From: Limnohabitans sp. Bal53
GTDB taxonomy: Bacteria > Pseudomonadota > Gammaproteobacteria > Burkholderiales > Burkholderiaceae_C
Reading direction: 5' to 3'
DNA: 64,000 nucleotides
NCBI RefSeq assembly: GCF_003063355.1
Contig: NZ_NESH01000005.1
Coordinates: 124,001-188,000, forward strand
The position numbers were made by a program, and so were the translations under genes. The notes under the pieces were generated by a model, which saw only the letters and a program-made list of their open reading frames with translations, had not been told where the DNA came from and ran no database searches. This document shows positions 1 to 64,000 of the stretch, piece after piece (positions within the stretch are counted from its first letter, which is position 1; each line of letters starts with the position of its first letter).

Positions 1-839
1 AGCATTTTGGATTGGGTGTGCACCACGTTCCATGAGCGCACCACGGGCGCGCCTTCCACATCGAGCATGCGAATCAGGTTGTGCTCGAGCTCCAGGCCAA
101 TGGTGTGCAGCGACAAAAAGCCCAGGCCCAGCCCCGCCATCACGGCCTGCTTGATGATCTCATTGCTGTGCAGCTGGATCTTCATGCGTGGCTCGACGTG
201 TGTGTCTTCAAAGAACTTTTCCATGGCGGCGCGGGTGCCCGCGCCTTTTTCGCGCACGATGAAGTCATAGGGTCGCAGGTCTTCTACCCGCAGGTGATCG
301 CGCTGGGCCAGTGGGTGGTCAACGGCCGAGACAAACACATGCGGGTGCGCCGCAAAAGGCTCGGCGCGGGTCTGCAGCTCTTTGGGGGGGCGGCCCATCA
401 CGGCGATGTCGACCTCGCTGTTTTGCAGCATGCTGACAAGTTGGTCGCGGTTGCCGATCGAGATCTGGATGTCCACGCCGGGGTGCAAGATCCGAAACTC
501 GGCCAGCAAGCGCATCAGGAAATACTTGGCCGTGCTGACAAAGCCAATCGTCAGTACCCCGGTTTCGGCCCGCTGCAAACGGGCCGCGGCGTCTTCGGCG
601 TCTTTCACCGTGGCCAAGATTTTGCGGGCATAAACCAGCATGTACTCGCCCGTGGTGGTCAGGCTCACTTGTTTGCCTTTGCGGTCAAACAGGGGCATGC
701 CCACATGGCCTTCGAGCTCCTTGACTTGCATGGTCACGGCAGGCGGGGTCAGGTGCAGGTTTTCAGCAGCACGCACAAAGCTCAGGTGACGGGCCACCTC
801 GTTGAACACGCGAAGTTGGCGGAAGGTGGCGTTTTTCAT
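1..839 (-). CDS. LysR-family regulator, CbbR-like (3' end outside window)
   Basis: Reading the minus strand from the ATG at 839 gives an open frame that runs off the left edge, so the C-terminus is missing. The N-terminus (MKNATFRQLRVFNEVARHLS) is a LysR winged helix-turn-helix. It is followed by the substrate-binding domain, with CbbR-type sequences such as ISIGNRDQLVSML and MGRPP. It lies 40 bp downstream of the complete CbbR gene on the same strand, so the two may be co-transcribed. It resembles its neighbour closely enough to be a second CbbR paralogue. A different metabolic regulator of the LysR family cannot be excluded. Confidence 0.85.
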   Translation of the reverse strand, partial: MKNATFRQLRVFNEVARHLSFVRAAENLHLTPPAVTMQVKELEGHVGMPLFDRKGKQVSLTTTGEYMLVYARKILATVKDAEDAAARLQRAETGVLTIGFVSTAKYFLMRLLAEFRILHPGVDIQISIGNRDQLVSMLQNSEVDIAVMGRPPKELQTRAEPFAAHPHVFVSAVDHPLAQRDHLRVEDLRPYDFIVREKGAGTRAAMEKFFEDTHVEPRMKIQLHSNEIIKQAVMAGLGLGFLSLHTIGLELEHNLIRMLDVEGAPVVRSWNVVHTQSKM

Positions 840-879
840 CGGGCAGGTCCTGGATCAAGCGGGGCCGGGTAAGTGCAAA

Positions 880-1776
880 TTATGGACGGTGCTCAAACAA
901 CCAGGCCTTGAAGGCCAAAGCCGCTGGCGACTGCCTCTTGCCCCGGGGGTAGACCAGGTGCCAGCGCCGGATGAGCGGAAAGCCCATGACGTCGAGCTGA
1001 ACCAGTTCGCCCAAAGCCAATTCGGCGTCGAGTGTGGAGGCCGACAGCACGGCCAGTCCCAGGCCGCCAGAGACGGTTTTTTTGATCGCCTCGTTGCTGC
1101 CCAGCTCTAACCGGTTGATGGGCGTGACGCCGTGTTCACTGAAAAACCGCTCCATGGTCAAGCGCGTGCCCGAACCGGGCTCGCGCATGATGAAAGGCTC
1201 GTGGCGCAGCCGCTCCGGGCGGATGCGGCGTTTGCCCGCCAGCGCGTGGGTGGGCGGTGCCACCATGACCAAGGGGTTGTCGGCAAAGGCTTCACAAAAC
1301 ACATCCATGTGCTCAGGTGGCTGGCCCATGATGTAGAGGTCGTCTTGGTTTTGCGACAGACGTTGCAGCAGGTTTTCGCGGTTGCCCACCACCATGGCCA
1401 CGTCGATGCCGGGGTGCGCTGCGCAAAAGCCTCCCAGCAGTTTGGGCACGGTGTACTTCACTGTGGTGAGGATGGCAATTTTCAGGCTGCCGCGCTCCAC
1501 GCCCTGCAACGCGGCCAGGTCATCGCTGAGCAGGTCCATGCGCCGTGCGATGTCCTGGCAGGCCTCGGCCAAGATCTTGCCTGCGGCCGTCAAAAAAATC
1601 TTTTTGCCCAGTTGCTCAAACAAGGGCTGCCCCACGGTTTCAGCCAGTTGCTTGACCTGCAGCGACAAGGTCGGGGGCGAGAGGTGCAAAGCCTCGGCGG
1701 CGCGGGCAAAGCTGTTGTGTTCGGCCACGGCCTGAAAAATTCGCAGCTGGTGCAAGGTGGCATGTCTCAGGTTCAT
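880..1776 (-). CDS. cbbR: CbbR, LysR-type regulator of Calvin-cycle genes
   Basis: This 298-residue protein has the usual LysR length. The helix-turn-helix is at about residues 20-45 ([21 protein letters not shown]), followed by the periplasmic-binding-like effector domain. It is divergent from cbbL with 171 bp between the start codons, the classic cbbR-cbb arrangement. CbbR is known to activate cbb operons in response to cellular metabolites. Position and the [10 protein letters not shown] and MGQPPEHMD segments typical of CbbR support the call. A second LysR gene follows directly. Confidence 0.88.
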
Positions 1777-1785
1777 TGTTTTATT

Positions 1786-1819
1786 AAAGTAAATGATGAT
1801 GATCTAAACATTTTACTTT
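1786..1819. promoter_or_regulatory. Inverted repeat in the cbbR-cbbL intergenic region, candidate CbbR operator
   Basis: AAAGTAAA at 1786-1793 and TTTACTTT at 1812-1819 form an eight-base inverted repeat with an 18-bp centre. It lies just upstream of the cbbR start and about 130-160 bp before cbbL. The flanks are AT-rich and contain several T-N11-A arrangements, the minimal LysR motif. CbbR binding is inferred from position; no consensus was scored. Confidence 0.45.
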
Positions 1820-1947
1820 TACTTATTGTCAGTCTGTCTAAAAATTCGCATCAGTTCAGAGCACCACGGTCCCTTTTGCCCCAAGCAAAGCCTCGGTCAC
1901 TTTGGGCCAATCAGCCAGACATTCAACTTTCATCAGGAGCACAACGC

Positions 1948-3369
1948 ATGGCCACCAAAACCTACAACGCCGGTGTCAAGGAATACCGCAGCACTTACTG
2001 GGAACCCCATTACACGCCCAAGGACACCGACATCTTGGCCTGTTTCAAGATCACGCCGCAAGCGGGCGTGCCCCGCGAAGAAGTGGCCGCTGCTGTGGCC
2101 GCTGAATCGTCCACCGGCACCTGGACCACGGTGTGGACCGACTTGCTCACCGATCTGGACCATTACAAGGGCCGTGCTTACGCCATTGAAGACGTGCCCG
2201 GCGACGACACCTGTTTTTATGCCTTTGTGGCCTACCCCATCGATCTGTTCGAAGAGGGCTCCATCGTCAACGTGTTGACTTCCTTGGTGGGCAACGTGTT
2301 TGGCTTCAAGGCGCTGCGTGCCTTGCGATTGGAAGACGTGCGCTTCCCGATCGCTTACGTCAAAACCTGTGGCGGCCCGCCCGCAGGCATCCAGGTCGAG
2401 CGCGACCGCTTCAACAAATATGGCCGCCCCTTGTTGGGTTGCACCATCAAACCCAAGTTGGGCTTGTCGGCTAAAAACTATGGCCGTGCCGTTTACGAAT
2501 GCTTGCGCGGAGGCTTGGACCTCACCAAGGACGACGAGAACGTCAACAGCCAACCTTTCATGCGTTGGCGCGACCGGTTTGAATTTGTGGTGGAAGCGTG
2601 TCAAAAGGCTGAGCGTGAGACCGGTGAACGCAAAGGCCACTACCTCAACGTGACCTCGCCCACGGTGGAAGAAATGTTCAAGCGGGCCGAATTCGCCAAG
2701 GAGCTGGGTGCACCGATCATCATGCACGACTTCTTGACGGGTGGCTTCACCGCCAACACCAGTTTGGCCAACTGGTGCCGCGACAACGGAATGCTGCTGC
2801 ACATCCACCGCGCCATGCACGCGGTGCTGGACCGCAACCCCCACCACGGCATCCACTTCCGCGTGCTCAGCAAGTGCTTGCGCCTGTCTGGCGGTGACCA
2901 TCTGCACTCGGGTACCGTCGTGGGCAAGCTCGAAGGCGACCGCGAAGCCACCTTGGGCTGGATCGACATCATGCGCGATAGCTTCATCAAGGAAGACCGC
3001 AGCCGCGGCATCTTCTTCGACCAAGACTTCGGTTCCATGCCCGGCATGTTCCCCGTCGCCTCGGGCGGCATCCACGTCTGGCACATGCCTGCGCTGGTGA
3101 ATATTTTTGGCGACGACTCCTGTTTGCAGTTCGGTGGTGGCACCTTGGGTCACCCTTGGGGCAACGCCGCAGGCGCTTGCGCCAACCGCGTGGCGGTCGA
3201 GGCCTGCGTCAAAGCGCGTAACGAGGGTGTGGCCGTTGAAAAAGAGGGCAAGGCTGTGCTGAGCGAGGCCGCCAAGCACTCGCCCGAACTCAAGATCGCC
3301 ATGGAAACCTGGAAAGAGATCAAGTTCGAATTCGACACCGTCGACAAGCTCGATATCGCCCACAAGTGA
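1948..3369 (+). CDS. cbbL: RuBisCO large subunit, form IA
   Basis: The catalytic subunit carboxylates or oxygenates ribulose-1,5-bisphosphate. The 473-residue product starts [18 protein letters not shown], which is form IA (green-like) and not the red-like form IC. The catalytic KPK is at 168-170. The carbamylated lysine is K194 in TKDDENVN, and loop-6 K327 lies in [12 protein letters not shown]. The ATG at 1948 was chosen over the far longer open frame because of AGGAG at 1935-1939 and the family N-terminus. cbbS follows after 28 bp, with cbbQ and cbbO downstream, the usual form IA operon. No carboxysome genes are visible. Confidence 0.98.
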
Positions 3370-3397
3370 TTGAACCCATTATTTTTAGGAGCCACTC

Positions 3398-3745
3398 ATG
3401 CAAGACTACACCTCACGCCTGTCCGACCCCGCCAGCCGAAAGTTCGAGACTTTTTCTTACCTGCCACCCATGACCGATGCGGAGATCCGCAAACAGGTGG
3501 AGTACTTGGTCAAGAAAGGTTGGAATCCCGCCATTGAGCACACCGAGCCGCGCTACCTGAGCGACTCTTACTGGTACATGTGGAAGCTGCCCATGTTCGG
3601 TGAGACCGATGTGGACAAGGTCTTGGCTGAAGCCGCTGCTTGCCGCCAAGCCAATCCGGACAACCACATCCGTTTGATTGGTTACAACAACTTCACCCAA
3701 TCGCAGGGCACGGCGATGGTGATTTACCGCGGCAAGACGATTTAA
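3398..3745 (+). CDS. cbbS: RuBisCO small subunit, form IA
   Basis: The 115-residue protein is the size of form I small subunits and caps the L8S8 holoenzyme. The segment [21 protein letters not shown] and the later [14 protein letters not shown] and RLIGYNN are family hallmarks. It begins 28 bp after cbbL behind AGGAG and is clearly co-transcribed. An 82-bp gap containing GACAACGGAGA separates it from cbbQ. Confidence 0.97.
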
Positions 3746-3827
3746 TGCCCGCCGCCCGCGCCGCGCACATCCGTATGGCGCGGTGCGGTCGGCGAAGCGC
3801 GGCCATTGAGACAACGGAGACGAGAAA

Positions 3828-4631
3828 ATGAGCGAGCCACTTGACGCCTACCGCGTCGCCCAAGAACCTTATTACCGCCCCGTGGCTGACGAGGTCGAGC
3901 TGTTTGAAGCCGCCTACTCGGTGCGCATGCCCATGATGCTCAAAGGCCCCACCGGCTGCGGCAAAACCCGCTTTGTCGAGCACATGGCCTGGAAGCTGAA
4001 CAAGCCCCTGATCACCGTGGCTTGCAACGAGGACATGACCGCCAGCGACCTGGTGGGCCGCTTCTTGTTGGACGCCAACGGTACTCGCTGGCAAGACGGC
4101 CCTTTGGCTGTGGCCGCCCGCCATGGTGCGATTTGTTACCTCGATGAGGTCGTCGAGGCGCGTCAAGACACCACCGTCGTCATCCACCCTTTGACCGACA
4201 ACCGCCGTGTTTTGCCCTTGGAGAAGAAGGGCGAGTTGGTGCAAGCCCACCCCGATTTCCAGATCGTCATCTCGTACAACCCGGGCTACCAAAGCCTGAT
4301 GAAAGACCTGAAACAGTCGACCAAACAACGGTTTGGTGCGCTGGACTTCAACTACCCCGAACACGACATCGAAACCGAAATCGTCGCCCACGAAACCGGT
4401 GTCAGCGCCGAGGTGGCGGCCAAGCTGGTGGGCATTGCCGAGCGGGCGCGCAACCTCAAAGGCCACGGTTTGGACGAAGGTATTTCTACACGCATGTTGA
4501 TTTACGCGGGCAGCCTGATTGCTCAAGGCGTGGCCGCACAAGCCGCTTGCCGTGTGGCCTTGGTGCGCCCAATCACGGACGACCCCGACATGCGCGACGC
4601 CTTGGACGCCGCAGTCGCCACTTTCTTCTGA
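3828..4631 (+). CDS. cbbQ: CbbQ, AAA+ RuBisCO activase ATPase
   Basis: This MoxR-class AAA+ protein has 267 residues. Walker A is GPTGCGKT at residues 40-47 and Walker B ends LDE at 105-107. CbbQ hexamers act with the adaptor CbbO to remove inhibitory sugar phosphates from RuBisCO. The paralogue NorQ accompanies nitric oxide reductase, but the position directly after cbbLS and before cbbO makes CbbQ the right assignment. Confidence 0.95.
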
Positions 4632-4644
4632 CGCAGGCACCTCC

Positions 4645-7002
4645 ATGTCGGTGCAGCTTCAAGACCACGCCGAGTGGGTCGAGCAACTCGACCCGTCCTC
4701 GGTGGACTTGCTCACACACACCTGGCCCGAGGCCACCAAGGTGTTTTCTGCCCGTGGGCTCGACAACTACGTCAAGGGCGCTGCTGCCTTGCGCGGTTTG
4801 GGCCGCGGCCATGCCTTGGTCAACGCTTGGATCGATGGCGCTCCGCAAGTGGCCAAAGAGATTGGTGAGGATGTGGTCGGGGAGTTGGCCACCACCGCCC
4901 TCATGCTGGCATCCAAAACCTCGGGTGCGGTGATCGAGTTGGTGCTGGCCACCGCACCGACTGCAGCCAGGCGATTGGCCGACGCTGAACTCTTTATGCA
5001 GTACCTGCAGTTCCTCAACACCTTGGTGTCGCAAGCCCCACGCGGCTTGAGGCCCATGCTGGGGCAGCTCGATGCGCTGTTGGGCCAGCTGACTTTGGGG
5101 GGCTTGCGCCGATGGGCGACTTGGGGCGCACAAGCCCACCGTACCGCATTCGAGGCCCAAATCGCTTATTTCGGTTTGCAGTCCAAAGAGTCTTTGGCCA
5201 TGCTGCAACAGGAGCGCAAAGGCACCTTGTTGGTCGATGTGCAGCGGCGCATCAACATGTACCTGCGTGCCTTGTGGGGCCGCGACTTTTTTATGCGCCC
5301 CACCGCCGGTGACTTTGAAAACCGGGAAGGCTTGCGCCCCTTCATCGAGGACTATTTCATCCACTTGCCCGACGCTTTGGATGCCGTGCAGGGCAACGAC
5401 GGCCTGGTGGACGCCACCCAGCTCTACCGTGCGGCTTGTGTTCATGCTGCGGCCCATGTGGTGTTCACGCGCCAACCGATCTCGGCCGAATCGCTCAACC
5501 CGTGGCAGATGGCCATGGTGGCCTTGGCCGAAGACGCGCGGGTGGAAGCCTTGGCGGTGGCGCGCTTTCCCGGCATGCGGCCTTTGTGGGCACAGTTTCA
5601 CACCACCCCCGCCACACAGCAAGCCACAGCAGGCGATTGGTTGGCCCGCATGGCGCGGGCATGGATCGACCCTACGTATGACGACGATCACCCTTGGATT
5701 AACCAAGGCCGTGCCTTGATGGCTGAGGCCATGCCACGCCTGCTGGCACAGCCCCATGACAACAGCGAATCGTGGGCCATGGGTGTGCAGTTGGCGCACA
5801 GCTACCGCGAGCTCACCCAAGGCCCTGCCTTCGCCCCCCGAACGGATGGTCAAGCCGCCGTGTACCGCGACGACAACCGCTACTTTTGGGCCTTTGACGG
5901 CTACGACTTTGAGCGTTCGGTCGCTGCGGGTTACGAGCCGCCCCAACAGGTGCGCAAGCAAGTCAACCTGATGGAGTTCGTCAACGAGTTGGAAGTGGAG
6001 GGCGCGGGCGACGATGCGCAAGAGGTTTGGGTGCTGGGCACCGAGTTGTTCCCTTATGAAGACCTGGGCGTGTCCTTCAATGAAAGCGAAGGTCGCGAAC
6101 CGGTGTTGCCGCCCGTGCATTACGGCGAGTGGGACCACATGATCCAGCTCGAGCGTCCCGCTTGGGCCACGGTGCAAGAGCGGCGGCCCAAAGCGGGCGA
6201 CCCGACGCTGATCGATGGCATCTTGAGCGAGCACCGCCGTTTGATCGGCCGCATGAAATTCATTTTGGATGCCATGCAACCGCAAGGTGTGCAGCGCATC
6301 CGCAAGCTCGAAGATGGCGACGAGATTGACCTCAACGCTGCGTTGGCTTCGGTGATCGAGATGCGCATGGGCCGGCAGCCCGACCCGCGCATCATGATGC
6401 GCAGCGTGCGCAAAACCCGTGACATTTCGGTGCTGGTCTTGCTTGACCTGTCGCACTCCACGAACGACAAGGTGGCAGGGCAAGAACACACGGTGTTGGA
6501 CCTGACCCGCTCGGCCTGTGCTTTGCTGGCCGACGCCATCCAGAAAGTGGGCGACCCGTTTGCGATCCATGGCTTTTGTTCGGATGGCCGCCACGATGTG
6601 AACTACTGGCGCTTCAAAGATTTTGATCAGCCCTACGATGAGCTGGCCAAGGCCCGCTTGGCAGGCATGCAAGGCCAGTTGTCCACCCGCATGGGCGCGG
6701 CCATACGGCACGCCACAGCCGCGCTCAAAGCCCAGCGCAGCAGCAAAAAGCTCTTGCTGGTCATCACCGACGGCGAGCCCGCCGATGTGGATGTGCGCGA
6801 CCCGCAGTACCTGCGCCACGACACCAAAAAAGCCGTTGAGGCGGCCGCTCGAAATGGTGTGACCACCTACTGCATGAGCTTGGACCCCCGGGCCGACCAA
6901 TACGTCAGCCGCATTTTTGGCGAACGCCATTACCTGGTGGTCGACAAGGTCGAGCGCCTGCCCGAAAAACTCCCCGTCCTGTATGCTGGACTGACCCGTT
7001 GA
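4645..7002 (+). CDS. cbbO: CbbO, VWA-domain adaptor of the RuBisCO activase
   Basis: The 785-residue protein partners CbbQ. Its C-terminal third is a von Willebrand factor A domain with a MIDAS motif (DLSHSTN near residue 610) and the later VITDGEPADVD. The long N-terminal helical region is typical of CbbO and NorD. The ATG at 4645 is chosen because it lies 13 bp after the cbbQ stop, whereas the longer open frame would overlap cbbQ by over 100 bp. Context decides for CbbO over NorD. Confidence 0.93.
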   Translation: MSVQLQDHAEWVEQLDPSSVDLLTHTWPEATKVFSARGLDNYVKGAAALRGLGRGHALVNAWIDGAPQVAKEIGEDVVGELATTALMLASKTSGAVIELVLATAPTAARRLADAELFMQYLQFLNTLVSQAPRGLRPMLGQLDALLGQLTLGGLRRWATWGAQAHRTAFEAQIAYFGLQSKESLAMLQQERKGTLLVDVQRRINMYLRALWGRDFFMRPTAGDFENREGLRPFIEDYFIHLPDALDAVQGNDGLVDATQLYRAACVHAAAHVVFTRQPISAESLNPWQMAMVALAEDARVEALAVARFPGMRPLWAQFHTTPATQQATAGDWLARMARAWIDPTYDDDHPWINQGRALMAEAMPRLLAQPHDNSESWAMGVQLAHSYRELTQGPAFAPRTDGQAAVYRDDNRYFWAFDGYDFERSVAAGYEPPQQVRKQVNLMEFVNELEVEGAGDDAQEVWVLGTELFPYEDLGVSFNESEGREPVLPPVHYGEWDHMIQLERPAWATVQERRPKAGDPTLIDGILSEHRRLIGRMKFILDAMQPQGVQRIRKLEDGDEIDLNAALASVIEMRMGRQPDPRIMMRSVRKTRDISVLVLLDLSHSTNDKVAGQEHTVLDLTRSACALLADAIQKVGDPFAIHGFCSDGRHDVNYWRFKDFDQPYDELAKARLAGMQGQLSTRMGAAIRHATAALKAQRSSKKLLLVITDGEPADVDVRDPQYLRHDTKKAVEAAARNGVTTYCMSLDPRADQYVSRIFGERHYLVVDKVERLPEKLPVLYAGLTR

Positions 7003-7014
7003 ACAGGACCCCCC

Positions 7015-7332
7015 ATGAGCATCATCCAAAGCCGCACTAAAACCTACAGCGGCATCGACCACGAAGAGCACCACGGCATGACCATGACCGGACGCATCAT
7101 CCGCGACGCTTGGGTGTTTGGTTTGTTGCCCGAAGGCGATGGTTTTGCTGGCAAACACGCGGGCGATTTGCAGCGGCTGTTTGAGGCGGTGCACGCTGCT
7201 TGGGAGCCGTATGGCCAGCTGCCCAGCCGCTTGCCGCCCGAGCTGGCCGCCAAACACGCCCGCATCCACGACGAGGCCCTGCAACGCGCCAAAGGCATGG
7301 GTTGGGATGCCGAGTTGGGCGACGACGACTGA
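7015..7332 (+). CDS. Unknown 105-residue protein at the end of the cbbLSQO operon
   Basis: The gene starts 12 bp after cbbO with a purine-rich leader (ACAGGACC) and is almost certainly in the same transcript. The product is soluble, with an acidic C-terminus (AELGDDD). The N-terminal part is rich in histidine and acidic residues (GIDHEEHHGMTMTGRII). I see no signal peptide, membrane helix or familiar catalytic motif and do not recognise the family. Its place suggests a RuBisCO-related role, but that is inference only. Confidence 0.72.
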   Translation: MSIIQSRTKTYSGIDHEEHHGMTMTGRIIRDAWVFGLLPEGDGFAGKHAGDLQRLFEAVHAAWEPYGQLPSRLPPELAAKHARIHDEALQRAKGMGWDAELGDDD

Positions 7333-7368
7333 GTGGGTGTTCAAGCGGGGCCCAGTGCCGCGAATCGT

Positions 7369-8229
7369 TCAGCGTCCAGTCTTGCTTGATCCCCATTGGT
7401 CCATCAGGCGCTGGTCGCGGGCGGTTTCAGCTTCGACGCTGTCTTGGGGCAGCTGGCGCAGGCAGTCGGCCAGCGCTTGCGGGTCCATTGGGGCAGTTGG
7501 GGTGGGTGAGGCCACCACTTGGGGCGATTTGCCGTCCCAAGCAAAAGGGTTGCGGAACACGGGCGGCTCGGGCAGGCAGTCGTCTCTGTACAGGGGCGGC
7601 CCGTCGTTGGCAAAAGGTGAAAACGAAATTGTCTTGTCAAAAATCAGCGGTTTGCCCGTAGGGGTGGGCGGCAGCGGTGGCATGTTTTCAATGGCTTGCC
7701 GTGCGAGTTGTTCGGCCTTGTCCGAGGTGGTCCACAGCGTTTGCAATTGCGTCAAGCGGCCATCGGGGGCGATCTCGATGCGAAATCGCACCACGCCCTG
7801 GTGGGGCCCCTCAACAGCGGTGCCCATCATGCTGCGCACTTGCTGGCCCCAGCTGTAGCGGTAGCCCTTGCTGTTTTTGTTCGTGTACTGGGCGGCAAAA
7901 GCCCATTCTTCGGCGGTGGGTGGCGGGGGCGCGGCCATGCTGGCGCGGGGACGATCGGGTGAGGGCGCTGGGGCCGGAGCCGTAGCCTGAGCCGCTAAGG
8001 CTGTGTCGGGCGGGGGCGCCGTGATGGGTGTTGAGGGGGGCGCTGATGGTGGTTCAGGCAGCGGCTTGCGCGGCGGCGGGATCAGTTCCAAAAAGACAAT
8101 TTTTTCGGCTGTTTTGGGCGATTGCGGTGGGCTGACGTGTTGGAACGGGTAGCCACTTGCCAGCAGCCACACGGCTGCATGCAATGCCAGCGTGAGCAAC
8201 AGCGCGATGAAGTTTTTGTCTCTGGGCAT
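7369..8229 (-). CDS. TonB-like energy-transducer protein
   Basis: The 286-residue product has one N-terminal membrane helix (FIALLLTLALHAAVWLLASG), then a long proline- and alanine-rich stretch and a C-terminal domain resembling the TonB C-terminus (GVVRFRIEIAPDGRLTQLQ). This is the layout of TonB proteins, which pass proton-motive-force energy to outer-membrane receptors. No ExbB or ExbD gene is adjacent. The ATG at 8229 is preferred because the longer frame adds 34 polar residues before the membrane anchor. The 37-bp gap to the convergent cbb operon shows no clear terminator. Confidence 0.7.
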   Translation of the reverse strand: MPRDKNFIALLLTLALHAAVWLLASGYPFQHVSPPQSPKTAEKIVFLELIPPPRKPLPEPPSAPPSTPITAPPPDTALAAQATAPAPAPSPDRPRASMAAPPPPTAEEWAFAAQYTNKNSKGYRYSWGQQVRSMMGTAVEGPHQGVVRFRIEIAPDGRLTQLQTLWTTSDKAEQLARQAIENMPPLPPTPTGKPLIFDKTISFSPFANDGPPLYRDDCLPEPPVFRNPFAWDGKSPQVVASPTPTAPMDPQALADCLRQLPQDSVEAETARDQRLMDQWGSSKTGR

Positions 8230-8317
8230 GGGCGCCGTGGCGTTTGTTGGCGGTCTTGCCACCGTTCGGCGACAATATTCGTTTTGACTGATATTACCTG
8301 ACGAAGTGGAGACACCC

Positions 8318-8782
8318 ATGCGCTTTCGCACCCTCGCTCTGACTGCAGCAACTGTTGGCAGCTTGCTGCTGGCCCCGGCGGCTCACGCCGACAACAAAGC
8401 CATTGCCACCGACGAGATGGAGGCGTATCTGGATTTTGTGGACTACGGCGGCGGCGTGATTTTTGCCGAGCAAATTCCCAAAGACGAATGGCCCAAGATG
8501 GTGGTGATCGATGCGCGCGATCCGGCGCAATTTGCCAAGGGGCACATTCCTGGCGCGGTCAACATGGACTGGCGTCAGGTGCTGGCCAAGCGCAACACCA
8601 TTCCCAAAAACAAGCCTGTGCTGATTTATTGCAACACCGGGTCGCTGTCGGCCCAGGCCGGTTTTGCGCTGCGCGTGGCGGGCTGGGAGAACGTGCGCAT
8701 CTTGCAAGGCGGCATGGCAGAGTGGCAGGCCAAAGGCGGTTTTGACGCGGCGGCCAAAGCCGCAGGGCCTGCCAAGCATTGA
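8318..8782 (+). CDS. Periplasmic single-domain rhodanese
   Basis: The 154-residue protein has a signal peptide (cleavage near AAHA-DN) and a rhodanese domain with CH2A-like VVIDARDP and active-site C105 in YCNTGSLS. Rhodaneses move sulfane sulfur between thiol acceptors. The ATG at 8318 is preferred over the in-frame GTG at 8306 because GGAG at 8308-8311 then serves as ribosome site. It is divergent from the TonB-like gene and about 200 bp upstream of the peroxiredoxin gene, so it is part of a sulfur-handling neighbourhood. Confidence 0.9.
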   Translation: MRFRTLALTAATVGSLLLAPAAHADNKAIATDEMEAYLDFVDYGGGVIFAEQIPKDEWPKMVVIDARDPAQFAKGHIPGAVNMDWRQVLAKRNTIPKNKPVLIYCNTGSLSAQAGFALRVAGWENVRILQGGMAEWQAKGGFDAAAKAAGPAKH

Positions 8783-8898
8783 ACGTGTGGTTTTGAGAGC
8801 AAACACGGCCAAGGCGCTGAGGGCTTGCGATGGATCAATTTGTACGATTTGAAGGTCGCAATTGTCACTATGCCCGTCATTGCGATAACTCATAACAA

Positions 8899-8914
8899 AT
8901 ACCTGTTGGGGTAT
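8899..8914. promoter_or_regulatory. CsoR/CstR-like operator upstream of the peroxiredoxin-persulfide dioxygenase operon
   Basis: ATACC-N6-GGTAT with a G-rich centre (ATACCTGTTGGGGTAT) is a near-perfect palindrome. It has the A/T-flanked, G/C-centred form of CsoR, RcnR and CstR family operators. It lies 75 bp before the peroxiredoxin start. CstR is a known persulfide-sensing repressor of persulfide dioxygenase genes. A CsoR-family repressor is encoded at 42555-42800. The match is by eye. Confidence 0.55.
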
Positions 8915-8988
8915 GTACAGTTGACCCTGTCGATTGAATAAATCTCTAGATTTCGAAAACCGATAGTCAACCTCGAAGGAAACCTGCC

Positions 8989-9615
8989 ATGTCCATGCCC
9001 CTCATCAACGAAGCCGCTCCCGCCTTCAGCGCCAACACCACCCACGGCCCCAGAAGCCTCGCCGATTACAAAGGCAAGTGGCTCATCTTGTTCTCGCACC
9101 CTGCCGACTTCACGCCTGTGTGCACCACCGAGTTCATCGGTTTTGCCAAGCGTGCCGAGTTGTTCAAGAGCATGAACTGCGAATTGCTCGGCCTGTCGAT
9201 CGACAGCATCTACTCGCACTTGGCCTGGATGCAAAGCATTCAGAACAACTTTGGTGTGGAGATTCCTTTCCCCATCATCGACGACATCAAGATGGAAGTG
9301 GCCCAAGCCTACGGCATGATCCACCCCGGCGCTGCCGACACCCAAGCCGTGCGTGCCACTTTCTTCATTGACCCCGAAGGCAAGCTGCGCGCCATGGTGT
9401 ATTACCCCATGAGCAACGGCCGCTCCATTGAAGAGTTTGTGCGTTTGTTGCAAGCCATGCAGACCAGCGATGCCAACAAGATCGCCACCCCTGAGGGCTG
9501 GACGCCTGGTTGCGACGTCATCGTGCCACCGCCTAAAACACCCGAAGCCATTGCCAAGCGCAAAGGCGAGGGTTATGCCATGAAGGACTGGTATTTCTCT
9601 ACCAAGTCCCTGTAA
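8989..9615 (+). CDS. Peroxiredoxin, Prx6/AhpC-TSA type
   Basis: The 208-residue thiol peroxidase has the peroxidatic cysteine C45 in FTPVCTTEF. A second cysteine, C175 in GCDVIVPP, sits in the C-terminal domain as in Prx6-type enzymes, and C64 is a third. It would reduce hydrogen peroxide or organic peroxides, and family members can also react with persulfides. The start has a good ribosome site (GAAGGAAA). A palindromic CsoR-like site lies upstream, and the persulfide dioxygenase gene follows after a GC-rich hairpin. Confidence 0.93.
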   Translation: MSMPLINEAAPAFSANTTHGPRSLADYKGKWLILFSHPADFTPVCTTEFIGFAKRAELFKSMNCELLGLSIDSIYSHLAWMQSIQNNFGVEIPFPIIDDIKMEVAQAYGMIHPGAADTQAVRATFFIDPEGKLRAMVYYPMSNGRSIEEFVRLLQAMQTSDANKIATPEGWTPGCDVIVPPPKTPEAIAKRKGEGYAMKDWYFSTKSL

Positions 9616-9627
9616 ATTCAAGGCTTG

Positions 9628-9653
9628 CCCCCTTGCCGCCCAGCGGCAGGGGG
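9628..9653 (+). other. GC-rich hairpin between peroxiredoxin and persulfide dioxygenase genes
   Basis: CCCCC-TTGCCGC at 9628-9639 can pair with GCGGCAGGGGG at 9643-9653 across a three-base loop with one bulged T. No T-tract follows, so it is not a standard intrinsic terminator. It may stabilise the upstream mRNA or attenuate the downstream genes. Confidence 0.55.
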
Positions 9654-9693
9654 TGTCAAGGACCTTTGTTGTTCCATTGCCAAGGAAGTCACC

Positions 9694-10587
9694 ATGAGTT
9701 CAGCCCACATGCACATTGAATCGTTTTTTGATCCGGCCACGTTCACCTTCAGCCACATCCTGGCCGACCTGAGCACCCGGCAGTGCGCCTTGATCGACAG
9801 CGTGCTGGACTACGACCCCAAGTCGGGCCGCACCCACACCGCCAGCGCCGACCAGTTGGTGGCGCGCGTGAAGGCGCTGGACCTGCGTGTGCAGTGGATT
9901 TTGGAGACGCATGTGCACGCTGACCATTTGTCGGCTGCGCCCTATTTGCAAAAGCAGCTGGGCGGCCAATTGGCCATTGGTTCGCACATCACCACGGTGC
10001 AAAACGTGTTTGGCAAGCTGTTCAACGCGGGCACCGAATTTGCCAGCGACGGCAGCCAGTTCGACCGCTTGCTGGGCGACGGCGAAACATTTCAGATTGG
10101 TGCTTTGCAGGCCCAGGCTCTGCACACCCCCGGCCACACCCCGGCGTGCATGACCTATGTGGTCACAGATGCCAGTGTCGATCCTGCGCGGCAGGTGGCC
10201 TTTGTGGGCGACACCTTGTTCATGCCCGACTACGGCACGGCGCGCTGCGACTTTCCTGGGGGCAGTGCCAGCGTGTTGTTCCAGTCGATCCAGAAAGTGC
10301 TCAGCTTGCCGGACAACACCGAGCTGTTCATGTGCCATGACTACCCGCCCGAGACCCGCCAGCCCCAATGCGTGACCACTGTGGCCGAGCAAAAAAAGGC
10401 CAATGTGCATGTGCACCAAGGCGTGAGCGAGGCCGAGTTTGTGGCCATGCGTGAAAAGCGAGATGCCACTTTGTCCATGCCCGTGCTGATCTTGCCTTCG
10501 GTGCAGGTGAACATGCGTGCCGGTCAAATGCCGCCGCCCGAAGACAATGGCCAGAGTTACCTGAAGATCCCGGTGGACGCGCTGTGA
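9694..10587 (+). CDS. Persulfide dioxygenase, ETHE1/Blh-type metallo-beta-lactamase fold
   Basis: The 297-residue enzyme carries the metal motif THVHADH (H73, H75, D77, H78), then HTPGHTP and CHDYPPE. Persulfide dioxygenases oxidise glutathione persulfide to sulfite with a mononuclear iron. The single-domain form with an extended C-terminus matches the Blh/PDO group linked to the repressor BigR. The ATG at 9694 has AAGGAAG upstream. The gene overlaps the next by four bases (GTGA), and a SulP transporter follows, consistent with disposal of sulfite or sulfate. A glyoxalase II role is less likely given the context. Confidence 0.9.
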   Translation: MSSAHMHIESFFDPATFTFSHILADLSTRQCALIDSVLDYDPKSGRTHTASADQLVARVKALDLRVQWILETHVHADHLSAAPYLQKQLGGQLAIGSHITTVQNVFGKLFNAGTEFASDGSQFDRLLGDGETFQIGALQAQALHTPGHTPACMTYVVTDASVDPARQVAFVGDTLFMPDYGTARCDFPGGSASVLFQSIQKVLSLPDNTELFMCHDYPPETRQPQCVTTVAEQKKANVHVHQGVSEAEFVAMREKRDATLSMPVLILPSVQVNMRAGQMPPPEDNGQSYLKIPVDAL

Positions 10588-10871
10588 ACCCTGCATTGCT
10601 TCCTTTGCGCTTGGCCTCTTGGGCCGAAGGGGCCACCTTGCTGCTCTTGATGCTGGTGGCCGTGCCCCTCAAACGCTTGGCTGACATGCCCGAGGCGGTG
10701 AGCCTCATGGGCCCGATCCACGGCGCGGCCTTTGTGGCCTATGTGCTGATGGTCTTGTTTTATTTCTGGAAAGGGCATTTGCGTGCGCATGCCGTGCCCT
10801 TGCTGACGATCGCAGCCTTTGTGCCCTTTGGTGCCTTTTTTGTGGGCTCTTTGTTCCGCGCAAAGGCATAA
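10584..10871 (+). CDS. DUF3817 integral membrane protein
   Basis: The 95-residue protein has three predicted membrane helices and the DUF3817 segment VPLKRLADMPEAVSLMGPIHG. The function is unknown. It starts at a GTG that overlaps the persulfide dioxygenase stop and ends 2 bp before the SulP gene, so translation is probably coupled. Its position suggests a part in sulfide or sulfite handling at the membrane, which is inference. Confidence 0.85.
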   Translation: MNPALLPLRLASWAEGATLLLLMLVAVPLKRLADMPEAVSLMGPIHGAAFVAYVLMVLFYFWKGHLRAHAVPLLTIAAFVPFGAFFVGSLFRAKA

Positions 10872-10873
10872 CC

Positions 10874-12640
10874 ATGGCGGACCTCTCCACACCCACTGCA
10901 TGGCAGCGCTGGTTTCCCATTCTGGATTGGGGGCGGCGTTACAACCGTTCGCTGTTGACGGCCGATGGCGTGGCCGCTGCCGTGGTGACGCTGATGCTGA
11001 TCCCGCAAAGCCTGGCCTATGCGCTGTTGGCGGGCTTGCCTGCACAAGCGGGCCTGTACGCCAGCATGGCCCCCTTGGTGCTGTACGCCTTGATGGGCAG
11101 CAGCGGCACCTTGGCCGTGGGGCCTGCGGCGGTGACCTCGCTTATGACGGCGGCCAGTGTGGGCGCGGTGGCGGCGCAAGGCAGCGTGGCTTACACCGAG
11201 GCGGCTTTGATGCTGGCGCTGCTCAGCGGGGCCATCATGCTGGTGATGGGCGCGGCGCGGTTGGGCTTTTTGGCCAATTTTTTGAGCCACCCGGTGATCT
11301 CGGGCTTTGTCTCGGCATCGGGTTTGTTGATCGCGGCCAGCCAGCTCAAACATTTGTTGGGTGTGCCCTTGCATGGCGAGAACCTCTTGCAGCTGCTGCC
11401 GCAGCTGTGGCAAAACTTGTCCAGCCTGCATGTGCCGACCAGTGTGATGGGGGTGGGTGCCTTGGCTTTGCTGCTGCTGGTGCGCCGTCAGCTCAAGCCC
11501 GGGCTCAAGCGCTTGGGGGTGTCCGCGGGCGCGGCCGATTTGGCGGCCAAGGCGGCCCCGGTGGTGGTGCTGCTCTTGAGCATTGCTTTGTCAGCCGTGT
11601 GGCAGTTGGCTGAGCAGGGCGTGCGGGTGGTGGGCACGGTGCCTCAAGGCTTGCCGCCTCTCACGCTGCCGGGTGGATCGACAGGTGGGTGGGCAGCCAC
11701 ATGGGCGCTGGCCCAGGCTTTGTGGGTGCCCGCTTTGTTGATTTCCTTGGTGGGCTTTGTGGAGTCGGTGTCGGTGGGGCAGTCCTTGGCGGCCAAGCGG
11801 CGCGAACGCATCGACCCCGATGCCGAGTTGCGTGCGCTGGGCCTGAGCAATTTGGGCGCAGGCCTCTCCGGCGGCTTTCCGGTCACGGGCGGGTTTTCGC
11901 GCTCGGTGGTCAATTTTGATGCGGGTGCACGCACGCCTGCCGCAGGCATCTACACCGCTGTCGGGCTGGCGCTGGCGGCTTTGTTCTTGACGCCTTGGCT
12001 CTTTCATTTGCCCCAAGCCACCTTGGCCGCCACCATCATGGTGGCCGTGGTCACCTTGGTCGATGTCGGGGTGTTTGCCCGCACCTGGCATTACGCCAAG
12101 GCCGACTTCATAGCTCTGCTCCTGACCTTTGGTCTGACCTTGGCGGTGGGAGTGGAGGCCGGGTTGATCGCGGGCGTGAGCGCCTCGGTGCTGTTGCTGC
12201 TGTACCGCACCAGCCGCCCGCACATCGCGGTGGTGGGGCAGGTGCCGGGCACCGAGCATTACCGCAATGTGCTGCGTCACGCGGTGCTGGAGCAGCCGGG
12301 CATTTTGGGCCTGCGCGTGGACGAAAGCCTGTACTTTGCCAACGCCCGATTCCTTGAAGACACCATCGCAGTCCAGGTGGCAATACGGTCAGGTGTGCGG
12401 CATGTGGTGCTGCAGTGCTCGGCCATCAACGACATCGATGCCAGTGCGCTGGAAAGCCTGGAGACCATCAACGAGCGCTTGCAGACTTCGGGCGTGCAGC
12501 TGCACCTGTCAGAAGTCAAAGGCCCCGTGCTCGACCGTTTGCAGCGCAGCCACTTTTTGGCCCAACTGAGTGGGCAAGTGTTTTTGACGCACCATCAAGC
12601 CGTTACACACATCGTGCACCCTTTAAGTCCCCACAATTGA
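10874..12640 (+). CDS. SulP-family anion transporter with C-terminal STAS domain
   Basis: The 588-residue protein has the SulP signature region (LIPQSLAYALLAGLPAQAGLYAS) at about residues 42-64, a dozen or so hydrophobic segments, and a cytoplasmic STAS domain from about residue 450 (LRVDESLYFANARFLED). SulP proteins carry sulfate, bicarbonate or organic anions. Next to persulfide dioxygenase, sulfate or sulfite movement is the likely job. Bicarbonate uptake is an alternative in an autotroph. It ends an operon of four tightly spaced genes. Confidence 0.92.
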   Translation: MADLSTPTAWQRWFPILDWGRRYNRSLLTADGVAAAVVTLMLIPQSLAYALLAGLPAQAGLYASMAPLVLYALMGSSGTLAVGPAAVTSLMTAASVGAVAAQGSVAYTEAALMLALLSGAIMLVMGAARLGFLANFLSHPVISGFVSASGLLIAASQLKHLLGVPLHGENLLQLLPQLWQNLSSLHVPTSVMGVGALALLLLVRRQLKPGLKRLGVSAGAADLAAKAAPVVVLLLSIALSAVWQLAEQGVRVVGTVPQGLPPLTLPGGSTGGWAATWALAQALWVPALLISLVGFVESVSVGQSLAAKRRERIDPDAELRALGLSNLGAGLSGGFPVTGGFSRSVVNFDAGARTPAAGIYTAVGLALAALFLTPWLFHLPQATLAATIMVAVVTLVDVGVFARTWHYAKADFIALLLTFGLTLAVGVEAGLIAGVSASVLLLLYRTSRPHIAVVGQVPGTEHYRNVLRHAVLEQPGILGLRVDESLYFANARFLEDTIAVQVAIRSGVRHVVLQCSAINDIDASALESLETINERLQTSGVQLHLSEVKGPVLDRLQRSHFLAQLSGQVFLTHHQAVTHIVHPLSPHN

Positions 12641-12886
12641 TGACCCGACACGGCCACCATCAAACCCGTCTACCTCAAAGCAAACCATGAACAGCCAACA
12701 ACAAAATGAGTTTCTGGCAGCCACAGCGTGGCTGCGCCCATTCACCCGGTGGGCTGCTGCTTTCGCGTTCAACACTTCGGGATGGTTGCCTGCGAGGGTC
12801 AGACATTGGCCCTTGAAATGGGTCAAGCGCATTTTGGTGGGTTACCAACGCCGCCTATTGGGAAGCACTGGCTGCAAAACCTGCGG

Positions 12887-13639
12887 TTAAGGCCGTGTGG
12901 TAGCGCTGCGGCGCATCACCCGCACATGCATGGGGCGCACAAAGTGCGCCCCGTCTTCATGCTGGTGCGGTGCATAGGCAGCAGCCACTTTGGCCAACAG
13001 TTCGGGCGTGACGCGGTGGTCTGCAAAGCTGGGGTAGAGCATGCGCTGGGCAAAAGTTTCGAAGTTGGCGAAGTGCACCGCTTGTGCATAACGGTGTTCT
13101 GACACCGGCTCAAACAGGCCTTGCACCACGGCACGGTCGAGCGCAGCTTGTGCCGCTGGGCGCACCTTGCCTTCGTCGTTGTACAGGCGCACGATCTCGT
13201 TGAGTGCACCGGCGTAGATTGGCTCCGACACATAAAACCAGCCGCCCGGCTTGAGCACCCGCGCCACTTCGCTCAGGGCCGTATCCATGTCGGGCAAGGG
13301 CACATGGTGCAGCGACTTGAGCATCAAGGCACCATCGAAATGCAGTGCGGGCATCGGAATGGCTTGTGCGCCTGCAGTCAAAAAATTCAGTCGATCTGTG
13401 ACGGCTTGCAAGTTCTTGGCCATTTGCACCGCGTCCACTTCGAGTGCGGTGATGTGCGCTTGCGCATGACGCGCCAGCCATTCACGTGCTAGCCGCGCGC
13501 CGCCGCAGCCCAGCTCGACAAACTGGCCCGTGTGCAAGGGCAGCAAGGCGTCCATCAGGTCCAGTTCGTCGCCCCACAACGGCAAATCGTCGGCAACGGT
13601 CTCGGGGTGTGCATGGGGAATGGGGTGTGAATTTTTCAT
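12887..13639 (-). CDS. Class I SAM-dependent methyltransferase
   Basis: The 250-residue protein has methyltransferase motif I (FVELGCGGARLAREWL), motif II and post-II (LHFDGALMLKSLHHVP) and RVLKPGGWFYVSEP, a methyltransferase-11 type domain. The substrate cannot be read from sequence. It is on the same strand as the cytochrome bd operon but 48 bp beyond its last gene, so read-through is possible. The 246 bp to its left hold no convincing gene. Confidence 0.85.
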   Translation of the reverse strand: MKNSHPIPHAHPETVADDLPLWGDELDLMDALLPLHTGQFVELGCGGARLAREWLARHAQAHITALEVDAVQMAKNLQAVTDRLNFLTAGAQAIPMPALHFDGALMLKSLHHVPLPDMDTALSEVARVLKPGGWFYVSEPIYAGALNEIVRLYNDEGKVRPAAQAALDRAVVQGLFEPVSEHRYAQAVHFANFETFAQRMLYPSFADHRVTPELLAKVAAAYAPHQHEDGAHFVRPMHVRVMRRSATTRP

Positions 13640-13687
13640 GAATTGTGTTGTTTCGAGTCAAGCCCGCCGAAGTGGCTGCGCATTTTC

Positions 13688-14617
13688 TCAGGCCGGTTGT
13701 TCAGACATGGGCTTTCTAAGTGGGGACAACTCGCGCCCATGCACCACGCCAAAAGCTTGTTGCAAAAAGCCGGTCAGCGCTTGCAAGTCCGCTGCTTCAA
13801 AGGCCGCGCTGGGATCGTGCCCACCGTTCACGCACAGGCACTGCACCTGGCCTGCTGCCCCAGCTTGCATCAAACGGTGCAGGTCAGAAATGGGCACCAC
13901 GCTGTCTTCGGTGCCGTGGACCAGCAACACCGGGCAGTGCAATTGGCGGATGCTTTTGACGGGGGCAATGTCATCAAACCGTGCACCAATGACCCGTTGC
14001 ACATGCCGCATCACATACCAACCCACCAGCAGATAAGGAATGCGCGCTTCCTGCAGGAAGCTGCGCATGATGTCTTGAGGGTGCGCAAACGCGCTCATGC
14101 TGATGACGGCGCGCACGTCGGGGCGACGTGTGGCGCACAGCAGGGCAGCGCCCGCCCCGACCGAATGCCCCATGATGGCCAAGCGGGCCGCATCCACCGA
14201 GGGTTGTTCTTTCAGCCAGTCCAGGCCCGCCGCGATGTCGTCGGCAAAACGCGGCAAAGAGGTGAAGGCGGCACCATCGCTTTGGCCATGGCACAGGGCA
14301 TCGACCAGCAGCACCGCATAACCCGCAGAATGCAGTGGGTGGAGTGCGGGCAGCATCAAGCTGGCGTTGGCCCCCCAGCCATGAATGACCACCACCGCAG
14401 GTGATGGGCCTGATGAGTTCGCCGGTACAAACCACGCAAACAGTTGCCCCCGTGCTGTGGGAAGGCGTACCTCAGTGCAGCGATAGCCTTGGTCGGCAGG
14501 CGTTTGCAGGTGCGGTAGGCGCGGCGCGCGCAGACCCCGCAAGATCAGGGCATGAGCCAAGTAGCGCATGCCCAAAACACAGACCACACCCACAGCGAAG
14601 CCTGACAGCAGGGTCAT
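13688..14617 (-). CDS. Alpha/beta hydrolase, membrane-anchored
   Basis: The 309-residue protein begins with one membrane helix (LLSGFAVGVVCVLGMRYLAHALI). A serine hydrolase domain follows, with oxyanion HGWGAN, nucleophile elbow GHSVGAG, acid HGTEDSVVP and a late histidine in NGGHDP. The ATG at 14617 sits 4 bp after the ybgE-like stop, with AGG between them, so it is the last gene of the cytochrome bd operon. The substrate is unknown. Confidence 0.8.
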   Translation of the reverse strand: MTLLSGFAVGVVCVLGMRYLAHALILRGLRAPRLPHLQTPADQGYRCTEVRLPTARGQLFAWFVPANSSGPSPAVVVIHGWGANASLMLPALHPLHSAGYAVLLVDALCHGQSDGAAFTSLPRFADDIAAGLDWLKEQPSVDAARLAIMGHSVGAGAALLCATRRPDVRAVISMSAFAHPQDIMRSFLQEARIPYLLVGWYVMRHVQRVIGARFDDIAPVKSIRQLHCPVLLVHGTEDSVVPISDLHRLMQAGAAGQVQCLCVNGGHDPSAAFEAADLQALTGFLQQAFGVVHGRELSPLRKPMSEQPA

Positions 14618-14621
14618 CCTG

Positions 14622-14945
14622 TCAGCCCAGCCATGGCGTTGCAAAGGTGCTCCAGCGCAAATAAGCAGCCAGACCCAGCGACACCCCACAAGACCAAGCA
14701 CTGAACAGCAGTTTCCAGACCCACGCTCTGGGAACAAAACCAACACCGCGCACCAAGCCCGCACTCATGGCCCAAAACAAAGCCATGGCCAAGCCGTGAT
14801 GTGCTTTGCCGTTTGCGCTCGTGAAAAGCAAAGGGTAGATGGTGCCTGTCAGCATGATCAGCAGACCCACCATCAAGCAGGGGTAGTGCATCGCAGTGCC
14901 TTTGGCGGGTGCGGCTTCGGCGGCCCGGGCCATGGATGGGCTCAT
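14622..14945 (-). CDS. ybgE: YbgE-family cytochrome bd operon membrane protein
   Basis: The 107-residue product has three hydrophobic segments (CLMVGLLIMLTGTIYPLLF, ALFWAMSAGLVRGVGFV, LLFSAWSCGVSLGLAAYL), as in YbgE/CydE proteins that follow cydABX in proteobacteria. Its ATG at 14945 overlaps the cydX stop (ATGA). The role in the oxidase is not established for the family. The symbol rests on size, topology and position. Confidence 0.72.
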   Translation of the reverse strand: MSPSMARAAEAAPAKGTAMHYPCLMVGLLIMLTGTIYPLLFTSANGKAHHGLAMALFWAMSAGLVRGVGFVPRAWVWKLLFSAWSCGVSLGLAAYLRWSTFATPWLG

Positions 14946-15061
14946 GGCGCATCCTGTTGGCGTGCGGCTGTGCGGGCCTCTTCGTTCTCGCCCCACATGG
15001 CATTCAGGATCGCCAGCAACACGGCAAAGCCGACGCCCAAAATCCAAGTCAAGTACCACAT
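14942..15061 (-). CDS. cydX: CydX, small subunit of cytochrome bd oxidase
   Basis: This 39-codon gene is easily missed. The product MWYLTWILGVGFAVLLAILN, then AMWGENEE, has the single helix and the conserved Trp-Tyr N-terminus and E-rich tail of CydX. In Escherichia coli CydX stabilises the CydAB haem site. It starts at 15061 behind AAAAGGAA, 46 bp after cydB, and its stop overlaps the ybgE-like start. Confidence 0.93.
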   Translation of the reverse strand: MWYLTWILGVGFAVLLAILNAMWGENEEARTAARQQDAP

Positions 15062-15106
15062 GTCAATTCCTTTTTCAGTTTTACAGGCAGGCCAATCAGC
15101 GCTAAC

Positions 15107-16243
15107 TCAATAGGCCGCATGGTCGTTTTCTCGGATGTAGGCCGCTGTCACCTTGCCTCGCATCACGCTGTACGCCCAAGAGGTGTAGCCGACGATGAGT
15201 GGCATGAAAATCACGGTGGCCCAGAACATCAGGCTCAAGGTGAGTTGGCTGGAGGCGCTGTCCCACACCGTGAGGCTGGCATTGGGCATGGAACTCGAAG
15301 GCATGACAAATGGGAACATGGACGCTCCTGCTGTTCCGATCACACCGACCAGCGCCAACGAAGACGTGACGAATGCACTGAGCGTGTAGCGCAGACGCAG
15401 CAGCAGGGACGTCACCAGTGCGCCGGCAACAGCCAAGCCAGGCAAAAGCCACAGCAGCGGTTGTTGTGTGTAGTTGCGCATCCAGGCACCCGCCTCGCGC
15501 ACCACCGTTTTAGACAGGGGGTCTGGCAAAGCATTCATGTCGATCGTGGATGTGATGCGGTAGCCCTCGATGCTTTGTAGCCAAAAGCCTGCGCCAACAA
15601 ATGCTGCAACCATGAGCCATGCAGCGCCAGTGGCGGCCTTGATGGTCCGCTCTTGAATCACGCCTTCCGTGCGGTGGGCCAAATAGGCACCGCCTTGCAT
15701 GGTGATCATGGCGCTGCTCACCACCCCCGCGAGCAGGGCGAAAGGGTTGAGCAGTTGCCAGAAGTTGCCGCTGTAGGTGGAGACCAAATAAGCGTCGAAC
15801 TGAAAGGGGACGCCCTGCAGCAAGTTGCCAAAGGCCACACCAAAGATCAGTGGAGGCACTGAGCCTCCGATGAACAAACCCCAGTCCCAAGTGCTGCGCC
15901 AGGTGGCGTTGTGGATTTTGCTGCGGTAGTCGAAACCGACAGGCCTGAAGAACAAGGCCCACAAGACGACCAACATGGCCCAGTAAAAACCACTGAATGC
16001 GGTGGCATAGACCAAGGGCCATGCCGCAAAAATGGCCCCGCCTCCGGTAATGAACCAGACCTGGTTGCCGTCCCAATGCGGACCGACGGTGTTGATGACA
16101 ACACGGCGTTCGACATCGTTGCGACCCACAAAGGGCAGCAAGGTGCCTACGCCCATGTCGTGCCCGTCCATGATCGCAAAGCCGATCAGCAGAACACCGA
16201 CCAGCAGCCACCAAATCATCTTGAGGGTTGAGTAATCCATCAT
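15107..16243 (-). CDS. cydB: Cytochrome bd ubiquinol oxidase subunit II
   Basis: The 378-residue integral membrane protein has the family length and the CydB signatures MDGHDMGVGTLLPFVGRNDVERR and GPHWDGNQVWFITGGGAIFAAWP near the N-terminus. With CydA it forms the quinol oxidase that reduces oxygen to water without pumping protons. It lies 12 bp after cydA. Cytochrome bd is known to tolerate sulfide and nitric oxide better than haem-copper oxidases, which fits the globin upstream and the sulfur genes around it. Confidence 0.97.
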   Translation of the reverse strand: MMDYSTLKMIWWLLVGVLLIGFAIMDGHDMGVGTLLPFVGRNDVERRVVINTVGPHWDGNQVWFITGGGAIFAAWPLVYATAFSGFYWAMLVVLWALFFRPVGFDYRSKIHNATWRSTWDWGLFIGGSVPPLIFGVAFGNLLQGVPFQFDAYLVSTYSGNFWQLLNPFALLAGVVSSAMITMQGGAYLAHRTEGVIQERTIKAATGAAWLMVAAFVGAGFWLQSIEGYRITSTIDMNALPDPLSKTVVREAGAWMRNYTQQPLLWLLPGLAVAGALVTSLLLRLRYTLSAFVTSSLALVGVIGTAGASMFPFVMPSSSMPNASLTVWDSASSQLTLSLMFWATVIFMPLIVGYTSWAYSVMRGKVTAAYIRENDHAAY

Positions 16244-16255
16244 GGCGAGTCCTTG

Positions 16256-17815
16256 TTATGCGTGCAAAGGTGTTTCGTGCTCATAGCGTCCCGTGCCTAA
16301 GCTGCCAGGGCCCATGCGTGCGAACTTGACCATGAGGTACATCTCGACCACCAACAGCACGGTGTAAAAGCCAATAAAGCCTGCCAGTGATCCATACAAG
16401 CTGTTCACGCTGAGCGTGGAGACACTCAGATGGGTCGGCAGCACGCCGTAAATCGTCCAGGGTTGGCGGCCGTACTCGGCCACAAACCAACCCAATTCGC
16501 AAGCGATCCAAGGGGCTGGCAACATCCACAGCGCCGTTTTGAGCAACCAGGGTTTTTCCATGCAGGTCATCTTCAGTGTGCTCCAGAACGCCAGGCCAAA
16601 CAGCACAAGCATGGCAAAGCCGAGCCCCACCATGGCTCGAAATGCCCAAAACATGGGGGTCACACGAGGCACCGTGTCGTTGACCGCACGGTCGATGATG
16701 TCCGGTGTGGCAGCGTTCACATCGTTCACGTATTTCTTCAGCAAAAGACCAAAGCCCAGATCTGCCTTGTGGCGTTCAAACACTTGCTTGGCCACTGTAT
16801 CTTCACGATTGGCGCGCAGGGCTTCGAGCGCATTGACGGCGATGACCCCTTCTTGGATACGCAGGCGGTTCTTGGCTTTGATGTCGTGAATGCCGGGGAT
16901 CTCCTTGCTGATCGAGCGCGTGCCAATCAGGCCCATGACCCAGGGAATTTCGACTTCCCAGTTGTTTTTTTGCTCGGCTTCATTGATGCTGGCCACCAGG
17001 GTCAGCCCTGCTGGTGCGGGTTTGGTTTCCCACATGGCTTCCAATGCGGCCATTTTGGTTTGCTGCGCTTCACCCACGGTGTAGCCTGACTCGTCACCCA
17101 GCACAATGACACTCAAAACGGACGCCAGACCAAAAGCGGCAGCGACCCGAAAGCTCCGTTTGGCAAACTCTACATCGCGTCTTTTGAGCAAATACCAGCT
17201 TGAAATGGACAGTACAAACATGGCACCGGTGACATAACCTGCCGACACCGTGTGGACAAACTTCGCCTGTGCATCTGGGTTGAAGACCACGGCCCAAAAA
17301 TCGGTCATTTCCATGCGCATGGTCAGATAACTGAACTCTGCACCCACCGGGTTTTGCATCCAGCCATTGGCAATCAAAATCCACAACGCCGAGAGGTTGG
17401 TTCCGACCGCCATGAGCAAAGTCACCAGCAAGTGCTGTGTCTTGCTGAGCCGGTCCCAGCCAAAGAAGAAGAGGCCAATCATGGTGGACTCAAGGAAGAA
17501 AGCCATCAAACCCTCGATGGCCAAGGGGGCACCAAAGATGTCGCCCACGTAATGCGAGTAATACGCCCAATTCGTGCCGAACTGAAACTCCAGTGTGATG
17601 CCCGTCGTCACGCCAAGCGCAAAGTTGATGCCAAACAGCTTGCCCCAAAACCGTGTCATGTCTTTCCAAACCACCTTGCCCGTCATGACATAGACGCTTT
17701 CCATGATCACCAAGAGCCAGACCATGCCGAGCGTCAGCGGGACAAAAAGAAAGTGGTACATCGCAGTGGCTGCAAATTGCAGGCGCGACAGATCCACCAG
17801 TTGTTCAGAGATCAT
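16256..17815 (-). CDS. cydA: Cytochrome bd ubiquinol oxidase subunit I
   Basis: The 519-residue protein has H21 in [13 protein letters not shown] (haem b595 ligand equivalent), the acidic pair in [13 protein letters not shown], and the GRQPW segment near residue 450. It is full length and has a long Q-loop region like Escherichia coli CydA. Its ATG overlaps the cydP stop by four bases. The operon runs globin-cydP-cydA-cydB-cydX-ybgE-hydrolase. Confidence 0.97.
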
Positions 17816-17994
17816 GGTTGGGTCCTTGGGGTTGTATCGGGCGTGGAGGTCAGCAGTTGCGTGGCTGCGCTGTTCTCGTCAACAGCCACGCGGTTTTCTC
17901 TGACAAAAAACCACCACAGCGCCATGAGCACGGTGAGTTTCAAAACCAGCACGATGGCCAGTTTTCTAACGAGGCTTTTGTCTGAAAAATGCAT
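17812..17994 (-). CDS. cydP: CydP-like small membrane protein of cytochrome bd oxidase
   Basis: The 60-residue product has one helix ([21 protein letters not shown]), then RENRVAV. This pattern of basic start, single helix and WWxFVR matches the family annotated as cytochrome oxidase putative small subunit CydP. The gene overlaps cydA by four bases (ATGA), so translation is coupled. Its function in the complex is not well known. Confidence 0.8.
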
Positions 17995-18083
17995 AGCCAG
18001 TCATGCCGCCCATGTCGTCGCTGCGACAGAGGGCGTTGATGTCTGCATGTCGGCCATCAGGATGCAAGGCATTGGTAAAGATG

Positions 18084-18503
18084 TCATGGTTGCAGCTCTG
18101 CGGTCGAAGAAGAAAGGGGTGTGGCCGCACAGACGTTGACCATGTGGGAAGCCATTTGTTCAAACGCTTGTATCAAAGCAGTGCGCAAAACACTGTCACT
18201 GACTTGTTCTGTGAGCGCTTGACGCATGCACATCATCCACTGGTCGCGTTCAGCCAAGCCAATGGCGTAAGGCATGTGGCGCATGCGCAAGCGTGGGTGG
18301 CCGTTTTTCTCGGTGTACAGCGCGGGACCACCGAGCCAGCCTGATAAAAAGTCAAACAGGCTTTGTTGTGCGCCGCTCAAGTCTTGTGGGTGAAGCTGGC
18401 GCAAGGCATCAGTCTCAGGCCACTCGTCCATCAAGGTGTAAAAGCGATCGACCAACGTCCGTACAGCTTGTGCACCGCCCAAAGCATCGTAAGGTGTGGT
18501 CAT
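18084..18503 (-). CDS. Group II truncated haemoglobin
   Basis: The 139-residue protein is the size of trHbO globins. It begins with the family pattern MTTPYDALGGAQAVRTLVDRFYTLM and has the proximal-histidine segment GHPRLRMRHMPYAIG. Such globins bind oxygen, nitric oxide or sulfide. It leads the cytochrome bd operon, 89 bp before cydP. A sigma-54-like promoter lies 44-60 bp upstream of its start, with a putative activator site beyond, so it is probably induced together with the bd oxidase. Confidence 0.9.
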   Translation of the reverse strand: MTTPYDALGGAQAVRTLVDRFYTLMDEWPETDALRQLHPQDLSGAQQSLFDFLSGWLGGPALYTEKNGHPRLRMRHMPYAIGLAERDQWMMCMRQALTEQVSDSVLRTALIQAFEQMASHMVNVCAATPLSSSTAELQP

Positions 18504-18546
18504 GTGGCGCTTTCAGTTGGATGGAGATTCATCATGAGCCATGTCA

Positions 18547-18563
18547 TCCAAGATCCGTGCCAA
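18547..18563 (-). promoter_or_regulatory. Sigma-54-like promoter of the globin-cytochrome bd operon
   Basis: On the minus strand the sequence reads TTGGCACG-GATC-TTGGA. The -24 element is a perfect match to the sigma-54 consensus and the spacing is right. The -12 element reads TTGG where TTGC is usual, which weakens the call. The shared activator motif centred 62-63 bp upstream supports it. Confidence 0.5.
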
Positions 18564-18612
18564 CTTGCATTGGCTTTGTTGTAATACAAAAAGTTTCTTT
18601 CCATGGTGGTTT

Positions 18613-18633
18613 CTGTCATTCATGGCAGTCGGT
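18613..18633. promoter_or_regulatory. Putative FisR activator site for the globin-cytochrome bd operon
   Basis: CTGTCA, then TTCA, then TGGCAGTC at 18613-18630 matches the motif found upstream of fisR and of the fcc operon. Over 26 positions, 19 agree with the fisR site. The centre is about 62 bp upstream of the -24 GG, nearly the same distance as in the other two cases, and the orientation is the same. Confidence 0.55.
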
Positions 18634-18667
18634 GTCATATGGTTTGCTGCCGTCATGACGCGCCATG

Positions 18668-18700
18668 AAAAAACGCCTGGCGGGTGAACGCCAGGCGTTT
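18668..18700 (-). terminator. Intrinsic terminator of the DsrE operon
   Basis: AAACGCCTGGCG at 18671-18682 pairs perfectly with CGCCAGGCGTTT at 18689-18700 across a six-base loop. On the minus strand the stem is followed by a run of T (A at 18668-18673). It sits 23 bp past the stop of the DsrE-like gene. Confidence 0.92.
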
Positions 18701-18723
18701 GGACGCTACCGCGCAGTAGTGAA

Positions 18724-19134
18724 TCAGAAGCCCAGAGTTTTCACATGGGCCTTGAGCAGGTGGGCCGCCACGTCAGCGGGTTTGGCGGGTGTGACGCCGG
18801 GGATCAAGTCACTGGCTTGTTTGCCCGTGTTGGGCAAGTACAAGGCGCAGACTTCCACTTTGGCACCGCCTTTGATCAGGCCTTGCAGCATCTGTTGGGG
18901 CGTGACGTTGCGGGGCTTGAGCGTGGACATTTCTTTGCCGACCAAGGCGATGTCGCCAGCGGCATCGCACAGCAGCACGCGCACCTGGGCTTTTTGCTCC
19001 AAGGCCTGGCCGGCCAGCACCAAGCCCGCACCTTGGGCCATGGCCTGGCCGCTATGGATGTTGACAAACAGATCTTCAGCGTGAGCGGCACCCATGAGGC
19101 TGAGGGCGGTGATCAGGGCGAGGGTTTTTTTCAT
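18724..19134 (-). CDS. Periplasmic DsrE-family protein
   Basis: The 136-residue protein has a signal peptide (MKKTLALITALSLMGAAHA). A DsrE/F-like domain follows, with VRVLLCDAAGDIAL and a second cysteine in VEVCALYLPNTG. DsrE-type proteins carry or transfer sulfane sulfur on a cysteine. The ATG at 19134 has AGGAGTC upstream and gives a clean signal peptide; the longer frame does not. It is the last gene of a short operon that ends in a terminator and starts near a putative FisR-controlled promoter. Confidence 0.82.
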   Translation of the reverse strand: MKKTLALITALSLMGAAHAEDLFVNIHSGQAMAQGAGLVLAGQALEQKAQVRVLLCDAAGDIALVGKEMSTLKPRNVTPQQMLQGLIKGGAKVEVCALYLPNTGKQASDLIPGVTPAKPADVAAHLLKAHVKTLGF

Positions 19135-19159
19135 GAAAGACTCCTGGTTGGGTGAAAAA

Positions 19160-19642
19160 TCAAAGGCCCAGCGCATGGCGCAACTGGGTGTCATCTTGGG
19201 CAAATTCGATGCGTTCGAGCGTTCCCTTGTTTAACCAAAGCAAGGTGATGGCTTTGTCATGGCGTGGCCAGTCTTTGAGCAGTTGACCGTTCATGACGAT
19301 GCCCACGGGGTAGGCAAGTTCGCGCAATGCAGGCAAGGCGAAGCTGCGTGTGATGAGGCCTGGCATGCGGCTGAGATCGGCGGCATAAACGGCTTGTCGA
19401 CTGTGCAGAAAGTTTTTGTCTTGCGTGTTCAGAAGGTTTTGCAGGACACCGGATGCTGCGCGGTTGGTGGCCAAAATCAGCAGGCGCGTGTTGTGGGTCA
19501 CTTGCCAGGGGCGCTCATGTTGATCATGGATGGGCAATGTGGGCAAAACTTGACCAGTAGAGACGGGCTCAGCGTAGGCGGCGCCCATAAGTTGCAAGCC
19601 CAAAGCGACGATGGCGCCGCGAATGAATGGAAAGAGTTTCAT
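19160..19642 (-). CDS. Unrecognised secreted protein of 160 residues, possibly thioredoxin-like
   Basis: An N-terminal signal peptide (AIVALGLQLMGAAYAEP) is followed by a domain with GQVLPTLPIHDQHERPWQV and LLILATNRAASGVLQNLL. This recalls the start of thioredoxin-fold or YtfJ-like proteins, but no CxxC is present. I cannot assign a function. It lies 25 bp upstream of the DsrE-like gene and is probably co-transcribed with it and the ZIP remnant. Confidence 0.75.
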   Translation of the reverse strand: MKLFPFIRGAIVALGLQLMGAAYAEPVSTGQVLPTLPIHDQHERPWQVTHNTRLLILATNRAASGVLQNLLNTQDKNFLHSRQAVYAADLSRMPGLITRSFALPALRELAYPVGIVMNGQLLKDWPRHDKAITLLWLNKGTLERIEFAQDDTQLRHALGL

Positions 19643-19680
19643 GGATCAATGGGTTGAAGGGTGAATGAACATGACGGCGC

Positions 19681-20001
19681 TCATGATTTCCCGGCGCGAA
19701 TCAACACAATGGTCAGAATGCCCAGAAGCAGCATCAAAAGGGACAAGAGGCTGTGCTGTTGGCGTATGTGCAAACTGTGCAAGAGATCGCCCAAGGCGAT
19801 GTACAAAAAACTGGCCCCCGAGACGGCCAACAGGTAGGGCACGCAGGCTTTGATGTCGCTGAGCATCCAGTAACCGAGCATGGCCCCTGCGCTGCCCAAG
19901 ATGGCCATCCATAACAACAAATTCAGATCTGAAGAGAACACGGGTTGCTTGATTTCCAAAGTGACGAAGTGGGCCTGCTGCCCGTTGCAAAAAACACGCA
20001 T
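19681..20001 (-). pseudogene. Truncated ZIP-family metal transporter, C-terminal part only
   Basis: The 106-residue frame has three membrane segments resembling the last helices of ZIP zinc transporters: LLLWMAILGSAGAMLGYWML, ACVPYLLAVSGASFLYIALGDLLHSLH and LLSLLMLLLGILTIVLI. Full ZIP proteins have about eight helices. The N-terminal helices and the histidine-containing metal site are absent, and the sequence upstream is the fisR regulatory region. Either a gene was truncated or a short derivative is still made. The first 20 residues do not look like ZIP sequence. Confidence 0.6.
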
Positions 20002-20021
20002 TGGCGGATGAAAATGAGGTA

Positions 20022-20038
20022 CTCAATATCCATGCCAA
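20022..20038 (-). promoter_or_regulatory. Sigma-54-like promoter of the ZIP remnant-DsrE operon
   Basis: On the minus strand TTGGCATG-GATA-TTGAG has a good -24 element and correct spacing. The -12 reads TTGA in place of TTGC. It lies about 20-35 bp before the ZIP-remnant start and about 64 bp from the shared activator motif. Confidence 0.45.
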
Positions 20039-20080
20039 CCATAAGGTGCAGGCGAGTCCTTGAAATGAACCGATATTTGC

Positions 20081-20115
20081 TGACAGGTTCTGTCAAATAT
20101 GACGGTCAATGTCAT
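20081..20115. promoter_or_regulatory. Putative FisR binding region between fisR and the DsrE operon
   Basis: Two inverted repeats lie side by side: TGACAG-GTT-CTGTCA at 20081-20095 and ATGAC-N7-GTCAT at 20099-20115. Embedded at 20090-20110 is the motif CTGTCAAA-N5-CGGTCAAT, shared at 18 of 21 positions with 28194-28214. It would serve the minus-strand sigma-54 promoter and perhaps autoregulation of fisR, whose start is at 20143. Confidence 0.6.
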
Positions 20116-20142
20116 ACTTCGGGCAGCCATTTTGGATTGACC

Positions 20143-21450
20143 ATGCCCACGCCCAAAGAACTCATTGCTTACCTTGACGGCCTGCCTGAACCGCACATCG
20201 TTTTTGACCCCGACTACCGCATCATTGCGGCCAACACCGCCTACCAGCGCGATTACGGCCAAGGCCAAACTGTGGTGGGGCGCTGCTGCTATCAAGTCTC
20301 GCACCACATCGACGTGCCCTGCGACCAAGCCGGTGAATCGTGTCCTATGGCCCGTTCGCGTCAATCCAGGCAGGTCGAACGGGTTTTGCACCTGCACCAC
20401 ACGGCGCATGGCGAGGAGTACGTGAACATTGAATTGACCCCCATCTTGGGAGAGGATGAGCAGCCTGCTTTTTACGTTGAAAAAATGGCCACCATGCCCT
20501 TGGCCAGTTCGGCCCCTCTTGCGCAAGGGCTGATTGGTCGCTCGGCTGCATTCCAGCGCATGCTGGAATTGTTGGCGCGGGTGGCTCCCGCCAAGGCCAG
20601 CGTCTTGTTGTTGGGCGAATCCGGAACGGGCAAAGAACTTCTGGCCCGAGCCCTCCACGAAGCCAGTCCACGCGCGCGAAAACCCCTGGTGGTGGTGGAC
20701 TGCGCCAGTTTGACCGAGAGCCTGTTCGAGTCTGAGCTGTTTGGCCACGAGCGAGGGGCCTTTACCGGTGCCAACCAAGCCAAGCCCGGCTTGGTGGAGG
20801 TGGCGCATGGGGGCACTTTGTTTTTGGACGAGGTGGGCGACATACCTTTGGCCATGCAAGTCAAGCTCTTGCGTTTGTTGGAGTCTGGTACACACCGCCG
20901 CGTGGGCAGCACCGAGTTACGCCATACCGATTTGCGCATAGTGGCTGCCACGCACCGTGATTTGGCGGGCATGGTGGCACAAGGTGATTTCCGCGAAGAC
21001 CTTTACTACCGATTGAGTGTGTTTCCGATTGCAGTGCCGCCGTTGCGTGAGCGCCATGGTGACTTGGCCTTGTTGGTGCCTTCTTTGCTCGAACGTGTGG
21101 CACCACAGCGGCGCTTGCGCTTGTCAGCGGCGGGCTTGGCGGTGTTGGAGTGTCAACACTTTCGGGGCAATGTGCGCGAATTGCGCAACCTGCTCGAGCG
21201 CAGCGCCTTGTTGTGTGATGGACAAACCCTGGAAGCTGAGCACATCACCTTGGCCCTGAGTACGGGGGGCAGCGAACGCGAGCGCATTCCTGAACCACCT
21301 CTGGGCATGCCCATGCGCAGCTTGCAAGAAGCCAGTGCTGCAGAGCTGCGTCGACTGCTTGCGGCCCATCAAGGCAGCCGCGCCGAACTGGCTGCACAAC
21401 TCGGCATGAGCGAGCGCACGCTGTACCGTAAGCTCAAGTCTTTGGGCTAA
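20143..21450 (+). CDS. fisR: Sigma-54-dependent activator of FisR type (sulfane-sulfur sensor)
   Basis: The 435-residue protein has an N-terminal PAS-like sensory domain, an AAA+ domain with Walker A GESGTGKE at 158-165 and the sigma-54 contact loop GAFTGA, and a C-terminal Fis-type helix-turn-helix ([20 protein letters not shown]). Cysteines 49, 60 and 67 have 11- and 7-residue spacing. As I recall this is the spacing of the three cysteines by which Cupriavidus FisR senses polysulfide. FisR activates sulfide-oxidation genes through sigma-54. The ATG at 20143 is preferred; an in-frame ATG upstream would run through the operator. It is divergent from the DsrE operon. Confidence 0.82.
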
Positions 21451-21460
21451 TGGCTTCGCT

Positions 21461-22762
21461 TCAGTGCTCTTGGTGCAGCTTGTCGTGGATGCGCTTGTTG
21501 GTGCGCCAGACCAGCCACAGCACCAGGGGGACAAATGCGCCTGCGGCCATTTCGGGATGGATGGGCAGGCCTGCGGCCTTGGCGGCTTTGCCCAGGTAGA
21601 GCAACAAGCTGATGACGTAATACGAGATGGCCGCGATCGACAGGCCTTCCACTGTGGTTTGCAAGCGCAGTTGAAGCGCCTGGCCTTTGGTGAGTTTTTC
21701 CAGCAATTGGCTGTTTTGCTCTTCCGTGGCGATGTCCACACGCGTTCGCAGCAAAGCACTTGTGCGACTGATGCGCTCGGACAGCGAGGACAGTCGCTGC
21801 CCCGTGGCAGCCACCGTGGCCATGGCGGGCGACAAGCGCCGTTGCATGAATTCACCGATGGTCTGCGTGCCGCTGATGGGCGACTCGCGCAGCTCCGCAA
21901 TGCGCTCGCGCACCAACTTGTTGTAAGCGGCGGTGGCAGCAAAGCGAAACGCATGTTCGGCGGTGATGAGTTCGACCGATGCGGCCAGACCGATCAGGCG
22001 GTCCAGCATGTTTTGGTCTTGTGCGGCCTTGTTTTGCAAGGCTGCGGTGATGTCGGCGAGTTCGCGCTCAGCCTGACCTAATTGCGCACCCACGGCTTTG
22101 GCCACAGGCAAGCCTCGCAGGGCCATCAGGCGATAAGTTTCCAGCTCAAGCAAGCGCTGGGAAATGCGGCCACCACGGGTGTCACTGGTGGATTCGGGGG
22201 CCAGCACCAAGATGCGCTCAAAACCACTGGGGCGCAAACGGAAATCCGTCACTACCAGCGAGTGTGCGGGATTGCCCATGCGCGAGGCGACCACGGTGTG
22301 TTCGCCAAACCAATGTCGAGCTTTGCGCAAGGATTTCTGGGGGTCGATCAGGTCATCGTGCAGCATGATGAGCTTGACAGCCGCGAAGGTGCGCCCGGGA
22401 ATGGCGGCCAGCCAACCGTCAGGCAAGGCCAGGAAGGACAACAGTTCTGGGTCCTGTGCCTCGAGGCCCGCGTCTTGAGGCAGCGGCTGTACCAGCGAGT
22501 AGCGGGTGAATTCGGTGTGCCGCTCCCACTTGAGTGTGTAGGCCCCCAGGCGCAAGCGAACAAAGTTGCCTTGCATGTCCTCGAGCTTCAAATCGGGTTG
22601 GAGTCGCTTGAGGTGCTCACACTCCTGCTCGCGGCTGACCCCGTTGTTGAACACACCCACCAAGACGATGAAAGCTGGCAAGCGGATGCGGGCGCTCGGT
22701 CGGGCATGCACCTCGTTGTGCAGCGCAATGCGCAAAGGATCATCTACTGGCAGGGTATTCAT
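21461..22762 (-). CDS. DUF3422 family membrane protein
   Basis: The 433-residue protein has the DUF3422 N-terminus (LHNEVHARPSARIRLPA) and the long helical middle of the family. The C-terminus has two hydrophobic segments (SIAAISYYVISLLLYLGKA and AGAFVPLVLWLVW). The function is unknown, though the family is common in Burkholderiales. It converges on fisR with a 10-bp gap and does not appear to belong to the sulfur operons. Confidence 0.88.
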   Translation of the reverse strand: MNTLPVDDPLRIALHNEVHARPSARIRLPAFIVLVGVFNNGVSREQECEHLKRLQPDLKLEDMQGNFVRLRLGAYTLKWERHTEFTRYSLVQPLPQDAGLEAQDPELLSFLALPDGWLAAIPGRTFAAVKLIMLHDDLIDPQKSLRKARHWFGEHTVVASRMGNPAHSLVVTDFRLRPSGFERILVLAPESTSDTRGGRISQRLLELETYRLMALRGLPVAKAVGAQLGQAERELADITAALQNKAAQDQNMLDRLIGLAASVELITAEHAFRFAATAAYNKLVRERIAELRESPISGTQTIGEFMQRRLSPAMATVAATGQRLSSLSERISRTSALLRTRVDIATEEQNSQLLEKLTKGQALQLRLQTTVEGLSIAAISYYVISLLLYLGKAAKAAGLPIHPEMAAGAFVPLVLWLVWRTNKRIHDKLHQEH

Positions 22763-22891
22763 GGGAAGCTCTGGTGGGCTGTTCAGGGACGGGTGTTCAT
22801 TCTATCGATGGGGTTGAGGGGTCTACAACTGATGAGCTCGCCTGTGGCATTCCTCCCATCAAAAAGCTTGTGTCGAATGACGCCAGCCGCC

Positions 22892-23683
22892 TCAGCGTTG
22901 CGCCGGCAAGTCGGCGTAGTAGGTGGCCAGGGCTTCGATTTCTTCGCGGCTCAAGCGCATGGCAAACGTGCGCATGCCTTGGGCGGCGTCGTTGGTGCGG
23001 TGGCCGGTTTGGTAGTCGAGCATGGTGCGCACAAAGTACAGCGGGTTTTGGCCAGCCAACGCAGGCGCTTCCAGCTTGCCGCCCTGGCCACGCGTGCTGT
23101 GGCAGCTGGCACAGGGGGTGATGAGGCGCGATGGATCGCCTTTGCGCACCAGTTGTTCGGGGTTGATCTTGGCCACGGGGCGGGGGGTGCCATCGCCTTG
23201 TGGGGCTTTTTGTACCGCGTAATAAGCACCCACATCGGCGATTTGTTGCGGCGTCATCATCACAGCGATGTCGTGCATCAACTCGGCGCCCTTGTTGTTG
23301 ACGTGGCGGCGGTCGCGGTAGTCCATCAACATCTTGGCGGTGTAGGCGGCTTTTTGGCCGGCCAAGTGGGGCCAGTTTTGGGTGGGGGCCACGCCGGTTT
23401 CGCCGTGGCACGAGGCACAAAACATCTGCTGGTTGACCACACGACCACGTTCGGCGTCGCCTTTGGGCAAGGCCGTCAAGGCCGTGCGCAAGGTGGCGGG
23501 CGTCCAAGCCGCCGCCGCTGGGGCCTGGGTTTCAGACGCGCGCGAGGGGCTGGCCACCACACCGACCACCAAGGCCGCGGCCGCGGCCACGGTGAACACC
23601 TGGCGCGCACGGCGTGCCCAACCGTCGGTCACGGCGGTGAGCTCTTGCAAGTAAGGATCGTGGGAATGAGGATCTTGTGTCAT
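22892..23683 (-). CDS. Dihaem cytochrome c, FccA/c4-like
   Basis: The 263-residue protein has a membrane-spanning signal (FTVAAAAALVVGVVASPSRA) and two c-type haem motifs, FCASCHG and PCASCHS, each in a c4-like repeat. Dihaem c4-type cytochromes are the electron-accepting subunit of flavocytochrome c sulfide dehydrogenase. It is the last gene of the operon, just after the flavoprotein gene. The ATG at 23683 has GGA seven bases upstream; in-frame ATGs at 23698 and 23704 are alternatives that abut the fccB stop. Confidence 0.86.
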   Translation of the reverse strand: MTQDPHSHDPYLQELTAVTDGWARRARQVFTVAAAAALVVGVVASPSRASETQAPAAAAWTPATLRTALTALPKGDAERGRVVNQQMFCASCHGETGVAPTQNWPHLAGQKAAYTAKMLMDYRDRRHVNNKGAELMHDIAVMMTPQQIADVGAYYAVQKAPQGDGTPRPVAKINPEQLVRKGDPSRLITPCASCHSTRGQGGKLEAPALAGQNPLYFVRTMLDYQTGHRTNDAAQGMRTFAMRLSREEIEALATYYADLPAQR

Positions 23684-23705
23684 GTTGCGTTCCAGCATCT
23701 TCATC

Positions 23706-25064
23706 TCAGGCAAAGCAATCGGCGGTGAAGGTGCGCAACCAAGCTTGTTGGTAGCGCGCACCGAGCTTGATCTGCGCGGGGGTGGCGTTCAGGGGCAGGT
23801 AACGGCCTTTGCCGTTGATGCGACCGATCTTGCCGTCGGCCTGGATCTTGAAGACGTCGGCCACGAACAGGCCGTAGTCTTTGCCGGCCAAGGCGTAGCA
23901 GGTGTTTTCCCACAGGGGTTCGGGCGCGGTTTTGCCAGCCAGCTCTTCCACGATGGCGCGTGCCACCACCTTGGCTTGGGTGTTGGCCGAGAAGCCGCTC
24001 TTGGGCATGGCGTCGGCGATGCTCGCGTCGCCAATGACGTAGACGTTGGGCACCAAGGTCGAGGCAAAGGTGCGACGCTGTACCGGGCAAAAACCGCTGC
24101 TGTCGGCCAGCCCCAAAGTGGCGGCCACTTGACCGGCTTTCATGGGAGGAATGACGTTGATGACGTCGGCCTTGATGGTCTCGCCTTCGGTTTCGATGCG
24201 CATGTTTTTGGCATCGATCTTGAGCGTGCGGCCACCGTCTTTGCCGCGCACCCAGCTCAGCATGCTGGGCTTGCTGTGTTGGGTCATCTCGACTTGGCTC
24301 GACATTTTCTGCACGTAGTCGTCGGGCAGGTTGAAGTTGTACAAGCGGTTCCAGCCCAGCATCATGGTCTCGTCGGTGACGAAGCTGTCTTTGGGGTCAA
24401 CGATGATGACCTTGGCCGTGGGGTTGTGCTTGGCAAACCACTCTGTCATGAGCGCAGCGCGCTCGTAGGGGCCGGGCGGGCAGCGGTAGGGGTTGGGTGG
24501 CGCGGCCAGCACAAAGGTGCCGCCTTGGCGCATGCCTTGGAGCTGCTTGGCCAACAAGGCGGTTTGCTGACCCGGGATCCAACCCGAAGGCACCGATTGG
24601 TTGGCCACGGCTTCGCTGTAGCCTTCGTAAGCGCTGTACATCAGCTGAATGCCAGGCGAAACGATCAGGCGGTCATAGCCGATTTTCTTCTTGCCCAGGG
24701 TGCTGATTACCCGCGCTTGTGGGTCGAGGCCAGTCACGGTGTCGAACACAAACTCAATGCCATAGCGGCTCTTGAGGCCGTCGTAGCTCACATTCAGATC
24801 GTCCATCTTGGCGTGCTGGTTGAGCACTTCGGATGAACCGTAGGGGCGCACATAGACCGGGTTCTTTTCGATCACGGTCACGCGCAGTTGCGGGTTGAAC
24901 AGCTTGAGGTATTTGGCGGCGGTGGCACCACCGACACCGCCACCGACGATGACGATGTGGGCGGCGTTGTTGGCAAATGCCAAGCTGGGTGCAGCGGCCA
25001 CGGACAAGAGGCCCAAGGCCTGGGTGAGCCATTCTCGGCGAGACGTGTCGTGCGTGGGGTTCAT
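23706..25064 (-). CDS. fccB: Flavocytochrome c sulfide dehydrogenase flavoprotein, FccB/SoxF-like
   Basis: The 452-residue FAD enzyme has a Tat signal (SRREWLTQ) and the dinucleotide fold HIVIVGGGVGGATAA. Cysteines C195 (NPYRCPPGPYERA) and C326 (SGFCPVQRR) match the redox-active disulfide pair of FCSD. FCSD oxidises sulfide to sulfane sulfur in the periplasm and passes electrons to cytochrome c. Its start overlaps the stop of the monohaem cytochrome gene (ATGA). The usual partner, a dihaem cytochrome, follows immediately. Confidence 0.92.
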   Translation of the reverse strand: MNPTHDTSRREWLTQALGLLSVAAAPSLAFANNAAHIVIVGGGVGGATAAKYLKLFNPQLRVTVIEKNPVYVRPYGSSEVLNQHAKMDDLNVSYDGLKSRYGIEFVFDTVTGLDPQARVISTLGKKKIGYDRLIVSPGIQLMYSAYEGYSEAVANQSVPSGWIPGQQTALLAKQLQGMRQGGTFVLAAPPNPYRCPPGPYERAALMTEWFAKHNPTAKVIIVDPKDSFVTDETMMLGWNRLYNFNLPDDYVQKMSSQVEMTQHSKPSMLSWVRGKDGGRTLKIDAKNMRIETEGETIKADVINVIPPMKAGQVAATLGLADSSGFCPVQRRTFASTLVPNVYVIGDASIADAMPKSGFSANTQAKVVARAIVEELAGKTAPEPLWENTCYALAGKDYGLFVADVFKIQADGKIGRINGKGRYLPLNATPAQIKLGARYQQAWLRTFTADCFA

Positions 25065-25474
25065 CGTTGCGCTCCTTGTGCTTCAAAAAACGCGCCCATG
25101 CCTTTGAGGTCTTCATCACTGAAGCCCTTGGCCACGTAGCCCATCAGGGTCGCGGGGCGGCGGCCTTCGCGGAAATCGATCATGGTCTTGACGAATTGGC
25201 CAGCGGGCATGCCCGCAAGCGGCGCAAACGATTCGTCGCCCAACTGGCCGTTGGTGCCGTGGCACGCCGCGCAGCTGTGGGCCATGGTGCTGGCCGGCAC
25301 GGGCGCGCTGTTGGGCACGGGTGCTGGCGCAGGGGCGGCGGCGTTTTGTGCCAAGGCACGCGCGGTCAGAGAGGCCACCACGGTGGCGCTCAGGGCGATC
25401 ATCACGCTCCAAGCCACCACGGTGCGGCGCGTGCCGCGCGGCAAGGCGCGGACGGGGGTTTGCTTTGTGTTCAT
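25061..25474 (-). CDS. Monohaem cytochrome c of the fcc operon
   Basis: The 137-residue protein has an N-terminal membrane segment or signal (VVAWSVMIALSATVVASLTARALA), an alanine-proline linker and one haem motif (SCAACHG). It resembles half of a c4 cytochrome. Translation is coupled to fccB by a four-base overlap, and it lies 18 bp after the bd-like membrane gene. It may carry electrons between the flavoprotein and the membrane complex, which is inference. Confidence 0.87.
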   Translation of the reverse strand: MNTKQTPVRALPRGTRRTVVAWSVMIALSATVVASLTARALAQNAAAPAPAPVPNSAPVPASTMAHSCAACHGTNGQLGDESFAPLAGMPAGQFVKTMIDFREGRRPATLMGYVAKGFSDEDLKGMGAFFEAQGAQR

Positions 25475-25492
25475 GTGTTCACTCCAGGGCGA

Positions 25493-26719
25493 TCAACGCG
25501 CCCAGACCCAAAAACCGATGGCGAAATACGCCACCGTCCAGGCCACCAACAGACTCACCGACCATTGGCCCATGCGGGTCACCGCGGGGCTGGGGGTGTA
25601 GACACCGTCTTTGTGTTGACCGGCTTGCCACGCCACGGTGAGCAAGTAAGCCAGCGTGGTGCCGCCGATCACCGCAAAGGTGACGAAGAACAAGACCGTG
25701 CTGTACCAGTCCATGTTGATGCGGTAGTCCATCGCGTCGTAACCGTGGCTGCCCAAGAGCGTGACGAAGCGCAGCACTTCACGCGCCGCACCGACCACGA
25801 TCAAAGCCACCGCACCGGCGCCAAACACGGCATAGCCCCAGACACCACGGTCCAGGCGTGCGCGCAAAGCCAGGGGCATGGCCACCACGGCCAACAAGGC
25901 CGCCACGGCCAGCCACATCCACACGGAGCCGGCGAACCACTGCATTTTTTCGGGCAGGGTCATCATCCAAGCCGCGCCGATCAGCACACTGACCACACCG
26001 CCGATGACCATCAAGCGCTGGGCCAAGCTCAGCACAAAACCCAAATACGCCGCGTCGGTTTCTTTGGCGCCTTGCAGGTAGCGGCGGTAGGCCAACAACC
26101 AGGCACCGGTGACGGGCGCGGACAAAGCGATGAAGAACAAGAAACGCGCCATGTGCCACTGGTGCAAGCTGTGGCCGCTGGGGTCAATCTGACCACCGGG
26201 GGCGTACCACTCGATCCAACGCTCGGGGTAGAACATCTGGTTGCTCAAGCTGTGCACGATGAAGCCCACCGCCAACAAGAGCACGATGGACAAGACCATC
26301 CAATAGCCACCACGGCCACCGTCGGCCACGATGTCGTGGTTCTTCCAGTAGAAGGCGTACATGGCGATGTAGCCACCGATGAGCAAGACGATGAAGCCGA
26401 TCACCCACCAAGCCGACAAAACGTTGGACGTGTACCAGAAGGGGTCGTAGACCACCTGCACGAACAGCAGCGGGGCCACACCGATCACGATGGCCACCGA
26501 GACGGCGATCTTGGCGGTCACGAGCATGGCGCTGGCCAAGCGGCGCCATTTCACATCGGCTTGGAAGGCGCCGCGCAAGGTCAACGTGGCCGCACCGAGC
26601 ATGACCTGCACCGCTGCGATGTGCAGGGCGAAGGTGAGCACACCCAAGATCAGGAAGATCACCGGGTGCGAAGGCACACCCGCTTGATCGCGCAAGGCGT
26701 AGAGCATTTCAGGGGTCAT
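25493..26719 (-). CDS. Polytopic membrane protein, second subunit of a bd-like complex
   Basis: The 408-residue protein has about ten hydrophobic segments. Its first part (FLILGVLTFALHIAAVQVMLGAATL and PLLFVQVVYDPFWYTSNVLSAWWVIGFIVLLIGGYIAMYAF) resembles the helical core of bd-type oxidase subunits, but overall similarity is weak. The start MTPEMLYALRDQ at 26719 is 4 bp after the upstream gene. With the cytochrome-fused protein upstream it probably forms a two-subunit membrane complex. No known enzyme can be named confidently. Confidence 0.75.
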   Translation of the reverse strand: MTPEMLYALRDQAGVPSHPVIFLILGVLTFALHIAAVQVMLGAATLTLRGAFQADVKWRRLASAMLVTAKIAVSVAIVIGVAPLLFVQVVYDPFWYTSNVLSAWWVIGFIVLLIGGYIAMYAFYWKNHDIVADGGRGGYWMVLSIVLLLAVGFIVHSLSNQMFYPERWIEWYAPGGQIDPSGHSLHQWHMARFLFFIALSAPVTGAWLLAYRRYLQGAKETDAAYLGFVLSLAQRLMVIGGVVSVLIGAAWMMTLPEKMQWFAGSVWMWLAVAALLAVVAMPLALRARLDRGVWGYAVFGAGAVALIVVGAAREVLRFVTLLGSHGYDAMDYRINMDWYSTVLFFVTFAVIGGTTLAYLLTVAWQAGQHKDGVYTPSPAVTRMGQWSVSLLVAWTVAYFAIGFWVWAR

Positions 26720-26723
26720 GGGT

Positions 26724-28091
26724 TTACTCCTTGGCCTGCACCGCTTGCACTGAGGCGAGTGGCTTGGCAATGGACTGGATGAAGGCGGCCAAGGCACGCG
26801 CTTCGACGTCGTTCAACGGCACCTGGGGCATGTACAAGGTGTTGCCACCCGACAAAGCGGCTTGCAAGTACGTGGCGACGTCGGCTTCGCTGTGGGTGCC
26901 CACAAAGTATTGGGCCAAGGGACGCATGCCGGTGCTGGAAAGCGAGTGGCAGTTCGAGCAAGTGGCCAAGGCCAAAGCACGACCGGCTTCCACGCGGTTG
27001 GCGTCCGTCACGGTGCGCAGGTGCTCGGGCATGAACACATGGGTCTTCAAGAAACCGTGGGCTTCGATGGTCGGGATCTCGGACTTCACGCCCATGCCGG
27101 GCACGTCGCGACCCACGACTTGGTTGGAGTAGACGTACTGACCGGCCACCCAAGGCTTGCGGATGGACTCGCGCGCCACCTCTTCGGGCCACAGGCCAAA
27201 GACCAAAATCACCACCGTCATCACACCGGCCAAGCCCGAGACGATGGCCCGGGGCTGCACCAAGGTGAGCAAGAAGTAAGCGATGGTGCCGCCCACTGCG
27301 GCCATCAAGGCCATGGGGAAGTGCGCGGGCAAGCGGTTTTCCAACACCACTTCAGCGGTTTCGGGCAAGGTGGCCAAGTACCACTGCAGCATGAGCGCGC
27401 CAATGACCGCAGCGGCCATGCCCAGCACGGCCAACTGGCGGCCGATCTGTTTTTTCACCGCCAGGTCTTTGAAGCTACCGACCACAATGCCACCCACCAC
27501 GGCGGTGATGGTGAACATAAAGGCCGTGCGCATGCCCAGCTGCGCAAAGGTGTTGGGGCCAAAGAAGGCGTTGAGCACACCACCGGTCTCGGTCCAGTTG
27601 GCGTTGCCCGGCCACATCATGAAGCTCAAGATGCCCACGATCACCAACATGGTGGTGTAGGAGGTCAAGCCAAAGATCACGGCGATGCGGGTGTGGGTTT
27701 TGACGTCGATGCGACCTGCCAAATAGACCAGCATGTAGACGCCCACCACCTCGATCACAAAGAACACCCACTCGGTGGCCCACATCCACACAAAACTGTG
27801 GATCAGCGCCGAGATCCCGCGCGGGCTGGCCACCGTGGTGGCGAACCAAATGCCGGGGCCGGTGATGGAGCCCAAGACGTAACTGAACACCAGCAAGAAC
27901 AGGCCGTAGCGCCTGATGAATTCGAGCAACTCGGGTTTGTTGTGGCGGTGTGCGTGGTTGGCCAACCAAGCAAAGAAGATGGCCGCGCCGACCGAGGTGT
28001 GTGAGAACAGCACGTGGATGGTGGCAATCAAGCCCACCACCCAACCACTGCCCACGCCCGGTTCGAACCAAGTGGGGTAAAGACCGATCAT
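26724..28091 (-). CDS. bd-oxidase-like membrane protein with fused C-terminal cytochrome c
   Basis: The 455-residue protein has about nine hydrophobic segments. The first helix (WVVGLIATIHVLFSHTSVGAAIFF) and a helix with H98, E107 and E114 (ALIHSFVWMWATEWVFFVIEVVG) recall the haem region of CydA. However, the two glutamates are seven apart, not eight, and there is no long Q-loop. A class I cytochrome c follows, with CSNCH at 378-382 and axial Met in TLYMPQ. This fits divergent bd-like families thought to use cytochrome c, not quinol. It is the first gene of the fcc operon, behind a sigma-54-like promoter. Confidence 0.82.
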   Translation of the reverse strand: MIGLYPTWFEPGVGSGWVVGLIATIHVLFSHTSVGAAIFFAWLANHAHRHNKPELLEFIRRYGLFLLVFSYVLGSITGPGIWFATTVASPRGISALIHSFVWMWATEWVFFVIEVVGVYMLVYLAGRIDVKTHTRIAVIFGLTSYTTMLVIVGILSFMMWPGNANWTETGGVLNAFFGPNTFAQLGMRTAFMFTITAVVGGIVVGSFKDLAVKKQIGRQLAVLGMAAAVIGALMLQWYLATLPETAEVVLENRLPAHFPMALMAAVGGTIAYFLLTLVQPRAIVSGLAGVMTVVILVFGLWPEEVARESIRKPWVAGQYVYSNQVVGRDVPGMGVKSEIPTIEAHGFLKTHVFMPEHLRTVTDANRVEAGRALALATCSNCHSLSSTGMRPLAQYFVGTHSEADVATYLQAALSGGNTLYMPQVPLNDVEARALAAFIQSIAKPLASVQAVQAKE

Positions 28092-28125
28092 GTGTGAGAC
28101 GTCCCAAAGTTGAGTACTCGTGTTG

Positions 28126-28142
28126 AAGCATTAAACGTGCCG
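28126..28142 (-). promoter_or_regulatory. Sigma-54-like promoter of the fcc/bd-like operon
   Basis: On the minus strand CGGCACG-N4-ATGCT has the conserved GG and GC exactly ten bases apart, the sigma-54 hallmark, and a perfect GGCACG. The predicted transcription start is roughly 25 bp before the first gene of the operon. The shared activator motif lies about 63 bp upstream. Confidence 0.65.
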
Positions 28143-28193
28143 AGTCGTTTAGCTTGCCTTCTCAAGCGCGCAAAGGGTAGGCGTGTTGGTTGA

Positions 28194-28214
28194 CTGTCAA
28201 AATTGGCGGTCAAT
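28194..28214. promoter_or_regulatory. Putative FisR activator site for the fcc/bd-like operon
   Basis: CTGTCAAA-N5-CGGTCAAT matches the fisR-upstream site at 18 of 21 positions, with identical eight-base ends. The centre is 63-64 bp from the -24 GG, against 64-65 and 62-63 bp at the other two promoters, and the motif has the same orientation in all three. Confidence 0.62.
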
Positions 28215-28275
28215 TGGGTGATTTGGCAGTTACTTTGGCATATTCATCTGAATGAGAGGTTCGCACCCGAATACG

Positions 28276-28291
28276 TTAAGCCATTGCTTAA
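28276..28291. promoter_or_regulatory. Perfect inverted repeat upstream of the cbb operon, candidate CbbR site
   Basis: TTAAGC-CATT-GCTTAA is a perfect 16-base palindrome that contains T-N11-A, the LysR core. It lies 85-100 bp before cbbY, the usual place for a CbbR operator. The region between 28092 and 28375 is otherwise non-coding and AT-richer than its surroundings. Confidence 0.5.
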
Positions 28292-28340
28292 TTAATCGAT
28301 TGCCAATATTGAATTGTCCTGAGCCTCAGACCTTTTTAAA

Positions 28341-28372
28341 GTGGAGCCCTTCTTCCTCACGAAGGGCTCCAC
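28341..28372 (+). other. Twelve-base-pair hairpin touching the cbbY start codon
   Basis: GTGGAGCCCTTC at 28341-28352 pairs perfectly with GAAGGGCTCCAC at 28361-28372 around an eight-base loop. The ATG of cbbY is at 28376, three bases after the stem, and no free Shine-Dalgarno sequence is visible. No T-tract follows, so it is not a normal terminator for the plus strand. It may control translation or transcript stability at the head of the cbb operon. Confidence 0.65.
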
Positions 28373-28375
28373 CCC

Positions 28376-29101
28376 ATGCTCCAAGCACTGATCTTTGATG
28401 TCGACGGCACCTTGGCCGACACCGAAATGGCCCATTTGGCAGCGTTCAACCACGCCTTTGCAGAGATGGGGATGGACTGGCGCTGGGATGTGCCGCTGTA
28501 CACCCGCTTGTTGGCCGTCTCAGGCGGCAAAGAGCGCATCAAGGCGTATTGGCAAACCCTGGGGACCCAGCCCAAGGACATCACGGGTGCGGGCATGCAG
28601 GAGACGATTGATCACCTGCACGAGATCAAGACCGCCGCTTACGAGCAAGCCGTGCAAGACGGTGCGGTGCAGATGCGCCCCGGGGTGCTGGCGCTGCTGT
28701 CAGCGGCCAGTGCGGCGGGGCTCAGGCTGGCCATTGCCACCACCACCTCGCCCGTCAACATCGCGGCTTTGCTGCGACAAGCCATCGGTCCAGATTGGAA
28801 GTTGAATTTCTCGGTCATCGAAGACGCTTCGACTGCACCGCGCAAAAAACCCGATCCGATGGTCTACCAGCAAACCCTGTCCCGCCTTGGGCTTGCGCCA
28901 GAGCATTGCCTGGCGTTTGAGGATTCCGAAAACGGTCTGCACGCCGCTGTGGCCGCAGGTTTGTCAACGGTCATCACCCCCAACGATTTCACTGCCGATC
29001 ACGATTTCAAAGGCGCATTGCGCATTGTCCCCAGCCTCGATGGCGTGGGGCTGGCGCAGTTGCGTGAATGGCACCAATCCGCTTTCAAGGCCACCGCATG
29101 A
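28376..29101 (+). CDS. cbbY: CbbY, HAD-superfamily sugar-bisphosphate phosphatase
   Basis: The 241-residue protein has HAD motif [12 protein letters not shown] at residues 7-17 and the later KKPDPMVYQ and [11 protein letters not shown]. CbbY dephosphorylates xylulose-1,5-bisphosphate, a RuBisCO misfire inhibitor. It opens the nine-gene cbb operon and overlaps cbbE by ATGA. The start codon immediately follows a strong hairpin. Confidence 0.92.
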
Positions 29102-29784
29102 GCACCGTCCGCATTGCCCCCTCCATCTTGTCCGCCGACTTTGCCCGTTTGGGCGAAGAGGTCCGCGCCATTGAAGCCGCAGGCGCGGATTGGGTGCACT
29201 TTGACGTAATGGACAACCATTACGTGCCCAACCTCACCATTGGCCCGTTGGTGTGCGAGGCGATCCGCCCGCATGTCCAGATCCCGATCGATGTGCATTT
29301 GATGGTCGAGCCCGTAGATGCGCTGGTGCCCTTGTTTGCCAAGGCCGGGGCCAACATCATCACCTTTCACCCCGAAGCCAGCCGCCATGTGGACCGCACT
29401 TTGCAAATGATCCGCGACCACGGCTGCAAAGCGGGCCTGGTGTTCAACCCGGCTACGCCGCTGGAGTGGATGGACCATGTGATGGACCGCTTGGACGTGG
29501 TCTTGCTCATGAGCGTCAACCCTGGTTTTGGTGGCCAAAAATTCATCCCCTCGACCTTGCCCAAGCTGCAAGCGGCCCGCCAGCGCATCAACACCCATGT
29601 GGCCCGGGGTGGTCAGCCCATCGTGCTGGAGGTGGACGGCGGCGTGAAGACCGACAACATCGCCCAGATCGTGGCGGCCGGTGCCGACACCTGCGTGGCG
29701 GGCAGCGCCGTGTTCGGTGCGCCCGACGCCGATGGGGGCTATCGGGGTGTGATGCAAGCCCTCAAGCAAGCCGCTGTGCCTTGA
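29098..29784 (+). CDS. cbbE: Ribulose-phosphate 3-epimerase
   Basis: The 228-residue TIM-barrel enzyme has the motifs [48 protein letters not shown] and EVDGGV. It interconverts ribulose-5-phosphate and xylulose-5-phosphate in the Calvin cycle and pentose phosphate pathway. The ATG at 29098 overlaps the cbbY stop. Confidence 0.97.
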
Positions 29785-29834
29785 ATTGAATTCCGAATTC
29801 CAGAATTTTTAAAACTTCAGAGAGTGTTGACCCC

Positions 29835-30932
29835 ATGTCCTTGAGCCCCCGCACCACACCCACCTTGACGCAGTACCTGATCGAAGAGCGTCGCCGTTAT
29901 CCCGATGCCAGTGGTGACTTCAATGCCCTGATTTTGGATGTGGCCATGGCCTGTAAAGCCATCGCCAAATCGGTCGCCTACGGCGCTTTGGCCGACATGT
30001 ATGGCAACCACGCGGCTGATGCAGGCGGCAGCATCAACGTACAAGGCGAGACTCAGAAAAAGCTGGACGTGGTGAGCAATGAATTGTTCATTCGCATGAA
30101 CGAGTGGGGCGGTCATTTGGCGGGCATGGCCTCTGAAGAAATGGATTTGCCCTATGACATTCCAGCGCAACACCCCCGGGGCAAATACCTGCTGGTTTTT
30201 GATCCGCTGGATGGCTCCAGCAACATCGATGTGAACGTGTCGGTGGGTAGCATTTTCAGTGTGCTGCGTGCACCGGATGCCACCGCCGAAGGCGGGCCTT
30301 TGACCGAGGCTGATTTCTTCCAGCCGGGAACCCGCCAGATTGCTGCCGGTTACGCCTTGTATGGCCCCACCACCATGTTGGTGCTCAGTGTGGGCAATGG
30401 CGTGGCGGGTTTCACGCTGGACCCGGTGATGGGCGAGTTCATGCTGACGCACCCCGAATTGCGCGTGCCCGAAGACACCCAAGAGTTCGCCATCAACGCC
30501 TCCAACAGCCGCTTTTGGGAAGCCCCGGTCAAGCGCTATGTGGACGAATGCCTGGCCGGTAAAACCGGCCCGCGTGGCAAGGACTTCAACATGCGCTGGA
30601 TCGCCTCCATGGTGGCCGAAGCCCACCGCATTCTGATGCGCGGCGGTGTGTTCATGTACCCCCGTGACACCAAAGATCCGAGCAAGCCCGGCCGTCTGCG
30701 CCTGCTGTACGAGGCCAATCCAGTCGGCTTCATCATGGAACAAGCCGGTGGACGCGCCAGCACGGGACAGGTGCCCATGTTGAGTGTGCAGCCCACCAGC
30801 TTGCACCAGCGCATTGGCCTGGTGTTTGGCTCCAAAAACGAGGTCGAGCGCATCGAGCGTTACCACGCCGAGCCGCCCAAGCAAGACAGTTTTGCACCGC
30901 TGTTTGCCGAACGCAGCCTGTTCCGGGACTGA
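29835..30932 (+). CDS. cbbF: Fructose-1,6-bisphosphatase class I
   Basis: The 365-residue enzyme has the metal and substrate motif [12 protein letters not shown] and the C-terminal GGRAS segment. It hydrolyses fructose-1,6-bisphosphate and, in many Calvin-cycle bacteria, sedoheptulose-1,7-bisphosphate. It lies 50 bp after cbbE and 42 bp before phosphoribulokinase. Confidence 0.96.
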
Positions 30933-30974
30933 GCCCGATTTCAAAACGATTGAAAAAACAACAAGGAGATTCCC

Positions 30975-31859
30975 ATGTCTGAACGCCACCCCATCATCGC
31001 CATCACCGGTTCTTCGGGCGCAGGCACCTCAACGGTGACACGCACGTTCTCGAACATCTTCCGCCGCGAAGGCGTGAAAGCGGCCATCATCGAAGGCGAC
31101 AGCTTTCACCGCTTTGACCGCAAAGAAATGAAGCAACGTGGCGCTGAAGCTGAAAAAGATGGCAACAAACATTTCAGCCATTTCAGCGCCGAGAACAACC
31201 TGTTTGGCGAAATTGAAAATCTGTTTCGCACCTACGGCGCCACGGGTCAGGGCAAGTCACGCAAATACCTGCACAACGCCGAAGAGGCCGCGCCTTATCA
31301 ACAAGACCCCGGCACGTTCACACCCTGGGAAGACTTGCCGAACGACACCGACATGCTGTTTTACGAGGGCTTGCACGGCGCCGTGGTCACGCCCGAGCAC
31401 AACATCGCGCAGCACCCCGACTTGCGCGTGGGTGTGGTGCCCGTCATCAACCTCGAATGGATTCAGAAACTCTGGCGTGACAAGCATCAGCGCGGCTACA
31501 GCACAGAGGCCGTGACCGACACCATCTTGCGCCGCATGCCCGACTATGTGAACTACATCGTGCCGCAGTTTGAGCACACGCATGTCAATTTCCAACGAGT
31601 GCCTTTGGTCGACACCTCCAACCCCTTCATTTCGCGCGACATTCCGTCGGCCGATGAAAGCGTGGTGGTGATCCGTTTTGCCAACCCCAAAGGCATCGAC
31701 TTTCCCTACTTGCTCAACATGATCAATGACTCTTGGATGAGCCGTGCCAACACCATCGTGGTGCCCGGGGGCAAGATGGAAATCGCCATGCAGCTGATCT
31801 TCACGCCTTTTGTCTGGCGGATGATGGAGCGCCGTAAACGTGCGCTGGGTCAGGTTTGA
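30975..31859 (+). CDS. cbbP: Phosphoribulokinase
   Basis: The 294-residue kinase has the P-loop GSSGAGTST at 12-20, the [10 protein letters not shown] segment and the length of octameric bacterial phosphoribulokinases. It makes ribulose-1,5-bisphosphate for RuBisCO. AAGGAG precedes the ATG. Together with cbbLS it shows the pathway is a true Calvin cycle. Confidence 0.97.
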
Positions 31860-31875
31860 AGCGGAGAAAAAGCCC

Positions 31876-33972
31876 ATGAACACCGTTGAAAAACACCCCA
31901 CTCCCGAGATGGCGCGCCGCATGGCCAACGCCGTGCGCATGCTGGCCGTTGACGCCGTCGAAGCCGCCAAGTCTGGCCACCCCGGTGCCCCTATGGGCAT
32001 GGCCGACATCGCCGAAGTGCTGTGGAACCGGCACCTGAAACACAACCCACTCAACCCGCAATGGGCTGACCGCGACCGTTTTGTGTTGTCCAACGGCCAC
32101 GGCTCCATGCTGATTTATGCCTTGCTGCACCTGACAGGTTACGACCTGCCTTTGGATGAGCTGAAAAAGTTCCGCCAACTGCACAGCAAGACCCCTGGCC
32201 ACCCTGAAGTGGACATCACGCCTGGCGTGGAAACCACCACCGGCCCACTGGGCCAAGGCATCACCAACGCCGTGGGCATGGCGCTGGCCGAAAAGCTGCT
32301 GGCCGATGAATTCAACCGCGAAGAAGACGGTCAGCGCCTGGACATCGTGGACCACATGACCTATGTGTTCCTGGGCGATGGCTGCCTGATGGAAGGCATC
32401 AGCCACGAGGCTTGTTCGCTGGCGGGCACCTTGCGCCTGTCCAAACTGGTGGCGCTGTACGACGACAACGGCATCTCGATCGATGGCCATGTGGAAGGCT
32501 GGTTCACGGACGACACGCCCAAGCGCTTTGAGGCCTATGGCTGGAACGTGATCGCCAAGGTGGATGGGCATGACCCGCAAGCGGTCAACGCCGCCATCGA
32601 AGCGGCCAAGGCGCAAGCCCACAGTGCGAACGGCAAACCCACGCTGATTTGCTGCCAAACCGTGATCGGCATGGGTTCACCCAACAAAGCGGGCACCCAC
32701 GATGTGCACGGCGCAGCGCTGGGCGCTGCCGAAGTGGCCGCCACCCGCGAAGCGCTGAACTGGCCTTACGCGCCCTTTGAAGTGCCTGCCGATGTGGCCA
32801 CTGCATGGGATGCCCGGGCCAGTGGCACACGGGCCGAAAGCCAATGGCGGGAGCGCTTTGCCACCTATCAAAGTCGCTACCCGGAAGAGGCGGTTGAATT
32901 TGAGCGTCGCATGAAAGGCGACTTGGGTGAGGCCTACGCCCAGGGGCTGGCAAAAGCTTTGGCGGCCATCGTGGCCAAACCCGATGCCGTGGCCACCCGC
33001 AAAGCCAGCCAAAATGCGCTCGATGTGTTGGCCCCCTTGTTGCCCGAGTTTTTTGGCGGCAGCGCCGACCTGACGGGCTCCAACCTGACCAACTTCAAAA
33101 CTTGTACCAAAGCGGGCCGCGACACCTGGGGCAACCACCTCTCGTATGGCGTGCGCGAGTTTGGCATGGCCGCCATCATGAACGGCATGGCGCTGCATGG
33201 GGGATACATCCCTTATGGCGGCACATTCCTGACGTTCTCGGACTATTCGCGCAATGCCATCCGCATGGCAGCGCTCATGAAAAAGCGCGTGATCCATGTC
33301 TTCACGCACGACTCGATTGGGTTGGGCGAAGACGGCCCCACGCACCAAAGCGTGGAGCATGTACCCAGCTTGCGCATCATCCCGGGGCTGGATGTGTGGC
33401 GCCCCGCCGATGGCTTGGAAACGGCTGTGGCCTGGGCCTGTTCGGTGGAACGCCGCGATGGCCCGAGCGCTTTGGCGCTGTCGCGCCAGAACCTGCCGCA
33501 GTTGTTGACCGACGCCGCCGATGCGGCCAAGGTGCGCCAAGGCGGCTACATCCTGAGCGACATGCCGGGGGCCCAAGCCATCATCGTGGCCACAGGGTCC
33601 GAGACCTCTTTGGCCATGAAAGCGCAAGCCGAACTGGCCACCCAAGGCGTGGCCACACGGGTGGTGTCCATGCCCTGCACCAATGTGTTTGACCGGCAAA
33701 GCGAGGCTTACCAGGACATGGTCTTGCCGTTGGGTTTGCCCACCGTGGCGGTGGAAGCCGCGCACCCGGATTTTTGGCGCAAATACGTGGGCCGTACCGG
33801 CATGGTGATTGGTATGAACAGCTTTGGTGAGTCGGCTCCGGCCCCTGCTTTGTATGCGCACTTTGGCATCACCACCGAGCGCGTGTGTGAAGCGGTACGC
33901 ACCCTGGTGCATCGCCACACCCACCGCCAGGCTCAAGCTCTGCCCGCGCACATCGTGCCTTCCGACAATTGA
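31876..33972 (+). CDS. cbbT: Transketolase
   Basis: The 698-residue enzyme has the thiamine diphosphate motif [13 protein letters not shown], the N-terminal [13 protein letters not shown] and the pyrimidine-domain [12 protein letters not shown]. It moves two-carbon units in the regenerative part of the cycle. The ATG at 31876 is preferred over upstream in-frame codons because GGAG lies at 31863-31866 and the longer form would overlap cbbP. Confidence 0.97.
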
Positions 33973-33999
33973 GATGCCAGCCCACTGGAAAGAGAAAAA

Positions 34000-34665
34000 A
34001 TGCCAACACCACAAGCCTATTTTTTTGACCTCGACGGCACCTTGGTCGAGACCGCGCCCGAAATCGCCGACGCAGTGAACGACACCTTGCGCTATTTCGA
34101 TTGGCCCGAGGTATCACAACAGCAAGTCAACGACTGGATCGGTCACGGCACCAAAGAGCTGTTGATTCAGGCGCTGGCCAGCGTCACCCAGACCCCGGTG
34201 GCCGCCGTGCGGCAAGGGGCTGACCTGAAGCAGGCGCTGCCGATTTTTGACCGCTACTACCAAGACCGTTGTGGCACACGCAGCAACCTGTACCCACAGG
34301 TGCGCGAAGTGCTCGCGGCGCTGCGTACGCGAGGCTGCAAGCTGGCGGTGGTGACCAACAAGGAAGGCCGCTACACCGACACGGTGCTGCGCGTACACGG
34401 GCTTCATGAGGCCTTTGATGTGGTGGTCAGCGGCGACACCTTCCCAGTCAAAAAGCCCGATCCCACCAGCGTGGTGGACTGCTTGAAGCGTTGGGACCTG
34501 AAGGCCACACAAGCCCTGTTTGTGGGGGACTCGTCGATCGACGCTGCAACTGCTCGCAATGCGGGTGTGCCCGTCTGGTTGCTGCCCTATGGCTACAACA
34601 TGGGCGAGTCGGTGCACACGTGCTCACCTGACCGCGTCATTGAGGATTTTTCGGCGCTGTTGTGA
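34000..34665 (+). CDS. cbbZ: Phosphoglycolate phosphatase
   Basis: The 221-residue HAD protein has the nucleophile motif DLDGTLVETAPE at 11-22, VTNKEGRYT and VKKPDPTS. It removes 2-phosphoglycolate made by RuBisCO oxygenation. Its place inside the cbb operon supports CbbZ over the housekeeping Gph, although the two are homologous. Confidence 0.94.
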   Translation: MPTPQAYFFDLDGTLVETAPEIADAVNDTLRYFDWPEVSQQQVNDWIGHGTKELLIQALASVTQTPVAAVRQGADLKQALPIFDRYYQDRCGTRSNLYPQVREVLAALRTRGCKLAVVTNKEGRYTDTVLRVHGLHEAFDVVVSGDTFPVKKPDPTSVVDCLKRWDLKATQALFVGDSSIDAATARNAGVPVWLLPYGYNMGESVHTCSPDRVIEDFSALL

Positions 34666-34704
34666 AGCATGTGCCGGGCCATCTTGCCTTGATTTTTATT
34701 TTGA

Positions 34705-35742
<1,038 letters not shown>

Positions 35743-35755
35743 TCGGGAGGCAGAC

Positions 35756-36952
35756 ATGCATTTCCTGCGATTTTCTGATGTGTGCGCCAACGGCTTTGCC
35801 GCCGGCAAGCGCGTGTTCATCCGAGCCGATCTGAACGTGCCGCAAGCCGACGACGGCAGCATCACCGAAGACACCCGCATCCGCGCCAGCGTGCCTTGCA
35901 TCCAGATGGCATTGGATGCCGGTGCGGCCGTGATGGTCACGAGCCACTTGGGCCGCCCGACCGAGGGTGAGTTCAAGCCCGAAGATTCGCTGGCCCCTGT
36001 GGCCAAGCGACTGAGCGAGTTGCTCGGCCGCGACGTGCCGCTGGTGGCCAACTGGGTCGGCGGTGTGGACGTGCAGCCCGGCCAAGTGGTCTTGCTCGAG
36101 AACTGCCGCGTCAACAAAGGCGAGAAGAAAAACGACGAAGCCCTGTCGCGCCAAATGGCCGCGCTGTGCGATATCTATGTGAACGATGCCTTTGGCACCG
36201 CGCACCGCGCCGAGGGCACGACCCACGGCATCGCTCGCTTTGCGCCCATCGCCAGCGCCGGCCCTTTGCTGGCCGCTGAGATGGACGCGATTTCCAAAGC
36301 TTTGGCCGCGCCCAAACGCCCACTGATTGCCATCGTGGCGGGCTCCAAGGTGAGCACCAAGCTGACCATTTTGCAAAGCCTGGCCAAGAACGTGGACGGT
36401 TTGATCGTGGGTGGCGGGATCGCCAACACCTTCATGCTGGCCGCCGGCCTGAAGATCGGCAAGAGCTTGGCCGAGCCCGACTTGGTGGGCGAGGCCACAG
36501 CGGTCATCGCCGCCATGAAGGCACGCGGTGCCGAGGTGCCGATCCCGACCGATGTGGTGACGGCCAAGACTTTCAGCCCCGACGCGGTGGCCACGGTCAA
36601 GCGCGCCACGGACGTGGCCGACGACGATCTGATCCTGGACATCGGCCCAGAGACCGCCGCCAAACTGGCCGCGCAACTCATGAAGGCCGGCACCATCGTG
36701 TGGAACGGCCCCGTGGGGGTGTTCGAGTTCGCGGCCTTCGAAGGCGGCACCAAAGCCATTGCAGACGCCGTGGCCCAGTCCAGTGCGTTCAGCATTGCTG
36801 GTGGTGGCGACACCTTAGCGGCGATCGCCAAGTACGGCATCGAGAATGACGTGGGCTACATCTCCACGGGCGGCGGCGCTTTCCTCGAGGTGCTCGAAGG
36901 CAAAACCTTGCCTGCGTTTGAGATTTTGAGTCAGCGCACGGCAGCAGAATGA
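35756..36952 (+). CDS. cbbK: Phosphoglycerate kinase
   Basis: The 398-residue kinase has RADLNVPQ at 22-29, the substrate-binding [10 protein letters not shown] and the C-terminal [13 protein letters not shown]. It phosphorylates 3-phosphoglycerate formed by RuBisCO. GGGAGG sits just before the ATG. Confidence 0.97.
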
Positions 36953-36993
36953 GTTGCTGAACACTGTAGTTTTTATTTTTTTGGAGAATTTTC

Positions 36994-38034
36994 ATGGCAT
37001 TGGTTTCATTGCGCCAGGTACTCGACCACGCGGCCGAGTTTGGCTACGGCATTCCCGCTTTCAACGTCAACAACCTCGAACAGGTGCAGGCCATCATGGA
37101 GGCGGCGCAAGCCACCGACAGTCCAGTCATCTTGCAAGCTTCTGCCGGGGCCCGCAAATACGCGGGTGAGGCGTATTTGCGCCATTTGGTGCTGGCCGCC
37201 ATTGAGACGCACCCTGACATTCCGGTGGTCTTGCACCAAGACCACGGCGCCACGCCCGCGCAGTGCCAGCAGTCCATCCGTTCGGGCTTTTCGAGTGTGA
37301 TGATGGACGGCTCGCTCATGGCCGACGCCAAGACGCCCGCCAGCTACGAGTACAACGTGGGTGTGACACAAAAAGTCTGCGAGATGGCCCATGCTGTGGG
37401 CGTGTCGGTCGAGGGCGAATTGGGATGCCTCGGCTCTTTGGAAACCGGCGAAGCGGGTGAGGAAGACGGTGTGGGTGCCGAAGGCAAACTCAGCCACGAC
37501 CAGATGCTGACCGACCCAGAACAGGCCAAGGATTTTGTGGCCCAAACCGGTGTGGATGCGTTGGCCATTGCGATTGGCACCAGCCATGGCGCGTACAAGT
37601 TCACCCGACCACCTACAGGCGACATCTTGGCCATGGACCGCATTGCTGCCATTCACGCGGCCATTCCCAACACCCACTTGGTGATGCACGGCAGCTCCAG
37701 CGTGCCGCAAGAGTGGTTGCAGATCATTCGCCAATATGGCGGCGACATCAAGGAAACCTATGGTGTGCCAGTTGAAGAGATCGTGCGTGGCATCCAAAGC
37801 GGTGTGCGCAAGGTCAATATCGACACCGACATCCGTTTGGCCATGACCGGTGCCATGCGCCAGGTGTTTGCACAACAGCCTTCGGAGTTCGATCCACGCA
37901 AAGCTTTGGCCGCTGCGAAAAAAGCGGCAGCGGGCATTGTGAAGGCCCGTTTTGAGGCTTTTGGCTGCGCTGGCCAGGCCCACAAAATCCGCCCTGTCAA
38001 CCTCGATACCATGGCCGCTCGTTACACGGCATGA
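36994..38034 (+). CDS. cbbA: Fructose-bisphosphate aldolase class II, Calvin-cycle type
   Basis: The 346-residue zinc aldolase has the motifs [38 protein letters not shown] and [10 protein letters not shown]. It forms fructose- and sedoheptulose-bisphosphates. It is the last gene of the operon, and a strong terminator follows 84 bp downstream. Confidence 0.97.
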
Positions 38035-38117
38035 GACAGATCAATGCGAATGAAGTGATTTCTTATACAGTTAAATGATCGTGGTTAAGGGTGTGTTTGG
38101 TACTCACATCCTGATTG

Positions 38118-38148
38118 GGGGGCTCTGTCACAGGAGCCCCCTTTTTTT
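38118..38148 (+). terminator. Intrinsic terminator of the cbb operon
   Basis: GGGGGCTC at 38118-38125 pairs with GAGCCCCC at 38134-38141 across an eight-base loop, and seven T residues follow. It closes the operon that starts at cbbY. Confidence 0.94.
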
Positions 38149-38177
38149 ACAAAGTCCCCAATGCCGCCAGCAGCAAG

Positions 38178-38801
38178 TCAACCCAGGCGCTTGCGCGCGG
38201 TCAGACCCAGCAGACCCGACATGCCCTGGTGTCCTGTGCCTTCGTTGATCTCGGCCTCGTAAGTGCGCAGGTCCAGGATGTCCAGTTCGCCAAAGGCGTC
38301 CAGCATCAGGGATTCGTCATACAGGTGCGCCAATTTGCCGGGGCCGCCCGTGTTGAAGTCCAGCTGGCGCGGCGTGTAGCCCTGGATGATCAGGGTGCCA
38401 CCGGGCTTGAGGCTGCTGAGCATGCGCGCAAACAGGGCAGCCCGCTCCTCGGGTGTGGCGAACTGAAAAAAGATGCCCACCAAGTTGTCGTAATGCGCAG
38501 GCTGCCAGTCAAACGACTGCCAGTCGCTGCAAACAAAGTTCACGGCCACTTGACGGTTTTGGGCCAAAGCATGGGCTTTGCGGATGGCATTGTCCGAAAA
38601 ATCAAAGGCGTCGACCTGCAGGCCTTGTTGCGCCAACCACACGCCGTTTCGGCCCTCGCCATCGGCCACGGCCAGCGCGTTGCCGGGTGACAGGTGCGCC
38701 GCTTGGGATAACAAATACGCATTGGGCGCTTCGCCAAAGACATAGTGCTCGGCAGCAAAGCGTTGGTTCCAGGTTTGTTGGGGGTTGTTGAATGTACTCA
38801 T
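38178..38801 (-). CDS. Class I SAM-dependent methyltransferase, TehB-like
   Basis: The 207-residue protein starts MSTFNNPQQTWNQRFAAEHY and has motif I ALAVADGEGRNGVWLAQQG, typical of small TehB or thiopurine-methyltransferase-like enzymes. SLKPGGTLIIQGYTPRQL follows. The substrate is unknown; tellurite or thiol methylation are family precedents only. It is convergent with the cbb operon. Confidence 0.82.
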   Translation of the reverse strand: MSTFNNPQQTWNQRFAAEHYVFGEAPNAYLLSQAAHLSPGNALAVADGEGRNGVWLAQQGLQVDAFDFSDNAIRKAHALAQNRQVAVNFVCSDWQSFDWQPAHYDNLVGIFFQFATPEERAALFARMLSSLKPGGTLIIQGYTPRQLDFNTGGPGKLAHLYDESLMLDAFGELDILDLRTYEAEINEGTGHQGMSGLLGLTARKRLG

Positions 38802-38835
38802 GGGGGTTTCCTTCCTGCGGCAAGGCTACCAGAAC

Positions 38836-39327
38836 CTACACCGCCATGTGCCACTGAAACACCGAGTTGGGGGCCTTGGGCAGCAGGGGGGTGGCCAGGG
38901 GTTTGAACTTGAAGCGGTTGATGACAGGTGTTTCAACGTGTGTTTGAAGTGACTGCACAGGTACAAAATCGGACAAAGCAGCCTGGCTCAGCGTGTCGAC
39001 GATCACCTTTTCAAGTCCCCACTCGTAGTCAGCAGCCTCAATGGCTTGTTCATCGCCGCCTTGTTGAGTCAGGGTGGGTTCAAAAACAGACGCGATGTCC
39101 CACATCGTGATCAGCGCCAGGTCGCCCCGGATTTCATAGCCGCCGCCCGGGCCTTTGCGTGACGTCACGATTTGATGGTCTTTGAGCGGTTTGAGGATGC
39201 TTTCCAAATTGGAGACGGACAGATGCAGCCGCTGGGCCAATTCGGTCGTGGAGACGCGGCCCAAGTTTTGCTGCGCAGCGATGAATACGCACACATCCAT
39301 GGCGTTGATGGTTTTGTTTGAGATCAT
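38836..39327 (-). CDS. Rrf2-family transcriptional regulator
   Basis: The 163-residue protein has the Rrf2 winged helix (VSTTELAQRLHLSVSNLESILKPL, then SRKGPGGGYEI). The three cysteines used by IscR and NsrR for an iron-sulfur cluster are absent; the only cysteine is near the N-terminus. I chose the ATG at 39327, with GGGGG upstream. An in-frame ATG at 39411 would leave only 36 bp to the divergent MerR-type gene. The target and signal are unknown. Confidence 0.82.
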   Translation of the reverse strand: MISNKTINAMDVCVFIAAQQNLGRVSTTELAQRLHLSVSNLESILKPLKDHQIVTSRKGPGGGYEIRGDLALITMWDIASVFEPTLTQQGGDEQAIEAADYEWGLEKVIVDTLSQAALSDFVPVQSLQTHVETPVINRFKFKPLATPLLPKAPNSVFQWHMAV

Positions 39328-39446
39328 GTGTTGAACCCCCAGTGAGGAGAATTTTGCGGCCAATAACTCCTCAGATCTATGGTTTTTTGGTTTTTTAGAG
39401 TATTTCGACATAAGATCTACGCAATACCTGAACAAAGAAAGCCTCT

Positions 39447-40463
39447 GTGCCCCACATTCCCAGCGCTCAGTCACCGCTCTACCGCATCGGTGCCGTCTCC
39501 AAGGCCACCGACATTCCGGTCTCCACCCTGCGCATTTGGCAAACACGGTATGGGGCGTTCACCCCCGTCAAGTCCGAGGGCAACCAGCGCCTGTTTGCCG
39601 AACACGATGTGTCCAAGGCACTTTTGCTCAAACAGCTGTCGGCTGCGGGGCATGGCATTGGCAGCATTGCCCGTCTGGATCTGACCCAGTTGCGCCAGTT
39701 GTGCCACCCTGACCATCAAGCGCAGGCCCCTCAGGCCTTGGCCCAGCCCGTGTGTTTGGCGGTGGTGGGTTTGGGCTTGGCCAACCGCATCGAGTCACGA
39801 CAATTTGCTGCCGTGTTGAGCCAGCACCGCATCCAAGTCACCGATGTGCTCGATGATTTGGCCGCTGCGCGTCAAGCGCCTTTGTCAGACAAGCCGCAAG
39901 TGCTGCTGATCAAGGTCAACTCCTTGCAAGACTCGGTGTTCGAGTCGATCCAGGCGCTGGTGCAGCGCCAGCCGTTTGCGCAGACCATCGTGCTCTACCA
40001 CTTCGCACCCGACAAGATCGTGCAAAACATGAAGCTGGCGGGTTTGACGGTCCGCCGTGACCCGATCTCGGACAGCGAGCTGGCCGAATTGCTGCAGTCG
40101 ATTTTGTTTGTGGACCGCGACCGGGCCCAAGCTTATGGTCACCAGGGCTCGGTGATTGCCGGACGTAAATACTCGGACGACACCTTGCGGCGCGTGGCGG
40201 GCATTTCCACCAATGTCTTGTGCGAGTGCCCCAAGCACGTGGCCGAGCTGATCGCGCAGCTGGCCAGTTTTGAGGCCTACAGCCAGGAGTGCCTGAACAA
40301 GAACACCGAAGACGCCCATCTGCATTCGTATTTGCGCGCCATCTCCGGCTCCGCCCGCAGCTTGTTTGAAAACGCTCTCGAAAAAATCGCGCAACACGAG
40401 GGCATTGATTTGCGTGAAGCCGCCCCGCTAAACGCGCCGGGCCAAGACCACCGCAGCCGCTGA
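39447..40463 (+). CDS. MerR-family regulator with long C-terminal domain
   Basis: The 338-residue protein has an N-terminal MerR helix-turn-helix (YRIGAVSKATDIPVSTLRIWQTRYG). The remaining 260 residues are not a metal-binding MerR tail; the middle resembles a receiver- or B12-like Rossmann region (PVCLAVVGLGLANRIESRQF) without the B12 DxHxxG motif. The start is GTG. Its 3' end overlaps the convergent Coq7-like gene by 36 bp. The regulated genes are unknown. Confidence 0.8.
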   Translation: MPHIPSAQSPLYRIGAVSKATDIPVSTLRIWQTRYGAFTPVKSEGNQRLFAEHDVSKALLLKQLSAAGHGIGSIARLDLTQLRQLCHPDHQAQAPQALAQPVCLAVVGLGLANRIESRQFAAVLSQHRIQVTDVLDDLAAARQAPLSDKPQVLLIKVNSLQDSVFESIQALVQRQPFAQTIVLYHFAPDKIVQNMKLAGLTVRRDPISDSELAELLQSILFVDRDRAQAYGHQGSVIAGRKYSDDTLRRVAGISTNVLCECPKHVAELIAQLASFEAYSQECLNKNTEDAHLHSYLRAISGSARSLFENALEKIAQHEGIDLREAAPLNAPGQDHRSR

Positions 40464-41036
40464 GCCCGAGCCGACCACCACACACCACAGGCGCAGCAGC
40501 CAGGGGGTGTGCGAGCCTGCCAGGGCTGCGGCTTCGTCGCGGTGGTGCTGTTCGTCGGCTTGGCAGCGCAGCAGTAAAGGGAGCAGGCCTTCGGGGCCGC
40601 CGTGCACCTGCAGGTGGTCTATTTGCTGTTGGTAATGCACATCCACAAAGGTCTCGACCGCGGCGATGGTGCCGTACACGGCGCGGCGGCCGAACAGCGC
40701 GGGCAGCGCCCCGGTCAGCCAACCCGCCAAGCGCCAAGGCAGCAGCAAGCGACTCGGGGAGTAAGCGGGCAACCAAGATTCGAGCAGTCGCAGGTGTTCG
40801 GCTTCGGTGTCGCCGTGTTCTTTGGCAAAGGCCAGCAACTCGGCATCTTTGCGCCAGCGGGCCACGGCCCTGATGCCCTGGTAGATGTAGACGGCCCCAG
40901 TCTCGCCCGCGTGATCGGAGCGCAGTTCGCGCACCATGTGCCGAGACAGTTGGCTAGAGAGTGCTTGAGTGTGTGCTGGCAGATTCACGGCATGTCTTTG
41001 TTGTCGGTCTTGTCTGGATCTGGATCTGGATCGCAT
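40428..41036 (-). CDS. Coq7-like di-iron hydroxylase (demethoxyubiquinone hydroxylase family)
   Basis: The domain has the repeated carboxylate-histidine motifs of Coq7: DHAGETGA, EHGDTEAEHLRLLE, AVETFVDVHY and DEQHHRDEA. These bind the di-iron site that hydroxylates a ubiquinone precursor. The start is uncertain. The ATG at 41036 gives 202 residues but encodes an Arg-Ser repeat from a TCTGGA microsatellite and lacks a ribosome site; a GTG at 40988 is an alternative. An intact second Coq7 may exist elsewhere. Confidence 0.78.
   Translation of the reverse strand: MRSRSRSRQDRQQRHAVNLPAHTQALSSQLSRHMVRELRSDHAGETGAVYIYQGIRAVARWRKDAELLAFAKEHGDTEAEHLRLLESWLPAYSPSRLLLPWRLAGWLTGALPALFGRRAVYGTIAAVETFVDVHYQQQIDHLQVHGGPEGLLPLLLRCQADEQHHRDEAAALAGSHTPWLLRLWCVVVGSGSAAAVVLARRV
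41013..41032. repeat. TCTGGA hexanucleotide tandem repeat
   Basis: Three full copies and a partial copy of TCTGGA lie at the 5' end or leader of the Coq7-like gene. A hexamer preserves frame, so changes in copy number would add or remove Ser-Arg pairs if the upstream start is used. Confidence 0.7.
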
Positions 41037-41186
41037 CCTATAGGTCAAGCTGTGACCTTGGACCACTGGGGCCCATTGGGTTGAATCGGAACGGAGATTT
41101 CCCGAAAGGTTTTGCCTTTTCGAGGTCACTGAGGGTCAACCGAGGTGGAAATATAATTTGCCGCTGATATAAACGAAGGTCATTGA

Positions 41187-41609
41187 ATGTCTACAAGCTT
41201 GAAGCGTTTTTTGTGTGGGATCACGATTGTTCTGGGATTGCAAGCTTGTAGCCCTGAAGTGGCACTACCCAACGTATCTCTGGAGCAAGCCCGTGCCGAG
41301 TACGAGGCGGGCAAGGTGTTGATGATCGACATCCGTGAGCCCCAAGAGCACGCCACGGGTGTGGCACAAGGCGTGGTCTTGCTGCCGATGAGCCAGGTGG
41401 CGCAGCGCGTGGCCGAGATCCCGAAGCAAGCCGACCAACCAGTTTTGTTGATCTGCAACACCCAAAACCGCTCGCGTGCCGTGACCGAAGCCCTGCAAGA
41501 GCAAGGCTTCACCAACATCCGTTATGTCAACGGCGGCATGAGCGAGTGGGCCAAGCGCGGCTGGCCCATGGTCAAGCCGCAAGATTTGGTAGGACCGTCC
41601 AAATCTTGA
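41187..41609 (+). CDS. Rhodanese lipoprotein
   Basis: The 140-residue protein has a lipoprotein signal (LGLQAC, lipid-modified C21) and a rhodanese domain with VLMIDIREPQEHA and active-site C90 in LICNTQNRSR. It would act on sulfane sulfur at the periplasmic face of a membrane. GAAGG precedes the start. TATAAT at 41152-41157 and TG-A-TATAAA near 41165 are possible -10 elements. The next two plus-strand genes also handle thiols. Confidence 0.88.
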   Translation: MSTSLKRFLCGITIVLGLQACSPEVALPNVSLEQARAEYEAGKVLMIDIREPQEHATGVAQGVVLLPMSQVAQRVAEIPKQADQPVLLICNTQNRSRAVTEALQEQGFTNIRYVNGGMSEWAKRGWPMVKPQDLVGPSKS

Positions 41610-41730
41610 TGTAGAGCAAATTGGGATTTCAGTGGCGGATATAAACTGAGACTTATATAAGGCCTTTGGGTGCATCCCAATGCACCGGGTCTGGGTTCAG
41701 TTTGTCGTCTCCGTTTGAAAGGTAAGTCCC

Positions 41731-42084
41731 ATGAGTACGTTTGACCACCCCGGCTTGATGCAAGACATCAACGAGTGCCTGGTGCCTTTTCGCAAAAGCC
41801 AGCCCGATGCGATGAAAGGTTTTGGCCAATTGGCCCAGGCGGCCATGGCCGAGGGCGCATTGAGTACCAAACACAAGGAACTGATGGCTTTGGCCATTGG
41901 TGTGACGCAGCGCTGCTCGGGTTGCATCGGTTTTCACGTCAAAGCCTTGATCAAACTCGGGGCCACACGAGCCGAGTTGGAGGAAATGCTGGCGGTCTGT
42001 GTGTACATGGGCGGCGGTCCGGCCTTGATGTATGCCGCAGAAGCCGTGAAGGCCTGGGATGACCTGCAAGTGCCGCAGGGCTGA
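41731..42084 (+). CDS. AhpD/carboxymuconolactone decarboxylase-like protein
   Basis: The 117-residue protein has the AhpD core with redox CxxC and histidine (QRCSGCIGFH: C62, C65, H69) in an all-helical frame (ELMALAIGV). Such proteins reduce peroxides or act as thiol oxidoreductases. GATATAAAC about 90 bp upstream also occurs before the rhodanese lipoprotein gene. It ends 3 bp before the ATG of the OsmC-like gene. Confidence 0.88.
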   Translation: MSTFDHPGLMQDINECLVPFRKSQPDAMKGFGQLAQAAMAEGALSTKHKELMALAIGVTQRCSGCIGFHVKALIKLGATRAELEEMLAVCVYMGGGPALMYAAEAVKAWDDLQVPQG

Positions 42085-42161
42085 ACCATGAGTGAAAACT
42101 GATCTCTGTCACGCTGACCCAGCAGCACGATTACCGTTTTGACATCCGTTTTGACGACAGC

Positions 42162-42536
42162 ATGCCGGTGCTGACCAGCGACGAGCCCGCGCCATTGGGC
42201 ACGGGTTTGGGGCCATCGCCCGTGCAGTTGCTGTGTGCTGCAGTGGGCAATTGCCTGAGCGATTCACTGCTGTTTGCCTTGCGCAAATTCAAGCAAGCGC
42301 CCGAGCCTTTGCGCTGCGAGGTGCAAGCCCAAGTGGGCCGCAACGCAGACGGCCGCATGCGCGTGCTCGAGATGGTGGCCACTTTGCACTTGGGGGTAAG
42401 CGCCGCCCAACTTGAGCAGCTCGAACGTGTGCTGGGTCAGTTTGAAGGCTTTTGCACGGTGACCCAAAGCGTGGGGCAGGGCATCCCGATTCAGGTCAGG
42501 GTGCTCGATGCCGATGGGGTGGTGCTCAAGTCCTGA
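42162..42536 (+). CDS. OsmC-family protein with apparent N-terminal frameshift
   Basis: The intact frame from the ATG at 42162 gives 124 residues with the OsmC core (GTGLGPSPVQLLCAAVGNCLSDSL). In the same frame, codons between 42096 and 42161 read like a normal OsmC N-terminus (LISVTLTQQHDYRFDIRFDD) but have no ATG. The well-placed ATG at 42088, 3 bp after the AhpD-like stop, is in another frame and hits TGA after four codons. One missing base near 42099 would explain it. OsmC proteins are peroxidases that use reactive cysteines. Confidence 0.75.
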   Translation: MPVLTSDEPAPLGTGLGPSPVQLLCAAVGNCLSDSLLFALRKFKQAPEPLRCEVQAQVGRNADGRMRVLEMVATLHLGVSAAQLEQLERVLGQFEGFCTVTQSVGQGIPIQVRVLDADGVVLKS

Positions 42537-42554
42537 GCGGACTGCACCCTGATT

Positions 42555-42800
42555 TCAGGCGAACTTGGTCAGCATTTCTGCCACGTGCTCGGGCGACTGG
42601 TCGCCCTGCTCGATCATGCAGCCGACCATGGAGAAAAAGGATTTGTCGAGTGCCTTGCGGGCAGCGGCCATTTGTTGGGCGATTTTCTCGCAATCGGCAT
42701 CGCCTTCGATGAGTTTTTGCAAACCCCGCAGTTGGCCCTCAATGCGGGCCAGGCGGGCGCACAGGTTTTTCTTTTTCTCGGCGTTCACGATGCGGCTCAT
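42555..42800 (-). CDS. CsoR/CstR-family repressor
   Basis: The 81-residue all-helical protein has the family core (RLARIEGQLRGLQKLIEGDADCEKIAQQMAAAR). Cysteines are at 14, 37 and 61. C37 is at the conserved first ligand position, but the later histidine/cysteine ligand pattern of copper CsoR is not kept. A thiol-based signal such as persulfide (as for CstR) is therefore plausible. The gene converges on the OsmC-like gene. Candidate operators of this family lie at 8899 and 50722. Confidence 0.85.
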   Translation of the reverse strand: MSRIVNAEKKKNLCARLARIEGQLRGLQKLIEGDADCEKIAQQMAAARKALDKSFFSMVGCMIEQGDQSPEHVAEMLTKFA

Positions 42801-42945
42801 GCAGGTCTCCTGATTGGCCCCTGATGAGATGGCGGAGCCGTTGGAGCATCATGATAGCTTTTTGCGATGAGGCTTGAAATTGGCGGGCAAGAGACGGGCC
42901 GGCAGGCGAATGGCCCAAATGCCCTGGCCATGAGCGGCGATGGGT

Positions 42946-43281
42946 TCAGCCCGGAGTAAACAGGGCCCGGTCGCTAGAGGTTTGTTCGTATTGCCGCGCG
43001 ATGTTGGCGCAGACCAGATCGCACAGGGCGTAGATGGACGGATCGCTCACTTTGTAAAACACACTCGCGCCTCGGCTTTCGCGCTCGACAATGCCGTGTT
43101 GCGCCAGGTAAGACAGGTGGCGCGACACGTTGGCTGACGAGTAACCCGACAGTTGGGCCAATTCGCCCACGTTGTGCTCGACGTCGCGCAGCAGGTTCAG
43201 GATTTGCAGGCGTGTGGGCTCCGACAGCGCCTGAAAATAGGCGGCAATCTGTTCGAGTGCTTTGGCTGGCAGGTCTTTCAT
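42946..43281 (-). CDS. ArsR-family repressor of the RND operon
   Basis: The 111-residue protein has an ArsR winged helix (LSEPTRLQILNLL, then SSANVSRHLSYLAQHGIVERES). Two cysteines, C87 and C91 (ALCDLVCAN), lie in the last helix. The second-helix cysteine seen in sulfur sensors such as BigR and SqrR, and in the sox-cluster paralogue here, is replaced. It is divergent from the RND efflux operon, and a palindrome overlaps that promoter. The ATG at 43281 fits the family start. Confidence 0.87.
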   Translation of the reverse strand: MKDLPAKALEQIAAYFQALSEPTRLQILNLLRDVEHNVGELAQLSGYSSANVSRHLSYLAQHGIVERESRGASVFYKVSDPSIYALCDLVCANIARQYEQTSSDRALFTPG

Positions 43282-43325
43282 GGGCGCTCCATTACACAAC
43301 AAATCTCAACAATGACGAACACTGT

Positions 43326-43355
43326 TTGACGTGGTGATGGAATTAATTGTATCAT
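43326..43355 (+). promoter_or_regulatory. Sigma-70 promoter of the RND efflux operon
   Basis: TTGACG at 43326-43331 and TATCAT at 43350-43355 are 18 bp apart. Each matches consensus at five of six positions. The start of transcription would fall within the ArsR palindrome. Confidence 0.68.
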
Positions 43356-43370
43356 TGCGCATGTGCGCAA
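43355..43370. promoter_or_regulatory. ArsR-type operator of the RND efflux operon
   Basis: TTGCGCA-TG-TGCGCAA is a perfect palindrome with seven-base arms that overlaps the -10 element and start site. Its form resembles the operator before the sox-cluster ArsR gene. Binding here would block the efflux operon, and it lies 74 bp from the ArsR start. Confidence 0.72.
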
Positions 43371-43413
43371 ACAACCAAATGTGCAAAATCAACGGTTTGA
43401 TGGAGAAGCTTGG

Positions 43414-44490
43414 ATGAACAGACGATCAATTTTGGCTGCGGCCATGGCTTTTGCAGGCTTGACCAGCGCCCCGGTTTGGGCCAATGCCGATGCGGCAGCG
43501 GTCAAAAGTGTGGCCGCTCAAGCCAGCGCGGCGGGTGCCCAAGAGGCGAGTTTGGACGCGGTGGTCGAGGCGGTGCGCCAAGCCACTTTGTCGGCCCAGG
43601 TCCCAGGGGCCATCGTCAGTTTGAACGTGAAGGCCGGTGACAGGGTGCGTGCCGGCCAAGAATTGCTGCGCATCGACGCCAGCGCCGCCCAGCAAAATGT
43701 GGTCGGCAGCACTGCCCAGCTCGAAGCCGCACAGGCCAATTTGCGTGTGGCCAGTAAAGAGCTTGACCGCCAAAAGCAACTTTTCCAGAAGCAATACATC
43801 AGCCAAGGCGCACTCGAACGCGCTCAAGCCCAGTACGACGCAGCCCAGGCCCAGGTGCAGGCCCAGCAAGCCCAAACCCGCGCGGCCCAAACCCAGACGG
43901 GTTTCTTCAGCGTGCGTGCCCCTTTTCATGGCGTGGTGACCGATGTGCCTGTCACTTTGGGTGACATGGCCATGCCGGGCCGCCCCTTGGTGACCTTGCA
44001 CGATCCCTCGGCTTTGCGCGTGAGTGCAGCCGTGCCGCAGTCGATGATTCCAGGTGTTCGCAACCAGTTGAAAGCTGTGCGTTACGAGATCGCAGGCCAC
44101 ACCAGCGTGGCCGCGGCCAGCGTGCAATTGCTGCCCGCAGTGGACCCGGTGACGCACACCGCACAGTTGCGCTTGGCTTTGCCTGCAGGGGTTGAGGGCT
44201 TGGTGCCCGGCATGTTCGCCCGGGTTTGGGTGCCTGGCAGCTCGGCCAGCGCTGCGGCTCAGAACGGTGCCAAGGATGCAGCCCCAGCGGGCCGCGTCTT
44301 CTTGCCGCTCACAGCCATCGTGCGCCGCGCCGAGATGACGGGGGTTTACGTGAAGGATGCACAAGGCCAACCGCGTTTGCGCCAGGTTCGCTTGGGTCGC
44401 ACCACGGGGCAGACCGTCGAGGTGTTGTCGGGTGTGAGCGCGGGTGAGCAGGTGGTGACCGAACCCGCCACCCTTGGCAAGAAACTCTGA
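43414..44490 (+). CDS. RND efflux periplasmic adaptor (membrane fusion protein)
   Basis: The 358-residue protein has a signal peptide (MNRRSILAAAMAFAGLTSAP, then VWA). A lipoyl-like half motif (VPGAIVSLNVKAGDRVRAGQELLRID), a helical hairpin rich in Gln and Ala, and the beta-barrel segment follow. It links the inner-membrane pump to the outer-membrane channel. The ATG at 43414 is chosen for GGAGAAGC upstream and the clean signal peptide. The pump gene follows after 11 bp. Confidence 0.92.
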   Translation: MNRRSILAAAMAFAGLTSAPVWANADAAAVKSVAAQASAAGAQEASLDAVVEAVRQATLSAQVPGAIVSLNVKAGDRVRAGQELLRIDASAAQQNVVGSTAQLEAAQANLRVASKELDRQKQLFQKQYISQGALERAQAQYDAAQAQVQAQQAQTRAAQTQTGFFSVRAPFHGVVTDVPVTLGDMAMPGRPLVTLHDPSALRVSAAVPQSMIPGVRNQLKAVRYEIAGHTSVAAASVQLLPAVDPVTHTAQLRLALPAGVEGLVPGMFARVWVPGSSASAAAQNGAKDAAPAGRVFLPLTAIVRRAEMTGVYVKDAQGQPRLRQVRLGRTTGQTVEVLSGVSAGEQVVTEPATLGKKL

Positions 44491-44501
44491 AAGCGACACC
44501 C

Positions 44502-47500
44502 ATGAGCGAACAAAAAATGGGCATTTCGGGCCGCATCGCAGCGGCCTTCCAGAGTGCGCAGATCACGCCCTTGCTGGCGCTGGTGGCGTTTTTGCTGGGC
44601 GTGTTTGCCGTGATGGTGACGCCCCGCGAGGAAGAGCCGCAAATCAACGTGACCATGGCCAACGTGATCGCGCCTTTCCCGGGTGCGTCGGTGCGCGAAG
44701 TGGAGCAAATGGTGGCCATCCCGGCCGAGCAGGTACTCTCCAAGATCGCGGGTGTCGAGCATGTGTATTCGGTCTCTCGCCCCGGCGTGGCCATCCTGAC
44801 GGTGCAGTTCAAGGTGGGTGTGCCGCGCACCGAGGCGCTGGTCAAGTTGCACGACACGATTCGCGAAAACGCCGACTGGTTGCCCACCAACTTAGGTCTG
44901 CCTGAGCCTTTGATCAAGCCCAAAGGCATCGACGATGTGCCCATCTTGTCCCTGACCTTGCACGGAAAAACCGCAGACGTGAGCGCCTTTGATCTGGAGC
45001 GCGTGGCGCACAGCATCGAGGCCGACATCAAACGCGTGCCCGGCACCCGCGATGTGGTCACCATCGGTGGCCCGCGCCGCGCGGTGTTGGTGCAGATTGA
45101 CCCGCAGCGCATGAACGGCTCGGGCGTCACGGTGCACGACTTGCGCATGGCCTTGCAGTCGGCCAATTTGGGCCTGCCCGTGGGTGAATTGTTGGGTGCC
45201 AACCAGAGCGTGGCCATCGAAGCCGGCCCACACCTGACGCAAGCCAGCGACGTGGCCGAACTGGTCGTGCAAGTGGTGCAGGGCAAGCCTGTCTTCTTGA
45301 AAGACGTGGCAGACGTGAAAGACGGCCCCATGCCCGCCGAGCGTTATGTCTGGCACGGCAACAATGCCCAAAACGGTGGCGAAGAGTTCGCCGCCGTGAC
45401 GCTGTCGATCACCAAAAAGTCGGGTGAAAACGCCATCGATGTGGCCAATGGCGTCAAGAGCCGTGTCGAAACGCTGCAAGGCACGGTGATCCCCGACAAC
45501 GTGCAGGTGGTGGAGACCCGCAACTACGGTGAAACCGCCAACGACAAGGCACAAAAACTGATTCAGAAACTGCTGTTTGCCACCGCTTCGGTGGTGGCGC
45601 TGGTGTTCATGGCGCTGGGCCGACGCGAAGCTGCCATCGTGGGCGTGGCCGTTGTCTTGACGCTGACCGCGACCTTGTTCGCCTCTTGGGCCTGGGGCTT
45701 CACGCTCAACCGTGTGTCGCTGTTTGCCCTGATCTTTTCCATCGGCATTTTGGTGGACGACGCGATCGTGGTGGTGGAGAACATCCACCGCCAGCAGCAG
45801 CTGTACCCCGGCAAAACCATCCGCGAGATCATCCCCGGTGCGGTGGACGAAGTCGGTGGCCCCACCATCTTGGCCACCTTCACCGTGATTGCGGCCCTGT
45901 TGCCCATGGCCTTTGTGAGCGGCCTGATGGGTCCTTACATGAGCCCGATTCCAATCAATGCCAGCTTGGGCATGTTGTTGTCGTTGGCCATTGCCTTTGT
46001 CATCACGCCTTGGTTGTCGGGCATGTGGATGAAGCCGTCTGGCCATGCGCACGACGAGAATTCAACGGGTGGCGGCCACAGCGGTCTGAGCGCCAAGCTC
46101 GAACCGCTGTTCGAAAAAATCTTCAAGCCTTTGCTCGACACCCAATCGGGTGGGCGTAACCGCAAGCTTCTGGGGCTGGGTGTGGCGGGTCTGATTGCCT
46201 TGTCTTTGGTTTTGCCTGCCACGGGTCTGGTCATGCTCAAGATGCTGCCCTTTGACGACAAGTCGGAGTTTCAGGTGGTGGTGGACATGCCTGCGGGCAC
46301 ACCGCTTGAGAAAACCGCTGCTGTGATGCGCGAGCTGGGTGGCCACTTGGCCACCGTGCCCGAGGTCAGGCATTACCAAGCCTATGTGGGCACGGCTTCG
46401 CCCATCAACTTCAACGGTCTGGTGCGCCAGTACTACCTGCGTGCAGGCGCTGAGCTGGGTGACATCCAGGTGAATCTGGTGGGCAAATCCGAGCGCAGCG
46501 ACAAGAGCCATGTGATTGCCACGCGTGTGCGTCCGGCTTTGCAAGAGATCGGTCGCAAACACGGTGCCAATGTCAAAGTGGTCGAAGTGCCACCGGGCCC
46601 CCCCGTGATGTCGCCCATCGTGGCCGAGATTTATGGGCCTGACGCCGAAGGTCGCCGCCAGGTGGCTCAGTCGGTGCGCGCCGTGTTTGAAAAGACCGAA
46701 GGCGTGGTGGACATCGACGACAGCTCGATTGCCGATGCGCCGCGCAAACTGCTGCTGGTTGACCGCCGCAAAGCGGCCGTGTTGGGCGTGTCGCAACAAG
46801 CCATCGTGACCACACTGCGTGCCGGTTTGGCGGGCGAGTCGGTGACCTATTTGCACGACGGCAGCAAGTACCCGGTGCCCGCCTTGATCCAGCTGCCTGA
46901 GACCTTGCATGGCGATCTGGACGCTTTGCTGCAGCTGGGTGTGAAAAGCGCCACAGGCAAGGTGGTGGCCATGCGCGAGCTGGTCACGGTGAGCGATACC
47001 TTGCGCGAGCAGCCCATCATTCACAAAGACATGATGCCCGTGAACTTCGTCAACGCCGACATGGCTGGCAAAGTGGACAGTCCCTTGTACGGTTTGTTCA
47101 AGATGCGTGGTGACGTGACCCAGATCATCGGCCCGGACGGTGAGCGGATTGAAGAGTACTTCATCAGCCAGCCCGACGACGCTTGGCGCGGCTACAGCAT
47201 CAAGTGGGATGGCGAGTCGCAAATCACCTATGAGACCTTCCGCGACATGGGCGCAGCCTATGGTGTGGGCCTGATCCTGATCTATCTGCTGGTGGTCGCG
47301 CAGTTTGGCTCCTACCTCACGCCGCTGATCATCATGGCGCCCATTCCGCTGACCATCATTGGGGTGATGCCAGGCCACGCCTTGCTCCACGCCCAATACA
47401 CCGCCACCAGCATGATCGGCATGATCGCGCTGGCGGGCATCATCGTGCGCAACTCGATCTTGTTGGTGGACTTCATCAACCTGCAAGTGAACAGCGGCAT

Positions 47501-47723
47501 GGACTTCAAGCGGGCGATTGTGCAATCGGCCATCACCCGTGCCCAGCCCATCATGCTCACAGGCCTGGCGGCCATGATCGGTGCCTTCTTCATCTTGGAT
47601 GATCCGATTTTCAATGGCTTGGCCATCTCCTTGATCTTTGGCATCTTTGTGTCCACGGTCCTGACGCTGGTCGTCATCCCCACTCTGTATTACGTGGCGT
47701 ACCGCAAAAAGTTCGGCGCTTGA
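44502..47723 (+). CDS. RND efflux pump, inner-membrane permease
   Basis: The 1073-residue protein has the RND layout of twelve helices with two large periplasmic loops. The proton-relay aspartates lie in FSIGILVDDAIVVVENIHRQ. It belongs to the general HAE-like permeases, not the clear heavy-metal group. The substrate is unknown. The operon also encodes DUF2892 and rhodanese proteins, so export of a sulfur compound or of a thiol-reactive toxin is a reasonable guess. Confidence 0.93.
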   Translation: MSEQKMGISGRIAAAFQSAQITPLLALVAFLLGVFAVMVTPREEEPQINVTMANVIAPFPGASVREVEQMVAIPAEQVLSKIAGVEHVYSVSRPGVAILTVQFKVGVPRTEALVKLHDTIRENADWLPTNLGLPEPLIKPKGIDDVPILSLTLHGKTADVSAFDLERVAHSIEADIKRVPGTRDVVTIGGPRRAVLVQIDPQRMNGSGVTVHDLRMALQSANLGLPVGELLGANQSVAIEAGPHLTQASDVAELVVQVVQGKPVFLKDVADVKDGPMPAERYVWHGNNAQNGGEEFAAVTLSITKKSGENAIDVANGVKSRVETLQGTVIPDNVQVVETRNYGETANDKAQKLIQKLLFATASVVALVFMALGRREAAIVGVAVVLTLTATLFASWAWGFTLNRVSLFALIFSIGILVDDAIVVVENIHRQQQLYPGKTIREIIPGAVDEVGGPTILATFTVIAALLPMAFVSGLMGPYMSPIPINASLGMLLSLAIAFVITPWLSGMWMKPSGHAHDENSTGGGHSGLSAKLEPLFEKIFKPLLDTQSGGRNRKLLGLGVAGLIALSLVLPATGLVMLKMLPFDDKSEFQVVVDMPAGTPLEKTAAVMRELGGHLATVPEVRHYQAYVGTASPINFNGLVRQYYLRAGAELGDIQVNLVGKSERSDKSHVIATRVRPALQEIGRKHGANVKVVEVPPGPPVMSPIVAEIYGPDAEGRRQVAQSVRAVFEKTEGVVDIDDSSIADAPRKLLLVDRRKAAVLGVSQQAIVTTLRAGLAGESVTYLHDGSKYPVPALIQLPETLHGDLDALLQLGVKSATGKVVAMRELVTVSDTLREQPIIHKDMMPVNFVNADMAGKVDSPLYGLFKMRGDVTQIIGPDGERIEEYFISQPDDAWRGYSIKWDGESQITYETFRDMGAAYGVGLILIYLLVVAQFGSYLTPLIIMAPIPLTIIGVMPGHALLHAQYTATSMIGMIALAGIIVRNSILLVDFINLQVNSGMDFKRAIVQSAITRAQPIMLTGLAAMIGAFFILDDPIFNGLAISLIFGIFVSTVLTLVVIPTLYYVAYRKKFGA

Positions 47724-47758
47724 GTTATTTTTTCGTTCATCAACTGGAGTAAATCATC

Positions 47759-47968
47759 ATGAAATCTTGGCAAATCGTTCGTTTGGTCGCAGGCTTTTTT
47801 GTCTTGTTGTCTTTGGCTTTGGGCGTGCAGGCCAGCCCTGTTTTTGTGAACGAGTGGTGGTTGGCTTTCACCGCTTTTGTGGGTTTGAATTTGCTGCAAA
47901 GCGCCCTGACCAAGTGGTGCTTGATGGAGACCATCTTGCGCAAATTCGGCGTCGAGTGCGGCTGCTGA
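47759..47968 (+). CDS. DUF2892 small membrane protein
   Basis: The 69-residue protein has two membrane helices and the DUF2892 pattern (ALGVQASPVFVNEWWLAFTAFVGLNLLQSALTKWC), ending in FGVECGC. DUF2892 is the membrane part of the rhodanese YgaP and is often found in sulfur-related operons. ACTGGAG precedes the start. Here it is separate from the rhodanese, which is encoded two genes downstream. The conserved cysteines might receive sulfane sulfur. Confidence 0.88.
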   Translation: MKSWQIVRLVAGFFVLLSLALGVQASPVFVNEWWLAFTAFVGLNLLQSALTKWCLMETILRKFGVECGC

Positions 47969-47978
47969 TCTGACCGCC

Positions 47979-49361
47979 ATGCCCACCATGCGTTCGCCCT
48001 TGTTCAAACCCCGGCCCCTGAGCGGCTGGGTGCTGGCGGCCCTGCTGGCCACCCCTTCTGTGCAGGCTCTGGATTTGGTGAAAACCTGGGAGCTGGCGCG
48101 TGCGCACGACCCGCAAATGCAGGTGGTGGCCGCCACGCGCTCATCGGTGCAAGCCTTTGAAGCGCAAGCCCAAGCTTTGTGGCGACCTGTGCTGATGGGC
48201 AGCGCCACCGTGGGCGCCATGTCGGCCGATACCAGCACGACTGGAGCCCAGTTTTCAATGGGCGGTACAGGTGGATTCGCCACCTCGGCCAATGCGGCCA
48301 CCTCCACGCGTTGGTCGCTGCAGGCCAAGCAGCCGCTCTACAGTCCCGAGCGCCAGGCTCAGCAAGCGCAGTTGAATACCGCTGCAAGCGTGGCCGAGCT
48401 GCGTGCCGACCTGGCCCAGCAACAATTCATGCTGCTCACAGCGCAAAGGTATTTCAATCTGCTGCTGGCCGAGCGCCAGGAACAGGTGCTGAAAAACCAG
48501 TACGCCGCTGTGAGTCGCTCACTGACTGAAGCCAAAGACCGCTTTGCCTTGGGCGATTTGCCGGTCACCGACACGCACGAGGCCGCTGCCCGTGCCGAAG
48601 GCCTGAAGGCGCAGTTGCTGGCTGCTGTCAGCGAAGTGCAAATGGCCCGCAGTGTGCTGACCGACTCCACCCGCCTAGCTGCCGATGTTTTGAAGCCACT
48701 TTCACCCAAGGGCGATGCGGCGGTCACCGCCGTGCCCCCTTTGGCGCAAGTGCTGGAGCAGGTGCGCGAGGCCAATACGGGCGTGCGCTTGCAAAAAGCC
48801 CAACAGGACGTGGCCCGTCAGGAGCTGCGAAAGCACGAACGCAGTGGCGGCGTCACCTTGGATTTGGTGGCTTCGGCCGGACGCGACCGCTTGAGCGGTG
48901 ACGGTGACTTTGGCCCATCGACCAACACACAAAAGCAGCAGATGGTGGGCTTGAGCCTGAATGTCCCTCTGTACACGGGCGGCTGGCGCAGCGCCAAACT
49001 GCAAGAAGCGGTGGATGCCCAAACGCGGGCTGCGGCCGAAGTGGATTTGGCTGTGCAACAAGCGCAGCAGCAAGCCCGCTCGGTTTGGCTGGCGCTGGAG
49101 ACCGGGCCCGCCCGTTTGGCTGCCCTCAAAGCTTCATGGCAGGCGAGTACGGCACGTCTGGAGGCCACCCGTTTGGGGCGCCAAGTGGGCGACCGCACCA
49201 CGTTGGCGTTGTTGCAAGCCGAAAACGATGCAGCGCAGGCTGAGCTGGCTTGGCTGCGCGCACAAACCGAGTTGCTGCTCACCCGCTTACAGCTCGACGC
49301 CTTGACTGGCAGCATGTCGGTGCAAAGCCTGCAAGCCCTGAACGCCCAATTGGCACCCTGA
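47979..49361 (+). CDS. TolC-family outer-membrane efflux protein
   Basis: The 460-residue protein has a signal peptide (GWVLAALLATPSVQA) and the two long helical hairpins of TolC proteins, including SLNVPLYTGGWRSAKLQEA near residue 325. It would complete the tripartite pump with the two upstream RND proteins. The start at 47979 has a second ATG nine bases downstream as an alternative. Confidence 0.9.
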   Translation: MPTMRSPLFKPRPLSGWVLAALLATPSVQALDLVKTWELARAHDPQMQVVAATRSSVQAFEAQAQALWRPVLMGSATVGAMSADTSTTGAQFSMGGTGGFATSANAATSTRWSLQAKQPLYSPERQAQQAQLNTAASVAELRADLAQQQFMLLTAQRYFNLLLAERQEQVLKNQYAAVSRSLTEAKDRFALGDLPVTDTHEAAARAEGLKAQLLAAVSEVQMARSVLTDSTRLAADVLKPLSPKGDAAVTAVPPLAQVLEQVREANTGVRLQKAQQDVARQELRKHERSGGVTLDLVASAGRDRLSGDGDFGPSTNTQKQQMVGLSLNVPLYTGGWRSAKLQEAVDAQTRAAAEVDLAVQQAQQQARSVWLALETGPARLAALKASWQASTARLEATRLGRQVGDRTTLALLQAENDAAQAELAWLRAQTELLLTRLQLDALTGSMSVQSLQALNAQLAP

Positions 49362-49391
49362 GACCCCTTGATTGAACCTAACGGAGACACC

Positions 49392-49772
49392 ATGAAAACA
49401 GCCCACGACCTGGTCCTGCAAGCCAAGGCCAATGTTCGCGAAATCCCCTTGCAAGACGCCGAAGATGCCATTCGCCAAGCCGATGTCTTGTTGGATGTGC
49501 GCGAAGCCGATGAGTTTGCTGCTGGCCACCTGCCGGGTGCTGTGTTGGTGCCCCGTGGTTTGCTGGAGTTCAAGCTCAGCGGCACACCTGCCTTGTCGGG
49601 GCGCGACCTGAAGGTGGTGCTGTACTGCAAGACCAGCGGCCGCGCAGCTTTGGCCGCGCAAGCCATGCAGAGCATGGGTTATCTGAACGTTTCATCGATT
49701 GCAGGAGGTTTTGATGCTTGGGCCGCTGCAGGCAAAGCGGTGATCAAGCCTGAGCAGCCGACCTTTGACTGA
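49392..49772 (+). CDS. Cytoplasmic rhodanese, last gene of the RND operon
   Basis: The 126-residue single-domain rhodanese has no signal peptide. VLLDVREADEFAAGHLPGA and active-site C79 in LYCKTSGRAAL are clear. ACGGAGAC precedes the ATG, 30 bp after the TolC-like gene. Together with DUF2892 it recreates, as separate proteins, the two modules of YgaP. It may deliver sulfane sulfur to the membrane protein or pump. Confidence 0.9.
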   Translation: MKTAHDLVLQAKANVREIPLQDAEDAIRQADVLLDVREADEFAAGHLPGAVLVPRGLLEFKLSGTPALSGRDLKVVLYCKTSGRAALAAQAMQSMGYLNVSSIAGGFDAWAAAGKAVIKPEQPTFD

Positions 49773-49859
49773 GCCCGATGACCGCTTTTTGGGGATGGCT
49801 TTGGGCCTTTATTGGCTTGAGCCTCAGTAGAATCCCCGAGCCTGAACTGAAGCGTTTTT

Positions 49860-49889
49860 TTGACAAAAGCGCCTTGATTTCGGTTAAAT
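49860..49889 (+). promoter_or_regulatory. Sigma-70 promoter for the cytochrome c gene at 49931
   Basis: A perfect TTGACA at 49860-49865 is followed 18 bp later by TTAAAT at 49884-49889. The predicted start leaves a leader of about 35 bases with GGAG before the ATG. The interval 49773-49930 holds no gene. Confidence 0.6.
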
Positions 49890-49930
49890 TAGCGACTGGT
49901 TATATTTAAACCCCCTCACATGGAGCTCTC

Positions 49931-50239
49931 ATGAAACTGATTTTTGCTGCTGCTGCCGTCTCCGCCCTGATGTCAGCCCCTGCCTTCGCCAACATGGACA
50001 TGGCCAAGAAGAACGCCTGCATGGCCTGCCATGCCGTGGACAAAAAGGTGGTGGGTCCTTCCTACCAAGACGTAGCCAAGAAATATGGCAGCCAGAAAGA
50101 CGCCGCAGCGACTTTGGCCAAGAGCATCAAGGCCGGTGGTTCGGGCAAGTGGGGTCCTATCCCTATGCCCGCTCAGGCCGCTTTGAGCGAAGCCGATGCC
50201 CTGACTTTGGCCAAGTGGATTTTGGCCGGTGCCAAATAA
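49931..50239 (+). CDS. Small soluble cytochrome c, c551/c552 type
   Basis: The 102-residue precursor has a signal peptide (LIFAAAAVSALMSAPAFA), the haem motif ACMACH (C30, C33, H34) and the axial methionine in GPIPMPAQ. Such cytochromes accept electrons from Sox or sulfide dehydrogenase and pass them to oxidases. It has its own promoter and a strong terminator, so it is a separate, probably well-expressed unit. Confidence 0.95.
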   Translation: MKLIFAAAAVSALMSAPAFANMDMAKKNACMACHAVDKKVVGPSYQDVAKKYGSQKDAAATLAKSIKAGGSGKWGPIPMPAQAALSEADALTLAKWILAGAK

Positions 50240-50309
50240 TTTCAAGCCCATTGACTTGAACAACATGGCATGATTTAGAAAGCTCGATTGGTACTCGTGG
50301 CTTTTGTTT

Positions 50310-50343
50310 GCCGCTCAAGGGCCTGCCCTTGAGCGGCTTTTTT
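50310..50343 (+). terminator. Intrinsic terminator after the c551/c552 gene
   Basis: GCCGCTCAAGG at 50310-50320 pairs perfectly with CCTTGAGCGGC at 50327-50337, and six T residues follow. It lies 71 bp after the cytochrome stop and just before the next cytochrome gene. Confidence 0.93.
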
Positions 50344-50357
50344 GATTGGAGACTCGT

Positions 50358-50681
50358 ATGAAAACCCCCCACAAGATCGCAGCGGTCTGGATCAGTTTCT
50401 TTTTCGCAACATTTGCCCATGCGCAGCCCACTATTTTCAAAGAGGCGGATTACAAACTTGGCGAGGAACTGATCGCCGAAAGCAAGTGTGTGGCTTGCCA
50501 TGTCTCCAAGGTCGGTGGCAACGGTAGCGCCATCTACAAACCGCAGGGACGCATCAATAATGCTTCCTTACTGCGCGGTATGGTGGAGCAATGCAACACC
50601 GAACTGAATTTGGGCATGTTTCCAGAGGACGTTACTTCGGTCGCTGCGGTGCTCAACCGTGACCATTACAAGTTCAAGTGA
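50358..50681 (+). CDS. Small cytochrome c of the sulfur cluster
   Basis: The 107-residue precursor has a signal peptide ending AHA and one haem motif, KCVACHV (C44, C47, H48). An additional cysteine lies in VEQCNTEL. TTGGAG precedes the ATG. The subfamily is not one I can name. It follows a terminator closely, so it relies on read-through or on a promoter that overlaps the terminator. Confidence 0.87.
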   Translation: MKTPHKIAAVWISFFFATFAHAQPTIFKEADYKLGEELIAESKCVACHVSKVGGNGSAIYKPQGRINNASLLRGMVEQCNTELNLGMFPEDVTSVAAVLNRDHYKFK

Positions 50682-50721
50682 GGTCTTTAGGACTCGCGAC
50701 TGATTTGCCTGACAAATACCT

Positions 50722-50741
50722 TACCCCATAGGGTATAGGGT
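50722..50741. promoter_or_regulatory. CsoR/CstR-like operator before the DUF302-FadL operon
   Basis: TACCC-CATA-GGGTA at 50722-50735 is a perfect palindrome with a G/C core, and a second GGGTA follows at 50738-50742. The preceding AAATACC also occurs in the site at 8899. This is the shape of CsoR-family operators. It is 118-131 bp upstream of the DUF302 lipoprotein start. Confidence 0.6.
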
Positions 50742-50852
50742 ATCTGCTAATTCCTTATTTCTCCTGGGGAATTGATGATGGTTGTCAATCCATCGCGACA
50801 CATGGTGTGTCTCGCTGGATTGCATCAATGCATGAACTCAGGAGAAAAACCA

Positions 50853-51425
50853 ATGCGCAAATCTTTCACTTGGATGAAATGGGCCGTTCTCGCCAGCTCG
50901 ATCTGGCTCACCGGTTGCGGCACCATCAGCACCCTCGGCAAACTTGAATCGGGCGCAGGTTCAGAAGCCAGCCGCATGTGGGACCGCTGGGTGGAAGGTG
51001 AGGGTGACATTGCCGTGGCCACCACCTGGGAGCGCAAAGTCAAGAAGGGTGTGACGGCTCAAGAGGTTGAACAGGTCCTCAAACAAGTTGCCACTGAGCG
51101 CAACATGCGGGATGTCGGCACGCTGCCCCTGTCCAAAGAGCTTGAAGCCCGCTCCGGCAAAAAAGAAAAGCTCCTCACGGTCTATTCGTTCTGCTCACCC
51201 ACCACGGCCCGCAAGATGGTGGACTTCAGTCCTCACATGGCCGCCTATCTGCCATGCCGCATTTCCATGGTGGAAAAAGAGGACGGCCTCTGGCTCTACA
51301 CCCTCAACATGGACATGATGGTCAAGATGGGCCGCAAGCTGCCCTCGCCCCTGAAAGAAGAAGCCAAAGCCGTGCGCGACACCATCTGGGAAATGATGGA
51401 ACGCGGTCACAAGGGTGAGTTCTGA
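50853..51425 (+). CDS. DUF302-domain lipoprotein
   Basis: The 190-residue protein has a lipoprotein signal (SSIWLTGC) and a C-terminal DUF302 domain (VYSFCSPTTARKMV, then LPCRISMVEKEDG) with its two typical cysteines. DUF302 proteins often sit beside sulfur oxidation genes, but their function is unknown. AGGAG at 50840-50844 sets the start at 50853; earlier in-frame ATGs lack a ribosome site. The FadL-like gene follows 23 bp later. Confidence 0.83.
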   Translation: MRKSFTWMKWAVLASSIWLTGCGTISTLGKLESGAGSEASRMWDRWVEGEGDIAVATTWERKVKKGVTAQEVEQVLKQVATERNMRDVGTLPLSKELEARSGKKEKLLTVYSFCSPTTARKMVDFSPHMAAYLPCRISMVEKEDGLWLYTLNMDMMVKMGRKLPSPLKEEAKAVRDTIWEMMERGHKGEF

Positions 51426-51448
51426 TCCGGCATCAACAGGAGAAATCA

Positions 51449-52771
51449 ATGAAAAAAATCAACACTTTGCGCGCCACCGTGGTGGCGGCTGTTTTGGCCA
51501 CGGGTTCTGCAGCGTGGGCGACCGACGGTTACTTTCCGCACGGCTTTGGCATGAAGTCCAAGGGCATGGGCGGCGCTTCAGTGGCCGTAACCGACAACGC
51601 TTTTGCAGGCATCAACAACCCGGCTGCGTCTGTTTGGGCGGGTAACCGCGCCGATCTGGGGGTGGACATATTCATGCCCAAGCGCAGCGCCGCACGCTCG
51701 GCCCCCGGCTTTGGCGGCATGCTTGAAGGCGACGTGAAAAGCGATGGCAGTGCCTTTGCGGTGCCTGAATTTGCATATAACGCTCGGATCGATGACCGCA
51801 GAAGTTGGGGTGTCACTGTTTATGGCAATGGCGGCATGAACACCGAATACCCCGGTAGCAATGTGACTTGTTCTGCCGACGGTGGCGTGACGACTTATCA
51901 AGGTAACTTGCTGTGTGGGCAGGGCAAGTTGGGTGTCGATTTGATGCAGCTGATCATCGCGCCGACCTTTGCTTACAAACTTGATGCGCAGCATTCTGTG
52001 GGTGTGTCGCCGCTCTTGGTGGTGCAGCAGTTCAAGGCCACAGGGCTTCAAGCATTTACATCGACTGATCCACAGTCACAAATGTCGGTGAATCCAGCGA
52101 AAGTTACCAACACAGGTACCGACCGCAGCACAGGCTTGGGGGTTCGTTTGGGCTACCTGGGGCAGTTGAGCGACACCTTGAAGTTCGGTGCGACCTATTC
52201 GCCCAAAATCAAGATGGGAAAATTTGACGAGTACGCGGGTTTGTTTGCGGGTGCGGGCTCTTTTGACATTCCCGAAAACTATGCCTTGGGCGTGAACGTC
52301 CAGGTCACACCCGCTTTGTCGGTGGCGGCTGATTACTCACGCATCAATTACAGCGGCGTGCCATCGATTGGCAACCCCATGAGCAATTTGATGGCGGGTA
52401 ACCCCATGGGCTCGCCCAATGGCCCCGGATTTGGCTGGTCTGACGTCAGTGTGATCAAGCTGGGTGTGCAGTGGCAAGCCACACCGACCATGGTGTTGCG
52501 CGCGGGTTACAACCAAAGCACCAATCCGGTCAAACCCGAAAACGTGACCTTCAACATTCTGGCGCCCGGTGTGATCAAGCAGCACTACACCGTGGGGGGT
52601 ACCTATGCCCTGAGCAAGGATGCCGAGTTCACCTGGGCCTACATGTACGCGCCCAAAAACACTGTCACCGGTCCATCGATGTACAACATGCAAATGCAAA
52701 CGAACGTCATCACCGAAACCATCCGCATGTCCCAGCAATCATTGGGTGTGCAGTACAGCTGGAAGTTCTGA
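51449..52771 (+). CDS. FadL/OmpP1-type outer-membrane channel
   Basis: The 440-residue precursor has a signal peptide ending AWA. The FadL N-terminal motif is clear (GYFPHGFGMKSKGMGGASVAVTDNAFAGINNPA) and the protein ends on an aromatic residue (SWKF), typical of beta-barrels. FadL channels move hydrophobic molecules across the outer membrane. Placed between cytochromes and the sox cluster, uptake or release of sulfur or organosulfur compounds is possible; fatty acids or aromatics are the family default. Confidence 0.9.
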   Translation: MKKINTLRATVVAAVLATGSAAWATDGYFPHGFGMKSKGMGGASVAVTDNAFAGINNPAASVWAGNRADLGVDIFMPKRSAARSAPGFGGMLEGDVKSDGSAFAVPEFAYNARIDDRRSWGVTVYGNGGMNTEYPGSNVTCSADGGVTTYQGNLLCGQGKLGVDLMQLIIAPTFAYKLDAQHSVGVSPLLVVQQFKATGLQAFTSTDPQSQMSVNPAKVTNTGTDRSTGLGVRLGYLGQLSDTLKFGATYSPKIKMGKFDEYAGLFAGAGSFDIPENYALGVNVQVTPALSVAADYSRINYSGVPSIGNPMSNLMAGNPMGSPNGPGFGWSDVSVIKLGVQWQATPTMVLRAGYNQSTNPVKPENVTFNILAPGVIKQHYTVGGTYALSKDAEFTWAYMYAPKNTVTGPSMYNMQMQTNVITETIRMSQQSLGVQYSWKF

Positions 52772-52789
52772 ACCCAATGCCAGTGTGTT

Positions 52790-52815
52790 CCTGATCAGGG
52801 TTTATCCTGATCAGG
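52790..52815 (+). other. Paired CCTGATCAGG palindromes forming a hairpin
   Basis: Two identical self-complementary ten-mers, at 52790-52799 and 52806-52815, are separated by six bases. They can form a ten-base-pair hairpin 19 bp after the FadL-like stop. No T-tract follows. It may be a transcription end or a protein site. A degenerate copy (CCTGATTCAGG) follows at about 52835. Confidence 0.6.
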
Positions 52816-52862
52816 ATGCATGCTCCGTGTAATCCCTGATTCAGGTTCATTGTTTATCGTAT

Positions 52863-52882
52863 ATATTCGCACATCCGAATAT
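52863..52882. promoter_or_regulatory. ArsR-type operator of the sox cluster
   Basis: ATATTCG-N6-CGAATAT is a perfect seven-base inverted repeat 23 bp before the ArsR gene that heads the sox cluster. Its position allows autorepression and control of the downstream sox genes. Its form resembles operators of SoxR/BigR-type sulfur-sensing repressors. Confidence 0.72.
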
Positions 52883-52905
52883 ACGAACCTAACAGCAAAT
52901 CACGC

Positions 52906-53211
52906 ATGAGTGACGAGACCGAAGCGGTGTTTGAGAAGGCAGCAGAAATGTTTGCAGTTCTTTCTACGCCTATTCGCTTGCGAATCATCAGCGAGTTGTG
53001 CCAAGGGGAAAAAAATGTAGGGCAATTGTTGGACCAAATTGACGTGGCTCAACCGAACATGTCCCAGCACCTGAACATCATGTACAGGTCGGGCATTTTG
53101 GGTAAACGTCGTCAAGGGGCCCAAATGTTTTACCGGATTGCAGACCAAACAGCCGTGGTGGTGTGTCGTGCCGTGTGCACGCAAGTCGCCATCGACACTG
53201 CCGTGAATTGA
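52906..53211 (+). CDS. soxR: ArsR-family sulfur-sensing repressor of the sox genes
   Basis: The 101-residue protein has an ArsR winged helix (VAQPNMSQHLNIMYRSGILGKRR). Cysteines are at 32 (SELCQGEKNV), 87 and 91 (VVCRAVCTQ). A second-helix cysteine in LCxGE together with one in the last helix matches SqrR, BigR and SoxR repressors, which form a polysulfide bridge when sulfane sulfur is present. It is 22 bp upstream of soxC and probably controls the cluster. Confidence 0.88.
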   Translation: MSDETEAVFEKAAEMFAVLSTPIRLRIISELCQGEKNVGQLLDQIDVAQPNMSQHLNIMYRSGILGKRRQGAQMFYRIADQTAVVVCRAVCTQVAIDTAVN

Positions 53212-53233
53212 CAACTCAAAACGAGGAGTTTGT

Positions 53234-54598
53234 GTGAAAGAAGACAGCATCAACTCAGGAAGGGTGCAAAAAGCACCTGAAAACTTCCTGACCCAAAGTG
53301 GCATCAAGGAGGTCTTTGCCGAAGGCAAAAAAGGTCGCCGTGATTTCATTCGCAATGCCTTTGCAGCCGCTGCTGCAGGCGCCGCAGCCCCCATGGCCAT
53401 GGCCCAGGGCAATCCGGTGCCCACCGAAGGTGGCGATCCCAATATTCTGAACTTGCCCGAGCATGCTGTGGGTCTGGGTCAGGGTGTGGCCGTTGAAGGT
53501 TATGGCAAGCCCTCCAAGTTCGAAGCGAACTTGCAGCGCCGCCAAAGCCCCGGCCTGACACAAACCACACAGGCTTCGGTGTCGTTCGCGCCCCTGCAGT
53601 CCTTGTTTGGCATCGTCACCCCGAGCGGTTTGCACTTCGAGCGTCACCACCAAGGCTGGTGGGACATCGACCCGTCCAAGCACCGTTTCATGATCAACGG
53701 CATGGTCAAAAAGAACATGGTGTTCACCATGGACGAGATCATGCGTTTGCCTTCGGTCTCGCGTTTCCACTTCATTGAGTGCGGCGCCAACAGCGCTACC
53801 GAGTGGGGCAACGTGGCTGTGCCAACAGTGCAATACACCCACGGCATGTTGTCGTGCAGCGAATTCACGGGCGTGCCCTTGATCACCTTGCTCGAGTTGG
53901 CTGGCGCTGACCTGAAAAACGGCAAGTTTGTGCTGGCCGAAGGTGGTGACGGTTCGTCCATGACCCGCACCATCCCCATGAGCCTGATCACATCGGGTGA
54001 AGTCATCGTGGCCTATGGTCAAAACGGTGAAATGTTGCGCCCTGAAAACGGCTACCCCCTGCGTTTGGTGGTGCCTGGCGTGCAAGGCGTGAGCTGGGTC
54101 AAGTACCTGCGCCGTGTCGAAGTGGGTGACAAACCCTATGCCGCCAAAGACGAAGCGATTCACTACATCGACTTGCAGCCAGGCGGCCTGCACCGTCAGT
54201 ACTCCAACTTGCAAGAAGTCAAGAGTGTGGTGACCACGCCCTCCGGCGGTCAAGTTTTGCTCGACAAAGGTTTTTACAACATCACCGGTCTGGCTTGGTC
54301 GGGCAAAGGCAAGATCAAGCGCGTGGATGTGTCCACTGACGGTGGTCGCAACTGGCGTCAAGCGCGTCTGGAAACCCCTGTGTTGTCCAAAGCATTGTCG
54401 CGCTTCAACCTCGATTGGGTGTGGGACGGCAAGCCCGCCATCATTCAAAGCCGTGCGCAAGACGACACGGGCCATGTGCAGCCCACATACCAGCAACTGC
54501 GTGGTGTTCGTGGCACACGATCGATTTATCACAACAACGCCATCCAGTCGTGGTTGGTGCAGGAAAACGGTGAGGTGAAAAATGTCCAGGTTTCGTAA
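53234..54598 (+). CDS. soxC: SoxC, molybdenum subunit of sulfane dehydrogenase
   Basis: The 454-residue protein has a Tat signal (GRRDFIRNAF) and a sulfite-oxidase fold with the molybdenum-ligating C183 in HFIECGANSATEW. With SoxD it oxidises the sulfane sulfur bound to SoxY. Presence of SoxCD implies complete oxidation of thiosulfate to sulfate without stored sulfur globules. The start is GTG behind GAGGAG. It overlaps soxD by 17 bp. Confidence 0.96.
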   Translation: MKEDSINSGRVQKAPENFLTQSGIKEVFAEGKKGRRDFIRNAFAAAAAGAAAPMAMAQGNPVPTEGGDPNILNLPEHAVGLGQGVAVEGYGKPSKFEANLQRRQSPGLTQTTQASVSFAPLQSLFGIVTPSGLHFERHHQGWWDIDPSKHRFMINGMVKKNMVFTMDEIMRLPSVSRFHFIECGANSATEWGNVAVPTVQYTHGMLSCSEFTGVPLITLLELAGADLKNGKFVLAEGGDGSSMTRTIPMSLITSGEVIVAYGQNGEMLRPENGYPLRLVVPGVQGVSWVKYLRRVEVGDKPYAAKDEAIHYIDLQPGGLHRQYSNLQEVKSVVTTPSGGQVLLDKGFYNITGLAWSGKGKIKRVDVSTDGGRNWRQARLETPVLSKALSRFNLDWVWDGKPAIIQSRAQDDTGHVQPTYQQLRGVRGTRSIYHNNAIQSWLVQENGEVKNVQVS

Positions 54599-55658
54599 TG
54601 CCGTTTTGACGGTTGCACTCTTGGCGGTGGCTGGTGTGGCCGCCGCACAAAGCGCCAAATACCCCGGTGTGGGCCGAGATGCCACGCCCAAAGAAGTGGC
54701 CAAGTGGGACATCGATGTGCGCCCTGACTTCAAGGGTTTGCCTGCCGGTTCTGGTTCGGTTGCCAAAGGCCAAGACGTGTGGGAGGGCAAATGCGCCCAT
54801 TGCCACGGTGTTTTTGGTGAGTCTGGCGAAGTTTTCAGCCCTTTGATTGGTGGCGTCACTGCCGAAGACATCAAAACGGGTCGTGTGGCCAATCTGAACC
54901 GTACTGATTACCCTGGCCGCACCACCATCATGAAGGTGGCCACAGTCTCGACTTTGTGGGACTACATCAACCGCGCCATGCCTTGGACCAACCCCAAGAC
55001 ATTGACCACGGAAGAGGTCTATGCCGTTACGGCGTTCTTGTTGAACCTGGCGAATATCGTGCCTGAGAACTATGTGTTGTCAGACAAAAATATCGCTGAA
55101 GTGCAGGCTCGTATGCCCAACCGCAATGGCATGACCACAGCCCATGCGATGTGGCCAGGCAATGAATTTGGCGGTGTCAAAAAGATTGACACCAACAACA
55201 AGATTTGCATGAAGGACTGCACGCCAGAGCCAAAAGTGGCCTCGTTCTTGCCTGACTTTGCGCGCAATGCCCACGGCAATTTGCAAGAGCAAAACCGCAT
55301 CGTGGGTCCACAACGCGGTGCTGACACCACCAAGCCTGAAGCCAAAGCAGGAATGCCAGTGTCAGCCGCAGCCCCAGCGGTGGTTGCTGCCAAGCCTGAA
55401 AATAACGAAGCCAAGGCTGCGATTGCACTCCTGAACAAGTACAGTTGCACCGCTTGCCACGGCGTGGACAAGAAAATTGTCGGCCCAGGCTTCAATGAAG
55501 TTGCCAAAAAGCAAGCCGGAAAAACCGACTACTTGGTGGGCAAAATCAAGGCCGGTGGTGTGGGTGTGTATGGTCAAATCCCTATGCCCGCACAATCGCT
55601 GCCTGACGCCGATGCCAAGCAAATTGCCGAATGGATTTCCAAGGGGGCCAGCAAGTAA
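54582..55658 (+). CDS. soxD: SoxD, dihaem cytochrome c subunit of sulfane dehydrogenase
   Basis: The 358-residue precursor has a signal peptide (AVLTVALLAVAGVAAA) and two haem motifs, CAHCH in the N-terminal domain and CTACH in the C-terminal domain. A proline/alanine linker joins the two domains. The C-terminal domain resembles the free cytochrome encoded at 49931 (KKIVGPGFNEVAKK). It accepts electrons from SoxC. The reading frame overlaps the end of soxC. Confidence 0.95.
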   Translation: MSRFRNAVLTVALLAVAGVAAAQSAKYPGVGRDATPKEVAKWDIDVRPDFKGLPAGSGSVAKGQDVWEGKCAHCHGVFGESGEVFSPLIGGVTAEDIKTGRVANLNRTDYPGRTTIMKVATVSTLWDYINRAMPWTNPKTLTTEEVYAVTAFLLNLANIVPENYVLSDKNIAEVQARMPNRNGMTTAHAMWPGNEFGGVKKIDTNNKICMKDCTPEPKVASFLPDFARNAHGNLQEQNRIVGPQRGADTTKPEAKAGMPVSAAAPAVVAAKPENNEAKAAIALLNKYSCTACHGVDKKIVGPGFNEVAKKQAGKTDYLVGKIKAGGVGVYGQIPMPAQSLPDADAKQIAEWISKGASK

Positions 55659-55727
55659 TTCGGGGTTTCCCCGTTGTACCGCTGAACCTGTTTCTGTAGC
55701 ATCAATCAATCATCAAGGAGATATCAG

Positions 55728-56183
55728 ATGCAAAACCGTCGCGAGACACTCAAGCAAACAGCTGTTGTGGCTGGCCTCTTGGCCACTGCGGGCTTCCCAC
55801 AGTTCGCCCACGCAGCATTCAACAAAGCCGCATTCGACGCCAAGTCGGTGCAAGACGCGATCAAAGCAGCCGGTGGCAGCAGCTTGGTCGAGAGCAAAGA
55901 CGTGACCATCACCGGTCCAGACATTGCTGAAAACGGTGCTGTGGTGCCTTTGGGTGCCAGCACAGCTATGGCAGGCGTCAAGCACATGTTGATTTTGGTC
56001 GAGAAGAACCCAGCCGCTTTGGTGGCCATGTTCCATGTGACCGATGCTGTGGAAGCCGCTTTCACAACCCGCGCCAAGATGGGCCAGTCTTCTGATGTCT
56101 ACGCCGTGGCCATCATGAACGACGGCAAGGCCATGTGGGCCAAGAAAGAAGTCAAAGTCACTTTGGGTGGTTGCGGCGGTTAA
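55728..56183 (+). CDS. soxY: SoxY, sulfur-carrier subunit
   Basis: The 151-residue precursor has a Tat-like signal (NRRETLKQTAVVAG) and ends in the swinging-arm motif GGCGG, whose cysteine C149 carries the sulfur substrate. AAGGAG precedes the start. It pairs with SoxZ, the next gene. A small CGGGG-TTT-CCCCG hairpin lies in the 69-bp gap after soxD. Confidence 0.97.
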   Translation: MQNRRETLKQTAVVAGLLATAGFPQFAHAAFNKAAFDAKSVQDAIKAAGGSSLVESKDVTITGPDIAENGAVVPLGASTAMAGVKHMLILVEKNPAALVAMFHVTDAVEAAFTTRAKMGQSSDVYAVAIMNDGKAMWAKKEVKVTLGGCGG

Positions 56184-56239
56184 TCCCCGACATTCACTTC
56201 GAACCCACATTGATTCATTGAAAGATTTAGGAGAAAAAA

Positions 56240-56551
56240 ATGGCAGATCCAATGCGCATCCGTGCCCAAGCATCGGGCGAAAAAGCAACCGTTCGTGTGC
56301 TCATGAGCCACGAAATGGAATCCGGCCAGCGCAAAGACGCTTCCGGCAAAACCGTGCCCGCATGGTACATCCAAGAAGTCACAGCCAAGCTCAACGGCAA
56401 GGATGTGTTCTCGGCTGAGTGGGGCCCCGCAGTGTCCAAGAACCCTTTCCTGCAGTTCGCAGTCAAAGGCGCCAAAGCCGGTGACAAAATTGCAGTGACA
56501 TGGAAAGACAACAAGGGCGAAACCCGCACAGACGAAGCCACGGTGTCGTGA
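56240..56551 (+). CDS. soxZ: SoxZ, SoxY partner
   Basis: The 103-residue protein has no signal peptide, as expected, because SoxZ is exported with SoxY by hitchhiking. MRIRAQASGEKATVRVLMSHEME and PFLQFAVKGAKAGDKI are typical. TTAGGAG precedes the ATG. A hairpin follows between this gene and soxA. Confidence 0.96.
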   Translation: MADPMRIRAQASGEKATVRVLMSHEMESGQRKDASGKTVPAWYIQEVTAKLNGKDVFSAEWGPAVSKNPFLQFAVKGAKAGDKIAVTWKDNKGETRTDEATVS

Positions 56552-56570
56552 TCGTTTAGAACCAGGTAGC

Positions 56571-56599
56571 AAACGCGGTCATCGTAAGATGCCGCGTTT
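56571..56599 (+). other. Attenuator-like hairpin between soxZ and soxA
   Basis: AAACGCGG at 56571-56578 pairs with CCGCGTTT at 56592-56599, and CATC with GATG inside, around GTAA with a single bulge. It is followed by a T-rich stretch, but the T-run is interrupted. It lies 26 bp before the soxA start and might reduce soxAXB transcription relative to soxCDYZ. Confidence 0.6.
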
Positions 56600-56624
56600 A
56601 TTCATTTTTAAAAAGAGGAAGACA

Positions 56625-57425
56625 ATGAATAAGCACAACAAAACAGCAGTCCTTCTGGCTGCTTTGCCTTTGATGTTTTCAAGTTTGGCTTCGGCCCAAA
56701 CTCAGGCTGAGAAAGACATTGACAAATACCGTGAAATGATCGCGGACGGAAATCCCGCTGATCTGTGGGACGCCAAAGGCGAGGCCCTCTGGAAGAAAAA
56801 AACGGGCCCTAAGAACGCTTCTCTTGAGCAATGTGACTTGGGTCTTGGCCCAGGTGTTGTCAAGGGTGCTTATGTCAGTCTTCCTCGTTATTTTGCCGAC
56901 GCCAACAAAGTCATGGACTTGGAAGTGCGACTGTCCTACTGCATGAAGACTTTGCAGGGCATTGACGTCAAAGATCAGGATTACAACAAAGGCGATCACA
57001 AAAACATCATTGCACTGGCAACCTACGTGGCGGCAGCTTCGCAAGGCATGCCAGTCAACGTGCCTCAGTCGCACCCCGAAGAAAAGCGCATGTACGAAAC
57101 AGGCAAGATTGCTTTCTTCTACCGCGCTGGCCCCTATGACTTTTCCTGCGCCACTTGTCACAACGCAGATGACAAGCGAATTCGTCTTCAAGGCCTCCCT
57201 AACCTGACCAAGAACGAGCCAGCTGGCCGTGCATTCACTTCGTGGCCTGCATACCGTGTCAGCAACGCTCAGTTGTGGCCCATGCAGAAACGAATTGATG
57301 ATTGCTTGCGTCTGCAGCGTTTTCCTGCTCCAAAGTTTGGTTCGGAAGCCACCATCGCATTGTCTGTTTACATGGGTGTCAATGGTAAAGGCGTAAAGTC
57401 TTTGGCCCCTGCCATCAAACGTTGA
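56625..57425 (+). CDS. soxA: SoxA, haem-thiolate cytochrome c
   Basis: The 266-residue precursor has a signal peptide (VLLAALPLMFSSLASA) and one haem site (C175, C178, H179 in CATCH). The catalytic, sulfur-modified cysteine ligand is C227 in DDCLRLQRF. C70 and C106 replace the first haem site by a disulfide, so this is a monohaem SoxA. It forms SoxAX, which couples thiosulfate to SoxY. AGAGGAAG sets the start at 56625. Confidence 0.95.
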   Translation: MNKHNKTAVLLAALPLMFSSLASAQTQAEKDIDKYREMIADGNPADLWDAKGEALWKKKTGPKNASLEQCDLGLGPGVVKGAYVSLPRYFADANKVMDLEVRLSYCMKTLQGIDVKDQDYNKGDHKNIIALATYVAAASQGMPVNVPQSHPEEKRMYETGKIAFFYRAGPYDFSCATCHNADDKRIRLQGLPNLTKNEPAGRAFTSWPAYRVSNAQLWPMQKRIDDCLRLQRFPAPKFGSEATIALSVYMGVNGKGVKSLAPAIKR

Positions 57426-57444
57426 TCAGGACTGGAGTAATCAC

Positions 57445-58068
57445 ATGAAAAAATCCACTTACATTTTGCTGCCGGTGGCAGCGGTCTTTTTGGCTGGTTG
57501 CGCATCCATGATGCCAACTGACTACAAAAAAATGACCAAAGACATGTTGTTTTCGTCGTTTCAAACCAAAGGCATTGCCACGATTGATCGACTCAATCAG
57601 GATGAAATCCAGGCAGCTTGCTCTGAAGCGGAGTTGACCGGCAAAGACTTGAGCGAGGCCACTCGCAAGCGTCTTGAAGAGCAAGAGTTGGCGAAGGTCA
57701 AATACCCTGCCAACGGTCAGTACTTTGGAGATTGGGCCAAGGGCGAGAAGATCGCCCAAAACGGTAGGGGCATGGCTTGGTCAAACAAGGCCGATACGGT
57801 CAATGGCGGCAATTGCTACGCATGCCACCAGTTGAGCAAGAAGGAAATTTCTTACGGCACCTTGGGTCCCAGTCTTTACCACTACGGTAAATTGCGCGGA
57901 GATTCCGAAGCGATCGTGAAATACACATGGGGTAAGTTGTACAACGCCAAAGCCTATAACGCTTGCACCAACATGCCACGGTTTGGCCACTTGAAGGGCC
58001 TGACCGAATCGCAGTTGAAAGATGTGATGGCTTTGTTGATGGACCCTAAGTCACCTGTCAACAACTGA
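57445..58068 (+). CDS. soxX: SoxX, monohaem cytochrome c, apparently a lipoprotein
   Basis: The 207-residue precursor has one haem motif (C124, C127, H128 in NCYACHQL) and the axial-methionine region NMPRFGH. The signal peptide ends in a lipobox (FLAGC, C19), so the mature protein would be lipid-anchored, unlike the soluble SoxX described in model organisms. An extra segment of some 70 residues precedes the haem domain. It lies 19 bp after soxA, and a strong terminator follows. Confidence 0.94.
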   Translation: MKKSTYILLPVAAVFLAGCASMMPTDYKKMTKDMLFSSFQTKGIATIDRLNQDEIQAACSEAELTGKDLSEATRKRLEEQELAKVKYPANGQYFGDWAKGEKIAQNGRGMAWSNKADTVNGGNCYACHQLSKKEISYGTLGPSLYHYGKLRGDSEAIVKYTWGKLYNAKAYNACTNMPRFGHLKGLTESQLKDVMALLMDPKSPVNN

Positions 58069-58077
58069 CCTTGCTCA

Positions 58078-58107
58078 AGTCCAACCTTTCGGGGTTGGAC
58101 TTTTTTT
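58078..58107 (+). terminator. Intrinsic terminator between soxX and soxB
   Basis: AGTCCAACC at 58078-58086 pairs perfectly with GGTTGGACT at 58093-58101 around a six-base loop. A run of seven T residues ends at 58107. The soxB start codon is only 28 bp downstream. Confidence 0.93.
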
Positions 58108-58134
58108 GGTTTACATATATCAGTGATTGCAAAT

Positions 58135-59868
58135 ATGAATCTCTCCAAACGCGAATTTATCCAAGTCATGGGCGCCGGCACGATGGCTGGCATGAGCATG
58201 GGCGCTTATGCCCAATCCAGTGCCAGCACAGCAGCCAACGGCCTGTATGACATTCCCAAGTTCGGCAATGTGTCCTTTTTGCACATGACCGATTGCCATG
58301 CGCAGCTCAAGCCGATTTATTTCCGCGAGCCCAGCATCAACTTGGGCATTGGCTCCATGCAGGGGAACCTGCCGCATTTGGTGGGTGAGTATTTGTTGAA
58401 AGTGGCCAAAATCCGCCCGGGCACTGCAGAGGCTCATGCCCTGACTTATTTGGATTATGAGAAAGCTGCCAAGCGTTATGGCAAGGTCGGTGGTTTTGCG
58501 CATTTGGCCACACTGGTCAAGCGCATGAAGGCCAGCCGCCCAGGCGCTTTGTTGCTGGACGGTGGTGACACTTGGCAGGGCTCTGGCACCAGCTTGTGGA
58601 CCAACGGCCAGGACATGGTTGACGCCTGCAAACTGCTGGGCGTGGACGTGATGACCGGCCACTGGGAATTCACCCTGGGCATGGAGCGCGTCAAGGAAAT
58701 CGTTGAAAAGGACTTTGCAGGCAAGGTCGACTTTGTGGCCCAAAACGTCAAGACCAACGACTTTGGCGATCCAGTGTTCAAGCCCTATGTGATCCGCGAG
58801 ATCAACGGCGTGCCTTGCGCCATCATTGGCCAGGCCTTCCCGTACACCCCGATTGCCAACCCACGTTACATGGTGGCCGATTGGGAGTTCGGCATCCAGG
58901 ACGAGAACATGCAAAAGATGGTGGACGAAGCCCGTGGCAAAGGTGCCCAGGTCGTGGTCGTCATCAGCCACAACGGCATGGACGTGGACCTGAAAATGGC
59001 CAGCCGCGTCAGTGGCATCGACGCCATCATGGGCGGCCACACACACGACGGTATGCCTGTGGCCTCGATCGTGTCCAACAAGGGTGGCAAGACCCTGGTG
59101 ACCAATGCCGGCTCGAATGGCAAGTTCCTGGGCGTGCTCGACTTTGAAGTTAAGGATAAAAAAGTCAGCGACTTCCGCTACAAACTGCTGCCCGTGTTCT
59201 CCAACATGCTGCCCGCCGACAAAGAGATGGACGCCTTGATCACCAAGATCCGCGCACCCTACGAAAGCAAGTTGGCCGAAAAACTGGCCGTGACCGATGG
59301 CTTGCTCTATCGCCGTGGCAACTTCAACGGCACGGGTGACCAGTTGCTGGTTGATGCGCTGCTGGACGTGCAAGGTGCTGACATCGCGTTCTCGCCCGGC
59401 TTCCGTTGGGGCACCACGCTCTTGCCGGGTCAGGCCATCACGCGCGAATGGCTGCTCGACATGACTGCCACCACCTACTCGTATGCCACCGTGACCGAGA
59501 TGACGGGCGAGACCATCAAGACCGTGCTTGAAGACGTGGCCGACAACCTGTTCAACCCAGACCCTTATTACCAGCAAGGTGGCGACATGGTGCGTGTGGG
59601 CGGCTTGAGCTACAGCTGTAACCCTGTGGAGAGCGCTGGCAAGCGCATTGGTGATTTGCGCCTGAAAGGCCAGCTCATCGAGGCGGGCAAAAAGTACAAG
59701 GTCGCTGGCTGGGCCCCTGTGGCCGAAGAAGCCCGCAACCAGGGCAACAAGCAAGTTTGGGAAGTGGTCGAGACCTGGCTCAAGGCGCAAGGCGGCCGTA
59801 TCAAACCACGCCAGCTCAACGCCCCCAAAATCATGGGCGCTTTGCCCAACAAAGGCTACGCGGTTTGA
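58135..59868 (+). CDS. soxB: SoxB, dimanganese sulfate thiohydrolase
   Basis: The 577-residue precursor has a Tat-type signal (SKREFIQVMGAGTMAG). Metal motifs are HMTDCHAQ, DGGDTWQGSG, TGHWEFT, SHNGMDVDLK and GGHTHDGMP. It releases sulfate from SoxY-cysteine-S-sulfonate. The start at 58135 agrees with the family; a GTG at 58123 is in frame. No Shine-Dalgarno sequence is visible, and a terminator lies directly upstream, so expression may be leaderless or depend on read-through. Confidence 0.96.
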   Translation: MNLSKREFIQVMGAGTMAGMSMGAYAQSSASTAANGLYDIPKFGNVSFLHMTDCHAQLKPIYFREPSINLGIGSMQGNLPHLVGEYLLKVAKIRPGTAEAHALTYLDYEKAAKRYGKVGGFAHLATLVKRMKASRPGALLLDGGDTWQGSGTSLWTNGQDMVDACKLLGVDVMTGHWEFTLGMERVKEIVEKDFAGKVDFVAQNVKTNDFGDPVFKPYVIREINGVPCAIIGQAFPYTPIANPRYMVADWEFGIQDENMQKMVDEARGKGAQVVVVISHNGMDVDLKMASRVSGIDAIMGGHTHDGMPVASIVSNKGGKTLVTNAGSNGKFLGVLDFEVKDKKVSDFRYKLLPVFSNMLPADKEMDALITKIRAPYESKLAEKLAVTDGLLYRRGNFNGTGDQLLVDALLDVQGADIAFSPGFRWGTTLLPGQAITREWLLDMTATTYSYATVTEMTGETIKTVLEDVADNLFNPDPYYQQGGDMVRVGGLSYSCNPVESAGKRIGDLRLKGQLIEAGKKYKVAGWAPVAEEARNQGNKQVWEVVETWLKAQGGRIKPRQLNAPKIMGALPNKGYAV

Positions 59869-59918
59869 ACAGGGCGTGCAGTGCCATTTGGCGCTGCACT
59901 GTTTGAGGAGGGATCACC

Positions 59919-60917
59919 ATGAAAAGAAGACAACTGTTATGGGCCAGTGCGGCCATCGGTGGCGTGGCCATGTGGCCCGAGGCGCGATTGTTGGCGCAGC
60001 AAGCGCAGGACTTTATCCAAGGGCCACCCGTTGCCGACATTGCGGCGCAACAGCTGTCTCCCCATGTGTGGATGATCTACTCCCCAGACGGATTTCCCAC
60101 CCCAGAAAACCGGGGCATGATGGCCAACGTGATCTTTGTGGTCACCACGGCCGGGGTGGTGGTGATCGATTCGGGGGCCTCGCTCCAAATTGGCCAAATG
60201 GCCATCCGCATGATCCGCAAGGTGACCGACAAACCCGTGGTGGCCGTGTTCAACAGCCACTACCACGGCGACCATTGGCTGGGCAACCACGCCTTCGTCA
60301 AAACCTACGGCGACAAGCTGCCCATTTACGCACTGCCCAGCACCATTGAAAAGCTCAAAGGCGCAGAAGGCAACTTGTGGCGCAGCCTGATGGAGCGTTG
60401 GACCAACCAGTCGACACTGGGCACTCAGGTGGTCTTGCCCAACACGCCTGTGCAGCATGGTCAAGTCCTGCAGTTCGGTGACGTGAGTTTGCGTCTTCAC
60501 CATTACGGCACAGCCCATACCCCTTCGGATTTGTGTGTCGAAGTGGTGCAGGACAAGGTGACGGCGTTGGGCGACATCGCCATGACCAACCGCATCGCCA
60601 ACATGGACGAAGGCTCCTACCCCGGCACCTTCAAATATTACAAAGCCCTGCAAGCCGCTACGGGCGATCAGCTCTGGGTGCCCGGTCACGGCCACGCCCG
60701 TAAAGACTTGCTCAAGACCTATGGCGAATTCATGGCCGGCATCTGGGAGCCGTGCCTCAAAGCGGTCGAAGACGGCAAGTCTGAGGCCGAAGCCAAGGCT
60801 GCTGTGATGAAAGACCCGCGTGTGGCCTCAAGGGCCAAGACCATGGATGGGTTTGATGGCAACATTGGCAAATACATCAGCTTGGCTTACTTGGAAGCTG
60901 AAAAAATCGCGTTTTAA
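59919..60917 (+). CDS. SoxH-like metallo-beta-lactamase-fold protein
   Basis: The 332-residue precursor has a Tat signal (MKRRQLLWASAAIGG). A metal motif NSHYHGDHWLG and later HHYGTAHTPSD and PGHGHARKD mark the hydrolase fold. It resembles SoxH and quinoprotein-associated hydrolases that accompany sox clusters but are not essential for thiosulfate oxidation in model organisms. GAGGAGG precedes the start, 50 bp after soxB. Confidence 0.85.
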   Translation: MKRRQLLWASAAIGGVAMWPEARLLAQQAQDFIQGPPVADIAAQQLSPHVWMIYSPDGFPTPENRGMMANVIFVVTTAGVVVIDSGASLQIGQMAIRMIRKVTDKPVVAVFNSHYHGDHWLGNHAFVKTYGDKLPIYALPSTIEKLKGAEGNLWRSLMERWTNQSTLGTQVVLPNTPVQHGQVLQFGDVSLRLHHYGTAHTPSDLCVEVVQDKVTALGDIAMTNRIANMDEGSYPGTFKYYKALQAATGDQLWVPGHGHARKDLLKTYGEFMAGIWEPCLKAVEDGKSEAEAKAAVMKDPRVASRAKTMDGFDGNIGKYISLAYLEAEKIAF

Positions 60918-60921
60918 AAGC

Positions 60922-60955
60922 AAAAAATCCGCACCGTTTTGAACGTGTGCGGATT
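60922..60955 (-). terminator. Intrinsic terminator downstream of tRNA-Arg
   Basis: AATCCGCAC at 60926-60934 pairs with GTGCGGATT at 60947-60955. On the minus strand the stem ends in a run of six T residues (A at 60922-60927). It lies just beyond the CCA end of the tRNA. It could also slow plus-strand transcription after the SoxH-like gene, but there is no T-run on that side. Confidence 0.88.
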
Positions 60956-60961
60956 CAGCAT

Positions 60962-61036
60962 TGGTGCCCCCGACAGGAATCGAACCTGTATCACTCCCTT
61001 AGGAGGGGAGAGTTCTATCCATTGAACTACGGTGGC
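60962..61036 (-). tRNA. tRNA-Arg (anticodon CCT)
   Basis: The minus strand folds into a cloverleaf. The D-arm is GTTC/GAAC, the anticodon stem CTCCC/GGGAG with loop CTCCTAA, and the T-arm ACAGG-TTCGAAT-CCTGT. CCA is encoded. The acceptor stem pairs GCCACCG with CGGGGGC, leaving one A-G mismatch at the fourth pair. The 75-nt length and the anticodon identify the AGG-reading arginine tRNA. Confidence 0.95.
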
Positions 61037-61148
61037 ACACGACAAGGATTGTAATGGCCACAATCTTGAGTCATGGGGTTGTTTGATTTTCTAAATAGAG
61101 CCCCCACCGAAATGCAACGAGCCCCTCCTGTGCAAGGCGGTGATGGCC

Positions 61149-62057
61149 TTAAAAAGCTTGGCTGTTCAGCAGCAGGTGATGTACATCGGTCAGCTTCTCA
61201 TGGACGCGACGGCCCTGAAAGAAAAGTTTGAAAGTGGTCCAATCCTGGCTGTGGACCAGGAAGGGGCCCGAACCGTAAACGCTTTTGGTCATGCCCGCTT
61301 TCAGCTGCAGCAGAGTTTTCTTGTTTTGGCTGTCCAGCACACAAACTTCTGTGTCAGCTTGGGCCTCCAAATAGACATAGTTGCCGGGTTTGAGAGGCTG
61401 AGTGGGGGTGTGGGTTTTGCTGTTGTCGCGGTGCTGCCAATCGCAAGAGTCGGACACGGCTGATGCGGAGCCTTTGGCTTGAAGATTGGAATGATCTGTT
61501 TTGGGCGCGGCAGCGACCAACAGCTCGGTTTGTGAGGGCGGGGTGGAGGACTGTAGCAATGGAGCTTTAGCTTCAGCAGGCGCTGCACTGGCCAACAAGG
61601 TGGGTGGATTTTCTTTTGCGGCCCAAGGTTTGAAGGCGACCAAAGCGACCGAGCTGAGCAAGCACAGCAACCAAAAAACAGGCTGCAGAAATATGCCACG
61701 GCGAGCGGTGACAGATGGCAACGCGATACTGTGTGGCTGTGCATCCGTCACATTGGCGGGCCAACTCGCATCGTGTTTTGTGGGGGCTGTGGAGGCAGGC
61801 GCTGGCTCATGCGGGTCGGCGAGCATGACGGGCTCTGGCAAGGGTAGCTCGTGCCCAAGATTTTTCAGCAGCTTGAGGCCTGTGCTGCGTTTGATGGCGG
61901 GGTTATAAAAACTGCTGCTGCCTCCCATCTCAAGCTCTCTGAGTTGGGCCACGGAGACCGTATTGCGGCGTGCAAAAACCAGTTCATCGATGCCTGCTGC
62001 TTCCCGCAAACTTCGCAAGAGTTGCCCATCTTCAGAACGCCATGATGGTTTGTTCAT
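61149..62057 (-). CDS. RodZ-like protein with N-terminal helix-turn-helix and one membrane helix
   Basis: The 302-residue protein has an N-terminal Cro/RodZ-type domain (LLRSLREAAGIDELVFARRNTVSVAQLRELE). One membrane helix (IFLQPVFWLLCLLSSVALVAF) lies near residue 130, followed by an alanine- and proline-rich linker and a C-terminal beta-rich domain (YVYLEAQADTEVCVLDSQNKK). RodZ links MreB to the cell wall machinery. This may be RodZ or a paralogue; the usual ispG neighbour is absent. Confidence 0.65.
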   Translation of the reverse strand: MNKPSWRSEDGQLLRSLREAAGIDELVFARRNTVSVAQLRELEMGGSSSFYNPAIKRSTGLKLLKNLGHELPLPEPVMLADPHEPAPASTAPTKHDASWPANVTDAQPHSIALPSVTARRGIFLQPVFWLLCLLSSVALVAFKPWAAKENPPTLLASAAPAEAKAPLLQSSTPPSQTELLVAAAPKTDHSNLQAKGSASAVSDSCDWQHRDNSKTHTPTQPLKPGNYVYLEAQADTEVCVLDSQNKKTLLQLKAGMTKSVYGSGPFLVHSQDWTTFKLFFQGRRVHEKLTDVHHLLLNSQAF

Positions 62058-62406
62058 AGGTGAATGCCAACTTTAGTCTTTGTCATGCCCCAAAAAAGGG
62101 CATTTTCAAATATTAATATATTTTTTCTAAATTTGTAAATAAAAACAGTTAGGCAGCTGATCTTGTTTGATCCGTTAGAGGCCAGATGCTTTATCGGATT
62201 GGAAACCCTGACCTTGTCGCGCTGAGTTTGAGGCGGATTGAGAGGTGCGGGCATCAGGTGCTTCAAGTTTCAAGCCGTGGGGTGCTTGTCAATTGCCATT
62301 TTTAAAGTATTGAAAGTATTTTGGTTTATTGTATTGGTATTTTAGTATTGATTTTGACGGTGAGGACCTATCGTTTTCACGGGGGTCGCTTCACTTGACA
62401 AGCAGC
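62058..62406. other. AT-rich intergenic region without a gene
   Basis: These 349 bases are markedly AT-richer than the surroundings. They contain AATATTAATATATT near 62116 and repeated AGTATT/TATTG units between 62305 and 62355. It presumably holds the promoter of the RodZ-like gene and the end of tamB. I see no RNA gene, no convincing short ORF and no clear terminator. Confidence 0.6.
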
Positions 62407-64000
62407 TCAATCACGCCGTAAGGTGAATATCAAGTCCAGCGCACTTTGCTCTCCAGCTTGTGCCCGCAGAGTCAGGCGGCGCGAGAGGTCGTAAAAAATG
62501 TACAAACTGCCAAAAGCGCCACTCAGGCTGGTTTCATAGGCCAGGTAAAAGTCTTTGGACAAGCGTTTGCCCAGGGTCAAGGCCGCGCCCGTGGCGGTGG
62601 CGTCCGAGCGGCTGCCACTGGCCAGCGAGATTTCGTCCAGCCCCAGGCTGCTGGCCAACTCGCCGCTGAGGCTTTTGCCGTTGCCGCTGAACAGGGCGAC
62701 GGCGGCTTGTTGCAACACGACCGATTCGGCACCGCCGTTGGCCGCTGAGCGGCCCAGCACCAGCCAGGCGAGTTTGTCGGCATCGGGCAAGTCTGGGTCG
62801 GCATACAAACGGATGCGTGGCAGCAAAGCGGTGCCCGTGATTTGCACGCCCACGTTTTGGGGCAGGTTGGGCCGCAGCGCAATGATGTCCAGACTGGGGT
62901 TGTCATAAGGGCCCGTGAAGCGCAGCACACCGGTCTCGATGTTCAGCTGCTGGCCATAGGCTTTGTAGCGACCGCCCTCGGTGCGTAACTGTCCGTTCAG
63001 GCGTGGCAGGCCCCGCGTGGATGCGTTGCTGATCAGTTCCACCTGACCGCTCAAACGGGTCACAAGACCCTGACCTTGAAGTTGAAAGTCAGACCCCAGA
63101 TGGAGCATCACGCGCACATCCGGAACGCCCAACCATGAGCGAGTGGGCGCATTGGGGTCAGGTGGGGCACTGAGCATATTCAGGTTCAGCTCGCCCATCC
63201 CTGGACGGAACACCACCACATCGTCGCCCAGACTTGGCGTGCTGTCGTCGGGCAAGATGAACAGGGCTTGGTCGGCTTTAAGGCTACCGCGCAGCAGCAA
63301 TTGGCCTTGTGCCATGCGTGCTGTCAGATCACCCGACACACTCAATCGACGATCGGCCCGGTTGCTCACGCGCAGGTTTTTGGCCTCGATCTGCAAGGCC
63401 AAATCAGCTTTGCGCAATGGGTTGTTGAGGCTGTTGGATGAGGCACCCGGTGCCGCATTGAATTGAATCTGTCCCCGAGCCTGGAGTTCTCCCCCTTGTG
63501 CGCCGGCCCCGCGCAGGCTCAAGCGCTCCAGCACCAAGCTTTGGCCCTGCAGGCGCGCCAGCATTTGCCCTTGGCTGAATTCGAGGCCTTGCACGGCAGA
63601 ACGCGCAGCGAGTTGATCTGCCTGCAAGCGTCCCTGCCATTGGGGTTGGCCGCGCGTGCCGCTCAGCACCAGGTCTGCATCCAGCGTGCCTTGCACACGC
63701 CAGCCGGGCGGGGCCAGCACCGACCACGCCCCGATCTGCGGTAAGTTGGCTTTGACGCTGCCGCTCACAGGCGCCTGCTCGGCCCATTGCCAGCCGTCAG
63801 CGGTTCGACGCAATTGGCTTTTCAGCTGGGCCTGGGCTTGGCCCATTTTGGCGCTGTCCCAGTTCAACTCTGTGAGCATTTGCTCGTTTTGTACCTGCAA
63901 GAAGACCTTGGCCTGGCGCAATCCTGCTGCCGTGCTTTGGCCTGATGCGCTGTCGGTCTGGATGCGCAAATCGCCTTGGCTGCGCTCAGCCGTCACGCTC
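62407..64000 (-). CDS. tamB: TamB-like translocation and assembly module protein (5' end outside window)
   Basis: The minus-strand frame is open to the right edge, so only the C-terminal 530 or so residues are seen. The end contains the TamB domain: repeated beta-rich segments, then GVQITGTALLPRIRLYADPDLPDADKLAWLVLGR and LGKRLSKDFYLAYETSLSGAFGSLYIFYDLSRRLTLRAQAG. TamB spans the periplasm and, with TamA, supports outer-membrane assembly and lipid transport. Full TamB proteins exceed 1200 residues. The apparent GTG at 63996 is not the true start. Confidence 0.92.
   Translation of the reverse strand, partial: SVTAERSQGDLRIQTDSASGQSTAAGLRQAKVFLQVQNEQMLTELNWDSAKMGQAQAQLKSQLRRTADGWQWAEQAPVSGSVKANLPQIGAWSVLAPPGWRVQGTLDADLVLSGTRGQPQWQGRLQADQLAARSAVQGLEFSQGQMLARLQGQSLVLERLSLRGAGAQGGELQARGQIQFNAAPGASSNSLNNPLRKADLALQIEAKNLRVSNRADRRLSVSGDLTARMAQGQLLLRGSLKADQALFILPDDSTPSLGDDVVVFRPGMGELNLNMLSAPPDPNAPTRSWLGVPDVRVMLHLGSDFQLQGQGLVTRLSGQVELISNASTRGLPRLNGQLRTEGGRYKAYGQQLNIETGVLRFTGPYDNPSLDIIALRPNLPQNVGVQITGTALLPRIRLYADPDLPDADKLAWLVLGRSAANGGAESVVLQQAAVALFSGNGKSLSGELASSLGLDEISLASGSRSDATATGAALTLGKRLSKDFYLAYETSLSGAFGSLYIFYDLSRRLTLRAQAGEQSALDLIFTLRRD

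Follow-up and report, generated by a model that had tools for sequence, protein, structure and literature searches.

A stretch of 64,000 nucleotides from Limnohabitans sp. Bal53 (contig NZ_NESH01000005.1, positions 124,001 to 188,000; hereafter the window) contains an operon in which genes for a flavocytochrome c sulfide dehydrogenase (FCSD) lie together with genes for two membrane proteins that have the fold of the cytochrome bd subunit CydA. We consider it probable that this operon encodes a quinone-independent path from sulfide to oxygen, in which electrons would pass from FCSD to a cytochrome c4, from there to the haem c of membrane protein A and finally to O2. The five genes are found in the order A-B-C-F-D at positions 22892-28091 (Table 1) and they are as tightly spaced on the minus strand as the sequence-only reading had described, with 4 bp between A and B, 18 bp between B and C, an ATGA overlap of C and F and 1 bp between F and D. 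The start of B seems better placed at 26719, an ATG that is 4 bp past the stop of A, than at the mechanically assigned 26797. Similarly, the ATG one base past the stop of F (23704) is the likely start of D, as against the mechanical 23761.

Table 1 Features of the operon and its surroundings, in positions of the window
Feature	Position	Strand	Description
Gene A	26724..28091	-	CydA-like membrane part (fold residues 9-325) and C-terminal monohaem cytochrome c (C378-x-x-C381-H382, M421)
Gene B	25493..26719	-	Polytopic, second membrane protein of the CydA fold; paralogue of A; H33 and R317 kept, two TM3 glutamates absent
Gene C	25061..25474	-	Monohaem cytochrome c with one CXXCH; N-terminal hydrophobic stretch; half-length, FccA-like
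Gene F	23706..25064	-	FccB, FCSD flavin subunit; Pro where the covalent-FAD cysteine would be
Gene D	22892..23704	-	Dihaem cytochrome c4-type carrier; two CXXCH
Candidate sigma-54 type -24/-12 promoter	28127..28142	-	35 bp upstream of the A start
PAS-containing sigma-54 activator, FisR-like	19945..21450	+	Pfam Sigma54_activat, PAS_4 and HTH_8; C-x10-C-x6-C

The membrane proteins A and B

Comparison of A with ten solved CydA entries using VIA-align gave Z scores of 26.6-28.6 and rmsd values of 3.1-3.7 over 306-314 residues. Moreover, A matched the CydA profile with a probability of 95.8 in hhalign and of 97.2 in forced global mode. The A protein of the window has no match to the Pfam family PF01654 (CydA) at E<=1; Pfam and NCBIfam detect the cytochrome c domain only, the C-terminal part being above the cut-off for Pfam Cytochrom_C, and the best 60 of 100 matches were to cytochrome c domains when PDB sequences were searched with the A profile. 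The link of this protein to CydA came from profiles, relatives and fold. For instance, relatives of A in all five selected genomes pass the Pfam CydA cut-off, with PF01654 scores ranging from 70.3 bits (G602) down to those of G710 (25.4; 28.5 with neighbours; 27.4 against 26.2 in a second run).

As reference numbering for the residues of A we used the active-site haem ligands of E. coli CydA, which we take to be H19, E99, E107 and E445, plus R448, and for haem b558 its ligands, presumably H186 and M393. The residues H26, E107, E114, E308 and R311 are present in all 28 aligned A proteins. H26 and E114 were paired with CydA ligands by local hhalign, and E308 was paired with E445 in a weak alternative alignment of 15 columns (prob 0.1) as well as in the forced global alignment. 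The equivalence of E107 to E. coli E99 is only inferred because E107 sits beside an alignment gap. A retains residues matching the bd active-site ligands, and their conservation suggests that it may bind haem. In the global profile alignment, the quinol-binding Q-loop is absent from A, and CydA has a large insert at the corresponding place. The column paired with H186 is His in none of the 28 A proteins. With the b558 histidine lost, it is hard to see how electrons would travel between haem c and the two haems buried in A, which counts against the oxidase reading.

B is, judged by profile comparison, a diverged paralogue of A (hhalign prob 97.1, P 6.4e-11). VIA-align superimposed B on the CydA entries with Z scores of 21.2-24.9 and rmsd values of 4.0-4.6, and the best chain for B was CydA in all ten bd entries. 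B matched no Pfam family and had nothing meaningful in NCBIfam, its profile found no match among PDB sequences, and direct profile comparison with CydA yielded probabilities of 0.0 and 6.2 in two runs; the link of B to CydA goes through A and the fold. B lacks the two glutamates of A, an observation that also counts against the oxidase reading.

The sequence-only reading had claimed the loss of the Q-loop and two glutamates seven residues apart in A, and both features were recovered, the latter as the invariant pair E107 and E114. Its proposal that cytochrome c and not quinol may be the electron donor is likely to be correct for a bd-like core that has no quinol loop. The lack of a haem-binding core in the membrane proteins would have spoken against that reading; both proteins have the bd fold, and haem sites are predicted from the conserved residues.

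A and B share their fold with the quinol oxidase CydAB (E. coli 6rko/6rx4), and equivalents of H19, E107, E445 and R448 are recognisable in addition to a putative one of E99. However, A has neither the Q-loop nor the b558 histidine and carries a fused haem c, and B, as the second subunit, is paralogous to it. The general kind of protein to which A belongs, a member of the bd superfamily without a quinol site, is already published, since quinol-independent bd relatives have been named OR-C and OR-N (PMC10839748, PMC12342949, PMC13189123). In the accessible parts of these papers, the described enzymes resemble A-B in the CydA core, the absent quinol loop, the likely cytochrome c donor (in print for OR-N) and the two CydA-type subunits (CydAA'), whereas FCSD and c4 in one operon are not mentioned there; this likeness is drawn from the published descriptions. 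The lack of a quinol site that characterises OR-C was found in A as well, with the loop absent and the b558 column never His.

The sulfide dehydrogenase genes and the conserved gene order

The best PDB match of C is the FCSD cytochrome subunit 1fcd_C (E 6.7e-15), and F matches Pfam FCSD_central and FCSD-flav_bind as well as PDB 1fcd_A (E 4.9e-103). D is most similar to cytochrome c4 6q2u (E 6.9e-24), whose sequence is also contained in 8smr and 8snh, and it matches 1fcd_C more weakly (E 6.3e-8). Because C best-matches the FCSD haem subunit, the FCSD probably consists of C and F, and the c4 encoded by D would be a shuttle. The true partner of FccB, either C or D, is only inferred because D flanks F too and has the weak match to 1fcd_C. 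In the available text of a study on Thiocapsa bogorovii, FccB was paired with an adjacent gene annotated as cytochrome c4, which was regarded as FccA (PMC10892978). This FccB-c4 pair could equal the F-D pair.

The redox cysteines of FccB in the motifs RCPPxPYER and (F/W)CP are kept in all 28 FccB proteins from the operons. The position of the covalent-FAD cysteine, which we take to be C42 of 1fcd, is occupied by Pro or Ala in 27 of them and by Cys only in L027, and two further operons (L196 and L197) also have Pro. Other FccB proteins, 28 of 30 being readable, have Cys (19) or Gly (9) at this position. The FAD cysteine is not universal among these proteins, and its loss is therefore a subclass trait. 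Compared with FccAB (1fcd; 5n1t, presumably a Thioalkalivibrio-type FCSD), the operon has in common F, an FccA-like C and both redox cysteine motifs, but C has a single haem, the FAD cysteine is replaced as described and oxidase-like membrane genes belong to the operon. D resembles by sequence the dihaem cytochrome c4 of 6q2u and of the bc1-cbb3 supercomplex entries 8smr and 8snh, whereas its predicted acceptor is a bd-type enzyme. The open-licence literature on bd oxidases and FCSD yielded neither an operon that joins FCSD to a bd-like protein nor an FccB subclass without the covalent-FAD cysteine; the absence of the former is weak because only open-licence papers were covered.

A scan seeded with A found 31 loci, with Tepidimonas, Tibeticola and Rhodoferax antarcticus among the cultivable hosts. 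The complete set of five genes recurs in one and the same order and orientation at 27 of these loci. The gene order, for which a survey of genomes had been suggested, is conserved well beyond Limnohabitans sp. Bal53. A is broken in two of the 27 loci, being in pieces in L032 and having an early in-frame stop in L029. Among the remaining four, L008 and L020 end at contig ends, and L030 and L033 have A-B without FccB. The genes have also diverged in a correlated manner, as revealed by Mantel r values over 26 loci of 0.94 for A-B, 0.81 for A-F and 0.86 for A-D (each p 0.001). Furthermore, the FCSD-linked A proteins form one clade, all 11 lying on one side of a branch with a support of 100/100. 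Gene order and correlated divergence support the earlier suggestion of a path from sulfide through haem c to a membrane complex, in the form of a conserved operon. A and B of L027 are 87% identical to those of L025, and FccB is only 40% identical. Like the GMC dehydrogenase gene next to A-B in L030, we count this as an exchange of the donor and in favour of the sulfide:oxygen path. The FccB of L027 has a very long branch (2.31).

A general association of FCSD with A-B was rejected, most FCSD genomes having no A. Among 398 Pseudomonadota genomes, 95 have a match to FCSD-flav_bind and three (G000, G085 and G189) a full-length A; all three also possess FCSD, and A and FccB lie on separate contigs in G085 and G189. 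Neither A nor B was found beside other FccB genes in 20 loci, inspected over stretches of 5.7-12.4 kb. B occurs in six of 200 genomes of the host's family, and in the five besides Bal53, three of which look already counted in the 31-locus scan, it adjoins A and an RPYG-type FccB.

The acceptor of the electrons

In the proposed path, C and F would together make up a flavocytochrome c sulfide dehydrogenase of the periplasm, and two electrons would enter it from sulfide, as suggested by the family. Gene content and precedent suggest that the dihaem c4 D, or C directly, hands the electrons to the C-terminal haem c of A. A and its paralogue B may be the two halves of a heterodimer of the CydAA' kind. 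The fused haem c would serve as the electron entry in place of the lost quinol loop and b558 histidine, and the electrons would move on to two haems in a bd-type site, for which H26, E107, E114 and E308 would be the ligands. At this site O2 would be reduced to water, as judged from the fold, the invariant residues and the gene contexts.

These contexts include apparent respiratory operons with Rieske and cytochrome b genes, within which A-B is found in L130, L132 and L135, and in some loci the gene order is B-Rieske-cytochrome b-A. G602, which has this order, showed no COX1 match and A as the only CydA-family match in a search for two oxidase families, the completeness of this genome not being given. 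A cytochrome b gene lies between B and A in four genomes, and the other three (G713, G761 and G834) also have a full-length COX1; therefore, A is not their sole oxidase. In L124, the operon reads Rrf2-peroxiredoxin-desulfoferrodoxin-A-B. The earlier alternative of an oxygen reductase or an electron gate leans towards oxygen through the Rieske/cytochrome b, peroxiredoxin/superoxide reductase and G602 contexts.

As an electron gate, A-B would send the haem c electrons of FCSD into the quinone pool, perhaps driven by the proton motive force, and feed reverse electron flow and CO2 fixation, with no O2 chemistry. PsrC and ActC/ActF share the fold class of A (VIA-align Z 15.6-18.3), and there is therefore room for quinone chemistry in A-B; moreover, a block of genes that by their sequences resemble those of the Calvin cycle begins on the opposite strand at a distance of about 285 bp, and some hosts are purple sulfur bacteria (Thiohalocapsa and Thiocapsa). 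However, A lacks the quinol loop and fully conserves the residues of the O2 site, the gate would run a futile cycle in operons with a Rieske/cytochrome b complex, and one A-B operon contains superoxide reductase and peroxiredoxin, so that we regard this reading as unlikely. Still less credit is given to a protective oxidase that scavenges O2 or NO with FCSD electrons under sulfide or oxidative stress and conserves little energy. The composition of the L124 operon, the nearby FisR-like regulator and the other oxidases of the host would fit this role, but no stress gene is found among the five of the FCSD operon and L130, L132 and L135 place A-B in an apparently respiratory setting. The host's other oxidases, encoded by two genes for COX1 and two for canonical CydA, also weigh against the sulfide:oxygen path. 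That FCSD and c4 are mere neighbours, feeding soluble cytochrome c and haem-copper oxidases while A-B is reduced by another donor, is very improbable given that the five-gene order is constant, that A, B, F and D have diverged in step with one another and that the FCSD-linked A proteins fall into a single clade, even though A-B has no adjacent FCSD in L030 (where a GMC dehydrogenase adjoins it), L033, L099 and L101 and also occurs in plasmid loci of Methylosinus and Thermus, with an A-like gene in Agrobacterium. Four plasmid records gave a match, and they annotate A simply as 'cytochrome c' or 'c-type cytochrome'; B, which matched in three of them, is annotated as 'hypothetical protein'. An oxidase of the A-B type is therefore easily missed in genome surveys.

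Regulation and implications

The sigma-54 candidate agrees with 10 of 12 consensus positions, which was equalled by one of 300 shuffles. Four of the other 28 upstream regions do equally well, which makes the candidate suggestive only; within 29 A genes the highest score is 9. Conservation of such a promoter ahead of A across the loci was not supported, at least 10 of 12 positions being reached in only five of 29 regions. A homologue of the activator is present in 15 of the 31 loci; 13 of these homologues carry the cysteine motif, and the matches in the remaining two loci begin past it. Like Cupriavidus FisR, which acts on sulfide oxidation genes and whose regulatory cysteines are presumably at positions 53/64/71, the activator is of the sigma-54 type and conserves three cysteines in its regulatory part. 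The accessible part of the FisR study states that the cysteines of the regulatory domain matter (PMC7315123). From its sequence, the activator is a possible sulfide-responsive regulator, which may turn the operon on with sulfide or sulfane sulfur.

A bolder version of the sulfide:oxygen path, which we hold tentatively and with somewhat less than even confidence, is that A-B-C-F-D forms a physical, copper-free and quinone-free sulfide:O2 oxidoreductase. The bd-type enzyme would then be a true cytochrome c oxidase. In these bacteria, FCSD would be served by an oxidase and a c4 shuttle dedicated to it, and its flavin would be re-tuned and bound non-covalently. A-B would be a general plug-in terminal oxidase, joined to a bc complex in Acidobacteriota, to a GMC dehydrogenase in Paraburkholderia and to FCSD in sulfur oxidisers.

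According to the available text of PMC10892978, the physiological role of FCSD is not clarified, as rates of sulfide oxidation are unchanged in knockout bacteria. The subunit composition and function of the c-linked bd relatives of the OR-N type lack experimental confirmation, as stated in the accessible part of the Nitrospinota paper (PMC10839748). One FCSD subclass would gain a definite electron sink if the same operon encoded an oxidase dedicated to it. Moreover, the cassette supplies a donor enzyme and a shuttle along with a putative oxidase of two subunits, so that the reduction of O2 by a bd-type enzyme with electrons from cytochrome c would become directly testable.

Operon architecture and residues of the membrane pair

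The five minus-strand genes, transcribed in the order A-B-C-F-D, are tightly packed: 4 bp separate A from B and 18 bp B from C, C and F share an ATGA overlap, and F and D are 1 bp apart (start codons of B and D revised to 26719 and 23704, respectively). Protein A comprises 455 residues and carries a single C-terminal CXXCH that passes Pfam as Cytochrom_C. In a Pfam and NCBIfam scan, neither the membrane part of A nor B over its whole length gave a Pfam family or a meaningful NCBIfam match. Structure prediction gave good models of both proteins (mean pLDDT 86.0 and 86.7 for A and B, respectively). That of A matches ten solved CydA entries (Z 26.6-28.6, rmsd 3.1-3.7, 306-314 residues), followed by ActC/ActF of alternative complex III (Z 16.9-18.3) and PsrC (Z 15.6). 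The model of B likewise matches CydA (Z 21.2-24.9), alternative complex III (Z 15.8-17.6) and PsrC (Z 13.8). The likeness of both proteins to ActC/ActF and PsrC (Z 13.8-18.3) hints at a wider kinship of bd/NrfD-type folds. Profile comparison also relates A to CydA (prob 95.8, P 7.8e-9, profile residues 13-231; prob 97.2 in forced global mode). On sequence alone, the comparison of B with CydA was not significant (prob 6.2); B is a paralogue of A, as the profiles of the two match each other (prob 97.1, P 6.4e-11). The Pfam scan gave no PF01654 match for the window A. The PF01654 cut-off is passed by the A-family proteins of all five genomes selected from the phylum of L033, a locus with the record title Acidobacteria, and the family is thus tied to CydA by sequence as well.

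The remaining genes encode cytochromes and the flavin subunit of flavocytochrome c sulfide dehydrogenase (FCSD). F is FccB (1fcd_A, E 4.9e-103). C has a single CXXCH, and its closest solved relative is the FCSD haem subunit 1fcd_C (E 6.7e-15). D belongs to the dihaem c4 cytochromes: it matches, at E 6.9e-24, a c4 sequence that is also part of 8smr and 8snh, two entries of the bc1-cbb3 supercomplex. Its match to 1fcd_C is weaker (E 6.3e-8). Judged from these matches, C and F would form the FCSD and D would be a separate shuttle; the assignment stays conditional because D also flanks F and an excerpt of a Thiocapsa paper calls the c4 gene adjoining FccB the FccA subunit (PMC10892978).

None of H26, E107, E114, E308 and R311 varies among 28 chosen A proteins, 11 of them FCSD-linked, nor does any of C378, C381, H382 and M421 in the haem c part. 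In the profile alignment, H26 lies opposite the TM1 histidine of CydA and E114 opposite the second TM3 glutamate; E107 adjoins an alignment gap and presumably corresponds to E99 of E. coli CydA. The RESIRKPW motif of A faces AEYGRQPW of CydA only in a weak third alignment (15 columns, prob 0.1) and in the forced global one. We take this pairing to put E308 at the position of E. coli CydA E445, and the ends of the structural alignment (A 325 opposite 462 of 6rx4) agree with it. The column of the b558 histidine holds Met, Val, Phe, Leu, Ala, Ile or Glu, never His, in the 28 proteins. A also has no counterpart of the large Q-loop of CydA in the forced global profile alignment, as the sequence-only reading had already noted. 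In 22 aligned B proteins, the TM1 histidine H33 and R317 are always kept, and there are no paired glutamates at the position of those of A.

Distribution and gene contexts

A locus scan seeded with A, with one genome per species, yielded 31 loci and is therefore uninformative on frequency. In 27 of them all five genes occur in the same order and on the same strand, so that the arrangement read from one strain is conserved well beyond it; A is broken in two of these (L029 and L032). In L032 (4662-8678; SSC6 chromosome, the genome that also holds L198), A is naturally disrupted: about 2.6 kb of other DNA separates its pieces, and the remaining genes B, C, F and D are all there. A contig edge falls inside the operon in L008 and L020, and L030 and L033 have A-B without FccB. 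According to the record titles, the hosts include Hydrogenophaga, Tepidimonas, Tibeticola, Rhodoferax, Thiohalocapsa, Thiocapsa, Thiosymbion and Thiomicrospira, and one is a MAG labelled Deltaproteobacteria. Full-length A was found in 3/398 genomes of the host phylum, namely the host itself, G085 and G189, the latter two having no FCSD beside A on the contigs read (10.9 and 3.8 kb). B was present in 6/200 genomes of the host family. An FCSD-flav_bind match occurs in 95/398 genomes of the phylum, and none of 20 FccB loci drawn from these matches and read in longer stretches contained A or B. Given these counts and the constant order, the five-gene operon is an uncommon but stable variant.

The genes are also co-inherited. 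In a midpoint-rooted tree of the 28 A proteins, for which the program flags long branches (L035 and L036 among them), the 11 FCSD-linked sequences form one side of a branch with support 100/100. Mantel correlations over 26 loci (L008, L020, L030, L032 and L033 left out) reach 0.94 for A-B, 0.81 for A-F, 0.85 for B-F, 0.86 for A-D and 0.85 for F-D (p 0.001 each), to which shared species history contributes. That FCSD and A-B are merely neighbours is very improbable. L027 is an instructive exception: its A and B are 87% identical to those of L025, its FccB only 40% and its D 51%, as though the membrane module had stayed and its sulfide dehydrogenase been replaced.

The operon FccB differs from other FccB at the position of the cysteine that attaches FAD covalently in 1fcd. 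This position holds Pro or Ala in 27 of 28 operon proteins, in the motif (R/K)PYG or, once, RAYG, and Cys only in L027; the redox cysteines are kept in 28/28. Two further operons (L196 and L197) have RPYG too. Elsewhere, 19 Cys and 9 Gly were found (28 readable of 30 loci), which makes the operon FccB a distinct subclass that probably binds FAD non-covalently. About 28 kb from the operon, the host genome encodes another FCSD pair, an ordinary one that has the Cys; an SQR-like flavoprotein ORF follows that pair (L168 8904-10181).

A-B also occurs in other settings. Searched with the A profile, the phylum of L033 gave matches in 75/247 genomes at E 0.001, many via the cytochrome domain alone, and 53 of them reach E 1e-30. 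Fourteen loci of this phylum were enlarged. Three (L130, L132 and L135) read B-Rieske-cytochrome b-A, and in L134 a cytochrome b-like ORF separates B from A; Rrf2, peroxiredoxin and desulfoferrodoxin genes lie immediately upstream of A-B in L124, and a cytochrome c gene in L137. No donor gene was recognised by eye in the remaining enlarged loci. In L030, A-B is preceded by genes for a GMC oxidoreductase and gluconate-2-dehydrogenase subunit 3 and followed by one for a monohaem cytochrome. Genome G602 (L132), of unstated completeness, gave no COX1 match, and A is its sole CydA-family match; COX1 is present in G713, G761 and G834, where cytochrome b is beside A, and its matches are fragmentary in G710 (L124). 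Methylosinus and Thermus plasmids carry both A and B, and an Agrobacterium plasmid carries an A-like gene whose neighbour gave no B match. Two genomes of the same family have a second A-B copy without FccB (L101 5939-9046 and L063), followed in L101 by a monohaem cytochrome next to an efflux-type ORF. Long CydA-like proteins of 806 and 606 aa with weak PF01654 matches (L097 5322-7742 and L098 5017-6837) and adjoining cytochrome c genes are possibly another c-linked bd type.

Proposed electron path

The analysis establishes F as FccB, D as a c4, the fold and conserved residues of A and the genes' co-inheritance. Each transfer along the path is our inference: electrons would most likely pass from sulfide to the FAD of F, to the haem of C, on to the c4 protein D and to the haem c of A, from which they would reach a two-haem site of A and finally O2. 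A respiratory oxidase is the reading of A-B that we hold, with some reserve, to be probable. This reading is weakened by the loss of the b558 relay, by B having no assigned role and by the fold resemblance to PsrC and proteins of alternative complex III. The resemblance would also suit an electron gate to quinone, which we consider unlikely: the quinol loop is lost, and a quinone-reducing A-B would be futile in the Rieske/cytochrome b operons. Together with the residue set of A and the peroxiredoxin/superoxide-reductase operon, these points favour O2 over quinone. A protective variant of the A-B oxidase is less likely still.

Regulation, surroundings and relation to known enzymes

Features in and around the operon
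Feature	Position	Strand	Remark
Metallo-beta-lactamase-fold protein and adjoining SulP-like transporter	9625-12640		fold by Pfam
Canonical cydAB quinol oxidase genes	15107-17815	minus	operon's strand; ~5 kb from operon 3' end
PAS/sigma-54 activator gene	19945-21450	plus	beyond operon 3' end, past DUF3422 gene
DUF3422 gene	21461-22762		directly after D
Operon A-B-C-F-D	22892-28091	minus
Calvin-cycle-like block	28376-38034	divergent from operon	sequence resemblance; first gene only by Pfam
Sox-like region	49931-60917		two genes checked by Pfam
SoxC-like molybdopterin oxidoreductase	53234-54598		in Sox-like region
SoxB-like 5'-nucleotidase family protein	58123-59868		in Sox-like region
Second FCSD pair (monohaem cytochrome and FccB)	L168 3913-5535 (G000:C24)		~5.5 kb before window start; Cys at flavin position

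Homologues of the activator occur in 15/31 loci, and 13 of these 15 show C-x10-C-x6-C, the other two matches beginning past the motif. The window activator resembles FisR in its regulatory cysteines. Such cysteines contribute in Cupriavidus FisR, and Acinetobacter FisR is without them, according to an excerpt of one study (PMC7315123). A -24/-12 element before the window A scores 10/12, equalled in 1/300 shuffles; this score is reached in only 5/29 upstream regions, and 29 control stretches within A genes peak at 9/12. In 7 loci a homologue of the DUF3422 gene occurs close to the operon, in variable position.

The host has a second CydA on contig C12. The Calvin-like block comprises a HAD phosphatase, epimerase, FBPase, PRK, transketolase, a second HAD, GAPDH, PGK and aldolase, and the Sox-like region also holds SoxY/Z-like ORFs. 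The metallo-beta-lactamase-fold protein looks persulfide dioxygenase-like by eye, and with its transporter may be a sulfur detoxification pair.

In the portions of the literature consulted, the bd superfamily is split into qOR, OR-C and OR-N (PMC13189123), OR-N CydAA' probably uses cytochrome c, with experimental confirmation wanting (PMC10839748), and OR-N5 enzymes of Nitrospirales come after alternative complex III genes (PMC12342949). Given the published OR-C/OR-N division, and as we found no description of the A-B-C-F-D operon in open-licence literature on bd oxidases or FCSD, bd relatives without a quinol site are a kind already known, and the FCSD-linked operon is apparently the new part.
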